A stretch of 42,158 bases of DNA from IMG/VR virus record IMGVR_UViG_3300033150_000759, positions 1-42,158 of that record. One strand, 5' to 3'. The DNA comes from a virus. Of this stretch, positions 1-42,158 are shown piece by piece; within the stretch, counting starts at the first letter, position 1; each line of letters starts with the position of its first letter. The translations under genes were made by a program, and so were the position numbers. The notes under the pieces were generated by a model, which was not told the origin of the DNA, searched no databases, and saw nothing but the letters and a program-made list of their open reading frames with translations.

Positions 1-177
1 GCATGTTAAAATAGAATTATATGCAAAATTAAAAAAGAATAATCCTTTAGTCTCGTTATTAAAACAACATGGTTTTACATTTGCTGGAGGGCGTGGGAAA
101 GAGATACTTTTAAACCTCATCCGTTATTTAAAGTTGTTCCTGGAGAAATAGAAACTTGGGAGAAAATAAAAAAATGA
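1..177 (+). pseudogene. 3' part of an unidentified gene, apparently frameshifted
   Basis: A reading frame enters from the left edge (frame of base 2), looks coding (KNNPLVSLLKQHGFTFAGG) and ends at a TAG at 149-151. A coding-looking continuation lies in the frame of base 1, reading RDTFKPHPLFKVVPGEIETW and ending with TGA at 175-177. The switch would fall around 86-102, in a G/A-rich stretch. I read this as one gene broken by a single-base indel, or as a sequence error. The family is not recognised. The 5' end is outside the window. Confidence 0.4.
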
Positions 178-300
178 ATGAGAGTAATATATTATAATGG
201 TGAAAAATTACCTTTTGCTAAATGGACTAAAAGACTTATCCCAAAATGGATAGAAAGAAAGAAAGAAGGAATAAATAATGCAGGTAAGATTACATTATGA
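178..300 (+). CDS. Small hypothetical protein (40 aa)
   Basis: ATG directly follows the preceding TGA. The product is a basic 40-residue peptide with several aromatic residues (starts MRVIYYNGEK, then KWTKRLIPKW). The nearest purine-rich site lies about 14 bases upstream, so the start is uncertain. The last 23 bases overlap the next small ORF. No family recognised. Confidence 0.35.
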   Translation: MRVIYYNGEKLPFAKWTKRLIPKWIERKKEGINNAGKITL

Positions 301-385
301 AACTAAAAATGGACAAAAGAAAGTAACAATTAAAAAAATGACAGTAAAGCAAGCAAGAAAATTATATAAAGAAGAATTAAAATAA
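278..385 (+). CDS. Small hypothetical protein (35 aa)
   Basis: The ATG at 278 has a good AGAAGGA site 6-12 bases upstream. The product is short and basic (MQVRLHYETKNGQKK, then VKQARKLYKEELK) and resembles the short beta-strand-plus-helix peptides common between phage genes. It ends at a TAA at 383-385. The same frame stays open and coding-looking for another 32 codons (see the next entry). Confidence 0.45.
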   Translation: MQVRLHYETKNGQKKVTIKKMTVKQARKLYKEELK

Positions 386-484
386 AACGATAAGATTATA
401 TTTGTTTATTTAACAGCTTGGGGGGAATGGCGAGAATATTGTTATTGTGTTTTAAAAGATACAAGGGAGAAAATTAATGAGTAA
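386..484 (+). pseudogene. Coding-looking segment without a start codon, in frame with the upstream ORF
   Basis: Directly after the TAA at 383-385 the same frame encodes KIIFVYLTAWGEWREYCYCV and LKDTREKINE before a TAA at 482-484, overlapping the start of the RuvB-like gene. It has no ATG, GTG or TTG at its 5' end and no ribosome site of its own. Either the gene lost its start, or the upstream TAA is a nonsense mutation, read-through site or sequence error. The family is unknown, and the coding character is judged by eye only. Confidence 0.35.
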
Positions 485-1562
485 TTTTTTAGAACTATTA
501 GATATATTTGGATTTTTTGACAGGAAGAAATTACCTAAAATGCCTAAAGATTTTAAACCTGTAGGTGAATTTAATCCTGTTACACTTGATGTTAAAAAAA
601 TGCCAGACGAAATTATTATCAAAAAACCGCATTTTAATACAGACGCTATTCAAAGTTACGATAAAGAAACAAAGAAATTTATATATAGACCACAAACATT
701 GGAAGAATATATAGGACAAGCAAAAGCAAAAGAACTAATTAAGCTTAACGTTAAGAAGATTAAAGAACTTAGAGCGGTGCATTTTTTAATAAGCGGAGAT
801 AAAGGACACGGTAAAACTACAGTTGCTCATATTATAAAAAATTTATTGGATGCGGAAATGATAGAACGAATCGCTTCTCAGTTGTCTGACCCTAATCAAT
901 TAATAGAAATTATTAATACTATTAATAATTCAAAGAAATATCCTATATTATTCTTAGATGAAGTGCATAATTTAACAGTTGATTTAGCTGAGATGCTCTA
1001 TCCGATTATGGAAGACTTTAAAGTGGCAAGTAAATTAGTAAAGCCTTTTTCTTTAATTGGAGCAACTACTGAAAAGAATCTCCTGGTTAAGAATTGTCCT
1101 CCATTTGTAGATAGATTTCAGGTACAAATAGAATTAGAACATTATACTGCAAATAATATTATCGAAATTATAAAACAATATCATAAACAATTATATCCCG
1201 ATTATCATATTTCTGATAAAACATTTAATATTATTGCACAAAATTGTAAGTTTACTCCCAGAATTGCAATAACTTTACTTGAAGATAGCCTAATAGAACA
1301 AAATATTCAAAAAGTTTTGCAGTATCATAGAATTGTGAAACAAGGACTAACTGAAACTGACGTAAAAATTATTATGGCACTAAAAAAGAATGTAAAACCT
1401 ATGGGAGAAGAAGCTATATCTCAGATTGTAGGAGTGAGTAGAGCAGATTATAGAACTGTCTATGAACCATTTTTAGTTAAGCAAGGTTATGTTATCCGAA
1501 CTACAAGAGGACGAATGATTGGACATAATGCTGACCAACTATTACAAGGATTAAAAATATAG
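477..1562 (+). CDS. ruvB: RuvB-like Holliday junction branch-migration ATPase
   Basis: AAA+ motor related to RuvB, which drives branch migration at Holliday junctions. Visible motifs are a Walker A GDKGHGKTT at residues 107-115, a Walker B ILFLDEVH ending near residue 164, and a sensor-1 GATT at 195-198. A DRF at 212-214 carries the likely arginine finger. The C-terminal winged helix has the RuvB-type YEPFLVKQGYVIRTTRGR. At 361 aa it is slightly longer than bacterial RuvB, mainly through an N-terminal extension of about 70 residues that I do not recognise. The start has AGGGAGA upstream. No RuvA is seen in the window, but a RuvC-like resolvase lies at 24336, so phage-encoded junction processing is likely. 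Family assignment is secure; how it is loaded without RuvA is unknown. Confidence 0.9.
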   Translation: MSNFLELLDIFGFFDRKKLPKMPKDFKPVGEFNPVTLDVKKMPDEIIIKKPHFNTDAIQSYDKETKKFIYRPQTLEEYIGQAKAKELIKLNVKKIKELRAVHFLISGDKGHGKTTVAHIIKNLLDAEMIERIASQLSDPNQLIEIINTINNSKKYPILFLDEVHNLTVDLAEMLYPIMEDFKVASKLVKPFSLIGATTEKNLLVKNCPPFVDRFQVQIELEHYTANNIIEIIKQYHKQLYPDYHISDKTFNIIAQNCKFTPRIAITLLEDSLIEQNIQKVLQYHRIVKQGLTETDVKIIMALKKNVKPMGEEAISQIVGVSRADYRTVYEPFLVKQGYVIRTTRGRMIGHNADQLLQGLKI

Positions 1563-1581
1563 AATAGAGAGGATGTTAAGA

Positions 1582-2049
1582 ATGAATAGCAAATATCAAG
1601 CAGAACTAAGAAAATTACAGAAAAAATTACAACAAGAAAAAAAGAACATTACTATCGAATTAATTAATTATTATTTTGCTAAATATCATGTAACTAATGA
1701 GTGTTCTTATATTAGAGCAAAAAAGGCAGGATTGGTTTGGGTTGATTTATTAAATTGGTTTGGTAAAAATTATTTTCAGCAGATTGAACGATTTAATTTT
1801 AAAGAAGCAATTAAGCGAGCGAACAAAGATTTAGAGAAATTAAGGACAAATTTATATATGCAATGGGAACGTGGAGAATTTAAGGAAGAAATAAAAGCAC
1901 TGGATATAAAACGAGCTAAATTAGAAAAGAAAGGAAAAGAATTATCTTATATACAAGAATTAAAATACGAATTTTTAGTAGAGTATCAGAATTATAGGCA
2001 AGAAAATAAAATCTATATTAAGAGAGATTTAGGGATTAAGGAGTGGTAA
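1582..2049 (+). CDS. Hypothetical coiled-coil protein (155 aa)
   Basis: Lysine/glutamate-rich protein with predicted long helices at both ends (KYQAELRKLQKKLQQEKKN near the N-terminus). A central aromatic part contains WVDLLNWFGKNYFQ. An ATG at 1573 directly abuts the AGAGAGG site and leaves no spacing, so I chose the ATG at 1582, nine bases downstream of it. It follows the RuvB-like gene by about 20 bases, probably in the same transcript. No family recognised. Confidence 0.7.
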   Translation: MNSKYQAELRKLQKKLQQEKKNITIELINYYFAKYHVTNECSYIRAKKAGLVWVDLLNWFGKNYFQQIERFNFKEAIKRANKDLEKLRTNLYMQWERGEFKEEIKALDIKRAKLEKKGKELSYIQELKYEFLVEYQNYRQENKIYIKRDLGIKEW

Positions 2050-2051
2050 CT

Positions 2052-2168
2052 ATGAAAATTAAATACGAAGCGTTAATTCAAGAACATTTAAAAGAGAAAC
2101 ATTTTACAGAAGAAGACAGGGCAGAACTTCAGAATAAAATTGATGAAATTAGAGAACTTAAAAAATAA
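2052..2168 (+). CDS. Small hypothetical protein (38 aa), possibly the N-terminal part of a broken gene
   Basis: Starts MKIKYEALIQ two bases after the previous stop, using the tail GGAGTGGTAAC as a ribosome site. It is highly charged and helical. It ends at a TAA at 2166-2168, after which the same frame continues open and coding-like to 2315. It may be an independent small protein or the front of an interrupted one. Confidence 0.45.
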   Translation: MKIKYEALIQEHLKEKHFTEEDRAELQNKIDEIRELKK

Positions 2169-2315
2169 GTTAGTCCAGGAATTTCTTATAATTATGCACA
2201 TAATTTAATAGGATTTATTTTACGTGATATTGCAAATACATACGGAAAGTCATTAGCTAATCAAATACTTCGTGATGAAGGATTAAAAAAACTTGGATGG
2301 AGTGAAGAAAAATGA
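2169..2315 (+). pseudogene. Start-less coding segment upstream of the integrase, in frame with the upstream ORF
   Basis: 48 codons read VSPGISYNYAHNLIGFILRD and then GKSLANQILRDEGLKKLGW, ending with TGA at 2313-2315. This style (short helices, ending LKKLGW plus an acidic tail) resembles small phage proteins. The frame contains no ATG, GTG or TTG and begins immediately after an in-frame TAA. The most economical readings are loss of the 5' end or a nonsense mutation joining it to the 38-codon ORF upstream. The TGA overlaps the integrase ATG at 2312. Confidence 0.5.
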
Positions 2316-3154
2316 ATCAAATAGTTGCCGATTTTAAGAATTGGTTAGTATTGAATGGATATTCATCTGATATTTATTCAAAGGTGATTAGACCATTTGT
2401 AGAATATTTATATAAGATTAATAGTATTAATATTAATACTATATATAATATTAATAATGCTATTAATAGCAAAGCTATTAATAGCTATGTCTTTCGCTTG
2501 AAAGCCAATAACTATAAAGAAGAATATATTAATCTTCAAATAAAAGCTATTAATAGTTTTCTTAAATATTTAAATTTAGATATAAATACACCAAAATTGC
2601 TTAAGACAAAGAAGAAACTACCAGATGCAATTACTTTGGAATTTTTAGAGAAAGAATTAATTTCAAATTTGGATATTAATTTTTCTAACCCATTGAAAAT
2701 AAAAGCATTGCTTTATACTATGTTTTTTATTGGAGCACGCAAGAGTGAAATGTATACTTTAAAACGGGAAGATTTTGATTTCAAGAATCAAGTAGTAAAA
2801 ATCTATGGCAAAAAAACGAAAACTGAACGCTTAGTTTTTATTCCTAAGAGATTAATTCGTATTTTAAAAGAGTATTTTATTGTAGAACCAGAGAAGACCA
2901 ATGCGTTTAATTTAGGTGCAGGTGGGTTAGATTATATTTTTCAAGTATTAAAACCGAATTATCCTGATATAAACTTAAGACCTCATTTAATGAGACATAG
3001 TTTTGCTACACATCTTTTGCTTAAAGGATTTCCATTGCCTGATATAATGGATATGCTTGGACATTCTAACATTGCTACAACAATGCGATATTTAGGTTTA
3101 AAGAATAAGAGTAAAGAGGCAAGGGATAAATATAACGAAAGGATAGAAAATTAA
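2312..3154 (+). CDS. Tyrosine recombinase / integrase
   Basis: 280-residue site-specific recombinase of the XerC/XerD-lambda integrase class. The catalytic set is visible: Arg143 in GARKSEMYTL, His225 and Arg228 in HLMRHSFATH, His251 in LGHSNIATT and the tyrosine nucleophile Tyr260. The first 100 residues form the SAM-like core-binding domain. They include an Ile/Asn-rich stretch (residues about 35-58) whose DNA is full of palindromes (2421-2486). The size and compact C-terminus fit Xer-type enzymes. It could integrate the phage, resolve genome multimers or act at host dif. No attachment site is identified. Confidence 0.9.
   Translation: MNQIVADFKNWLVLNGYSSDIYSKVIRPFVEYLYKINSININTIYNINNAINSKAINSYVFRLKANNYKEEYINLQIKAINSFLKYLNLDINTPKLLKTKKKLPDAITLEFLEKELISNLDINFSNPLKIKALLYTMFFIGARKSEMYTLKREDFDFKNQVVKIYGKKTKTERLVFIPKRLIRILKEYFIVEPEKTNAFNLGAGGLDYIFQVLKPNYPDINLRPHLMRHSFATHLLLKGFPLPDIMDMLGHSNIATTMRYLGLKNKSKEARDKYNERIEN
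2421..2486. repeat. Cluster of three perfect palindromes inside the integrase gene
   Basis: 2421-2442 is a perfect 22-bp palindrome (ATAGTATTAATATTAATACT plus AT). It is followed by two 14-bp palindromes, TGCTATTAATAGCA at 2458-2471 and AGCTATTAATAGCT at 2473-2486, one base apart. They lie in codons for an Ile-Asn-rich segment. ATTAAT is itself palindromic, so codon repetition explains part of the symmetry. The matching flanking bases go beyond what repetition alone gives. Confidence 0.6.
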
Positions 3155-3330
3155 TGAGAATATTTACACTTCTTTTACGTGGATTTGATTTTGCAATAAT
3201 TGTATTTTGTATTTGGTTTATTGGGGGATTAATACATTTAACATATCATTATTTTCTTGAATGGATGGCAGTAAAAATTCTTAAATTTATAGGCAAGAAT
3301 CAAACTAAGAAAGGAGACGACAATGAATAA
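3154..3330 (+). CDS. Small membrane protein (58 aa)
   Basis: The ATG overlaps the integrase TAA by one base. The product begins MRIFTLLLRG and has a strongly hydrophobic segment at about residues 11-30 (FAIIVFCIWFIGGLI), then an amphipathic part and a polar tail ending DDNE. One transmembrane helix is likely, possibly two. It overlaps the next membrane protein gene by 8 bases, so the two are probably translated together. Function unknown. Confidence 0.65.
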   Translation: MRIFTLLLRGFDFAIIVFCIWFIGGLIHLTYHYFLEWMAVKILKFIGKNQTKKGDDNE

Positions 3331-4027
3331 TTTATATGCAATTTTGTTAGTTGTTCTTGGAGCGATTGTTTGGGCTTGGAGAGGTTGGAGTGAACCGAAG
3401 TTAAGTAATTATGTAAAAGCATTTATTTCTTCTTTGATTATGATAGGAGCAGTTGTTATTAATTATAATGCACCAGGATTAATAACTATTAATACTTTGG
3501 GTGCTATTATCGTATTAACATTACTGGAAGGTCTTTTAGGATATGGAGACGCTACATCTGAGTTGAATTGTGAATATAGCAGGTCTGGAACGACTGTAGA
3601 TTTTGATACAACATTTGATACAACAAAGGAAGGTCAGGAAAATAAAAGTATATATTTTGATATGGGATTGGCTGTACAAGGTTTGCATAAAGAATATAAA
3701 GAATTATGGACTTATTTAGGATTGATTTCATTATGTTATTCATTACTACCTTTTTTAGTAATGTTTCCATATTTAAGCCCGATATGTTATTTAGTAGTCT
3801 CTTTGGTTGGAGCAATAGGTTTTCCGTTTGGCAAATTTGCAGATATTTATGTTCAAAAAAATAAGAAAAATACCAAACATTTTGTAGCAAAAATTAATAA
3901 ATTTATTATAGCTAAGTTACATATTCTTAGTGGATTAGACTCATGGAAAGTAGCTGAAGCTATAATAGGAGCAGTAATTATATTGTCATGGATAATAGGA
4001 ATAATTATCGCAAGAATTTTAGTATAA
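3323..4027 (+). CDS. Multi-pass membrane protein of unknown function
   Basis: 234 residues with hydrophobic segments near residues 3-18, 33-52, 55-72, 128-165 and 211-233. A polar insert at about 73-125 contains a TTVDFDTTFDTT motif. The start has AAGGAG upstream. The topology suggests about five or six transmembrane helices with a polar loop. No transporter, holin or exclusion family is recognised. It is coupled to the small membrane protein before it and is the last gene before a consensus promoter. Confidence 0.7.
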   Translation: MNNLYAILLVVLGAIVWAWRGWSEPKLSNYVKAFISSLIMIGAVVINYNAPGLITINTLGAIIVLTLLEGLLGYGDATSELNCEYSRSGTTVDFDTTFDTTKEGQENKSIYFDMGLAVQGLHKEYKELWTYLGLISLCYSLLPFLVMFPYLSPICYLVVSLVGAIGFPFGKFADIYVQKNKKNTKHFVAKINKFIIAKLHILSGLDSWKVAEAIIGAVIILSWIIGIIIARILV

Positions 4028-4032
4028 ACCCC

Positions 4033-4062
4033 TTGACAGACGTAACATTAATATGATATAAT
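4033..4062 (+). promoter_or_regulatory. Consensus sigma-70 promoter with extended -10 (copy 1)
   Basis: TTGACA at 4033-4038, an 18-base spacer and TATAAT at 4057-4062 preceded by TGA, making an extended -10. A transcript would start near 4069 and read the + strand genes from 4083. The copies at 13181 and 28979 share the -35 hexamer, the following GA, the 18-base spacer and the TGN extension. Confidence 0.85.
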
Positions 4063-4082
4063 TATAACAGCAGAAGAAAAAG

Positions 4083-4324
4083 ATGAAAATAGCTAACCTT
4101 CCAGATATGGAACGCAAAGTAATGAGAGCAATAATCAAAGCATGGATATTTAAGAATGGAAAAAATATTCCTACGGATATAGGACTTGAACAAAGATGTG
4201 AAGTAGTTGAACAATTATTAGATAATTAGATAAAGGATTAGCACAGGTTATTTATTATGAAAATGAAGGAACTTATAATATTCACGTAACTGAACAAGGC
4301 AGAAAAGTTATAGAAGGAAAATAA
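4083..4324 (+). pseudogene. Frameshifted small protein, possibly winged-helix
   Basis: The first 48 codons (MKIANLPDMERKVMRAIIKA onward to EVVEQLLDN) end at TAG 4227-4229. The -1 frame beginning TTA at 4226 continues LDKGLAQVIYY, then GTYNIHVTEQGRKVIEGK to TAA at 4322-4324. Joined, the two halves give about 80 residues with the helix-helix-beta-hairpin pattern of a small winged-helix DNA-binding protein (inference). One missing base near 4225 explains the break. The local sequence is not a canonical slippery heptamer, so I favour mutation or sequence error over programmed frameshifting. It is the first gene after promoter copy 1. Confidence 0.55.
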
Positions 4325-4326
4325 AA

Positions 4327-4713
4327 ATGATTAAAGGCACAGAAATTTTATTGACAAAAGAATCATTATTAGCAAATGGAATAGAATTTTCAGATGATAG
4401 TCTTAAAAAAATAGCAGAAAATTCTAAAGACTTGGAATATGAACTTTATGCGAGTAATGGACAAGTTGGCAAGCTTTATAATATTAGATACGAAGAAGGT
4501 AAAGGTATAGTTGCGGACTTTGAAATAATTTATAAGCCAATAGTCAATCTTACGATAAATAATAGAATAGTATTGCCTAATAATAATGTATTAATAACTG
4601 ACGCAAAAATAGAAGAAGCTTATTTAATGATACCAAAAAGCGAAGCACGAAAAATGAAACCAAGACCCACAAAGAAAGACAAGAAGAATGAGCAAGGAAA
4701 ATCAAAAGAATAA
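4327..4713 (+). CDS. Hypothetical protein (128 aa)
   Basis: Mixed alpha/beta protein starting MIKGTEILLTKESL with a lysine-rich tail (RPTKKDKKNEQGKSKE) that looks disordered. GAAGGAAAATAAAA upstream serves as the ribosome site. The end overlaps the next gene by 26 bases. No family recognised; it is in the transcript driven by the promoter at 4033. Confidence 0.65.
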   Translation: MIKGTEILLTKESLLANGIEFSDDSLKKIAENSKDLEYELYASNGQVGKLYNIRYEEGKGIVADFEIIYKPIVNLTINNRIVLPNNNVLITDAKIEEAYLMIPKSEARKMKPRPTKKDKKNEQGKSKE

Positions 4714-4975
4714 ATTCAAGAATCATTTATTTGCTATTAATATAGATACTTACTTAGAAATAATAGAATTGGCTAAGAAGCATGGGAAAAAACCTGGCGA
4801 TAGTATGCAAGAAGAATTTATAGAAGTAATAAAAAAGAAAAAAGCTAAGTATTTAGGTGGAACGAATAAAGATAAGGATTTGCTTACTGGAGACCTGAGA
4901 GAAGAAGGTTTACGAATATTAAATTTAGATGAATTGCAAAGAAAGAAGGATAACAATGGCAAAAGGAAACAATAG
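4688..4975 (+). CDS. Hypothetical basic protein (95 aa)
   Basis: Lysine-rich, mostly helical protein that starts inside the 3' end of the preceding gene and ends inside the next. A middle part reads INIDTYLEIIELAKKHGKK; a low-complexity KKKKAK stretch follows. The nested arrangement suggests coupled translation. No family recognised. Confidence 0.6.
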   Translation: MSKENQKNKFKNHLFAINIDTYLEIIELAKKHGKKPGDSMQEEFIEVIKKKKAKYLGGTNKDKDLLTGDLREEGLRILNLDELQRKKDNNGKRKQ

Positions 4976-5255
4976 AAAAAGAGAGATAAATAAAAAATTA
5001 GTTATTGTTCTTTCAAATGTTGAACTTAGTCAAAAATTAAGACAACATATCTATGAATTTATTAATGCTTATAATTGGATGATGTCACTTGGCGTAAGCC
5101 CTAAAATATTATCATTTTTTAAAGTAGGATATGATAAGCTTATTGAAGAATTCAAAGGAGCAAGAGATTATATTGTAAGCGAAAAAGAAAGAAAAGAATT
5201 TTTGAAATTAATGCGAAAAAATTTCTTAAAAGATAATGGAAAAGATAAGAAATGA
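4956..5255 (+). CDS. Hypothetical helical protein (99 aa)
   Basis: The ATG at 4956 (MAKGNNRKRE) has GAAAGAAGG seven bases upstream. It is preferred over an ATG nine codons earlier that lacks a site. The protein is basic and helical (VELSQKLRQHIYEFINAYNW) and ends in charged residues. It overlaps the next gene by four bases (ATGA). Function unknown. Confidence 0.6.
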   Translation: MAKGNNRKREINKKLVIVLSNVELSQKLRQHIYEFINAYNWMMSLGVSPKILSFFKVGYDKLIEEFKGARDYIVSEKERKEFLKLMRKNFLKDNGKDKK

Positions 5256-5551
5256 TTATTCATACTTATGACCCTAAAAAACGAAAACAAGTAGTAGCAG
5301 GCGAGCTTATTGGAAATTATTTTATGAAAACAATTGGCAAAGACCATTTCATGATAAAAGAAAAAGGGTTTGGAATTCAGGAAGATGTTTTACAAACTTT
5401 ACAAGAAGCAGGGTGTGAAAGAATAATAGTTAAAACTAAAAAATTTATATATGGCACTTCATTAGAAAATTGGATGAAACAACCAATCAGAAATTATGGT
5501 CACGGTAAACAAAAATTTATATCAGTTAAAAAGTTGGAGGTTTTAAGATGA
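5252..5551 (+). CDS. Hypothetical protein (99 aa)
   Basis: Begins MIIHTYDPKKRKQVVAGELI and looks like a compact beta-rich fold with a helix (EDVLQTLQEAGCERIIVKTK). An ATGA overlap with the gene upstream and a four-base overlap with the gene downstream indicate tightly coupled translation. No known family recognised. Confidence 0.65.
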   Translation: MIIHTYDPKKRKQVVAGELIGNYFMKTIGKDHFMIKEKGFGIQEDVLQTLQEAGCERIIVKTKKFIYGTSLENWMKQPIRNYGHGKQKFISVKKLEVLR

Positions 5552-6471
5552 ATAAGAAAATAGTTAATTCTATATTATGTAAGAAGCATGATGATTTTGT
5601 TAAAAGCATTGAAGATGAAAAAGTGCGTAAATTAGTAGATAAGAATTCTATAATTACAGGGGGAGCAATAGTATCTTTATTGCTTAACGAAAAGATTAAT
5701 GATTATGATTATTATTTTATTAATAAAGAAACTGCTCTGGCAGTTGCTCATTATTATATTCAGAAATTCAAGGAGCGAACAGACAATGTTAGCAAGAAGG
5801 TTAATATATATGTGGAAGAAAGAGAAGACAGAATTAAGGTAATTGTTAAATCTGCTGGTATAGCAAAAGAAGGAGAAGATAATGGTGGTTATCAATATTT
5901 TGAAACCAGACCTACAGATGAAGGAATGGACTTTGTAGAGTCAGTAACTAATCTGGATGAAATTCCTGCGGAAGAAGTAGAAAAAGATAAACCTAAATAT
6001 AGACCAGTTTTTATGACAAGCAATGCAATTACTTTATCTAATCATGTACAGCTTGTATTAAGATTTTATGGGAATCCCGAAGAAATACATAAAAATTATG
6101 ATTTTGTACATTGTACGAATTATTGGTTATCAAGTGAACGCAAACTTTATTTGAAACAAGAAGCATTAGAATCTATCCTGGCAAGACAGCTTTATTATGT
6201 TGGTTCTCTTTATCCTGTTGCTTCTATTATGAGAACACGCAAGTTTATTAAAAGAGGATGGCATATAAATGCTGGTCAATATATTAAGATGTGTTTTCAA
6301 GTTAGTCAATTAGATTTAACTAATATAGAAGTATTAGAAGACCAATTAACTGGTGTAGATAATGCTTATTTTTATCAGGTTATTGAATGGTTTAAAAAGA
6401 AAAAAACAGAGGATGAAAACTTTGAAATATCACTTCCATATATTGTGAGTATAATAGATAGAATATTTTAA
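5548..6471 (+). CDS. Nucleotidyltransferase-fold protein (Pol beta superfamily)
   Basis: 307 residues. The N-terminal third carries the nucleotidyltransferase signature: GG at residues 38-39 in TGGAIVSLLL, followed by NDYDYYF with acidic residues Asp52 and Asp54. This is the pattern of CCA-adding and poly(A) polymerases, which transfer nucleotides to RNA ends or other acceptors. The remainder is longer and not recognised, so the substrate is unknown. An AAAAGTTGGAGG site precedes the start. With the RNA ligase at 10065 and a second nucleotidyltransferase at 28311 it could belong to an RNA-end metabolism set (inference). Confidence 0.7.
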   Translation: MNKKIVNSILCKKHDDFVKSIEDEKVRKLVDKNSIITGGAIVSLLLNEKINDYDYYFINKETALAVAHYYIQKFKERTDNVSKKVNIYVEEREDRIKVIVKSAGIAKEGEDNGGYQYFETRPTDEGMDFVESVTNLDEIPAEEVEKDKPKYRPVFMTSNAITLSNHVQLVLRFYGNPEEIHKNYDFVHCTNYWLSSERKLYLKQEALESILARQLYYVGSLYPVASIMRTRKFIKRGWHINAGQYIKMCFQVSQLDLTNIEVLEDQLTGVDNAYFYQVIEWFKKKKTEDENFEISLPYIVSIIDRIF

Positions 6472-6481
6472 GGAGGATATT

Positions 6482-6889
6482 ATGCACAGTTGGGGCGATA
6501 AAAATGTTGATTGGAAAGGTATTGACAATGCAATGATGATGATTGTCAAGGAATTAAAAAAATATAGAATTTGTATCAGACAATATAAAGAAAAGTTTGG
6601 TACAGTTAGAATTTATTGCTCATTAGGTTGGTATTGTTTACGTGATATAACACATCCTGGTCATGCAAGACATTATAATACAAAATGGCTAAGATATTTA
6701 GATATTTATTACGTACCAAAATTAATGAAATTTGTTAATTATATTGTATTGCCAATACACAAAAAAGTATATCGAAATGCGTATAAAAAAGCTTGTGATA
6801 AGTATCCGCATTTGAAAGAAGAAATTTGTTGCATGGCAGATTATGTTGATTTGTTAGATTTTTATAAATCTCCCTGGAGGAAAGTATGA
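6482..6889 (+). CDS. Hypothetical phage protein (135 aa)
   Basis: Aromatic and cysteine-containing protein beginning MHSWGDKNVDWKG, with a KYRICIRQYKEKFGTVRIYC segment. Similar KEKFG-(V/L)R-(F/I)Y segments occur in small phage proteins of unknown role. AAGGAGG lies 6 bases before the ATG. It shares four bases with the next gene. Confidence 0.65.
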   Translation: MHSWGDKNVDWKGIDNAMMMIVKELKKYRICIRQYKEKFGTVRIYCSLGWYCLRDITHPGHARHYNTKWLRYLDIYYVPKLMKFVNYIVLPIHKKVYRNAYKKACDKYPHLKEEICCMADYVDLLDFYKSPWRKV

Positions 6890-7281
6890 AATTGAAACAA
6901 AGAGAATTTTGCCATAATTGCAGAAAACACGTTGACTTTGAATTTGAAGACGTAGTTGGTCGGCAGATTATTTATTGCCCTGTATGCGGACATGAACATT
7001 ATAGAGAATTAGATGAGACCACACTTACGCAGGTAAGAATTAATATGAAGGTTCCGACAGGAGTTGATAGAATTGTTATGTGCAAAACTCCTAAATTATA
7101 TGATATGACTGTCGGAGAAGATGTCGGTTATATGGATGAAATGGTAAAATATAAAGAAATGAAAATCATTGCAAGAGACGAAAATGGTTGTCCTATTGTT
7201 GAAGAAGAAGACCCAGAAGGAAAGAAACATGCACGTATGACAGATAGACGTTGGGGTCGTGACCCAAGACAGAGAGGTTAA
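6886..7281 (+). CDS. Zinc-ribbon protein of unknown function (131 aa)
   Basis: Two Cys pairs, FCHNCRK at about residues 8-14 and YCPVCGH at about 35-41, form a zinc ribbon typical of nucleic-acid or ribosome-associated small proteins. A beta-rich middle and an acidic, then arginine-rich tail (RMTDRRWGRDPRQRG) follow. The ribosome site is CTGGAGG. Specific role unknown. Confidence 0.65.
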   Translation: MKLKQREFCHNCRKHVDFEFEDVVGRQIIYCPVCGHEHYRELDETTLTQVRINMKVPTGVDRIVMCKTPKLYDMTVGEDVGYMDEMVKYKEMKIIARDENGCPIVEEEDPEGKKHARMTDRRWGRDPRQRG

Positions 7282-7282
7282 A

Positions 7283-7441
7283 ATGGATAGACTACAGATA
7301 GATACTGTTGTTTTTGAAAACAGAGCAGAAGCAAATAGATATTTTAGAGATTTCCCTGTTAATAGACACGCATTATATTTGCTTAAGGTTGGTAGAAATA
7401 AAGTTAAAGTCCTAAGAAGTAGATATTTTGATTTTAAATAG
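7283..7441 (+). CDS. Small hypothetical protein (52 aa)
   Basis: Begins MDRLQIDTVVFENRAEANRY. The ATG at 7283 is chosen because AGAGAGG sits 6 bases upstream; an earlier in-frame ATG at 7259 lies inside the previous gene without a site. The beta-helix-beta pattern with a basic C-terminus is unassigned. Confidence 0.6.
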   Translation: MDRLQIDTVVFENRAEANRYFRDFPVNRHALYLLKVGRNKVKVLRSRYFDFK

Positions 7442-7449
7442 GAGGTATT

Positions 7450-8106
7450 ATGATAATCAAATTTAATAAGAAACAATTATTAAAAACCTGGAAAAGTTAT
7501 GGTTTAGGTGCCTGGTGTAAGACCTGGATTAGAATGGGTATATTAGACCCTAAAGGAATTGCGACGTGGTTTATATTAATAGCTTTAGTTATAACCACAA
7601 TTCAATGGATAGGAGCAAAGAATAAACCTATTGAAATTAGCACAGACTTAGTTGCTTATGATAAAGAACTATCTATCAGATTAGACCCAAAAGAAGTTGC
7701 AAATATTGGGGCAGATTCTATTGGTATTAAAAAGCCTGCAAATTCAAGGGTACTTAGACATTGGAACTGGAGAGATGATATATTAGGAAAACCAATTAAG
7801 GTTGAAAACGTTGACCAGTTAAGAGATAAATTAAAACCATATGGATTTGAAAATAAATTTATCTTTGTTGGTGGAGTAGGTATAAGTACGAACGACGTGT
7901 CTGGAGAATCTGGCATAGGATATAGATATGCTCGGCTTTGGAAATTAAGAGCAGAAATCGTTGCTACAGAGAAAGGATTTTATCCTATTAGTGTATCTTA
8001 TAAGCCAGATTGGTTTTTTAAGAATACAAATGTTAATATAGGATTTGGTAAACAATGGGAAGAAGGTAATAATCGCTATTTCTTTGGTGGTAATGTAGAA
8101 TTTTAA
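7450..8106 (+). CDS. Membrane-anchored beta-rich protein (218 aa)
   Basis: A basic N-terminal 37 residues precede one hydrophobic helix at about 38-54 (IATWFILIALVITTIQWIG). A polar domain follows. The last 75 residues alternate aromatic and small residues in beta-strand style (YRYARLWKLRAEIVAT, NIGFGKQW, YFFGGNVEF) and end in phenylalanine. This resembles the strands of outer-membrane or barrel-like proteins, but a cytoplasmic-start anchor argues against a conventional porin. Preceded by AGGAGG. A role in the cell envelope is inferred, not shown. Confidence 0.6.
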   Translation: MIIKFNKKQLLKTWKSYGLGAWCKTWIRMGILDPKGIATWFILIALVITTIQWIGAKNKPIEISTDLVAYDKELSIRLDPKEVANIGADSIGIKKPANSRVLRHWNWRDDILGKPIKVENVDQLRDKLKPYGFENKFIFVGGVGISTNDVSGESGIGYRYARLWKLRAEIVATEKGFYPISVSYKPDWFFKNTNVNIGFGKQWEEGNNRYFFGGNVEF

Positions 8107-8116
8107 GAGGGTTAAA

Positions 8117-8278
8117 ATGACCTGTCCAAAGTGTAACAAAAAATTTGTAGTTTATATCGATAAAATTGATTTTGCCTGTATAGTTGTATGGGGCAAATGT
8201 TCAGAATGTATAAAGAAACAAGACCAGGAGGAAATAGATGAATATTATAAAGACAGTCCCAGACCCGATATTGAATGA
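8117..8278 (+). CDS. Small zinc-ribbon protein (53 aa)
   Basis: Starts [10 protein letters not shown] and has a second pair, KCSECIK, giving a CxxC...CxxC zinc ribbon in under 35 residues. AGAGGGTTAAA precedes the ATG. The last 41 bases overlap the deformylase gene in another frame. The frame remains open and sensible up to its TGA, so both are probably translated. Confidence 0.55.
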
Positions 8279-8759
8279 AGTATCCAAAGATGTTAATTTA
8301 TTATTTATCGGAAAAACAAATAAAGACCTTGTTGAGCCGATGAAAGCAGTATTAGAACAAACATCTGGGGTAGGATTATCTGCGGTACAGGTTGGGGAGT
8401 TGAAACGTGTTTTTATTATGAGAACTAAAGATAAAGAAGTTATTACTGTATATAATCCTAAGATATTAGAAAAAAGAAATTATTTTGTTTTTGCAGGAGA
8501 AGCGTGTTTGAGTATTCCAGGACAAGTAGCAAGTACAGAACGTTACAATGAAATAGTCGCTGAGTGGTATGATGAAAAGAAACAATATAAGAAAGCAACT
8601 TTAACTGGAATGGAAGCAATAATATTTCAGCATGAATATGACCATCTTGACGGTATTTTATTTACCGAAAGAAAATATAGCAAACAAAATAAAGTAGGAA
8701 GAAATGAACCATGTCCATGTGGAAGTGGGAAGAAATACAAAAAATGTTGCGGGAGATAA
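8238..8759 (+). CDS. def: Peptide deformylase with C-terminal SEC-C zinc motif
   Basis: Removes the formyl group from the initiating methionine of nascent proteins. All three deformylase motifs are present: GVGLSAVQ at 44-51, EACLS at 88-92 (bacterial enzymes usually have EGCLS) with metal ligand Cys90, and QHEYDH at 131-136 with His132, Glu133 and His136. Residues about 154-172 are a SEC-C motif, [18 protein letters not shown], the zinc finger found at the C-terminus of SecA. That tail replaces the C-terminal helix of many bacterial deformylases and could bring the enzyme to ribosomes or another partner (inference). The ribosome site is CCAGGAGG. Deformylases are known from marine phages; the SEC-C fusion is what stands out. 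Confidence 0.92.
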
Positions 8760-8760
8760 G

Positions 8761-9165
8761 ATGAAAATAAGAGCAGTAAGCAGAAGAGAAGCATTAATTA
8801 TTAAGCCAGAAGAAGGAGAAATATTAATTTCTATCTATAGCTCTGGAGATTCAAAACCAGAATTTAAAGAGACATGGAAAGATATTTTATTTCTGGAATT
8901 TGATGATATTGATGACCCGAAGTGTACTCATGGATTAAAACTATTCACCCAGGAACAAGCCAGAATTATACTTGCTTTTGTAGATATGTGTAAACCTAAT
9001 GCTATAACAGTACATTGTGACGCAGGTATTAGCAGAAGTGTTGGTGTAATGCTTGCTCTTGATTATATTTATAATAATGAGAATAGATATAATGATAAAA
9101 GATATTCATTATATAATCGTTATGTATCAAGTTTATTGTTAAAAGAAAGGTATGATACAAAATGA
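8761..9165 (+). CDS. Dual-specificity/tyrosine phosphatase-like protein (134 aa)
   Basis: Cysteine-dependent phosphatase fold with the P-loop VHCDAGISRS. Nucleophile Cys86 and Arg92 give the CX5R signature. A conserved Asp at about residues 50-53 (DDIDD) could be the general acid. The start at 8761 is preferred over an in-frame ATG at 8704 inside the deformylase gene, since GGGAGATAAG precedes it. Small phosphatases of this kind act on phosphoproteins or on RNA 5' triphosphates. With an RNA ligase nearby, an RNA-end substrate is possible but unproven. Confidence 0.75.
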   Translation: MKIRAVSRREALIIKPEEGEILISIYSSGDSKPEFKETWKDILFLEFDDIDDPKCTHGLKLFTQEQARIILAFVDMCKPNAITVHCDAGISRSVGVMLALDYIYNNENRYNDKRYSLYNRYVSSLLLKERYDTK

Positions 9166-9461
9166 AAGAAAAGACATTTAAACAACTACAAAAAGAAGCA
9201 CACCAAACTGCAAAGGAAAAAGGATTTTGGGATTCTAATAGAAATGACGGAGAAATGATTGCTCTTATGCACAGTGAATTATCAGAAGCACTGGAAGAAT
9301 TAAGACATAATAATTTATCATCTACAGGCGAGGAATTAGCTGACTGTATAATTCGTATTATGGATTTTTGCGAAGGAAGAAAAATCAACTTAGAAAATAT
9401 ATTGTTAAAAAAGATGAAGTATAATAAAACAAGACCTTATAAACACGGTAAAAAATTTTAA
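9162..9461 (+). CDS. MazG-like nucleotide pyrophosphohydrolase (99 aa)
   Basis: All-alpha NTP pyrophosphatase of the MazG/dUTPase-2 superfamily, which hydrolyses (d)NTPs or ppGpp-like nucleotides. The metal-binding pattern is visible as Glu39, Glu42 and Glu45 in HSELSEALEEL and Glu58 with Asp61 in EELADCIIRIMD. The length is typical of phage single-domain MazG proteins. Overlaps the phosphatase gene by four bases. Confidence 0.8.
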   Translation: MKEKTFKQLQKEAHQTAKEKGFWDSNRNDGEMIALMHSELSEALEELRHNNLSSTGEELADCIIRIMDFCEGRKINLENILLKKMKYNKTRPYKHGKKF

Positions 9462-9472
9462 GGAGAAATAAA

Positions 9473-10072
9473 ATGTTTAAATTTGTTAAAGTTATAGCTC
9501 AATATAAAAATTGTAGAGCATTTGCTCCAGCCTGGTATCTTTTGATTGAAAATATAGAAGACTTATTTTTATATTTTGAACAAACAAATCCAGAATTAGT
9601 AAAAACTTATCATCATATGAAAACAGAACACGGCGATTGTAGTATGGGAAGACACCCCGACACAAACCATGAGTACGCAATATATTGTACATTCTTTACA
9701 AATAATAATAATAGAAAAACTGTTATTGATGATATGTTTCATTTATCTGATACATTTTGTAGACCTAAAATAAACGCAATACTAAATGGTGAAAAAATAT
9801 TGATTAATCGAACAACAATGGGTTTTACATATTATAATAAAAAACATCACTCAATAATAGAAAAACAAAAAACCAATCAGTTTATATTTCCAAACGAAAA
9901 ATATACAGAAAAAGATATTCGTATAATTAAATGGGAAAATGGAACACATTACTATGCAAAAATTGGCAGAATTGATGTATTTATAGATGGTGAGCAAAAA
10001 TGGGACACTAAAAAAGAAGCTCAAGAAAAGGCATTAAAATTTTTAAAAGAGGAGATAACTAATTATGAGTAA
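9473..10072 (+). CDS. Hypothetical protein (199 aa)
   Basis: Mixed alpha/beta protein with a histidine-rich middle (TYHHMKTEHGDCSMGRHP) and a C-terminal region ending in a strand-rich module and a helix (KEAQEKALKFLKEEI). An AAGGAG ribosome site is present. Overlaps the RNA ligase gene by 8 bases. I do not recognise the family; the His/Cys cluster may bind a metal. Confidence 0.65.
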   Translation: MFKFVKVIAQYKNCRAFAPAWYLLIENIEDLFLYFEQTNPELVKTYHHMKTEHGDCSMGRHPDTNHEYAIYCTFFTNNNNRKTVIDDMFHLSDTFCRPKINAILNGEKILINRTTMGFTYYNKKHHSIIEKQKTNQFIFPNEKYTEKDIRIIKWENGTHYYAKIGRIDVFIDGEQKWDTKKEAQEKALKFLKEEITNYE

Positions 10073-11168
10073 ATTAATTGTTGAAGCATGTAAGATAGAA
10101 AAAGTCGAGAATCATCCTAATGCAGATAGACTTGATATTGTAACTGTAAAAGGATGGAATTGTATTGTAGGCAGAGATAATTATAAGGTAGGCGATGTAG
10201 TTATTTATTGTCCGCCCGATAGTGTTATTCCTGATGATATAATCGAGAAGTATAATCTGGAATATTTAAAGAAGAACGGACGTGTTGGAACTGTTAAACT
10301 TCGTGGTTATATTTCCCAGGGTCTTATTCTTGATATTCCGAAGGAGTTTTCCAGATACGCAAAGGTTGGCATGGACTTCGCTAAAATGCTTAAAATCACT
10401 AAATATGAGCCCCCTACACCATCTTTTCAGCAAAGTACGGGTAAAATCACTAAGAAGAAGAAAAATCCCCTATTTGACCGTTATACAGAAATTGAGAACA
10501 TTAAGAATTATAATGGGGTATTTCAGGATTGCGACGATGTAGTTATCACAGAAAAGATTCATGGAACTAATTTCCGAGCAGGTATTTTAGATATATCTCC
10601 AGGTAAAGGAATTATAGGTAAACTAAAATTCTTGTTCCAGAAATATATACTGAAACAATCTAAAGAGTTTGTTTATGGTAGTCATAATGTACAATTGGGA
10701 GCTTTTAGTCGTAGAACATTTTATAAGAAAAACGTTTATGCAGAAATTGCCAAACGTTACGATTTAGTTAATAAGCTCAATACTACAGGTGCACAAAATA
10801 TAATTATTTATGGAGAAATTTATGGAGCAGGTATTCAGAAAGGATATGAGTATGGATTAGAAGACATAGATGTAGTATTTTTTGACGTTAAAATCAATGG
10901 AAGATACATGTCTTTTGATGAATTCGAATTGTTTTGTAAGTCTCGTAATTTACCAATCGTGCCTGTACTATATGAAGGAGATTATTCTGAAGAAATAAGA
11001 CAAAAATATAGCAAAGGAAAATCTATTTTATGTCCAAAACAAAAAATAAGAGAAGGTTGTGTTATCAAATCTTTGTTCGAGGAAAATAATCCAAGAGTTG
11101 GACGAAAGATTTTAAAGAGTGTTAATGATGATTATTTATTAATAAAAGATAGAACTGACTATAAATAA
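10065..11168 (+). CDS. RNA ligase, DRB0094/Rnl5 type
   Basis: ATP-dependent RNA ligase that seals nicked RNA via an enzyme-adenylate. Residues 1-110 form the N-terminal OB-like domain of the DRB0094 family (VEACKIEKVENHPNADRLDI and VGDVVIYCPP). The adenylyltransferase domain has motif I EKIHGT with nucleophile Lys164, motif III IIIYGEIYGAG near residue 247, and a motif IV-like EGCVIKS near the C-terminus. The 367-aa length suits the family, whose member from Deinococcus seals 3'-OH RNA in duplexes. It could repair host or phage RNA cut by host defence nucleases (inference). C-ending codons are more frequent here than in neighbours. GAGGAG precedes the start. Confidence 0.88.
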   Translation: MSKLIVEACKIEKVENHPNADRLDIVTVKGWNCIVGRDNYKVGDVVIYCPPDSVIPDDIIEKYNLEYLKKNGRVGTVKLRGYISQGLILDIPKEFSRYAKVGMDFAKMLKITKYEPPTPSFQQSTGKITKKKKNPLFDRYTEIENIKNYNGVFQDCDDVVITEKIHGTNFRAGILDISPGKGIIGKLKFLFQKYILKQSKEFVYGSHNVQLGAFSRRTFYKKNVYAEIAKRYDLVNKLNTTGAQNIIIYGEIYGAGIQKGYEYGLEDIDVVFFDVKINGRYMSFDEFELFCKSRNLPIVPVLYEGDYSEEIRQKYSKGKSILCPKQKIREGCVIKSLFEENNPRVGRKILKSVNDDYLLIKDRTDYK

Positions 11169-11177
11169 GGAGCAATC

Positions 11178-11366
11178 ATGGCTCAATACAATTTTAAATT
11201 TGATGTATTTGATATGGTAATTATAAAAGCTCTTGATGTTCCTGGTAGAGTAGTTGCTATTAAAGTTGTTGGACATAATATATTTTATTCAATAGAATAT
11301 TGGTGGAAAGGCACAATACAATCAGTAGCTTTATATGAAGATGAATTATCTAAGGTGAAATCATGA
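11178..11366 (+). CDS. Small beta-rich hypothetical protein (62 aa)
   Basis: MAQYNFKFDVFDMVIIKALD followed by a PGRVVAI strand and a YEDELSKV ending. This is the layout of small SH3-like barrel proteins frequent in phages. AAGGAG lies upstream, with a four-base overlap to the next gene. Function unknown. Confidence 0.65.
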   Translation: MAQYNFKFDVFDMVIIKALDVPGRVVAIKVVGHNIFYSIEYWWKGTIQSVALYEDELSKVKS

Positions 11367-11683
11367 ACATTATTAAATTTTCACATAATTGGAATAAAAA
11401 ATTGTCACAAGAGATATTTACAACTATTCGAAAGTATGACAATAAGAAATGGAATTATTATAAAAGCCAAGAAAATAATAATTTCCATGTAATGTTAAAT
11501 AATGACCATATAAATAATGCAAAATTATTAAGTGTAGAATATTTGATATTTAATGAATTACCAAAAGCCCTTATATGTTCTGATACTGGATTAAGTTATA
11601 AAGAAGCATTAGGGGTTTTTCGTAAATTTGGAATAACTATACATGATAGAGTTTTAGTATTAACATTCAAATCTATTTATTAA
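11363..11683 (+). CDS. Hypothetical protein (106 aa)
   Basis: Starts MNIIKFSHNWNKKL and combines a helical start with later strands (VLVLTFKSIY at the end). No motif seen. Its start overlaps the stop of the preceding gene (ATGA). Confidence 0.6.
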   Translation: MNIIKFSHNWNKKLSQEIFTTIRKYDNKKWNYYKSQENNNFHVMLNNDHINNAKLLSVEYLIFNELPKALICSDTGLSYKEALGVFRKFGITIHDRVLVLTFKSIY

Positions 11684-11696
11684 TGGAGTTTTAATT

Positions 11697-11843
11697 ATGT
11701 ATAAAATTATTGTTTCTTTTAAAGACGGTAAAAAGATAGAAGATACTTTTCAAGAGTATGATAAGGCTTGTCACGCTTGTAGTGAGATGTGGAGGCGATA
11801 TACAAATATTCTTAGAGTATCAGTTGTGGAGGTTAAAAAATGA
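11697..11843 (+). CDS. Small hypothetical protein (48 aa)
   Basis: MYKIIVSFKDGKKIEDTF followed by a helix with CHAC and a final strand RVSVVEVKK, a complete beta-alpha-beta unit. A TGGAG site precedes the start. The stop overlaps the next ATG by four bases. Confidence 0.55.
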   Translation: MYKIIVSFKDGKKIEDTFQEYDKACHACSEMWRRYTNILRVSVVEVKK

Positions 11844-11959
11844 ATCTATTTGAAAAAATATTTCTATTTGGATGGACATTATTTATAATTTGGGCATGGA
11901 TTCAAACGGAGTGGGAATATGATATTAGTATAAGAGAATCTGAAGAACGATTAAATTAG
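11840..11959 (+). CDS. Tiny single-helix membrane protein (39 aa)
   Basis: Hydrophobic helix at residues 8-20 (FLFGWTLFIIWAW) with an acidic C-terminal half. GTGGAGG is found 9 bases before the ATG. It sits just upstream of the transporter gene and could be an accessory membrane peptide (inference). Confidence 0.5.
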   Translation: MNLFEKIFLFGWTLFIIWAWIQTEWEYDISIRESEERLN

Positions 11960-11980
11960 AAAAAATATTTAGGAGTTAAA

Positions 11981-13198
11981 ATGACTAAAGATAGACAAAT
12001 ACCATTCTTGACATACCTATTCTTTATATTAGTCTATGCAAATCAGGGAGTCTCAGGACTTCCCGCACCTTCTATTTATTATCTTACGAGGGAAACCTGG
12101 CATTTATCTGCTACAATGCTCGGAATAATTCCGTTCATTGCTGGATTAGCGTGGTATATAAAACCAGCATTTGGTATTTTAACTGACTATTTTCCTATTA
12201 ATAATTATCGTTCTAAATATTATTTATTAATAAATTATTGCTTAATATTAATAGCTGGTTTATATGTCATCTTTTTTGGATTTAATATATGGTCTTTGGT
12301 TATTGTTACATTTTTGATAAATATGGCAATAGCTTGTAATGATGTAGCGAATGATACTCAAATGGTTATACTCGAACAAAAGTATGATTTAAAAGGAAAA
12401 ATACAGGCTTTACAATGGACAAGTTTAGGTATAGTTGGGGTTTTAGTTTCAGTATTGGGTGCTTTTATTGCTGATAAATTACCTGAGCCGATTAATTATA
12501 AAGTAGCTTATATGCTCTTTCTTTTATTGCCAGCAGGAACATTATATTATTTGACTAAAATATATAAAGAAGAACCGATTAAAGAAAAGAAAAAAATTAG
12601 TAATTTAAAAATAGATTTTAGTAAACTTAAAGATAGGGATTTTATACTGGGAATTATATTCATTTTTTGTTTGATGTTTTCACCTTCTTTTGGAAAGGCG
12701 TTAATGATAAAATTAAGAGAAGAAATGGGAGTCGCTAAGATGTTTTTAGGTTGGGTAGATGCAGTTGGTGGTGCTCTGGGAATCGTAGGATATATTTTAT
12801 ATTATTGGAAAGCCCATAAATTTTCTATTAAAAAACTATTATATTTTGCTGTTATATTTTCAGCTATAACTAATTTATTTTATTTATGGATACCGAATCA
12901 GTGGATATTATTATTATATACTATTATGTTTAGTGCTTTTAGTGGAATAGCATTTTTAACTATTCTTGCTTTCATAGCAAAAATTGTACCACAAGGATGT
13001 GAAGGATTATTTTATGCACTGGCAACAAGTGTAAATAACTTTGCTGGCAAGCTAAGTGGCGTCTTTGGAGGCGTATTATATGATAATTTTGGATATAATG
13101 TAAATGTAATAGTTGCAACAGGTTTCACACTTGCTTGTTTATTATTTATCCCTCATTTACAAATAAAAAGTGCAAAATACTTGACAGAAGTAACATAG
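11981..13198 (+). CDS. MFS transporter of the folate-biopterin (BT1) type
   Basis: 405-residue polytopic membrane protein with about 12 hydrophobic helices and a charged central loop at roughly 200-225 (KEEPIKEKKKISNLKIDFSK). Family features include IKPAFGILTDYFPI after helix 2, ACNDVANDTQMV, and the late GLFYALATSVNNFAGKLSG segment. These match the BT1/folate-biopterin transporter branch of the major facilitator superfamily. Members carry folates, pterins or related compounds across the plasma membrane. TAGGAG precedes the start. A full-length, intact transporter is unusual in a phage. The substrate is inferred from family resemblance only. Confidence 0.75.
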   Translation: MTKDRQIPFLTYLFFILVYANQGVSGLPAPSIYYLTRETWHLSATMLGIIPFIAGLAWYIKPAFGILTDYFPINNYRSKYYLLINYCLILIAGLYVIFFGFNIWSLVIVTFLINMAIACNDVANDTQMVILEQKYDLKGKIQALQWTSLGIVGVLVSVLGAFIADKLPEPINYKVAYMLFLLLPAGTLYYLTKIYKEEPIKEKKKISNLKIDFSKLKDRDFILGIIFIFCLMFSPSFGKALMIKLREEMGVAKMFLGWVDAVGGALGIVGYILYYWKAHKFSIKKLLYFAVIFSAITNLFYLWIPNQWILLLYTIMFSAFSGIAFLTILAFIAKIVPQGCEGLFYALATSVNNFAGKLSGVFGGVLYDNFGYNVNVIVATGFTLACLLFIPHLQIKSAKYLTEVT

Positions 13199-13210
13199 AT
13201 ATGATATACT
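13181..13210 (+). promoter_or_regulatory. Consensus sigma-70 promoter with extended -10 (copy 2)
   Basis: TTGACA at 13181-13186, an 18-base spacer and TATACT at 13205-13210 preceded by TGA. The -35 lies within the last codons of the transporter gene. Predicted start is near 13217, and the first gene begins at 13251. Nearly the same sequence as the promoter at 4033, including the GTAACAT spacer. Confidence 0.85.
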
Positions 13211-13250
13211 TGTAATAGGGGAGAAATCTCAAAAGATAAAGGAGAAAAGT

Positions 13251-13427
13251 ATGGAATGTACCAAGTGCGGAAATAAAGATATTAATGAATTCGAATTAGC
13301 TTCAGACAAAGCTACCATTGGAAACCAACCTAATCAACCATTAAAGAAAAAATGTTTAAAATGCGGAGATATTAGTAATGTATCTATGCCTGAATTTTGC
13401 GAATTTGAAAGATATGAGGATGATTGA
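13251..13427 (+). CDS. Small zinc-ribbon protein (58 aa)
   Basis: MECTKCGNKDINEF with a second pair CLKCGD, a compact zinc ribbon with an acidic tail. AAAGGAG sits 6 bases before the ATG, and the gene is the first after promoter copy 2. It could be an early regulatory or RNA-polymerase-binding protein, but nothing in the sequence proves this. Confidence 0.65.
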   Translation: MECTKCGNKDINEFELASDKATIGNQPNQPLKKKCLKCGDISNVSMPEFCEFERYEDD

Positions 13428-13429
13428 TT

Positions 13430-13501
13430 ATGAAACAAGAAGTAATTTTAAAGAAAATAGAAAATTTAGGGGAAAATAAAAACAATAAAAAGAAAGGATA
13501 A
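13430..13501 (+). CDS. Very small ORF (23 aa)
   Basis: MKQEVILKKIENLGENKNNK then KKG. It begins three bases after the previous TGA and is lysine/asparagine-rich. The composition may be random in this AT-rich genome; listed because no other gene fills the gap. Confidence 0.25.
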   Translation: MKQEVILKKIENLGENKNNKKKG

Positions 13502-13505
13502 TATT

Positions 13506-13877
13506 ATGCCATATATCAAAGGAGACGACGGAAGAAGAGAAGCTCTACAAAAGGGAGAACCTGCACAGAACGCAGGAGAATTAAATTATCAGATTTTTTA
13601 TTATACTAAGTATATTGCTAAAGATGCAAAAGAACACAGAATTCGAGAGGCTATTACTAATTTTGTAAAGAATTTTATAGGAGAAAATCCTAATTATCAA
13701 AAATATAATGATATGACAGGTGCTCTTATAAGATGTGAAAGAGAAATAAAAAGACGATTGACTTCTTTTACTGCCCATGTTATAGCAAATGGAATATTAC
13801 CAGATATTCTTAATAGTTATGACGCAGAGATTAATGCTTACGAAGATACAAAAATAGAGTCTAATGGAGATGTATAA
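13506..13877 (+). CDS. Conserved phage protein of unknown function (123 aa)
   Basis: Starts MPYIKGDDGRREAL, has a central GELNY motif and ends with a (P/A)YE..KI..NGDV pattern. This arrangement recurs in many phage and prophage hypothetical proteins (I believe the family called DUF6899, from memory). Largely helical. AAAGGATAATATT precedes the ATG. Function unknown; conservation suggests a general phage role. Confidence 0.7.
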   Translation: MPYIKGDDGRREALQKGEPAQNAGELNYQIFYYTKYIAKDAKEHRIREAITNFVKNFIGENPNYQKYNDMTGALIRCEREIKRRLTSFTAHVIANGILPDILNSYDAEINAYEDTKIESNGDV

Positions 13878-14023
13878 TGAATAATCCTATATTATTAATA
13901 TTAATCTTCTTTCAAATATTGGTAGCAATTTATTATTTTATTAATCATGGATTATTTTTAGGTTTGTTATTTATTATATATGCGTTAGGAAATGTTATTA
14001 CTTTATTTTTAAAAATCCAATAG
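13877..14023 (+). CDS. Small two-helix membrane protein (48 aa)
   Basis: Almost wholly hydrophobic: helix one near residues 4-21 (PILLILIFFQILVAIYYF), helix two near 25-45 (GLFLGLLFIIYALGNVIT). Its ATG overlaps the previous TAA by one base. It could act in the cell membrane; too little sequence to assign a function. Confidence 0.6.
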   Translation: MNNPILLILIFFQILVAIYYFINHGLFLGLLFIIYALGNVITLFLKIQ

Positions 14024-14032
14024 GAGTTTGAT

Positions 14033-14311
14033 ATGAAAATAGAAGAAATGTTAAATAAAATTTTTTTAGAAACCAAAAACGGATTTGAATATGTAAAAGA
14101 AATACCTGATAAGTCTATAGATATGATACTTTGCGACTTACCTTATGGAACTACTGCTTGTAAATGGGATAGTGTTATCCCCCTTGGTTTATTATGGAAG
14201 CAATATAAAAGAATTATTAAAGATAATGGGGCTATTGTATTAACAGCAAGTCAGCCATTTACCAGTGCTTTAATAATGAGTAATCCAAAAATGTTTAGAT
14301 ATTGCTTATAA
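14033..14311 (+). pseudogene. Truncated DNA adenine methyltransferase (92 aa)
   Basis: The N-terminal half of a phage-type N6-adenine DNA methyltransferase is clear. It has [17 protein letters not shown], with DLPY replacing the usual DPPY catalytic motif, then [20 protein letters not shown] and [12 protein letters not shown]. The frame stops (TAA 14309-14311) where family members continue into a C-terminal half containing the rest of the catalytic and target-recognition region. No continuation is seen in other frames before the next gene starts 20 bases on. A deletion remnant is the best reading. It retains a ribosome site (TAGGAGT), so a short product may still be made. Confidence 0.7.
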
Positions 14312-14331
14312 AAGATTAGAGGAGTTAGATA

Positions 14332-15285
14332 ATGATAAATAATTATGAAATAATAGAATATAAATCTGAAGCTCACCCAGATACTTTAACAGACCTTATA
14401 GTAGAAGAATGTGCTACCACTTTAGATAAATATTATAAGAGAAAGTATGGTAAAGTACTGCATTATAATGTAGATAAAGCTGTGTTTCTTGCAGGGGATG
14501 TGAATATTTGGTATGGAGGCGGTGAAATTGTCAAAGACCCTTGTTTTATTTTAGCAGGTCAAGCTACAAATATAAACGAAAAATTAAAGTTAATTTTAAC
14601 TAAAGTTATTAGAAAAACAGTAAACAAATATTTGCCGAAATTAGAATCTTTTAACATTGAAATAAGAACAAACAATACTTCTCAAAATTTAAACAGCATT
14701 GCTAAAGAAACCGAAATACTATCAAATGATACTTCTTTTGGGGTGGGTTATTATCCTTTTTCTGATAATGAAGAAAAAGTATTTGCGATAAAAAAAGAAT
14801 TAGATAGAATGATTAAAGAACATAAAATACCTGTCGGAGAACTTTATAAAATAATGCTAACACCAAAAACTATATCTATTTCTGCCCCTTTGTATGCACA
14901 AGAAGTTAAAAATAGAGAATCATATGCTCATTACAAAAAACAAATAGAACAAAAATTATCTAATTATGGTAATATTATTTTTAATCCTGACTTTGAAAAT
15001 AGTTATCCTTATTTAACATTGTGCGGAAGTAGTATAGAATGTGGAGATGACGGACAAGTAGGTAGAGGGAATCGTTATAATGGATTAATTACACCTTGTA
15101 GACCAATGACTATAGAAGCATATCATGGTAAAAACAATAAAAATCATGTTGGTAAATTGTATTCTAAATTAGCATTTGAAAGGGCACAAGAGATATATAA
15201 GAAAACAAATAAATATACTGAAGTGATATTAGTAAGTAAAATAGGTAAACCAATAACAGAATACGAGGAGTATATAAAACAATGA
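14332..15285 (+). CDS. mat: S-adenosylmethionine synthetase, archaeal type
   Basis: Makes S-adenosylmethionine from methionine and ATP. The sequence follows the archaeal MAT family rather than bacterial MetK. It has AHPD at 14-17 (family GHPD), KYGKVLHYNVDKA, WYGGGEIV, DTSFGVGYYPF, and late in the protein SIECGDDGQVGRGNRYNGLI with RPMTIEA and KNHVGKLYS. At 317 aa it is shorter than the roughly 400 residues of archaeal enzymes but keeps both ends. It overlaps the MT-A70 methyltransferase by four bases, suggesting that it supplies methyl donor to that enzyme or compensates for host SAM destruction. GAGGAG precedes the start. Family assignment is strong; activity is inferred. Confidence 0.88.
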   Translation: MINNYEIIEYKSEAHPDTLTDLIVEECATTLDKYYKRKYGKVLHYNVDKAVFLAGDVNIWYGGGEIVKDPCFILAGQATNINEKLKLILTKVIRKTVNKYLPKLESFNIEIRTNNTSQNLNSIAKETEILSNDTSFGVGYYPFSDNEEKVFAIKKELDRMIKEHKIPVGELYKIMLTPKTISISAPLYAQEVKNRESYAHYKKQIEQKLSNYGNIIFNPDFENSYPYLTLCGSSIECGDDGQVGRGNRYNGLITPCRPMTIEAYHGKNNKNHVGKLYSKLAFERAQEIYKKTNKYTEVILVSKIGKPITEYEEYIKQ

Positions 15286-15869
15286 AAAAATATCAGATTA
15301 TATATGCCGACCCCCCCTGGACATTTAAAACATACAGTTTAAAAGGAAAAAAATATAAGTCTGCCGAATGTCATTATAATTGTATGTCTAAACGTGCAAT
15401 TCAAGATATTCCTGTTAATTTATTGGCAGATGATAATTGTGTTTTATTTTTATGGGTAACTTTTCCTTGTTTGTTAGAAGGACTTGAATTAATTAAAAAA
15501 TGGGGGTTTACTTATAAAACTTGTGCATTTACTTGGGTTAAAAAAAATAAAAAATCAGATAGTTATTTTTGGGGGTTAGGGTATTGGACAAGGTCGAACG
15601 CAGAATTATGTTTATTAGCAACTATTGGTAATCCAAAACGTATTTCTTGTTCTGTTCATCAAATTATAGACGCTAAAATAAGAAAACATTCACAAAAACC
15701 AATAGAAGTTAAAGATAAAATTGTTAAACTTATGGGAGATTTGCCTCGTATTGAATTATTTGCAAGAGAAAAAACACAAGGATGGGATATAATTGAAGGA
15801 AAAGATAATGCAGATGGGACTGGTAATGATATAATAACGTGGATAAATAGAAGGTATAAAAATGAATAA
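15282..15869 (+). CDS. MT-A70 family adenine-N6 methyltransferase
   Basis: Transfers methyl from SAM to adenine N6 in DNA or RNA. Catalytic DPPW is at residues 10-13, followed by an aromatic WTFKTYSLKG. A family HSQKPIEVKDKIVKLMG motif and IELFAREKTQGWD lie near the C-terminus. The 195-aa size is typical of phage and bacterial MT-A70 enzymes. Four-base overlaps with the SAM synthetase upstream and 8 bases with the next gene tie the three together. Genome methylation to evade restriction is the usual role; the recognition sequence cannot be read from the gene. Confidence 0.88.
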   Translation: MKKYQIIYADPPWTFKTYSLKGKKYKSAECHYNCMSKRAIQDIPVNLLADDNCVLFLWVTFPCLLEGLELIKKWGFTYKTCAFTWVKKNKKSDSYFWGLGYWTRSNAELCLLATIGNPKRISCSVHQIIDAKIRKHSQKPIEVKDKIVKLMGDLPRIELFAREKTQGWDIIEGKDNADGTGNDIITWINRRYKNE

Positions 15870-16461
15870 AATCTTAACTACTTATTTAGCAGGATATATT
15901 GAAGCGTCCCCAGAAAGTGCATTTGATTGGAGAGATAAAGCTTATGAATCTTTGTATAATCCACAAAAGCTTATCGTTTATGACCCAATTAGACAGGAAG
16001 CGAGTAAAACAGGGAAAAAAGCAGGTTCGCATGTTCAATATGTTACAGGATTAAAAAAAGCAGGACGATATGAACAATTTGATAATGAAATGGATAAGAT
16101 TTGGCTTGGTAACATAAAAAGAACATTTGACCTGGCTCGTTTATTTAAATTATTAAGAGATAGAGCATTAGTAGATGGTAACAAAGAAGAAGAATTAAAA
16201 TGGTGGGGAGATTATGAAGCAGTTGCCAGGAGTGATTTTATAATTGCCTTTATGAAAAAGGATATTCAAACCATAGGTACTATTGGAGAAATTTTTGAGG
16301 CAATGCTTTTAAATATTCCTGTTTATTTAATAATCGATTCCCCAAAAACAGAAACTAATTCTACTTTACTTTATTGGGTAAGATTTTCTGGTGGGGAAAT
16401 CTTTTATAAATTAGAAGATTGTATTAAATTTATAAATGAAAAGTATAAATTAAATAACTAA
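15862..16461 (+). CDS. Nucleoside 2-deoxyribosyltransferase-like protein
   Basis: Rossmann-like fold related to nucleoside deoxyribosyltransferases, which exchange bases on deoxyribose. It starts with YLAGYIE and a WRDKAYESLY segment. The middle has ARSDFIIAFMKKD, followed by TIGTIGEIFEAM with candidate catalytic Glu143 or Glu146 and then NIPVYLI. 199 aa is somewhat longer than minimal family members because of an insert at about 60-115. Position beside SAM and methylation genes hints at nucleotide modification or salvage (inference). Confidence 0.65.
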   Translation: MNKILTTYLAGYIEASPESAFDWRDKAYESLYNPQKLIVYDPIRQEASKTGKKAGSHVQYVTGLKKAGRYEQFDNEMDKIWLGNIKRTFDLARLFKLLRDRALVDGNKEEELKWWGDYEAVARSDFIIAFMKKDIQTIGTIGEIFEAMLLNIPVYLIIDSPKTETNSTLLYWVRFSGGEIFYKLEDCIKFINEKYKLNN

Positions 16462-16485
16462 TTTTTTTTTAGAAAGGGACTTACA

Positions 16486-16812
16486 GTGCAAGTAGATTAT
16501 TGTGATATATGTTCTAATGTAATTAGACATAAATATAAAATTACAATCATAGATGTAACAGGATTAGAACAATCGAATGAATATCGAAAAATAAATACAG
16601 TAAATCCCTTATATCGTTTACAAGAAGCCGAAAAAATAGTAACTAATTATATAGAAAAAAAAGAAATTTGTAAAGAGTGTAGAGAACTTTATAAATTACT
16701 TGGTAATATGAGAGCAAAAGAAATAGCAAAATTAAAAAAGAAATTCGAACAGATTATGAAATTAAAATCAAAACCTAAAGGAAAAGGGAGGAAAAAAAGT
16801 AATGGAAAGTAA
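16486..16812 (+). CDS. Small zinc-binding protein with GTG start (108 aa)
   Basis: The GTG at 16486 follows AGAAAGGGA by 6 bases, and no upstream ATG fits. The product has YCDICSNV near residue 5 and CKECREL near 65, a likely zinc site, and ends in a lysine/glycine-rich tail (KSKPKGKGRKKSNGK). It overlaps the next gene by 11 bases. No family recognised; a nucleic-acid partner is plausible from charge. Confidence 0.6.
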   Translation: MQVDYCDICSNVIRHKYKITIIDVTGLEQSNEYRKINTVNPLYRLQEAEKIVTNYIEKKEICKECRELYKLLGNMRAKEIAKLKKKFEQIMKLKSKPKGKGRKKSNGK

Positions 16813-17458
16813 GAATTATTTTAATATTTTTTGTGAATTAGTAGCAGACCAATTTCGTTATGGCGGTAAAAAGTATGCCTATTCAGGAACAAGAGAGAGT
16901 ACGGATGTTCTTTTTGATAAGCACGGAAAAAATTGGCTATTTGGTACAATAGATAAATATACTTTCAGATTTAAAAATTGTAAAAGAGAAAAAGACCTTT
17001 TAAAAATTGCTTGTTATATGTATATTCTTTGGCTTAAAAGAGGTTTTTATATTATGGAACGTGGCATAAATGACCCAGCTATCGATACAAATGTCAAAAC
17101 AAAATTAGAACAATATACAACTTTCTTAAAGAAATTAGAAGGTAAACAGCAATTTATTGATGGATTGAACTTATCTAATAAAGAGATGGAAGAATCTAAA
17201 GTTCCAACTGAATTATTAGATGAAACAACTATTTTGACAAATAATCCAGATGACCTTTATTTTACTGATAGTTTTTTTGTACAAGCAACATCTCGATTAT
17301 TAGGCAGATTTTCAGAAATAGAATGGAAAGATATATCTGAATCTGACCTTATTAAAATTTTTGCTTTTGCTTATACTCTTTGGTACAGAAATTTTAAAGA
17401 TAAAGCAGGACAAGATACTGATACTTGGTTGGAGGATAAATTTAAGAATGAAAAATAA
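16802..17458 (+). CDS. Conserved phage protein with an internally repeated segment (218 aa)
   Basis: Residues about 6-70 (ADQFRYGGKKYA and KHGKNWLFGTIDKYTFRFKN) are followed by EKDLLKIACYMYILWLKRGF. A second copy of the last motif, ESDLIKIFAFAYTLWYRNF, is near residues 179-197. I recall similar proteins in large phages but no assigned function. The repeat suggests two related helical units. GGGAGG overlaps the end of the previous gene as ribosome site. Confidence 0.65.
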   Translation: MESKNYFNIFCELVADQFRYGGKKYAYSGTRESTDVLFDKHGKNWLFGTIDKYTFRFKNCKREKDLLKIACYMYILWLKRGFYIMERGINDPAIDTNVKTKLEQYTTFLKKLEGKQQFIDGLNLSNKEMEESKVPTELLDETTILTNNPDDLYFTDSFFVQATSRLLGRFSEIEWKDISESDLIKIFAFAYTLWYRNFKDKAGQDTDTWLEDKFKNEK

Positions 17459-17645
17459 ATGTATCAATAAACAAAAAATGAATATAAAAGAACATATTGC
17501 AAGATTAAAACAATTTTTAAATTCTGATTATTTAGATGGATTAATAAGTTTTTGGCAAGATAAGTCTGCAAAGGATATGTTTGAGGAAGATGTAAAAATA
17601 TTACTTCAAGCATATGAAGACTTAAAAAGGAAAAAATATGATTGA
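17448..17645 (+). CDS. Small hypothetical protein (65 aa)
   Basis: Start MKNKCINKQKMNIKEHIARL overlaps the previous gene by 11 bases, with GGAGG 12 bases upstream. An alternative ATG at 17478 would give 55 aa. Helical, acidic middle and lysine-rich end. No family recognised. Confidence 0.5.
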   Translation: MKNKCINKQKMNIKEHIARLKQFLNSDYLDGLISFWQDKSAKDMFEEDVKILLQAYEDLKRKKYD

Positions 17646-18630
17646 AAATAAAAAAAGTAAAATAATATTTCTTGATTTCGGAATTTTTATGTTTCGTCCG
17701 ATTAAATCTTATAGTGCACAAGTGCGGGCGAAAATGGAAAAGATTGACCAGATAGAACAAGAATTAAAACAAACTTCTAATTTCCAGAGACAAACTATAT
17801 TAAGAAAACAATTAGAAGAAACAAAAGACAGATTTGTTCTGCCTCCAGAATGGACATCTTTAAACATGATTCAGTCATGCTTGAAGCACGTTGGACTTAA
17901 TAAAGAAGACACTGTAATTATTGCTTGTGATTATGGGCATAGTTGGCGAAAAGATTATGACCAAAATTACAAAGCTAATCGTAAAGCATTAAGAGAAAAA
18001 GACCCATATGTAGATTGGAATAAAATGTTTAAGAGGTTTAATATACTTAGGGATAAAATTGATGAACATACTCCGTTTAGGGTTATTAAAGTACATAGAT
18101 TTGAAGCTGATGATATAATTGCTTATGGTACAGAATATTATAATGATAGGATATGTGTAATTGTATCTTCTGATAGTGATTATGAACAATTATGTGCAAG
18201 ACCTAATGTAAGGATATTCTCACCTATAAGCAAGAAATATAAATTAATAAAGAATCCTTATTTATTAATAGCCAAAAAAGTTAAAAAAGAAGCTTCAGAT
18301 AATTTACTTACTCCTGTATTAAGTGAAGAGGATTATAAAACAAGAATGTTATTAGTTAATCTTCTTGAACTCCCTGAGTTTGTTACATCAACTTTAAAAC
18401 CATACTATGATGAATTACTTTTAGACAATAAAGAATTTCATTACGATAAAATACCTTATCAAAGTATGCAAAAAAGATTTAAAGAAATTTACGATAAAAA
18501 TAAAGAAGTCGATTATGATAAATGTATTGAAAAAATAGTCAAAAAAGAACAGCGTCAAAGAAAGAAAAAAATTAAAGAAAAGAAGAATCAAACTAAGAAA
18601 GGAGCAAATAATGGAAAAGAGAATAGTTAA
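17638..18630 (+). CDS. 5'-3' exonuclease / flap endonuclease-like protein
   Basis: PIN-like nuclease related to the 5' nuclease of DNA polymerase I and T4 RNase H, which removes RNA primers and flaps. Acidic residues are visible in IIFLDFGIFMFR near residue 10, IACDYGHSWR near 96, RFEADDIIAYG near 156, and VIVSSDSDYEQL near 175. WRKDYDQNYKANRKALR contains the basic helical-arch residues. The C-terminal 50 residues are very lysine-rich. The gene overlaps the following gene by 20 bases. With PolB, PrimPol and ligase-like functions it belongs to the replication set. Confidence 0.85.
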   Translation: MIENKKSKIIFLDFGIFMFRPIKSYSAQVRAKMEKIDQIEQELKQTSNFQRQTILRKQLEETKDRFVLPPEWTSLNMIQSCLKHVGLNKEDTVIIACDYGHSWRKDYDQNYKANRKALREKDPYVDWNKMFKRFNILRDKIDEHTPFRVIKVHRFEADDIIAYGTEYYNDRICVIVSSDSDYEQLCARPNVRIFSPISKKYKLIKNPYLLIAKKVKKEASDNLLTPVLSEEDYKTRMLLVNLLELPEFVTSTLKPYYDELLLDNKEFHYDKIPYQSMQKRFKEIYDKNKEVDYDKCIEKIVKKEQRQRKKKIKEKKNQTKKGANNGKENS

Positions 18631-19060
18631 GTTGGCGAGAACCAAATCTATGATGGTTATAGATGTTGGTGATGGAAAAGAAGTATGGGCAAATACTTCT
18701 AAGAAAGTGTATGATTATGCTAAAAAAGTTCTGAAATTGGGCGATAATAATAAAGTACTTGAAGATGTTGACTTTGAATTTGAAAATAAGAATGGTCAAT
18801 ATTTTGTAACTCGTATTCATAAAGGTGGCGTACAAGGAGGCGAGAAGTCTCAGGAAGGAAGTCAAGAACCGCCAAAAAGTACTTCATCTCTTAAAAGTCA
18901 AGAACAATCAACAGGCGTATATACGCCAGATTTAACTGAAGTTGCAAAAGCTTTAAATAATATTGCAGTAGGGTTGGTAATTGTTGGACTTACTGGACAA
19001 GTAGACCCTAATAATGTTAGTACTTTAATAAGTACTATTAAAACAGAATTGAATAAATAA
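18611..19060 (+). CDS. Hypothetical protein with beta-rich N-domain and flexible linker (149 aa)
   Basis: Residues 1-75 look like a small beta-barrel (LARTKSMMVIDVGDGKEVWA, DFEFENKNGQYFVTRI). They are followed by a Gln/Ser/Pro-rich linker (GSQEPPKSTSSLKSQEQS) and a hydrophobic helix (NNIAVGLVIVGLTGQ). The layout (compact fold, linker, short tail) is reminiscent of phage ssDNA-binding proteins, but no conserved motif confirms this. AAAGGAG precedes the start. It is the last gene before the structured RNA. Confidence 0.5.
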   Translation: MEKRIVKLARTKSMMVIDVGDGKEVWANTSKKVYDYAKKVLKLGDNNKVLEDVDFEFENKNGQYFVTRIHKGGVQGGEKSQEGSQEPPKSTSSLKSQEQSTGVYTPDLTEVAKALNNIAVGLVIVGLTGQVDPNNVSTLISTIKTELNK

Positions 19061-19084
19061 TCTCTGTACCTCTTACCTTAACGA

Positions 19085-19223
19085 TGGTAATTGATTTATT
19101 GATTGTGGTAAAGAGTGTAGATTCGTTATCTACTTTGAGCTATAGGAAGGCTACGCCTAATCATGAGGGTGCAACCCAGGGATAACCAACCCAACATCAT
19201 GATAATTGATAAATCAGTTACCA
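19085..19223 (+). ncRNA. Candidate structured RNA with 22-bp closing helix
   Basis: Bases 19085-19106 pair without interruption with 19202-19223: 22 pairs, of which four are G-U. G-U pairs would not be kept by a DNA-level palindrome and point to RNA folding. The enclosed 95 bases contain a GTAGAT/ATCTAC hairpin (117-122 with 128-133 of 19xxx), an AGGC-TAC-GCCT hairpin (19148-19158), and a TCATGA/TCATGA helix (19161-19166 with 19197-19202, sharing its last base with the closing stem). Inside that helix are GGGT-GCA-ACCC and GGG...CCC mini-hairpins. The stretch is richer in G+C than its surroundings and contains no good ORF. It ends 25 bases before the protease ATG, so it may be a cis leader or a processed small RNA. 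It matches no riboswitch or ribozyme that I recognise. Confidence 0.7.
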
Positions 19224-19247
19224 CCACTAAAGATTGGAAGTGATAAA

Positions 19248-20342
19248 ATGAAGATTGCAGATACATTAAAAAGAGTTATCAAAATTATTTTGAAAGGGAC
19301 AATAAAAATATTTAAGTTTTTAGGAAAGGGTATTATAATTGTTTCAATTGTAGGTAGTTTTATTCTTAATATAAATGTAAATATGGCATTAACAGATTTT
19401 TTTAGAAATCAAATAACATTAGGTACTACACAACAACTTACAAGTGAATGTTTACAAGACGTTGCCAGGAGTGTTGTGCGTGTACAAGAAAGTTATGTAA
19501 TACTTGACAAAAAAGCAAAAGAATCTTATGTAGAAATAGAGAAGAAACTGAATACAAATAAAACTAAGATTGAAAATACAGTAACTTCTATTAAAGAATT
19601 ATCTAAAGATTTGAATACAATATCTGTTTATACGGAAGACCAAGCAAAATTATTAGACGAATTAACTAAACAGATTGAAATATATAAACGACCAGATTAT
19701 AAATATTTAAAGAATGTTACAGTTATTGTTTTTGGGAAATATCTTACAGAGAACGAACCAGTTGATTCTGAAAAACCATTAAATTACAAGAAAGATACAA
19801 GATATTGGGGAGGAACTGGAACAGTAGTAAAAATTACAGAAGATTACACTTATATATTAACTAATAAACATGTTACTGGCATTTCTGAAATAAAAGACAA
19901 GGATAAAGTTCTTTTACAAATAAAAGCAGATAAATTAACACTACCTGTTCCTGCTGAAATTGTTAAAATAGCAAGATTTTATGATTTGGCATTATTAAAG
20001 GTAACAGGTAAATTATACAATAAAGAAGCAATTAAAGGTATAGATTTTCCAGAAGACGCAGAAAAAGTTTATACTATAGGGCACCATGCAAGTAGAGCAT
20101 TTCTTTATGGAGAAGGTGTTTATAGTTGTACTGATGGATTATCTACAGTATTCCAGTTGCCTTGTATGTGGGGATGTTCTGGTTCAGGAGTATTTGATAA
20201 AGATGGGAATTTAATAGGAGTAGTTTTTTCTTTAAAAATTGTACAAATCGAAGGGTTAGGTTTAGTTACAGATATTACTCATGCTAATGCAGTTCCTACT
20301 CTTTTTATAAAGCAATTTCTGAAGGGAATAATAGATGAATAA
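19248..20342 (+). CDS. Membrane-anchored trypsin-like serine protease
   Basis: The ATG at 19248 has GGAAG seven bases upstream and is the proper start. One transmembrane helix spans about residues 26-44 (KGIIIVSIVGSFILN). A likely coiled coil follows at 75-150, then a chymotrypsin-fold domain from about 155. The catalytic triad reads His208 in LTNKHVTG, Asp246 in FYDLALLKV, and Ser311 in GCSGSGVF (commonly GNSGGP). No PDZ domain is seen, unlike DegP/HtrA. The 364-aa protein probably faces the periplasm or outside. The structured RNA lies immediately upstream. Role unknown: processing of host envelope proteins or superinfection control are possibilities. Confidence 0.8.
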   Translation: MKIADTLKRVIKIILKGTIKIFKFLGKGIIIVSIVGSFILNINVNMALTDFFRNQITLGTTQQLTSECLQDVARSVVRVQESYVILDKKAKESYVEIEKKLNTNKTKIENTVTSIKELSKDLNTISVYTEDQAKLLDELTKQIEIYKRPDYKYLKNVTVIVFGKYLTENEPVDSEKPLNYKKDTRYWGGTGTVVKITEDYTYILTNKHVTGISEIKDKDKVLLQIKADKLTLPVPAEIVKIARFYDLALLKVTGKLYNKEAIKGIDFPEDAEKVYTIGHHASRAFLYGEGVYSCTDGLSTVFQLPCMWGCSGSGVFDKDGNLIGVVFSLKIVQIEGLGLVTDITHANAVPTLFIKQFLKGIIDE

Positions 20343-20562
20343 AAATGAGTTTAAATGTATATGTTGTAAAAGAGTTTTATCTATTAATAAATTAGGAAAG
20401 ACAATAGGCAAAGATGATTATTGTATTAAATGTATAGATGAAATTAGAAGTGCATTTAGTTATCATATAGGCGGAGCGGAAATAACAAAACAACATTATG
20501 ATAGTATTAAAAAACGAGGATATGTAATAAATGAGGAATTAGATAAAGACAGGATAAAATAA
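20335..20562 (+). CDS. Small zinc-binding protein (75 aa)
   Basis: FKCICCKRVLSINK and YCIKCIDEIRS form a four-Cys zinc site, followed by a helix-turn region SAFSYHIGGAEITKQHYDSI. It overlaps the protease stop by 8 bases and the MgtC-like gene by one. Role unknown. Confidence 0.55.
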   Translation: MNKNEFKCICCKRVLSINKLGKTIGKDDYCIKCIDEIRSAFSYHIGGAEITKQHYDSIKKRGYVINEELDKDRIK

Positions 20563-21023
20563 TGTTACAACAATATTTAATTAAATTGCTTGAATTACCG
20601 AATTTTTATATTGCAGAAAGATTATTGGTCTCTTTATTATTAAGCGGACTAATTGGTGCTGAACGAGAGCGTAATGATAAACCAGCAGGGATTAGAACAA
20701 TTATGATGATTTGTTTAGGGGCAACTTTAATTGTTATATTAACACTCGAATTTAATAAAATGTATGATAATTTCGATATGATGAGACCACTTGCGTATTA
20801 TTTAGTTGGTTGGGGATTTTTAGGTGGAAATATTATCAATAGAATAGGTAGAAGTAAACTTGAAGGGATTACTACTGCATCTTTATTGTTACCATTATCA
20901 GTTATAGGTTTTTTTTGTGGAATAGGAGAAATAGTATTGGCTTGTATAGGAACGTTGCTTATTTATTTTATTTTGAATATTAAATATATTCAAATAAAAT
21001 TTAATGAAATGAAAGGAATTTAA
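20562..21023 (+). CDS. MgtC/SapB-family membrane protein
   Basis: Inner-membrane protein with about four or five helices. Conserved family elements are LLSGLIGAERERNDKPAGIR near residues 28-47, then CLGATLIVI, GWGFLGGNII, and EGITTASLLLPLSVIG. MgtC proteins modulate F1Fo-ATPase, membrane potential or Mg2+ homeostasis in bacteria; the longer C-terminal cytoplasmic domain of Salmonella MgtC is absent here (153 aa). TAA/ATG overlap with the previous gene. A phage copy could adjust host energetics during infection (inference). Confidence 0.82.
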   Translation: MLQQYLIKLLELPNFYIAERLLVSLLLSGLIGAERERNDKPAGIRTIMMICLGATLIVILTLEFNKMYDNFDMMRPLAYYLVGWGFLGGNIINRIGRSKLEGITTASLLLPLSVIGFFCGIGEIVLACIGTLLIYFILNIKYIQIKFNEMKGI

Positions 21024-21260
21024 GTGGTAAGAAAAGAAAAAAACGCAGAAATAATCACTAATCATCGAATAATGAAATGTTGGACATGTGAAGGATATGG
21101 TGGTTATTATTTATTAAATAATCCCAATAAAAGAGGATTTAGAAAAATGAGATATAAAACTTGTCCTGCATGTAAAGGCAAAGGGACATTTACTGAAAAA
21201 CATTATTTTATTATTGACAAGAAAAATAAAATAGCTTTTAGTGGAGATACAATAAAATAA
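21024..21260 (+). CDS. DnaJ-like zinc-finger protein with GTG start (78 aa)
   Basis: Two CxxCxGxG units, CWTCEGYG near residue 19 and CPACKGKG near 48, resemble half of the DnaJ zinc-binding domain. There is no J-domain. The GTG at 21024 follows AAAGGAATTTAA. Such lone DnaJ-type fingers are known in small plant and phage proteins and suggest protein binding or redox activity, not proven here. Confidence 0.65.
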   Translation: MVRKEKNAEIITNHRIMKCWTCEGYGGYYLLNNPNKRGFRKMRYKTCPACKGKGTFTEKHYFIIDKKNKIAFSGDTIK

Positions 21261-21273
21261 ACAAGGAGACCTA

Positions 21274-24200
21274 ATGGATTATCAGAATACAATATTATCA
21301 CGCTTGTTAGATTATTTACAATTAAAGAAATGGAAAATCCAAAAACGTGGTATGGTTGTTATGGTATTATGTCCATTTTGTAAACATGAACCAAAACTAA
21401 AATCATATTCAGCTAATATTATTCCACGTACTTCTAAAATTAATTGTTTTAATTGTAAAAAAACTTATAATTTAATTGATATTGTTCGTGAGATTGAGCC
21501 TGATAAAAAAGATATGGAAGAAGAGGATATATATCAATATTTAAAAACAAGTTTAAAGTTAGATATTGTCACGGAAAAAGACCAAGAAAATCTTAAAGAT
21601 TTATTAGATTTTTTTGAAACAAGTAAATTTTCTTTAGTTCCATTGGGCAGAAAATCTAAACGTCCAATAGAAAAAGGTTGGACAGAAAAAGAGCATAAAG
21701 ACCGCAAAGAATGGGAAGATTGGTTACGTAATAATTTAAATATTGCTATTAGAACTGGTTCAGTTAGTAATATAACAGTTATAGATGTAGATACAAAACC
21801 AATTCCAGAACAAATTAGAAAAATAATGGGCAATCCTTTTATACAAGAAACACATAGAGGTTTTCATTTAATTTATTTATATGAAGAATTATTACCTAAG
21901 ACAAGAATAGATGAATTTAGCATTGATATTGAAAATAATGGTGGATGTATAGCTATACATCCATCTATATGCCCAATAGAAGAAAAAGGTATAGATGAAA
22001 ATGGCAAAGCTTATTGTAAAATAATTGGATATGCACCAAGAAAATTTATAGGAGATTATAAATTAATAAAAATGCCAACAGAATTATTAAATTTTCTCAA
22101 AGAAAGAGTTACAGTACCTCGTAAAACTATTTCTGAACAAATAGCAGAAGATATTAAGACAGAAATATATAAAAAACCTCTTATTGATATGAATGAGGGA
22201 AGAAATGATTTATTTGTTCATTTAGGGGGCATGTTTAGAAAACAATTAAATCCAGAACAAACAGAATATGCGTTAAGAGTTTTAAATAAAGTTATATGTA
22301 AAACGGAATTAGACCCAAAAGAAATTACTGCAATGATGGGCAGTTTAGAGAGATATAATGATTTTGATGAACAAGAATTGGCACATAAAGTTTTAAATTA
22401 TTTACGTATAGTTGAAGTTGCTAATAGCAGAGACGTTAAAGAAGCTACAGGCGAAAAGAAAGCAACAGTAGATAAGATACTCAGTTATTTAGTTAAAGAA
22501 GGTTATTTAATTAAACGAGGAAGAAATTTTCATGTAGTTAAAAAGGTGGCTTGGGAAGAGAAGTTAATTGCTATGGGTAAACCAATAGGATTTAAAATGC
22601 CTTATTTTCACGATGTTGCTTATTTTAATTGGGGTGATATGCTTCTTATAGGAAGTAAAACTAAATATGGTAAATGTTTTGCAAAAGGTACGGAAATATT
22701 ATTATATAATGGAGAATCAAAAAAAGTAGAAGACATATTGCCTGGCGATTTACTTATGGGAATTGATAGCAAGCCCAGAAAAGTTGAAGATATTTGCGTT
22801 GGATATGACAATATGTATGAAATAATTCCTGATGAAAATTCTTCGTTTACTGTCAATAGCGAACATATTTTGGTATTAAAAAATACATTAACTGGATGTA
22901 TAATTAATATAACTGTTAAAGATTATTTAAAAAAACATAAGACATTTAAAAAATTTCATAAATTAATTCAGCAAGAAGTAGAATATAAAGATTCAAAAAC
23001 TGAATTAAATCCTTATTTTTTAGGTTTATGGTTAGGAGACGGAGACTCTTGTAGTGTAAGAATAACCAACAAAGATAAGGAAATAATTAATTTCTTAGAA
23101 AACTATGCAAAAGTACAAGGACTATCTTTACATAAATATAAATATGGAATTAAGTGCCCATCTTATGCTATAGTATCTGAATCAAGAAACAAACGAAATA
23201 CTGTTCAAGAATCTTTACAAAATCTTAGTTTGTATAATAATAAACATATCCCAAAACATTATCTATTAAATTCTCGACAAAAAAGATTAGAATTATTGGC
23301 AGGATTAATAGATAGTGATGGTTATTTAATCCGAACAAAAACTTCTTATGAAATTATTAATAAAAAAGAACAATTAGTTAATGATATTGTTACATTAGCA
23401 AGGTCTTTGGGATTTATAACAAAAGTTAATCCAAAATATATAAAATTAGGAAAAACACCTTTTAAGATTTTAAAATACTTTCGAATTACAATTAAAGGAG
23501 ATTGTTCGATAATTCCTACTAAAGTTAAAAGAAAACGTGCAATTAAATCTAAAAAAATAAAATATAATTCATTACTGAGATTTAAAGTAATAAAAAAATT
23601 TAAAAATAAATATTATGGATTTCAGGTAGAAAAAGATAAAATGTATTTACTCAAAAATTATATAGTTAATCATAATACACATATAGCTATGAATATGGTT
23701 AAGCGATTAGTAGATGTAGGAATAAAACCTTATTATTTGTCATTAGAGACTGGAAGTAGATTCGCTAAAATTGCATTGCAATTAGGACTTAAAGAAGGAG
23801 ATTTTTATCATGCGTTTTGTGCAGACCCAACTAAAATAGAACTTGAACCAAATTCTGTTACAATTATTGACTGGTTATTGATAACAGATAAGGCGAAGAC
23901 AGATTTAGTGTTTAAACATTTTGTAGAACAATTAGCAAAAACAAAAGGATTTCTCATTATTTTTCAACAATTAAAAGATAGATTTCCACAGAAAAAGAAT
24001 CCTACTCCAAGAGATAAGGCAGATTGGTTTGCCCCTAATATGGTTAGACAATTTCCTGCATTGGCTACAATGTATTTATATGATGATGATAATGACGGAA
24101 CTTATGGGAGATTTTATATTGAAGCAGTGAGAGAACCAAAGCAAATAGGAAAGAAAATATGGCAAATTCCTTGTGTTTATGATGGAGCAAGTAAAGAACT

Positions 24201-24336
24201 AAAAAGAATAGATGAACTAAAACAAAATTTATCACAGGCACAAACATCAATGTTACCACCAACTGTTCCAAATAATTCTACAAATCAGCCTGTTCAGAAC
24301 AATCAGAATCCACCAAAGTCTAAAGGAGAAAACTAA
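21274..24336 (+). CDS. Bifunctional primase-polymerase / helicase with intein
   Basis: 1020-aa precursor. A zinc finger (Cys33, Cys36, Cys58, Cys61) is followed by a Prim-Pol domain at about 110-280. That domain has the catalytic pair Asp171 and Asp173 in VIDVDT, His198 in RGFHLIY and a SIDIENNGG strand with Asp218. A winged-helix-like linker sits at about 380-450 (ATVDKILSYLVKEGYLIKRG), then a RecA-fold ATPase. Its P-loop GSKTKYGK^T is interrupted after Lys467 by an intein (residues 468-801) and resumes with Thr802. Walker B-type VTIIDWLLITD and a FLIIFQQLKDR strand follow. The tail is Gln/Asn/Pro-rich. After splicing the mature protein would be about 686 aa. It should prime and unwind DNA at the phage fork together with the PolB at 32332. 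GGAGACC precedes the start. Confidence 0.88.
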   Translation: MDYQNTILSRLLDYLQLKKWKIQKRGMVVMVLCPFCKHEPKLKSYSANIIPRTSKINCFNCKKTYNLIDIVREIEPDKKDMEEEDIYQYLKTSLKLDIVTEKDQENLKDLLDFFETSKFSLVPLGRKSKRPIEKGWTEKEHKDRKEWEDWLRNNLNIAIRTGSVSNITVIDVDTKPIPEQIRKIMGNPFIQETHRGFHLIYLYEELLPKTRIDEFSIDIENNGGCIAIHPSICPIEEKGIDENGKAYCKIIGYAPRKFIGDYKLIKMPTELLNFLKERVTVPRKTISEQIAEDIKTEIYKKPLIDMNEGRNDLFVHLGGMFRKQLNPEQTEYALRVLNKVICKTELDPKEITAMMGSLERYNDFDEQELAHKVLNYLRIVEVANSRDVKEATGEKKATVDKILSYLVKEGYLIKRGRNFHVVKKVAWEEKLIAMGKPIGFKMPYFHDVAYFNWGDMLLIGSKTKYGKCFAKGTEILLYNGESKKVEDILPGDLLMGIDSKPRKVEDICVGYDNMYEIIPDENSSFTVNSEHILVLKNTLTGCIINITVKDYLKKHKTFKKFHKLIQQEVEYKDSKTELNPYFLGLWLGDGDSCSVRITNKDKEIINFLENYAKVQGLSLHKYKYGIKCPSYAIVSESRNKRNTVQESLQNLSLYNNKHIPKHYLLNSRQKRLELLAGLIDSDGYLIRTKTSYEIINKKEQLVNDIVTLARSLGFITKVNPKYIKLGKTPFKILKYFRITIKGDCSIIPTKVKRKRAIKSKKIKYNSLLRFKVIKKFKNKYYGFQVEKDKMYLLKNYIVNHNTHIAMNMVKRLVDVGIKPYYLSLETGSRFAKIALQLGLKEGDFYHAFCADPTKIELEPNSVTIIDWLLITDKAKTDLVFKHFVEQLAKTKGFLIIFQQLKDRFPQKKNPTPRDKADWFAPNMVRQFPALATMYLYDDDNDGTYGRFYIEAVREPKQIGKKIWQIPCVYDGASKELKRIDELKQNLSQAQTSMLPPTVPNNSTNQPVQNNQNPPKSKGEN
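22675..23676 (+). mobile_element. Intein with LAGLIDADG homing endonuclease
   Basis: Residues 468-801 of the primase-helicase (334 aa). N-terminal splice block CFAKGTEILLYNG begins with nucleophile Cys468, and a later block near residue 530 contains NSEHIL with the block B histidine. Two dodecapeptide motifs, LGLWLGDGDS (about 583-592) and LAGLIDSDGYL (about 674-684), mark the endonuclease. The C-terminal junction is YIVNHN followed by extein Thr802. Insertion is between GK and T of the Walker A motif, so the helicase cannot bind ATP until splicing is complete. The frame is unbroken and key residues are intact, so it is probably active. Confidence 0.92.
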
Positions 24337-24896
24337 TGGCATATATAAAGAAAATTGCTATTAATAAAATAGAAAAAACTATTAATAGAACTATTAATCA
24401 GAATACTATATCGATGGGATGGGATGTTGCTCAACATGCAACAGGTGTAGCTATTATTCGGACAACAGATAAATATATTTATTTAGATAAGATTTATAAG
24501 ATTACTGTTCCTAAAAAAATTCAAAATAAAGATTCTATAGATTTATTTTTAGAACAATTAGAAGATATAACACGTGATATTTCAAAGACTTATAAACTTG
24601 ATGTTAATATGATAGAAGATTGTTTTTTTGGAAGTAATGTTAAAACATTAAAAACCCTTGCAAGATTTAGCGTCTTGGTATATGATAGATTAAGAAATTT
24701 AACGAAAATATCTATATTTATTATGCCATCCAGTGCTCGAAGTAAAATAAGATTTAAAAAAAGCAAGAAGGGAGTTTCTGGCGATAAACTAAAAAAAGAG
24801 ATTCTTAATTATATAAACGAACTTCTTCAAATAACATTAAAAGACCATGATATAGCAGATGGTATTGGATTAGCTTTAGCGGGGGTGATAAAATGA
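24336..24896 (+). CDS. RuvC-like Holliday junction resolvase
   Basis: RNase H-fold nuclease that cuts Holliday junctions. The catalytic acids are readable as Asp30 in MGWDVAQHATGVAI, Glu94 in NMIEDCFFGSN, and Asp172 with Asp175 in KDHDIADGIGLALAG. 186 aa fits phage and Poxvirus-like RuvC relatives. The ATG overlaps the TAA of the primase-helicase gene by one base, linking resolution to replication. N-terminal codons contain repeated CTATTAATAG-like palindromes. Confidence 0.8.
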   Translation: MAYIKKIAINKIEKTINRTINQNTISMGWDVAQHATGVAIIRTTDKYIYLDKIYKITVPKKIQNKDSIDLFLEQLEDITRDISKTYKLDVNMIEDCFFGSNVKTLKTLARFSVLVYDRLRNLTKISIFIMPSSARSKIRFKKSKKGVSGDKLKKEILNYINELLQITLKDHDIADGIGLALAGVIK

Positions 24897-25426
24897 GTAA
24901 AACATATAAAAATGTAGGTGGGACGATAAAAGATATAGAAAAATATATAGAAGAGGAACGTAAAAAGAAAATGAAAACATTTGTGGGTTGGATTTATTAT
25001 CAGCTTTATTTGCCAATTTATAGAAAAGTAAACGATATATATTATTTCTTTAAAGTTAATGTTCCTAACTTCATTGGTAGAATCAAAAAAGGATATGGCA
25101 AGGCTGATGTATGGAATTTTGATTATCATATTGCCAGTGTCATTGAAGGAGGAGTAAGAGAGTTAGCCGACCATCATATGGGACATGACGCAACTATGAC
25201 TGATGAAGAATGGACAGAAATTCTTTATCGAATTAGCAATACTTTTGCTACAGCCAGGAAAGTAGCTAATCATGATATTATATTAACCACAAATCAAAGA
25301 GATTATAGGCATATGAAAAAAATAATGAAAAATCATGATGTAGTTGTTTATTCTCCTGAATTAACTAAAGATTTTTATAAAGGTTTTGATTTGTTTAAGA
25401 AGTATTTCTTTGGATTATGGGATTAA
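24893..25426 (+). CDS. Conserved phage hypothetical protein (177 aa)
   Basis: A basic N-terminal half includes an aromatic WIYYQLYLPIYRKVNDIYYF segment. A conserved-looking block follows: KADVWNFDYHIASVIEGGV and then HMGHDATMTDEEWTEILYRI. I recall the DVW-(N/S)-(F/L)-DYH pattern from proteins of unknown function in several phage groups. Overlaps the resolvase gene by four bases. No function assigned. Confidence 0.6.
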   Translation: MSKTYKNVGGTIKDIEKYIEEERKKKMKTFVGWIYYQLYLPIYRKVNDIYYFFKVNVPNFIGRIKKGYGKADVWNFDYHIASVIEGGVRELADHHMGHDATMTDEEWTEILYRISNTFATARKVANHDIILTTNQRDYRHMKKIMKNHDVVVYSPELTKDFYKGFDLFKKYFFGLWD

Positions 25427-25440
25427 GAAGGAGGAAAATT

Positions 25441-25785
25441 ATGGCTCAGAAAAAACCTATCGATTTAAATCATGATAGAATAGTTCCTGCTTGCAATCAG
25501 AATCATCCTTATACTCATATAGCAGGAGATAGAGAACATGTATATTGCTATAAGTGTAAAAAAATAATTGGTCTTAAAGTTATTCCATTTTGGCAAGAAG
25601 AATTGGAAACTAAATTTGTTGATTATTCATATGATGGAGGAATAGAAACAGAGCATTTTGAATTCTTAAAATTATATGAAAAATATATCGGAAAGATGGA
25701 TAATTGGGGGTGTTCAGAAATAGAATCAACCAAAATTAAAATTAAATGTAAAGACGGTTTAATTCAAATAGAGAGGATAAATTAA
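25441..25785 (+). CDS. Zinc-binding hypothetical protein (114 aa)
   Basis: ATG 25441 is chosen because GAAGGAGG lies 6 bases before it; an earlier ATG at 25417 lacks a site. Contains VPACNQNHPYTHIAGDREHV then YCYKCKKIIGL, a likely zinc-binding Cys/His cluster, and acidic strands after it. Function unknown. Confidence 0.6.
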   Translation: MAQKKPIDLNHDRIVPACNQNHPYTHIAGDREHVYCYKCKKIIGLKVIPFWQEELETKFVDYSYDGGIETEHFEFLKLYEKYIGKMDNWGCSEIESTKIKIKCKDGLIQIERIN

Positions 25786-26012
25786 TGATTAAAAAAGTTA
25801 CCAAAAAGAAAGTTATAAATGATATAATTAAAATTTTAAAAAATAATAGGATAAGATTTGATTCATTAGATTGTGAATTATTAGATGAAATGAAAGAAAG
25901 ATTTATATCTAAAGTTATTGAATTAAATCGCAATGGAGAAGTATTTTTAAAATCTCCGTCATATTATAGAATCACAATTGATTTTAAAATGCCAATTAAA
26001 GTTAAGGAGTAA
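25785..26012 (+). CDS. Small hypothetical protein (75 aa)
   Basis: [20 protein letters not shown], then an acidic helix and a final strand [15 protein letters not shown] overlap with the preceding gene. Overall basic; no family recognised. Confidence 0.55.
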
Positions 26013-26016
26013 AAGA

Positions 26017-27027
26017 ATGAGTCGGAAGAAAAAAGAAAAAGAAGAACCTAAGACAAATATTGATGATATTTTATCTGGAATAGAAAAAAAGTATGGTAAA
26101 GGAGCAATTATTCAATTCAATAAAAATTATACACAAGATACTAAATCAATTTCTACTGGTTCAATAAGTCTTGATATGGCTCTCGGAATAGGCGGAGTAC
26201 CCAAAGGTAGAGTTATTGAAATATTGGGAGCGGAATCTGCTGGTAAGACAACTCTTGCTTTAAGCATAGTAAAACAATGTCAAGAAACTGGAGGCAATTG
26301 TGTATATATAGATGCAGAACATGCCTTTGACCCTGATTATGCAACTAAAATAGGTATAGATATTAATAAATTACATATTTCTCAGCCTGATTATGGAGAA
26401 ATGGCATTAGATATTGCTCAAAGTTTTGTCGAATCTGGCAAAATAGATTTAATTGTGATTGATTCTGTTGCTTCTTTGACACCTAAAGCAGAACTTGAAG
26501 GAGAAATGGAAGATGCTAATATAGGATTACAGGCTCGTTTAATGAGTAAAGCTTTACGTAAGTTAACAGGCTCAATTTCTAAGAATAATACCTGTGTAAT
26601 TTTTATTAATCAAATTCGTATGAAAATAGGAGTAATGTTTGGAAATCCAGAAACGACCCCTGGTGGATTGGCTTTGAAGTTTTATGCTTCAGTTCGAATT
26701 GATTTGAGAAGAAAAGGGCTTATAAAAGACTCAAATGGCTCACCAGTTGCCAGCGAAATTAGAGCTAAAGTTATTAAAAATAAAGTTGCTCCGCCTTATA
26801 GACAAGCAGAATTTGCTATTTATTATGATGAGGGATTATCCACTTCTATGGATATATTGCAAATGGGATTGAGTCATGGCATTATTAAGAAAGCAGGAGC
26901 ATGGTTTTCTTATAATGACGAAAAGATAGGACAAGGACAAGACAATGCTCGTCAATATTTAAAAGATAATCCAAAAATTCTTAAAGCAATTAGAGAAGAA
27001 ATTCTCAAATTATTGGGGAGAAAATAA
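26017..27027 (+). CDS. recA: RecA recombinase
   Basis: DNA strand-exchange ATPase. The start at 26017 ([10 protein letters not shown]) has AAGGAG upstream; an earlier in-frame ATG would read through the previous gene. Walker [10 protein letters not shown] is at residues 71-79. [12 protein letters not shown] and [20 protein letters not shown] carry the catalytic Glu and Walker B. INQIR with [16 protein letters not shown] forms the L2 loop. At 336 aa it is close to bacterial RecA, with a short C-terminal tail. It works with the SbcCD-like nuclease, RuvB and RuvC-like proteins encoded around it. Overlaps the next ATG by one base. Confidence 0.97.
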
Positions 27028-27311
27028 TGACCCCAGGATTCTCAGAAGAAACAAAGCAAGCAATATACGAATCACAAAATGGATATTGCAAAGTAAAAGG
27101 ATGTCATAATTCAATTCATAGTGTGCACCATAAACTTCATGATACCGAATATAATCGTAGGAAATATCCTTTATTTATAGATAGTCCATTTAATGCGGTT
27201 GGTTTGTGCGAACATCATCATACACAAAAAAGCCATGAATGGCGAGTAACAGACCAAGAAGCTAAGATGTATGAAGAATATTTAGATGATTTAATTATGT
27301 ATGGGAGATAA
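27027..27311 (+). CDS. HNH-type nuclease-like protein (94 aa)
   Basis: Cys21 and Cys26, then HHKLHDTE, a later NAVGLCEHHH with Asn56, Cys61 and terminal histidines, match the ββα-metal (HNH) layout with supporting zinc ligands. It is small and free-standing, located directly after recA. It could be a homing enzyme, a packaging or repair nuclease, or an NinG-like recombination factor. Confidence 0.65.
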   Translation: MTPGFSEETKQAIYESQNGYCKVKGCHNSIHSVHHKLHDTEYNRRKYPLFIDSPFNAVGLCEHHHTQKSHEWRVTDQEAKMYEEYLDDLIMYGR

Positions 27312-27313
27312 TC

Positions 27314-27907
27314 ATGTCTAACTATTGTTCAGGTAAAATAGAATGGCAAGCTAAACAGATTCTTTTAAATTATCCTATCATAAAAGAATTGCCAGCATCA
27401 ATTAGTGGAGTTTATCATGTTGGCGAAACAGCATTAGAACATATTGAAAGAACTGCAAGTATAATGAGGCATTTATGTGATGAATTTAAACAATATTTAA
27501 CAGCAGAAGATAAAGATATGTTAATTGCATGTGCTTATTTGCATGATATGGGTAGTTATGTTATTTCCAAAAAAGGAAAGCCAAGCAAAAAACAAAGTAT
27601 GGGTGGATGGATTTATTATGAAAAAACGGGATTTAGTAGATTGGAGCCACTGCATAGAATTCATCCAATAATCTCTGCTTCAATGATTAATGCGTATCAA
27701 ATTGACCGTAAAGAAGATATTAAAAAAGTAATTGCTTCTCATATGAGTCATTGGTATCCACACGCTCCGCAACCTAAATGTTTGTGGGAATATTTGATTT
27801 GTATTGCTGATTATTTAGCAAGTAGGAAAAATGTTTTTGATAATAGAACATCTAATTGGTTTGATGAATTACCAAAAAGGGAGAGAATCGATGAAAGAAA
27901 TAAATGA
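27314..27907 (+). CDS. HD-domain phosphohydrolase
   Basis: Metal-dependent hydrolase with His35 or His43 in YHVGETALEHI, the HD pair His77-Asp78 in AYLHDMGS, then LEPLHRIHPIISASM and IASHMSHWYPH histidines. A final ADYLASR supplies the last Asp. The arrangement is that of phosphohydrolases acting on nucleotides or cyclic nucleotides. 197 aa. The substrate cannot be deduced; anti-signalling activity against cyclic-nucleotide defences is conceivable but untested. Confidence 0.8.
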   Translation: MSNYCSGKIEWQAKQILLNYPIIKELPASISGVYHVGETALEHIERTASIMRHLCDEFKQYLTAEDKDMLIACAYLHDMGSYVISKKGKPSKKQSMGGWIYYEKTGFSRLEPLHRIHPIISASMINAYQIDRKEDIKKVIASHMSHWYPHAPQPKCLWEYLICIADYLASRKNVFDNRTSNWFDELPKRERIDERNK

Positions 27908-28307
27908 ATTTAAAAAAATATTAGAAGGGACATCAAATGAAAAAGTAAGATTGTATGCTGATACAAGCCAGGCTCCTATAATAAAAGTATTTGTAATAGA
28001 CCTGACTACATCAGAAATTTTAGCTACTGAAAATTTGGATATGAACAATTTATCGGCTTATACTAAAAATGAAATGGTAGACTTTTTAGGAGAATTTATT
28101 AGAGAGTTATTTGAAAAAATTGCTCCTACTATCTCTTATATCAAAAGACGCAAAGCTGAGTTAGAACAAACTATTTTAGAAGAAGTTAATAAATTTACGA
28201 GAGATACAGAAATAAAAATTGATAATATTGAATTAATTAAATATGAAGTAATAAGAGGAAGTCAAACTGGTAGAACATATGCGATAAAAATAAAGGCAGA
28301 AGTTTAA
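27891..28307 (+). CDS. Hypothetical protein (138 aa)
   Basis: The ATG at 27891 (MKEINEFKKILEG) follows GGGAGAGAATCG and overlaps the HD gene by 17 bases. Alpha/beta protein: strands in IIKVFVIDLTTSEILATE, a helix FLGEFIRELFEKIAP, then a beta-rich end. No motif recognised. Confidence 0.55.
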   Translation: MKEINEFKKILEGTSNEKVRLYADTSQAPIIKVFVIDLTTSEILATENLDMNNLSAYTKNEMVDFLGEFIRELFEKIAPTISYIKRRKAELEQTILEEVNKFTRDTEIKIDNIELIKYEVIRGSQTGRTYAIKIKAEV

Positions 28308-28310
28308 ATA

Positions 28311-28982
28311 ATGGAAAATAAAACTATTTTATTAACTGCTTTAGTAGGAAGTCGGGCTCATGGTTTAGCCAGAGAGGATTCAGACTTTGATTATAGAAGA
28401 GTTTATATTATTCCTACTGAGGAAATTTTATCTTTAAATTTTAAATATAAAGGAGCCGATTGGATTGAAGGAAATATTGATAATACTGCTTATGAGTTAG
28501 GACATTTTTTACAATTAGCAGTTAAATCTAATCCTACAATTTTAGAAGTTTTTATGGCTCCAATTGTACAATTAAATACTGATGGACAATTATTATTAGA
28601 TTTATTTCCTTATATTTGGGATGTACAAAATGCTTATGACGCATTTGTTGGATACGGACATAACCAAAGAAAGAAAATGCTTGAGAATAAAGATAATAAA
28701 TCTGATAAATTTGCAATTGCTTATATCAGAACTTTATTTAATTTAATTATATTATTAAAGACTGGGCGTTTTTCTATGGAAATAAAAGACCCAGTTTTAA
28801 AGGAATTTTTATTGAAGATTAAAGAAGGTAAAGTTTCTTATGGAGAAATTATTGACAGGGCAGAATTCTATAAGTCTATTGCTACAAAAGAGTTAGAGAA
28901 TTGTACACATACAAATAACCCTAAAAAAATTAATAATTTTTTGATAAAAATGAGAAAAAAATATATGGCTATAAAGTCTTGA
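28311..28982 (+). CDS. Predicted nucleotidyltransferase (RlaP/PF10127-like)
   Basis: GSRAHGLAREDSDFDYRRVY at residues 13-32 holds the nucleotidyltransferase Gly-Ser and the acidic pair Asp25, Asp27. This GSRAHG...SD(Y/F)D pattern marks the PF10127 family, some members of which are RNA-ligase-associated (RlaP). The protein is 223 aa, complete and helical after the active-site domain. The phage also encodes an Rnl5-type RNA ligase 17 kb away. A joint role in RNA-end processing is inference. The promoter at 28979 begins in its last codons. Confidence 0.75.
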   Translation: MENKTILLTALVGSRAHGLAREDSDFDYRRVYIIPTEEILSLNFKYKGADWIEGNIDNTAYELGHFLQLAVKSNPTILEVFMAPIVQLNTDGQLLLDLFPYIWDVQNAYDAFVGYGHNQRKKMLENKDNKSDKFAIAYIRTLFNLIILLKTGRFSMEIKDPVLKEFLLKIKEGKVSYGEIIDRAEFYKSIATKELENCTHTNNPKKINNFLIKMRKKYMAIKS

Positions 28983-29008
28983 CAGAAGGGCGTATAGTAT
29001 GGTATAAT
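28979..29008 (+). promoter_or_regulatory. Consensus sigma-70 promoter with extended -10 (copy 3)
   Basis: TTGACA 28979-28984, an 18-base spacer and TATAAT 29003-29008 preceded by TGG. Predicted start is near 29015, immediately at the AGGAGG (29015-29020) of the gene beginning at 29026, so the 5' leader would be only about 11 bases. Confidence 0.88.
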
Positions 29009-29025
29009 TGTAATAGGAGGAAAAT

Positions 29026-29463
29026 ATGAAGACTGTTTATGAAATTCAGGAAATGTTTCAAGATGAATCTCAGTTGCACTTAGTTATAGAAGATTGCAAA
29101 GATACAATTGACAAAATTAACTATTGGCAAAATGTTTTACTCCAGGGGGTATTAGATGGTGCAGAACAAGCTAAAAGTGCACTACAGGAGCTTACAGGGG
29201 CTTATATGGGACTTCAACCATACCTTACCGTAGCAGAAACCGAGAAAAAGGTACGAGAGAATGAAGAATATCAAAGAATACGTCAAAATACTACGGGTAA
29301 ATTCACTTCAGCAGTAGCGGAAAAAGAAGCTTCTACATTAGTTAATAATTATAGAAGAGTAAGAAACTATCTTCAGGGATATAATTCAATGTGCGAAAAA
29401 GCTATTTCCTCTATTCAGAGCGTATTAAAATTTATGGGAGAAGAAATTAGATTAAATAGATAG
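29026..29463 (+). CDS. Helical protein driven by a consensus promoter (145 aa)
   Basis: Almost entirely helical (KDTIDKINYWQNVLLQGVL, then SALQELTGAYMGLQPYLTVA). A C-terminal part, EKEASTLVNNYRRVRNYLQG and EKAISSIQSVLKFMGEEI, suggests a coiled-coil or DNA-binding bundle. Codons are richer in G and C than in neighbours, which together with the strong promoter and AGGAGG suggests high expression. I do not recognise the family. Similar helical proteins occur next to recombination genes in phages. Confidence 0.65.
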   Translation: MKTVYEIQEMFQDESQLHLVIEDCKDTIDKINYWQNVLLQGVLDGAEQAKSALQELTGAYMGLQPYLTVAETEKKVRENEEYQRIRQNTTGKFTSAVAEKEASTLVNNYRRVRNYLQGYNSMCEKAISSIQSVLKFMGEEIRLNR

Positions 29464-29474
29464 GGAAATAAAAA

Positions 29475-29825
29475 ATGACAAAGAAAGAAATATTAAAAAA
29501 AGTTATTTATAAAGTTTATAATAATGGTTGTAATTATTTACAATTAGATATTAATAATTATCAAATGGGATGGGATTTAGAGCCAGACATCAGTGCTTAT
29601 TATTACATTATTTTTAGAAAAGAATTTGCTAAAGCTTTTTGGGGAGAAGAAGAAGTATGTGGTTATTGTGGTGAGATATGTTGCCCTAAAGCTGGAGATT
29701 TTTGTTATAATGACGAATGTAGTTTATCAGTTGATTATCCCAATCCTATAAAAGCTTGGAAATATCATCTTCAACAAATAGTATTAGAAGAAGAACCTTT
29801 AAAATATTTGGAGAAATTTTTATGA
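29475..29825 (+). CDS. Cysteine-rich hypothetical protein (116 aa)
   Basis: Middle segment CGYCGEICCPKAGDFCYNDE has six or seven cysteines within about 20 residues and probably binds zinc. It is flanked by an aromatic N-terminal half (YLQLDINNYQMGWDLEPD) and an acidic C-terminus. GGGAAATAAAAA precedes the ATG. Role unknown. Confidence 0.6.
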   Translation: MTKKEILKKVIYKVYNNGCNYLQLDINNYQMGWDLEPDISAYYYIIFRKEFAKAFWGEEEVCGYCGEICCPKAGDFCYNDECSLSVDYPNPIKAWKYHLQQIVLEEEPLKYLEKFL

Positions 29826-29977
29826 TAAATATTACGGAAACAAAACATATAATTCGACCAACATTATATTGGGAATTAAGACGAATTAGAAGAAAATTAT
29901 ATTTATTAAAACAAACAATTATTCAAGAATTAGGTATTAATAGATTTTGTAAATATTTATTGAATAAATTTTTATAA
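29822..29977 (+). CDS. Small basic protein (51 aa)
   Basis: Starts MINITETKHIIRPTLYWELR at 29822, overlapping the previous TGA by four bases, with TTGGAG upstream. Arginine/lysine-rich helix, leucine-rich end. No family recognised. Confidence 0.5.
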   Translation: MINITETKHIIRPTLYWELRRIRRKLYLLKQTIIQELGINRFCKYLLNKFL

Positions 29978-30015
29978 ATAAATAATAATGAATACTAACA
30001 AGTAAGGAGTATGTT

Positions 30016-31185
30016 ATGGAAAAGATATGTATTCCCAAAAAAGGTAAGTCTTCTGTTGTGATGATATATGTACCAATTGGCTCTCGATTTGAGTCAGATA
30101 ATATTAAAGGTATCAGTCACTTTACAGAACATATGATGTTTAAAGGTACAAAGAAACGTACAGCTAAACAAATTGCTACTGAAATAGAAAAGTATGGCGG
30201 ATATATTAACGCTTTTACAGGCGAAGAAATGACATGTTATATTGTTGAAATTGCCAATCGTTATAGAGATAAAGCTGAAGAAGTTTTAATGGATATGCTT
30301 CATAATTCTGTTTTTGATTCTAAAGAAATTAATAAAGAAAGGGAAGTTATTATTCAAGAAATAAAAATGTATGAAGATAATCCTATTGAAGCTACTTGGG
30401 ACAAATTTAATAAAGAAGTATTTTTAAGTCAATCTGGTTTACATATGCCTGTTGGCGGTACAGAAAAAACAGTTCGTAATATTACTCGTAAAGATTTTCT
30501 TGACTTTTATAAAGTTAATTATCGACAAATGAGTATTATTCAAGTTGGAGAAGTTTCTGCTATCGAAGAATTAAGCATACCTACAAAAATTCCTTTTCCA
30601 GAACCTATAAATCCTATTTATACTGATAAGAAAAAGAACGTCTATTTAACTCCAAGAAAAGATGTTCAGCAAGCTAATGTTATTATTGGCTATGCACTAA
30701 ATTTATATGACATACCTGTAATAGATAGATTCTTTTCTAATCATCTATTAAAAGGTATTTATAATGGCATGGCAGGAAGATTATTTACCGAAATAAGAGA
30801 AAAACATCATTTAGTTTATAGAGTTAAATTTATTCCAGAAGATTTTATTGGCGTTACTTCTAAATGGGCAGTTTCTTTAGGATTAGAAGCATCTAAGATT
30901 AATAAAGCAAGAGATTTAGTTATTAAAGAATTATTAAAGCCTATTACTAAGAAAGAAATTAATTATAGCATTAATAAATTTTTAGGAAAGGTAGAAATTG
31001 ATTTAGATGACCCACAAACTACTGCAAGATTAATTGCACACGTACGTAATTTAGGAATAGATATTAAAGAAGTTTTATATAATTATAAATATTATATCAT
31101 TAAAGCATCTAAACATATAAATAATTATGTAAAAAAATTAAACTTTAACGAACACGTGGTCGTAGGAATAGTGCCAGAAAAATAA
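30016..31185 (+). CDS. M16-family zinc metallopeptidase
   Basis: Related to insulinase, pitrilysin and mitochondrial processing peptidases. The inverted zinc motif HFTEH is at residues 35-39 (SHFTEHMMFKGT), and the third ligand is probably Glu115 in EREVIIQEI, 76 residues on, as in active family members. GGYINAFTGEEMTCY follows the motif as usual. The C-terminal half contains GMAGRLFTEIREKHHLVYRV, which corresponds to the second M16 domain. At 389 aa it is a two-domain enzyme of the bacterial YmxG/PqqL-short type. It has no signal peptide, so it is probably cytosolic. AAGGAG precedes the ATG. M16 enzymes are unexpected in phages. Confidence 0.88.
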   Translation: MEKICIPKKGKSSVVMIYVPIGSRFESDNIKGISHFTEHMMFKGTKKRTAKQIATEIEKYGGYINAFTGEEMTCYIVEIANRYRDKAEEVLMDMLHNSVFDSKEINKEREVIIQEIKMYEDNPIEATWDKFNKEVFLSQSGLHMPVGGTEKTVRNITRKDFLDFYKVNYRQMSIIQVGEVSAIEELSIPTKIPFPEPINPIYTDKKKNVYLTPRKDVQQANVIIGYALNLYDIPVIDRFFSNHLLKGIYNGMAGRLFTEIREKHHLVYRVKFIPEDFIGVTSKWAVSLGLEASKINKARDLVIKELLKPITKKEINYSINKFLGKVEIDLDDPQTTARLIAHVRNLGIDIKEVLYNYKYYIIKASKHINNYVKKLNFNEHVVVGIVPEK

Positions 31186-31196
31186 AAGGAGAGAAT

Positions 31197-31718
31197 ATGA
31201 AGGATTATGTGGGTAATCTGGATTCTTGCTTTCACGTTAAAGTCATCAAACAATCCAATCCATATAGTTGCTGTGGAGCGGTAATTTCCATGATTTTATC
31301 GATATATGGGATTCAGAAGACGGATGTAGAGATACATAAAGAAATAGGTAATGTTTTAGAAAATGGAGTTACCACTAATGAGATGGTAAAATATTTGCGT
31401 AAAAAGAAGATTAAGTTAATCAAAGTAACTCCCAAATATCTCATAAAGAAAAATAGACAACTTATTTATTATTTTAAAAAGTATAAAAACGTTATAGCTT
31501 ATTTGACTCCGAGTCATGCCGAATTATTGGTAGGTTATATGCGAGACGGAGAAGATTTAATTTATATGACAGTAGACCCAGAAGAGGGTATGTTATATGG
31601 AATAGTGGATGATAAATTATATGAACATGCAGAAATGTTCATAGTTATTACTGGCAAAAGAAAGATAAAGAGAAAGAAAAGCCATGAGAAAAAGAACCAA
31701 GGCACAATACTTTGTTAA
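31197..31718 (+). CDS. C39-like cysteine peptidase (173 aa)
   Basis: Papain-like fold related to the C39 bacteriocin-processing peptidases. Gln19 and Cys25/Cys26 appear in KQSNPYSCCGAVISMIL, then TTNEMVKYLRKKKI. The catalytic His107 is in SHAELLVGY, with Asp127 in TVDPEEG. No ABC transporter or membrane segment is attached. The C-terminal end is lysine-rich. AGGAGAGA lies upstream. Substrate unknown; it lies between two other peptidase-like genes. Confidence 0.7.
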   Translation: MKDYVGNLDSCFHVKVIKQSNPYSCCGAVISMILSIYGIQKTDVEIHKEIGNVLENGVTTNEMVKYLRKKKIKLIKVTPKYLIKKNRQLIYYFKKYKNVIAYLTPSHAELLVGYMRDGEDLIYMTVDPEEGMLYGIVDDKLYEHAEMFIVITGKRKIKRKKSHEKKNQGTILC

Positions 31719-32139
31719 AATGTTTATTTTTTGGATGGGCAAATTAGGATTTGAGAAGCCTATTGATGCCGTAAAAGATAATAGAATGGATTGTCCTTGT
31801 TGCATTGAAAACTGGTATGACCCACATAAAATTTGCTTAAAATATCATACAAGAAGACTTGGGCAATATTCTAAGTCATATTTACTTAATTTTGTTTTTC
31901 ATGAAATAGGACATTTATGTGAGAACTTGCCTTATGATACAGATGAACAAAAGGTATTATCGGAAAGAAAAGCAGAAATGTTCTCTGTTCGTATGATGAA
32001 AAAATACTATCCAAAAGAATATCAAAAAATGCTTAAAAGAATGACAGAAAGAAATTCACTAATTAAAATGAAAAAAGACGACCCGTTATATTACAAAGCA
32101 TATTTAAGTATCGCAGATTATCGTAATACAATAAAATAG
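31684..32139 (+). CDS. HExxH zincin-like metallopeptidase (151 aa)
   Basis: FVFHEIGHLCENLPYD gives His73, Glu74 and His77, the zinc motif; a downstream ERKAEMFSVRMMKKYYP supplies a possible third ligand Glu98. A four-Cys patch (MDCPCCIENWYDPHKICLKY) precedes it. The size and layout resemble ImmA/IrrE-like or SprT-like phage peptidases, without a clear match. It overlaps the C39-like gene by 35 bases, indicating co-translation. Confidence 0.7.
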   Translation: MRKRTKAQYFVKMFIFWMGKLGFEKPIDAVKDNRMDCPCCIENWYDPHKICLKYHTRRLGQYSKSYLLNFVFHEIGHLCENLPYDTDEQKVLSERKAEMFSVRMMKKYYPKEYQKMLKRMTERNSLIKMKKDDPLYYKAYLSIADYRNTIK

Positions 32140-32143
32140 GACT

Positions 32144-32335
32144 ATGAAAAGTAACAAGAAAACTCAAAGAATGTCTAATGACTTATTAGAAGATGTATGT
32201 TTAGATTGTTGCGATTTTATTTTACCGAATAAAATCTTAACTACTTGTGATAAATGTCCAGTTAATTTTTTAAAAAGATACGCAAAAACAATCATAGAGC
32301 TAAATCAAACAAGAAAGAAAAGTGATAGAATATGA
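32144..32335 (+). CDS. Small cysteine-rich protein (63 aa)
   Basis: VCLDCCDFILPNKILTTCDK CP holds four or five cysteines likely to bind zinc. Overlaps the polymerase gene by four bases. The start ATG is preceded by AATAGGACT. Unknown role. Confidence 0.5.
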   Translation: MKSNKKTQRMSNDLLEDVCLDCCDFILPNKILTTCDKCPVNFLKRYAKTIIELNQTRKKSDRI

Positions 32336-34725
32336 AATTGATTAATATTCATAATGTAGGAAGAAAGATTTACATCTTCTCCAGAGATAAATCGGGATTA
32401 ATCTGGATGGAAGACGATTCTTTCTTTCCATATTATTACGAACCTGACCCAGAGGGTAAATTTATCAGTTATGATAATAAGCCCTTAAAGAGGCTGTTTT
32501 GCTCAGAACCAAAACAAGTGGCTCAAATGAGAAGCGACGAGAGCTATGAAGCAGACATTATTTTTACTCGTAGATATATGATAGATAAAATTGATAAATT
32601 AACACGAGTAGATTTAAAATTTGCATTTGTAGATATTGAAGTTTTAGCCCAGGAAATGCCAGATGTGTCAACTGCATTAAATCAGATTTCATGTATTTCT
32701 GTTTACAACTCTGAAAATAAAGTTGTTAACACATTTTATTTAGGAGACTATAAAACAGAAGAAGATTTAATTAAAGCCTATGTTAATCATATGAGGCAAG
32801 AAAAGTTTGATATTTGGCTATCTTGGAACGTAAAATTTGACTATAATTATTTATATAATCGTTATAAAAGAATTTTTGGTCATAAAGCAGATTTTGCCAG
32901 AGATATAAGTCCTATTCATAGAGGAAGAAGACCAGAATTTGGGCAACTAATGAATAAAGATGATTATCGTGATTGTGAACAAGTATGGTTCCCAGCAGGA
33001 ATAAGTATTATTGATTATATGCAATGGTTCAAAAAATATACTTTAGGGAAAAGAAAGTCCTATAGATTAGATTATATTGCTCAATACGATTTAAAAGAAG
33101 AATCTTGGGGTAAAGAAGAATTTGGTATTTTAAGCGAAGAGATTAAAAAGAAGAATATTAATGACATCCAGCGTATGGTCAAATTAGAAAAGAAATTTAA
33201 ATTAGTTTCATATTTCGATGAAACACGAAGATTTGCTAAAGTAGAATGGGAAGACCTTTATCATAATTCTCGTACACTTGATATGCTTTGTTTACAAGAA
33301 GCAAAGAAAAAAGGAATAATTCTTCCGAATAAACCTCATGGAACAGAGAAAGAAGATTTTGAAGGTGCTTTTAGAGATATATGTGAACGAGGAGCACATT
33401 TTAATATTGCAAAGGCAGATTTGGGCTCCGCATATCCCCAAATGATTAAAGATTTTTGTTTAGACCCTGCTAATCTTAGGATACAAGAAGGCAAAAATAC
33501 GATTACGGTTCCAGTAACAGATAAAGATACTGGTGAATTAATTAATACATATTATTATGAACAAAACGAAACAGCAATTTTGCCTACAGTTGTTAAGGGT
33601 TTAATGGAAATGAAAAGTATTATTAAAGGGGAATTAAATAAATTAAATCCAGAAATGCCAGAATATAAAATTATAGAAGCCAAATATGCGTCAATTAAAT
33701 CTATTGTTAATTCTGCATATGGTGTTATGGGGAATAGATTCTTTAGATTGTATGATAAGAGAGTAGCAGAAAGTACTACATTTTTAGTTAGAAATTTACT
33801 TATGCACACTGCGGATGTTTTAAAATCAGAAGGAAGAACAGTTATTTATGCAGATACAGATAGTGTATTTATAGATGGGAAAGAAGATATATCTAAACGA
33901 CTAAATGAAATTGTTCATGATTGGGGTACTAAATTATATAACAATTCTAAAGTTAGTGTTGAATTTGAGCATGAAGGTTATTATGAAAAACTTCTGGTTG
34001 TTGCTAAATGTCGTTATATTGGTTATTTAGTAAATAATAAAGGCAAAATAAAAGAAGAAATCAAAGGGGTAGAAGTTAAGCGTAGTGATAGTTCAAAATA
34101 TATGGCATGGTATCAAAAAGAATTAATTACGAAAATATTAAATAAAGAAAATAATATAGTAATCTTTCAATGGATTCGAGACCAAATAGAGGACATGAAA
34201 TTTAGACCATTAGAAGATATTGCATTTCCATGTAAATTAGCTCGTAGACCAGAGCAATATAAAAATATTCCTATATTTGTAAGAGCATTAGAATATGCTA
34301 ATAAACACGGATTCCATAAAAATATTGGAGAATTATTTTATTATATTTATGTAAAACCTTTTATTGTTGGAGAAGAAAAAATAACAACTTATAAATATGG
34401 AAATTGTTCTGTAGCTGAAAAGACAGTAAAAGAATTAGAAGAAGAAGTGATTAAAAATCCTGACTATATATTTAAATGGAGAAGAAAAGAATATAATGCT
34501 CAAGATTTTTTAGAAGGAATTGAAACATCAAGCAAAAAGAAAGATGTCAAGGGTAATGTTATGGCATTTGATGAACGTACAAAAAACCATATTCCAATAA
34601 TTGATTGGAAACAAATGATAAATCGTAATATTATTTATAAAACACAGACAATCTTTGAAGCTATGGATTGGGATATAAAAGAAATTATGCCAAATAAAAA
34701 ACCTGAGAAAGGTAAAATTGTATGA
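32332..34725 (+). CDS. Family B DNA polymerase
   Basis: 797-aa replicative polymerase. The exonuclease motifs are FVDIEVLAQE (Asp101, Glu103), WLSWNVKFDYNYL, and YHNSRTLDMLCLQ. Polymerase motif A is KADLGSAYPQM with Asp363, motif B is KSIVNSAYGVMG near 456-467, and motif C is YADTDSVF with Asp508 and Asp510. All catalytic acids are present, so both synthesis and proofreading should be active. The protein lacks obvious N-terminal protein-priming regions, fitting a fork polymerase working with the PrimPol/helicase at 21274. Short four-base overlaps on both sides. Confidence 0.95.
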   Translation: MKLINIHNVGRKIYIFSRDKSGLIWMEDDSFFPYYYEPDPEGKFISYDNKPLKRLFCSEPKQVAQMRSDESYEADIIFTRRYMIDKIDKLTRVDLKFAFVDIEVLAQEMPDVSTALNQISCISVYNSENKVVNTFYLGDYKTEEDLIKAYVNHMRQEKFDIWLSWNVKFDYNYLYNRYKRIFGHKADFARDISPIHRGRRPEFGQLMNKDDYRDCEQVWFPAGISIIDYMQWFKKYTLGKRKSYRLDYIAQYDLKEESWGKEEFGILSEEIKKKNINDIQRMVKLEKKFKLVSYFDETRRFAKVEWEDLYHNSRTLDMLCLQEAKKKGIILPNKPHGTEKEDFEGAFRDICERGAHFNIAKADLGSAYPQMIKDFCLDPANLRIQEGKNTITVPVTDKDTGELINTYYYEQNETAILPTVVKGLMEMKSIIKGELNKLNPEMPEYKIIEAKYASIKSIVNSAYGVMGNRFFRLYDKRVAESTTFLVRNLLMHTADVLKSEGRTVIYADTDSVFIDGKEDISKRLNEIVHDWGTKLYNNSKVSVEFEHEGYYEKLLVVAKCRYIGYLVNNKGKIKEEIKGVEVKRSDSSKYMAWYQKELITKILNKENNIVIFQWIRDQIEDMKFRPLEDIAFPCKLARRPEQYKNIPIFVRALEYANKHGFHKNIGELFYYIYVKPFIVGEEKITTYKYGNCSVAEKTVKELEEEVIKNPDYIFKWRRKEYNAQDFLEGIETSSKKKDVKGNVMAFDERTKNHIPIIDWKQMINRNIIYKTQTIFEAMDWDIKEIMPNKKPEKGKIV

Positions 34726-35144
34726 GTTATTGTCGATGGAGTAGTAATGACTTTAAGTGTGATTTATATTGCTATGAGTATGTTTATGGTGGCTGGATAA
34801 CTCATATAGCAGGTCTTAGACCAAAATATAAAACTAAATTACCAAAGAAAATAAAATTTTCTAATCCACCAACAGAAAATCAGTGGAAAAGATGGTGGAA
34901 GCGTCATCAAAAAGTATTAAAAATGCACAGCAAAGCAAAGCTGATACCTATCGGATTACCATTTGATGGTAAAACTTTTCATAGCAATACGCTTGAAGAA
35001 TTTCTTGGATTATTAATAGAACTTAGAAATATTGGATATAAATTTCCTGATTATGTTTTAGTGCGAATTAATGAAGAAATTGAACGAGAAAATAGGAAAA
35101 TCTATGGCAAAAAACAAAAAACCAAAAAAGATAGATTTAAATGA
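34722..35144 (+). CDS. Conserved phage hypothetical protein (140 aa)
   Basis: Starts MSYCRWSSNDFKCDLYCYEY; this CRWSS(D/N)xFxCD(L/V)Y opening is common to small proteins of many phages. The rest is basic, with NQWKRWWKRHQKV and TFHSNTLEEFLGLLIELRNI. No function known. Overlaps the polymerase stop by four bases. Confidence 0.7.
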   Translation: MSYCRWSSNDFKCDLYCYEYVYGGWITHIAGLRPKYKTKLPKKIKFSNPPTENQWKRWWKRHQKVLKMHSKAKLIPIGLPFDGKTFHSNTLEEFLGLLIELRNIGYKFPDYVLVRINEEIERENRKIYGKKQKTKKDRFK

Positions 35145-35274
35145 AATAGCACTTAAAACTCGAAAAACCTGGATAAGAAAACCTCAGACACAAGTAGTTC
35201 CAAACAAAAAGAGAAAGTCCAGAGCTCAGAGAAAATCGGATTTTAGAAAAAGAATAAGGAAGGAGGATGTATGA
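35104..35274 (+). CDS. Small highly basic protein (56 aa)
   Basis: MAKNKKPKKIDLNEIALKTR and QRKSDFRKRIRKEDV: over a third Lys or Arg. The ATG at 35104 with AATAGGA upstream is preferred. It overlaps the preceding gene by 41 bases in another frame. Nucleic-acid binding is plausible from charge alone. Confidence 0.5.
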   Translation: MAKNKKPKKIDLNEIALKTRKTWIRKPQTQVVPNKKRKSRAQRKSDFRKRIRKEDV

Positions 35275-35498
35275 TAAAGACAGAATATTTGGTCGGAGTA
35301 ACTGACGTCTTTGCTGGAGTTAATTTCATAACCAAAGCACGTGGGCAGGAAGAATTAGGAAGATTAGTATTGTCTTTGGGCAAAAGATTTGTATTAAATT
35401 CTGTAACTATTATGCCTAATTATGTGGATTATGATTCTCTTATTCAAGAAATGCAATCAAGTCAAGATGATGGTATTAATTTTGGCAATGAATTATGA
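35271..35498 (+). CDS. Small hypothetical protein (75 aa)
   Basis: MIKTEYLVGVTDVFAGVNFI, then a helix ARGQEELGRLVLSLGKRFVL and an acidic tail. AAGGAGG lies 5 bases before the ATG. No family recognised. Confidence 0.6.
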   Translation: MIKTEYLVGVTDVFAGVNFITKARGQEELGRLVLSLGKRFVLNSVTIMPNYVDYDSLIQEMQSSQDDGINFGNEL

Positions 35499-35530
35499 AT
35501 TTATAAACCAAAAGTAAAAAGGAGGATGAT

Positions 35531-35842
35531 ATGTTAAGAAGTGTTCATTTGAATAAAGAGTTAAGGAAAAATGAAAAGATTATAAAAAAGATTAGTAAAT
35601 TAATAGAACAAAGTCCAAATAAATATAGCGAAGAAGCTCAGTTACTTTTAGCTTGTTCTAAGAGTTTGGATTTACTTTGTAAATTATTGCGTGACGTTAA
35701 AACTAATCAAGTTATAATCATGGAAGCTCAGGGAATTGAATTAATTAAAGAAACAGATAAATCAGAAAAGAATAAATTAGATAAAAAGGAAGAGACTGCT
35801 CAACCTATAACTGAAGAACAAAAACCGAAAGATGATGTTTAA
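35531..35842 (+). CDS. Helical hypothetical protein (103 aa)
   Basis: A helix-rich N-terminal 70 residues (LNKELRKNEKIIKKISKLIE) with a disordered acidic/lysine tail (KSEKNKLDKKEETAQPITEE). AGGAGG precedes the ATG. Possibly coiled-coil; function unknown. Confidence 0.6.
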   Translation: MLRSVHLNKELRKNEKIIKKISKLIEQSPNKYSEEAQLLLACSKSLDLLCKLLRDVKTNQVIIMEAQGIELIKETDKSEKNKLDKKEETAQPITEEQKPKDDV

Positions 35843-35858
35843 TTAAGGCGGCGATAAT

Positions 35859-37010
35859 ATGAAAAAAAGCAAACCACAAAAAGGTTGGACATCAGAAGAA
35901 ATAGCTCGGTTACAAATATTAGTAGAAGATGGTCTCTCTTACACAGATATTGGAGTTAAATTAGGAAGAACTTCTACATCTGTGGAGCATGCTATCAGAA
36001 GATATGGAATCGCTAAGAAAATAGCCAGGAAAGACGATTTATTTTTAGGTAAACGAGTTAATCCAAGAAAATTAACTTATAAAGATTTAAATGAATTATC
36101 TCGTTATATTGGCAGTAAATTGGTAGAGGGCTATGAAGTAGTCAAGCTTAAAGAACCTAAATTAATTAAATACAAAGAACGCAGAGAAGAAGTTTCTATT
36201 CTTGATATTAGCGATGTTCATATTGGGATGGTTAATACTGTTTTTGATAGTCAGAAAGGAACTAAAATAGTAACTTATAATATGGAAATTTTTGAAAAAG
36301 AATTAACAACTCTTCAAGATAGTATTTTCCAGATTCATGAAATATTAAGGAATAGTTATAAGCTTAGAAAATTAGTTGTGTTTATGCTTGGAGACATTAT
36401 TACTAATGACCGTATATTTAAAGAACAAGCATTTGAAGTTGAAAAAGTAGTAGGTCTTCAAATATGGGATGGAGTAGCTTATTTTGCACAATTCTTTAAT
36501 AATCTATTACGTATTTATGAAGAAATTGAAGTAGTGTGCGTAGTGGGCAATCATGGACGGTCTTTACCAGATTCTTATGAAGAACCAGTAGAAAATAATT
36601 TTGAATATCATTTATATAAGATTCTGGAAAAACAATTCGAAAAAAGTAAAAGAATTAAGATAATTGTCCCAGCTTCACGTAGGTACATTTATCCTGTTTT
36701 TGGCTGGAAACATCTTATCGAACATGGAGATTCTTTGCGAGGATTTACTGATAACTCAATTGAAAAACAGATTAAAGAACTCTCTCTTAACATTGGAGGA
36801 TTTGATGTAATGCACTTTGGTCATGTCCATAAATTAAAAGAGAGAGAAATTGCCGATAAAGTTATTGTTAAACAGAATGGATGTTGGATTGAAAAAGATA
36901 GTTACGCCTTTAAGAAGTTTAAGACCTATTCTGTTCCTAAACAACACTTTTTTGGATGTAATGAGAAGCGTGCAGAAACATGGGCATATAAAATAGACCT
37001 TCGAGGTTAA
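35859..37010 (+). CDS. HTH-fused metallophosphoesterase (calcineurin fold)
   Basis: Residues 8-52 are a SANT/homeodomain-like helix-turn-helix (GWTSEEIARLQILVEDGLSY, DIGVKLGRTSTSVEHAIRRY). From about residue 110 there is a calcineurin-like phosphoesterase with the metal motifs DISDVHIG, MLGDIITND, VVGNHGR, EHGDSLRG, and FGHVHK. The N-terminal DNA-binding part suggests a nuclease or phosphatase acting on DNA. It lies 166 bases before the SbcD-like gene, so two phosphoesterases are adjacent. 383 aa, complete. A role as a recombination nuclease or phage regulator is inference. Confidence 0.85.
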   Translation: MKKSKPQKGWTSEEIARLQILVEDGLSYTDIGVKLGRTSTSVEHAIRRYGIAKKIARKDDLFLGKRVNPRKLTYKDLNELSRYIGSKLVEGYEVVKLKEPKLIKYKERREEVSILDISDVHIGMVNTVFDSQKGTKIVTYNMEIFEKELTTLQDSIFQIHEILRNSYKLRKLVVFMLGDIITNDRIFKEQAFEVEKVVGLQIWDGVAYFAQFFNNLLRIYEEIEVVCVVGNHGRSLPDSYEEPVENNFEYHLYKILEKQFEKSKRIKIIVPASRRYIYPVFGWKHLIEHGDSLRGFTDNSIEKQIKELSLNIGGFDVMHFGHVHKLKEREIADKVIVKQNGCWIEKDSYAFKKFKTYSVPKQHFFGCNEKRAETWAYKIDLRG

Positions 37011-37011
37011 G

Positions 37012-37179
37012 ATGAACAAAGATAATAAATGGGAAAAAGTCAATACAAATACAAAACGATTAAAAGTAGATACTGGTTGGATTGTAGCAGTGACACATAA
37101 AAATCAGATTTCTACATGTTTTGTATCTGATATATTTCACACCTGGAAATTAAAAGGATATAAAGGATACGTCCAATGA
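37012..37179 (+). CDS. Small hypothetical protein (55 aa)
   Basis: MNKDNKWEKVNTNTKRLKVD, then TGWIVAVTHKNQISTCFVSD and a helical end. A small beta-sheet protein by pattern. CGAGGTTAAG precedes the ATG, and its TGA overlaps the SbcD-like start by four bases. Role unknown. Confidence 0.55.
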   Translation: MNKDNKWEKVNTNTKRLKVDTGWIVAVTHKNQISTCFVSDIFHTWKLKGYKGYVQ

Positions 37180-38060
37180 TTATTTTTACAGACCCTCACA
37201 TAGAAGAAAAATATCTTGATGAGCTTGATGATGTCTTTAAAGAAATCTATACAAAAGGAGTTAAAGGTGAAGAAATGGTCATGATAGGCGACTATTATGA
37301 AAGAGTAAAATTAACTCCTAAAGAGCTTTTCTTCGGCACCCAATGGGCTTGGAAATTTGCTCAGAAATTTAAGACTACATTCGTGATTGGGAATCACGGT
37401 TTAGCAGGAGGAGAATCTATTATTCTCTATTTGAAATTTGTGGGGATTAATGTAATACCTGAATATTTAGCTGAAGTTGGAGGAAAAAAGGTTTATTTTG
37501 GGCATTTTATGACCAATAAATCTCTCTTTGAATATGGCTCAAGTGCCATTACGGTAAAAGAGGTAGAAAAAAAGGCAGATTATATACTATTAGGGCATCA
37601 ACATAATCCCCAGGAGCTTTCTCCTACAGTATTTCATTTGGGTAGCTGTCGGTATGTGAATTTCAATGAAGTAAGAGATAAAGAAAAACAATACGCTACG
37701 GTAGACGATTTTGGGAAATTAATGTTCTACCCTATTAAGTCAGCTACCCAAATGAAAGATGTTTACTCTTCAGATGAGTTATCAGATATATTGCCAAATA
37801 CGAAGGTTCGTATGGTAATTAAATCTTATGAGCAGTTTAAAAAAGAAATTAATGGGTTAGCTCAATGGAGAGATAAGTTTATAGAATTTAAAGTAAAATT
37901 AGATTTTGAAAAACCAAAGGCATCTACACAGGTAAAAAGAGAAATAAAGAAAGAACAGAGTTTAGAGAAATTAGTTTATAAATGGATTTCTACAATTAAA
38001 GACCCAGATGTACAACAAGTTTTAAAAGAGGTATTCGAAGATGATACTAAAAAAGATTAA
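37176..38060 (+). CDS. sbcD: SbcD/Mre11-like nuclease (phage gp47-type)
   Basis: Metallophosphoesterase subunit of a DNA end-processing nuclease. Motifs are IFTDPHIE (Asp6, His8), MVMIGDYYE, FVIGNHGLAGG, YFGHFMTN and LLGHQHNP. The C-terminal 100 residues include a lysine-rich linker and an ending VLKEVFEDDTKKD. At 294 aa it is short for SbcD, similar to phage gp47-type proteins. It overlaps the SbcC-like gene by 20 bases, the normal arrangement for the pair, which processes double-strand breaks and feeds RecA. Confidence 0.88.
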   Translation: MIIFTDPHIEEKYLDELDDVFKEIYTKGVKGEEMVMIGDYYERVKLTPKELFFGTQWAWKFAQKFKTTFVIGNHGLAGGESIILYLKFVGINVIPEYLAEVGGKKVYFGHFMTNKSLFEYGSSAITVKEVEKKADYILLGHQHNPQELSPTVFHLGSCRYVNFNEVRDKEKQYATVDDFGKLMFYPIKSATQMKDVYSSDELSDILPNTKVRMVIKSYEQFKKEINGLAQWRDKFIEFKVKLDFEKPKASTQVKREIKKEQSLEKLVYKWISTIKDPDVQQVLKEVFEDDTKKD

Positions 38061-39555
38061 ATTCCATAATTTCTGTAATTTTTATGGAGACCATGAATTT
38101 GAATTTGATAAATTAACGTTTATCAAAGGCAAAAATGGTACTGGAAAGTCTACATTGGCTTTTTATGGGGTCGTATTTGTTCTCCAGGGATATACGGTTA
38201 AATCATCTTTGACTGATTTACCTACCAGAAATAAGGCTAAAAATTGCTGGGCTGAATTAGAATTTGAGCATGCAGGGCATGAATATATGGTAAGACGAGA
38301 AGTGCCAACTAAAATTTCTATTAAGGAAGATGGTCAAGAATTAAATAATTTACAATCGACTGCTGAAAGAAATAGATATTTGACTAATATATTTGGAAAC
38401 ATAAGTACATTTCAACAATTTAGAATGATAGATGCTTATGATAAAGAAGTTAATTTTTTAGCTCAGGGTAATACTACTATGAAAAAGATTTTATTTTCTT
38501 TACATGAAGATAAGTTCAATTCAAAAAGAGATACTTTATTAAAGCTAAAGCATGAACGAGAAGTCTATAACAAAGATAAAGCTGTTATTTATAAACATTT
38601 CCCTTCAGTAAAGCGTCTTGAATTACTTAAAAAGAAATTAAGCAATACACAGACTCAATTAGCTAACGTCCACAAAGAAGAGCTTGATAATAGAGATAAT
38701 AAATTAGATATTAATAAAAAAATAACAGAATTGCAAACAAAGAAAAGTTATAATGAAAGTAATATTAATAAGACCAAAACTAAAAATTTTTGTTATGCGT
38801 GCAGGAGAAAAATGACTGAGGAAGACAGAAATAAAGTTATTACTGAATTAACTGCTAAGATTGAAAGTATAAATATAGAACTTACTCCATTGACAGACCA
38901 ATTAGACGAGATTACTGCTATTGAAGGTCACTATAAAGAAATTATTAATAATATTAATAACGTTATTAATAGGATTAATAGACGATTAATGCGTCTGGAA
39001 GGTCGTTTGCAACAAAAGGATTATAAATATACAGATAAAGACGTTCTGGTCATTAAACGAGCCATAGATGAACTTAATAAATTCTCTACAGAATATCTTA
39101 TTGCCAGCATTAAAGACTTAGAACCTATTATTAATTCAGTTTTAAATAAAATAGGATTTACTCTAAGTTTTGACATAGATTTAAAAGGTAGATTTGATAT
39201 AATCTTGACTACTGCCGATGGGCAATATAGTTATAAAGATTTATCAACTGGGCAAAGGCTGATTCTTCAGATAGCTTTTAAATTAGCCCTATTATTAGAC
39301 AAAGGAGAGGAGGGATTATTAATTGCCGACGAAGGAATGTCAGCATTAGATAGAGAAAATTTACTTCATGTTATAAATCTTTTCGAAAATCTACCATTTC
39401 AATTAGTTTTTGTTTTACACAACTTCGATGAACCACCAATTAGCGTAAAAGTCATTAACCTAAGTGCGGAGGAGGAAAAGGATGTTAAAACAATTGTTAA
39501 GACCAGTTGTAAAAAAACTGGAAGCAAGAAGACAAAAAGTAAAAAAGTCTCTTGA
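38041..39555 (+). CDS. sbcC: SbcC/Rad50-like ATPase (phage gp46-type)
   Basis: ATPase partner of the SbcD-like nuclease. Walker A FIKGKNGTGKSTL is near residues 28-39. Zinc-hook Cys251 and Cys254 lie in NFCYACRRKM between two short coiled coils, and the ABC signature is LSTGQRLILQ at about 401. Walker B LLIADEGMSALDR has Asp430 and Glu431. At 504 aa the coiled coil is much shorter than in bacterial SbcC (about 1000), as in phage T4 gp46. Its 3' end overlaps the next gene by 74 bases. Confidence 0.92.
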   Translation: MILKKIKFHNFCNFYGDHEFEFDKLTFIKGKNGTGKSTLAFYGVVFVLQGYTVKSSLTDLPTRNKAKNCWAELEFEHAGHEYMVRREVPTKISIKEDGQELNNLQSTAERNRYLTNIFGNISTFQQFRMIDAYDKEVNFLAQGNTTMKKILFSLHEDKFNSKRDTLLKLKHEREVYNKDKAVIYKHFPSVKRLELLKKKLSNTQTQLANVHKEELDNRDNKLDINKKITELQTKKSYNESNINKTKTKNFCYACRRKMTEEDRNKVITELTAKIESINIELTPLTDQLDEITAIEGHYKEIINNINNVINRINRRLMRLEGRLQQKDYKYTDKDVLVIKRAIDELNKFSTEYLIASIKDLEPIINSVLNKIGFTLSFDIDLKGRFDIILTTADGQYSYKDLSTGQRLILQIAFKLALLLDKGEEGLLIADEGMSALDRENLLHVINLFENLPFQLVFVLHNFDEPPISVKVINLSAEEEKDVKTIVKTSCKKTGSKKTKSKKVS

Positions 39556-39880
39556 GTTAGCCGACCAAAAACAGACTGTTGATTATCTTGTTATGGGTTA
39601 TAAGTTCTTAAAATGGGCTGAAAACCAACTTCCAAATAGACATGCTAAGAAAGCGTTCTTGAAGCGTCTATTAAAAGAAGGTATAACCGAAAATCAAACA
39701 GTTAGATATTTTGCCACGAATCTTCACATGTTCCAATCTCGTATGCAATTTATGGAAGACCAGAAGCGAGCCCGCTTTAATCCTATTAAAAGGATTAAGG
39801 GATTTATTGCTCAACGGAAAGCTAAGAAGGTGGCTAAAGTCAAGAAGGAAGACGAAGGAAAAAAGGAGGTTAAAGTATAA
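39482..39880 (+). CDS. Basic hypothetical protein (132 aa)
   Basis: Starts MLKQLLRPVVKKLEARRQKV at 39482, just after GGAGGAGGAAAAG, and overlaps the SbcC-like gene in another frame by 74 bases. Helical and highly basic (AFLKRLLKEG, KAKKVAKVKKEDEGKKEVKV). No family recognised. The strong ribosome site supports real translation. Confidence 0.6.
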   Translation: MLKQLLRPVVKKLEARRQKVKKSLELADQKQTVDYLVMGYKFLKWAENQLPNRHAKKAFLKRLLKEGITENQTVRYFATNLHMFQSRMQFMEDQKRARFNPIKRIKGFIAQRKAKKVAKVKKEDEGKKEVKV

Positions 39881-40044
39881 TGAAAGTATATATTAATACT
39901 CCTGATAAACAAGGAAGAAAACTCGTAGAGGTAAAATTGATTGAAGAAAGAAAAACAGCTGTTGTAGTAGAATTACCAGATGGTAATCGTATAGTTCGAA
40001 AAAAGAAACGTGATTTGCCAAAAAAAGAGGAAGATAAGTCATGA
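39880..40044 (+). CDS. Small basic hypothetical protein (54 aa)
   Basis: MKVYINTPDKQGRKLVEVKL with alternating strands and a basic tail (VRKKKRDLPKKEEDKS). AAGGAGGTTAAAGTATA precedes the ATG. A small beta-barrel or hairpin is likely. Overlaps the next gene by four bases. Confidence 0.6.
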   Translation: MKVYINTPDKQGRKLVEVKLIEERKTAVVVELPDGNRIVRKKKRDLPKKEEDKS

Positions 40045-40262
40045 TAGTTAAAGCTGAACAACCAGATTCTTATCTATGGCATGTTATCGATAATGATACT
40101 GATAAAGAAATCAGAGGGGTAATTTGGGCTAATGATGAAACAAAAGAATTAGAAAGATATGACATGAATGAAGACGGGACGCCCAAATATACAAGCACAG
40201 ATTTTGTGACTATAAAAGAAAAGAGAAACTTTAGATTAGTTAAAGAAGGAGAAAAATCATGA
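40041..40262 (+). CDS. Small conserved phage protein (73 aa)
   Basis: MIVKAEQPDSYLWHVIDNDT then DKEIRGVIWANDETKELERY. The HVIDNDT(G/D).EI.GVIWA(N/D) pattern is one I associate with small proteins of unknown role in several phages. Begins in the TGA of the preceding gene. Function unknown. Confidence 0.6.
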   Translation: MIVKAEQPDSYLWHVIDNDTDKEIRGVIWANDETKELERYDMNEDGTPKYTSTDFVTIKEKRNFRLVKEGEKS

Positions 40263-40417
40263 TAGAGAAAAAAGAATATAAGGGAAGACCTATTATTAGT
40301 TTGAAAAGAAATGATGAAGATAAGTATCCATTTTCATTTGGAGTTGGTAAAGCAAAATTAATTGTTGAGAATATCGAAGATATTAAAAAGTTTATAGCAG
40401 AGAATGAAACAAAATAA
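40259..40417 (+). CDS. Small hypothetical protein (52 aa)
   Basis: MIEKKEYKGRPIISLKRNDE, then FSFGVGKAKLIVENIEDIKK and an acidic/lysine tail. Typical small beta-alpha phage protein. AAGGAG lies ahead of the ATG, which overlaps the previous TGA. Confidence 0.6.
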   Translation: MIEKKEYKGRPIISLKRNDEDKYPFSFGVGKAKLIVENIEDIKKFIAENETK

Positions 40418-40434
40418 AGGAGGGAAAGAAAATA

Positions 40435-40797
40435 ATGAAGATACAAATTAGAGATTTAGTAGGAATGAAAAAATCTTTACAAAAATTGGCGGAACAAGAT
40501 TTGCCAATTGCAATCTCTTATGAACTACAAAAAATTGTTCAAATTTATAATCAAGAAATTAGTATTTATTCCAAACAGAAAACTAAGATTATAAATAAAT
40601 ATGCGGATATTAAAGATGGTAAAAGGGTTATTCCACCTAAAAAGATTCCTGCATATACTAAAGAGGTAGAACAATTATTGGATTTAAGTGTAAAATTTCC
40701 TGTAAAGAAAATCAAACTTTCGGTTTTAAAGGCTCAGAATGTTAAATTATCAACTGTTGATTTACTTAACTTAGAACCGATAATTGAGAATAAATAA
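40435..40797 (+). CDS. Helical phage protein (120 aa)
   Basis: Starts MKIQIRDLVGMKKSLQKLAE; the middle is DLPIAISYELQKIVQIYNQE and the end LKAQNVKLSTVDLLNLEPII. Layout (helices, then a hinge and a conserved end with leucine-rich LEPII) resembles small phage proteins of unknown role; exact family not asserted. AAAGGAGGGAAAG precedes it. Confidence 0.6.
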   Translation: MKIQIRDLVGMKKSLQKLAEQDLPIAISYELQKIVQIYNQEISIYSKQKTKIINKYADIKDGKRVIPPKKIPAYTKEVEQLLDLSVKFPVKKIKLSVLKAQNVKLSTVDLLNLEPIIENK

Positions 40798-40805
40798 GGT
40801 ATATT

Positions 40806-41144
40806 ATGACTAAGAAAAAAGAGGAGCTAAGACCAGTTAATCTCTTTAGACCTGGAACTAAAGAATATTATAGAGATACACTGGAAAATATTATTGGCAT
40901 GACAATTGATTATGATGGATATAGGTCAAAAAAAGGTTTAAAATCTTTAATTGATGATATAAGAAGACATGCCATTAAAGCTTTGACACATAAAACATTA
41001 TATTTAGGTACTGCCAATACAGCAAAAATAATTCAGAAAGAAAAAGCCATTATTTGTCCTAATTGTGAAAGAAAAATTCCTAATCCTCAACATAGGACTA
41101 AGAGAGGCTGTATTTGGTGTGATGCTAAATATCGCAGAAAATAA
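40806..41144 (+). CDS. Zinc-ribbon protein (112 aa)
   Basis: An N-terminal helical region is followed by IICPNCERKIPNPQH and RGCIWCDAKYRRK, a four-Cys ribbon at the C-terminus. Basic end. Unrecognised; probably a nucleic-acid-associated protein. Confidence 0.6.
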   Translation: MTKKKEELRPVNLFRPGTKEYYRDTLENIIGMTIDYDGYRSKKGLKSLIDDIRRHAIKALTHKTLYLGTANTAKIIQKEKAIICPNCERKIPNPQHRTKRGCIWCDAKYRRK

Positions 41145-41158
41145 TCAACAAAGGAAAC

Positions 41159-41344
41159 ATGGATAACAAGATGTATATATTTAAAAAATGTAATCACTGT
41201 GGTAACATTATTGACCATAAATATAAGTGTGATATTTGTGGAAAGATAATGAAGATAGCATATTTAACTATTGAGTATACAAAATTAAATAGTAAAATAA
41301 TTCATATTTGTTCTAAAAAATGTGAGAAGAAGTGGAGGAAGTAA
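41159..41344 (+). CDS. Small multi-cysteine zinc protein (61 aa)
   Basis: KKCNHCGNIIDHKYKCDICG and a C-terminal HICSKKCEKKWRK hold three Cys pairs, a treble-clef-like arrangement ending like MYM or ribosomal-type fingers. AAAGGAAACATGG precedes the ATG. Function unknown. Confidence 0.6.
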   Translation: MDNKMYIFKKCNHCGNIIDHKYKCDICGKIMKIAYLTIEYTKLNSKIIHICSKKCEKKWRK

Positions 41345-41757
41345 TGAGTAATATACATAAAGTCTGGGGTGAGCGAAGACGAATTCATTTAGATTGTTTA
41401 AATGAAATCGATTTGCTTTATATAAAAAAAGATACTTTTTGTAGTACCCATACACATAAATATAAAACAAATAAGTTTATTGTGGTTCAGGGCAAAATTC
41501 GTATTGAAACAGAATTTGGTCAAAGAACATTAAGTTCAAATGAGTCCTGGGAAGTTAATCCTCCAATTAAGCACAGATTTTATGCTCTTGAAGATTCTGT
41601 CATGATAGAAATTGCATGTATTTCAACTCAATTATGGAATACTATTGGAGCAATTGACCCTAATGATATTAATAGAGAGAGTCAAGGTGGGCGTATAGTT
41701 AATGGAAAAGAAATGACTTTAAATGAAATGAGAGAAAAAGGAATGTTAAACTTATGA
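41344..41757 (+). CDS. Cupin-domain protein, sugar isomerase-like (137 aa)
   Basis: ATG 41344 is chosen because GTGGAGG lies 5 bases upstream; a GTG at 41332 would sit inside that site. The cupin reads CSTHTHKYKTNKFIVVQGKI then WEVNPPIKHRFYALEDSV, with two metal-binding histidines in the first motif and one in the second. It matches the mannose-6-phosphate isomerase-type cupin fold. Overlaps the next gene by four bases. Together they suggest nucleotide-sugar or glycan chemistry; activity unproven. Confidence 0.7.
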   Translation: MSNIHKVWGERRRIHLDCLNEIDLLYIKKDTFCSTHTHKYKTNKFIVVQGKIRIETEFGQRTLSSNESWEVNPPIKHRFYALEDSVMIEIACISTQLWNTIGAIDPNDINRESQGGRIVNGKEMTLNEMREKGMLNL

Positions 41758-42158
41758 AATTTATTAGTCCAGATACTATTCATAGATATATAAAAATGTT
41801 ATCTCAACAAGGATTAAATATTCAATTTGAAGAAAATATTGAAAAAATAAAAAAATCCAATTTACCATTAATTATTTGGAATCCTTATGGTTATTTAACT
41901 TATAATCAAAAAAAATATTTAGATAAATGGGAATTATATCAATGGTATCGACAAAATAATAAGCCAGTTTACATAGTAGAAAGAGGAGCATTTCCTAATC
42001 AAATTTTTATTGACCATACAGGATTTAATGTAGAAAGTACTTTATTAAATAGTAAAAAATGGGATATTCCTTTAACAAAAAAACAAAGCTATCAAATAGA
42101 TAATTATTTAGAAAAATTTAAGAAGGATAAATCAACTTTAGAAAAACAAAAGTTATCA
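41754..42158 (+). CDS. 5' part of a capsule-/glycosyltransferase-like gene (partial, runs off the right edge)
   Basis: 135 codons are seen, with no stop before the window ends. PLIIWNPYGYLTYNQKKYLD, then NNKPVYIVERGAFPNQIFID and HTGFNVESTLL resemble the (Y/V)(I/V)(I/V)ERGA-P-(x)-(F/W)-F-D segment of enzymes related to capsule synthesis and glycosyl transfer. I recall this from memory, and the rest of the protein is missing. The cupin gene just upstream supports a sugar-related function. Confidence 0.5.
   Translation, partial: MKFISPDTIHRYIKMLSQQGLNIQFEENIEKIKKSNLPLIIWNPYGYLTYNQKKYLDKWELYQWYRQNNKPVYIVERGAFPNQIFIDHTGFNVESTLLNSKKWDIPLTKKQSYQIDNYLEKFKKDKSTLEKQKLS

Follow-up and report, generated by a model that had tools for sequence, protein, structure and literature searches.

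What is the long inverted repeat that lies between two genes of this uncultured phage: a discrete RNA, a signal within a messenger RNA, or a stretch of DNA with no RNA function? The window analyzed here is IMG/VR virus record IMGVR_UViG_3300033150_000759 over 42,158 nucleotides (the 42-kb fragment G000); the record is classed as linear and is probably a fragment. The repeat sits inside the non-coding gap 19061-19247, between two co-directional genes of the + strand (Table 1). An earlier note on this DNA had proposed that the gap encodes a novel structured RNA, and we asked how far that proposal holds.

Table 1. Features of the locus, in window coordinates.
Feature	Positions	Strand	Description
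Upstream gene	18611..19060	+	149 aa; homologues in relatives placed between exonuclease and primase-helicase
Left arm	19076..19106	+	19085-19106 form the 5' side of the uninterrupted 22-bp helix
Interior	19107..19201		95 nt, non-coding
Right arm	19202..19232	+	19202-19223 form the 3' side of this 22-bp helix
Downstream gene	19248..20342	+	Trypsin-like protease (PF13365, E 1.8e-13), N-terminal hydrophobic segment

Genomic setting of the element

The called genes that surround the element are all on the + strand; it is therefore expected to lie inside an operon transcript, in which it would fold. Replication genes adjoin it. The product of the upstream gene has no match in Pfam or PHROG. Its structural model (mean pLDDT 65) consists of an OB-fold-like N-terminal domain followed by two C-terminal helices, and the best, albeit weak, Foldseek matches to this model are cold-shock protein and IF1 (best E 0.09). 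On the basis of this medium-confidence model and these weak matches, the protein is predicted to be OB-fold-like. The ribosome-binding site of the downstream protease is a weak GGAAG at about 19236-19240, i.e., outside the helix. A 33-aa reading frame at 19084-19185 has no ribosome-binding site. The gap had been described as the largest gene-free one of the interior, but those at 4028-4326, 11684-11980, and 2050-2311 are larger (299, 297, and 262 nt, respectively).

Elsewhere in the window, the Prim-Pol/helicase gene (21274-24336) is split within its Walker A motif by an intein that contains a LAGLIDADG homing endonuclease; the homologues in three relatives (L203, L173, and L202) have no such intein. 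Metabolic or accessory cargo is found at 10065-15869 and 30016-31185, including an RNA ligase, a BT1-family transporter, an M16 peptidase, and an S-adenosylmethionine synthetase that adjoins an MT-A70 methyltransferase.

Geometry of the inverted repeat

The 22 uninterrupted base pairs described earlier are exact; 18 are Watson-Crick pairs and four are G-U pairs (at 19091, 19100, 19101, and 19105), and the enclosed length was likewise given correctly, at exactly 95 bases. The 3' end of the helix is indeed close to the protease ATG at 19248, at a distance of 24 bases where the earlier note had 25. Among helices with a span of up to 250, this is the longest in the window.

The pairing does not end there. 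On both sides it extends outward to give an inverted repeat over 31 positions, which on the + strand comprises 23 Watson-Crick pairs, four G-U pairs that lie inward, and four A-C mismatches among the outer nine positions. A register scan of this repeat finds zero transversion mismatches; that is, all eight differences between the arms are transitions. With both arms included, the element measures 157 bp, and the gap would be 30 nt long if these were removed.

An inverted repeat that arose in the gap neutrally or by chance is improbable. In its favor, 40 dinucleotide shuffles of the whole window gave longest helices of 15-22 bp, with 22 reached by a single shuffle, and the coding sequence for a calcineurin-like phosphoesterase holds a perfect 17-bp inverted repeat whose halves are 92 nt apart (37632-37648/37741-37757). 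The 31-position repeat, however, surpasses every one of the 40 shuffles in two measures, the purine-pyrimidine-complementary run (31, against 28 in the best shuffle) and the inverted-repeat score, and non-coding gaps such as the one it occupies are few.

Folding on the two strands

The presence of G-U pairs had been taken to argue for selection on an RNA fold. Once the whole repeat is considered, this argument falls away. What reads as an A-C mismatch on the + strand becomes a G-U pair on the - strand, and there are four of each; therefore, the wobble pairs favor neither strand. Counting G-U pairs on one strand can mislead unless the repeat is traced to its full length. The folding energies are similarly balanced. 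The stretch 19074-19234, which spans the full repeat, has a z-score of -4.34 relative to shuffles on the + strand and of -4.34 on the - strand, while a shorter, 145-nt element has about -4.7 to -5.0 on the + strand and about -4 on the - strand. With the two strands so nearly equal in folding, the sequence offers nothing that sets the transcript strand apart. This strand-symmetric mismatch pattern and the neighboring replication genes would also suit a DNA-level site (a replication origin, recombination or packaging signal) that acts as a cruciform or protein-binding palindrome, but we consider this highly improbable, as nothing specific supports it and no relative examined carries the element at that place.

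Partition-function calculations give near certainty to only some 19 of the 22 pairs; the three innermost compete with other pairings. The pairing probability of the core helix stays near 1 even within 900 nt of transcript context. The interior is a different matter. It had been said to hold several further hairpins, but its folding is within chance: taken alone, it has a z-score of -0.22 on the + strand, where 81 of 200 shuffles are as stable, and of -1.52 on the - strand. The 5' flank (UAACGA) might also have formed a pseudoknot with a hairpin loop (UCGUUA), but this attractive idea was rejected, since pairing between flank and interior is no better than with shuffled flanks (0.23). The composition of the interior is nevertheless unusual. 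Its G+C content is 45%, compared with 29% for the genome and 19-33% for the other gaps, which places it at the 99.8th percentile of 95-nt windows. Like the pairing of the core, this still favors something functional; it favors an RNA as well.

Comparison with known RNA classes

The earlier statement that the element fits no recognizable riboswitch, ribozyme, tRNA, or tmRNA is borne out: the window has no Rfam 15 match at gathering thresholds and chance matches only at a permissive E<=5, and ARAGORN detects neither a tRNA nor a tmRNA in it. An intrinsic terminator was rejected as well, since a consensus scan with a loop limit of 8 finds none on the + strand in 17000-21400, and no T-run follows 19223 or 19232. 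Promoter-like sites near the element do not exceed chance numbers. A new functional RNA family is possible, yet unsupported by any test run; a discrete 140-nt RNA is likewise possible.

The Y RNAs that accompany Ro in phages (YrlA, RF02553) resemble the element in that they are structured RNAs in the same genome neighborhood of related phages (L224 and G004). A Y RNA reading of the window was rejected, however, as G000 contains no Ro/TROVE gene (PF05731) and no YrlA match, and the loop motif GNUACUUC of the relatives' Y RNAs is absent from the gap. The arrays in the relatives are observations in their own right. In L224 (IMGVR_UViG_3300031586_000172), a tandem Y RNA-like array at 1955-2527 lies directly upstream of a Ro60/TROVE ORF (2528-4051, PF05731), and in L244 (of G004) another, at about 1100-1870, lies upstream of such an ORF at 1877-3415 (PF05731). 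One element per array holds a circularly permuted tRNA-like (YrlA) domain, recognized by eye in L244 and by RF02553 in L224, with a score of 44.9 bits (E 8e-9) that falls short of the gathering score, 69.

The element in relatives

Protein and DNA searches with the protease, the exonuclease, and RecA yielded no close relatives, and at most unrelated RecA loci. The lineage was instead reached with a DNA pattern for a polymerase motif, followed by helicase and polymerase alignments, and the closest relatives were found through the primase-helicase and the family-B polymerase. A covariance model built from the window element alone, i.e., from one sequence (R1), finds nothing credible in the loci or whole records of these relatives. 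Two weak hits of this model, in G028 (E 0.12) and in G031 (E 4.9), were rejected, as several pairs are broken and an ATG-like coding sequence stands at the start. The related records searched, which may lack those nearest to the window, contain no homologue in which covariation could be followed.

In one relative (G024/L276), the same two genes are neighbors, but the gap between them is only 18 nt. The element was therefore either gained in the line of the window or lost in this relative. In most other relatives, another gene occupies the place of the element. The possibility that the gap holds a remnant of the ClpP-like or DnaQ-like gene that relatives carry there was discarded, since no meaningful match was found. 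No comparable intercistronic duplex was found in about 430 kb of the relatives' sequence, and such duplexes are therefore not a general feature of these operons. Two other structures were noted among the relatives, namely a 23-bp hairpin with an 8-nt loop at L207 2836-2889, which partly overlaps a called ORF, and a very stable non-coding stretch on the reverse strand of L279 (G026; 203-517, z -5.85), ahead of the homologue of the window gene at 15862.

Folded gaps beside the OB-fold-like gene

Strongly folded gaps adjoin the homologue of the upstream gene in three relatives. In L203 the gap lies before the protease, as in the window; in L222 it is downstream of the gene, before the helicase; and in L214 it is upstream. 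The L203 element (IMGVR_UViG_3300037493_003182; 5138-5232) is an 89-nt, three-branched, cloverleaf-like fold followed by a T-run, with no match in Rfam. Its z-score is -6.06 on the + strand vs. -2.23 on the - strand, and that of its interior is -4.92 vs. -0.17. It is thus a better structured-RNA candidate than the element of the window. The gaps of L214 and L222 are folded on both strands. By eye, the loop of a hairpin in each of these (L214 3673-3803, L222 5126-5273) is also complementary to sequence farther downstream, and these may be pseudoknots.

The four phages with folded gaps all belong to one seven-member group of the helicase tree (support 80/87), and no such gap is found among the 22 others. 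This group, the placement beside homologous genes, the strand specificity in L203, the OB-like model of the neighbor, and the G+C-rich interior in the window all speak for a discrete, fast-evolving structured RNA, one of a set beside the OB-fold gene in this subclade and perhaps bound by the OB-fold protein. The clustering on the tree is not significant, however, with 70 of 500 shuffles giving a value as low; the elements of the window, L203, L222, and L214 have no common sequence and no covariance-model match, and a model built from the L203 element (R2) matches only itself; the interior in the window is folded no more than expected by chance; and the OB call comes from a medium-confidence model. 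On balance, we view this explanation as possible but doubtful, and the positional pattern beside the gene as a lead rather than a result. Distinctly unlikely is the more specific proposal that the gap belongs to a position-conserved, fast-evolving phage RNA family accompanying the OB-fold, cold-shock-like gene in one subclade, whose sequences have diverged beyond recognition and whose common plan is a closing helix around several branches.

Likeness to Correia elements

Correia elements (CREE or nemis), which are MITEs of Neisseria, are 153-157 bp long with 26-bp inverted repeats (PMC2649163, PMC10969869); in mRNA their ends pair and are bound or cleaved by RNase III (PMC2649163). The window element is 157 bp long, has arms of 31 rather than 26 positions, and is also intergenic. 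As is typical of such elements, inverted repeats at its ends flank a short non-coding core, and these ends too, if transcribed, would pair into an RNase III-type duplex. The differences are that it is single-copy, neither the window nor the other fetched loci holding another; that it has no target-site duplication, i.e., no flanking direct repeat of at least 4 bases within 8 bases of its edges; that neither CREE core end motif, CCGGTACGG or TCAGGACAA, occurs at the element within one mismatch; and that it resides in an unrelated phage. By analogy, it may work like a Correia element, which does not make it one; it is not filed as such because a second copy, a target-site duplication, and the core motifs are missing.

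A non-autonomous MITE-like or other palindromic DNA insert might also have no selected RNA function, so that the hairpin in the mRNA is a by-product. The eight transitions, which leave four G-U pairs on each strand, are what one would expect if once-identical arms drift regardless of strand, and the length of the element, its intergenic insertion, and the 18-nt gap in the relative fit as well. Against this stand the missing second copy and target-site duplication, and the fact that no transposase is recognized in the window; in 384 Omnitrophota genomes, there are short matches to the AT-rich arm, at chance level. On balance, an insert of this kind is an unlikely explanation.

A candidate processing or stability hairpin

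Duplexes of about two helical turns are classical substrates of RNase III. We favor the reading that the element, a 157-bp inverted-repeat insert, forms a hairpin in the operon mRNA that acts in cis on processing or stability; we prefer this over both a discrete RNA and a functionless MITE-like insert, while giving it somewhat less than an even chance. What the sequence shows are the two arms, their insert-like placement, and a predicted duplex; we infer the following course. The DNA-metabolism operon would be transcribed across the element, and the arms would pair in the mRNA to form a hairpin with 19-22 bp of uninterrupted duplex. Acting in cis, this duplex could be an RNase III-type site for processing or stability, at which cleavage would separate the exonuclease/OB mRNA from the protease mRNA and may alter their expression, while the protease ribosome-binding site would be left outside the duplex.

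There is precedent for such an arrangement, as RNase III processes RNAs of the phages lambda, T7, and T3 (PMC5371410). Their sites, like the element in the window, are intercistronic duplexes of about two turns in co-directional phage operons, with the downstream ribosome-binding site outside. The window differs in its large 95-nt interior and in that relatives have no such site at the equivalent place, and cleavage here is putative. Our preference follows from the RNase III-type duplex of about two turns, the T7/T3/lambda and Correia precedents, and the free protease ribosome-binding site. We also count in its favor the exact, beyond-chance helix, its core pairing probability near 1, and the 18-nt gap in G024/L276; we count against it the lack of a like duplex in relatives, the equal folding of the two strands, and the lack of a terminator T-run or an excess of promoter-like sites.

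If the element is a processing hairpin, it would be a further instance of operon punctuation in phages. Should folded RNAs truly go together with the OB-fold gene throughout this uncultured lineage, they would represent a new phage RNP, the study of which should start from L203 and not from the window.
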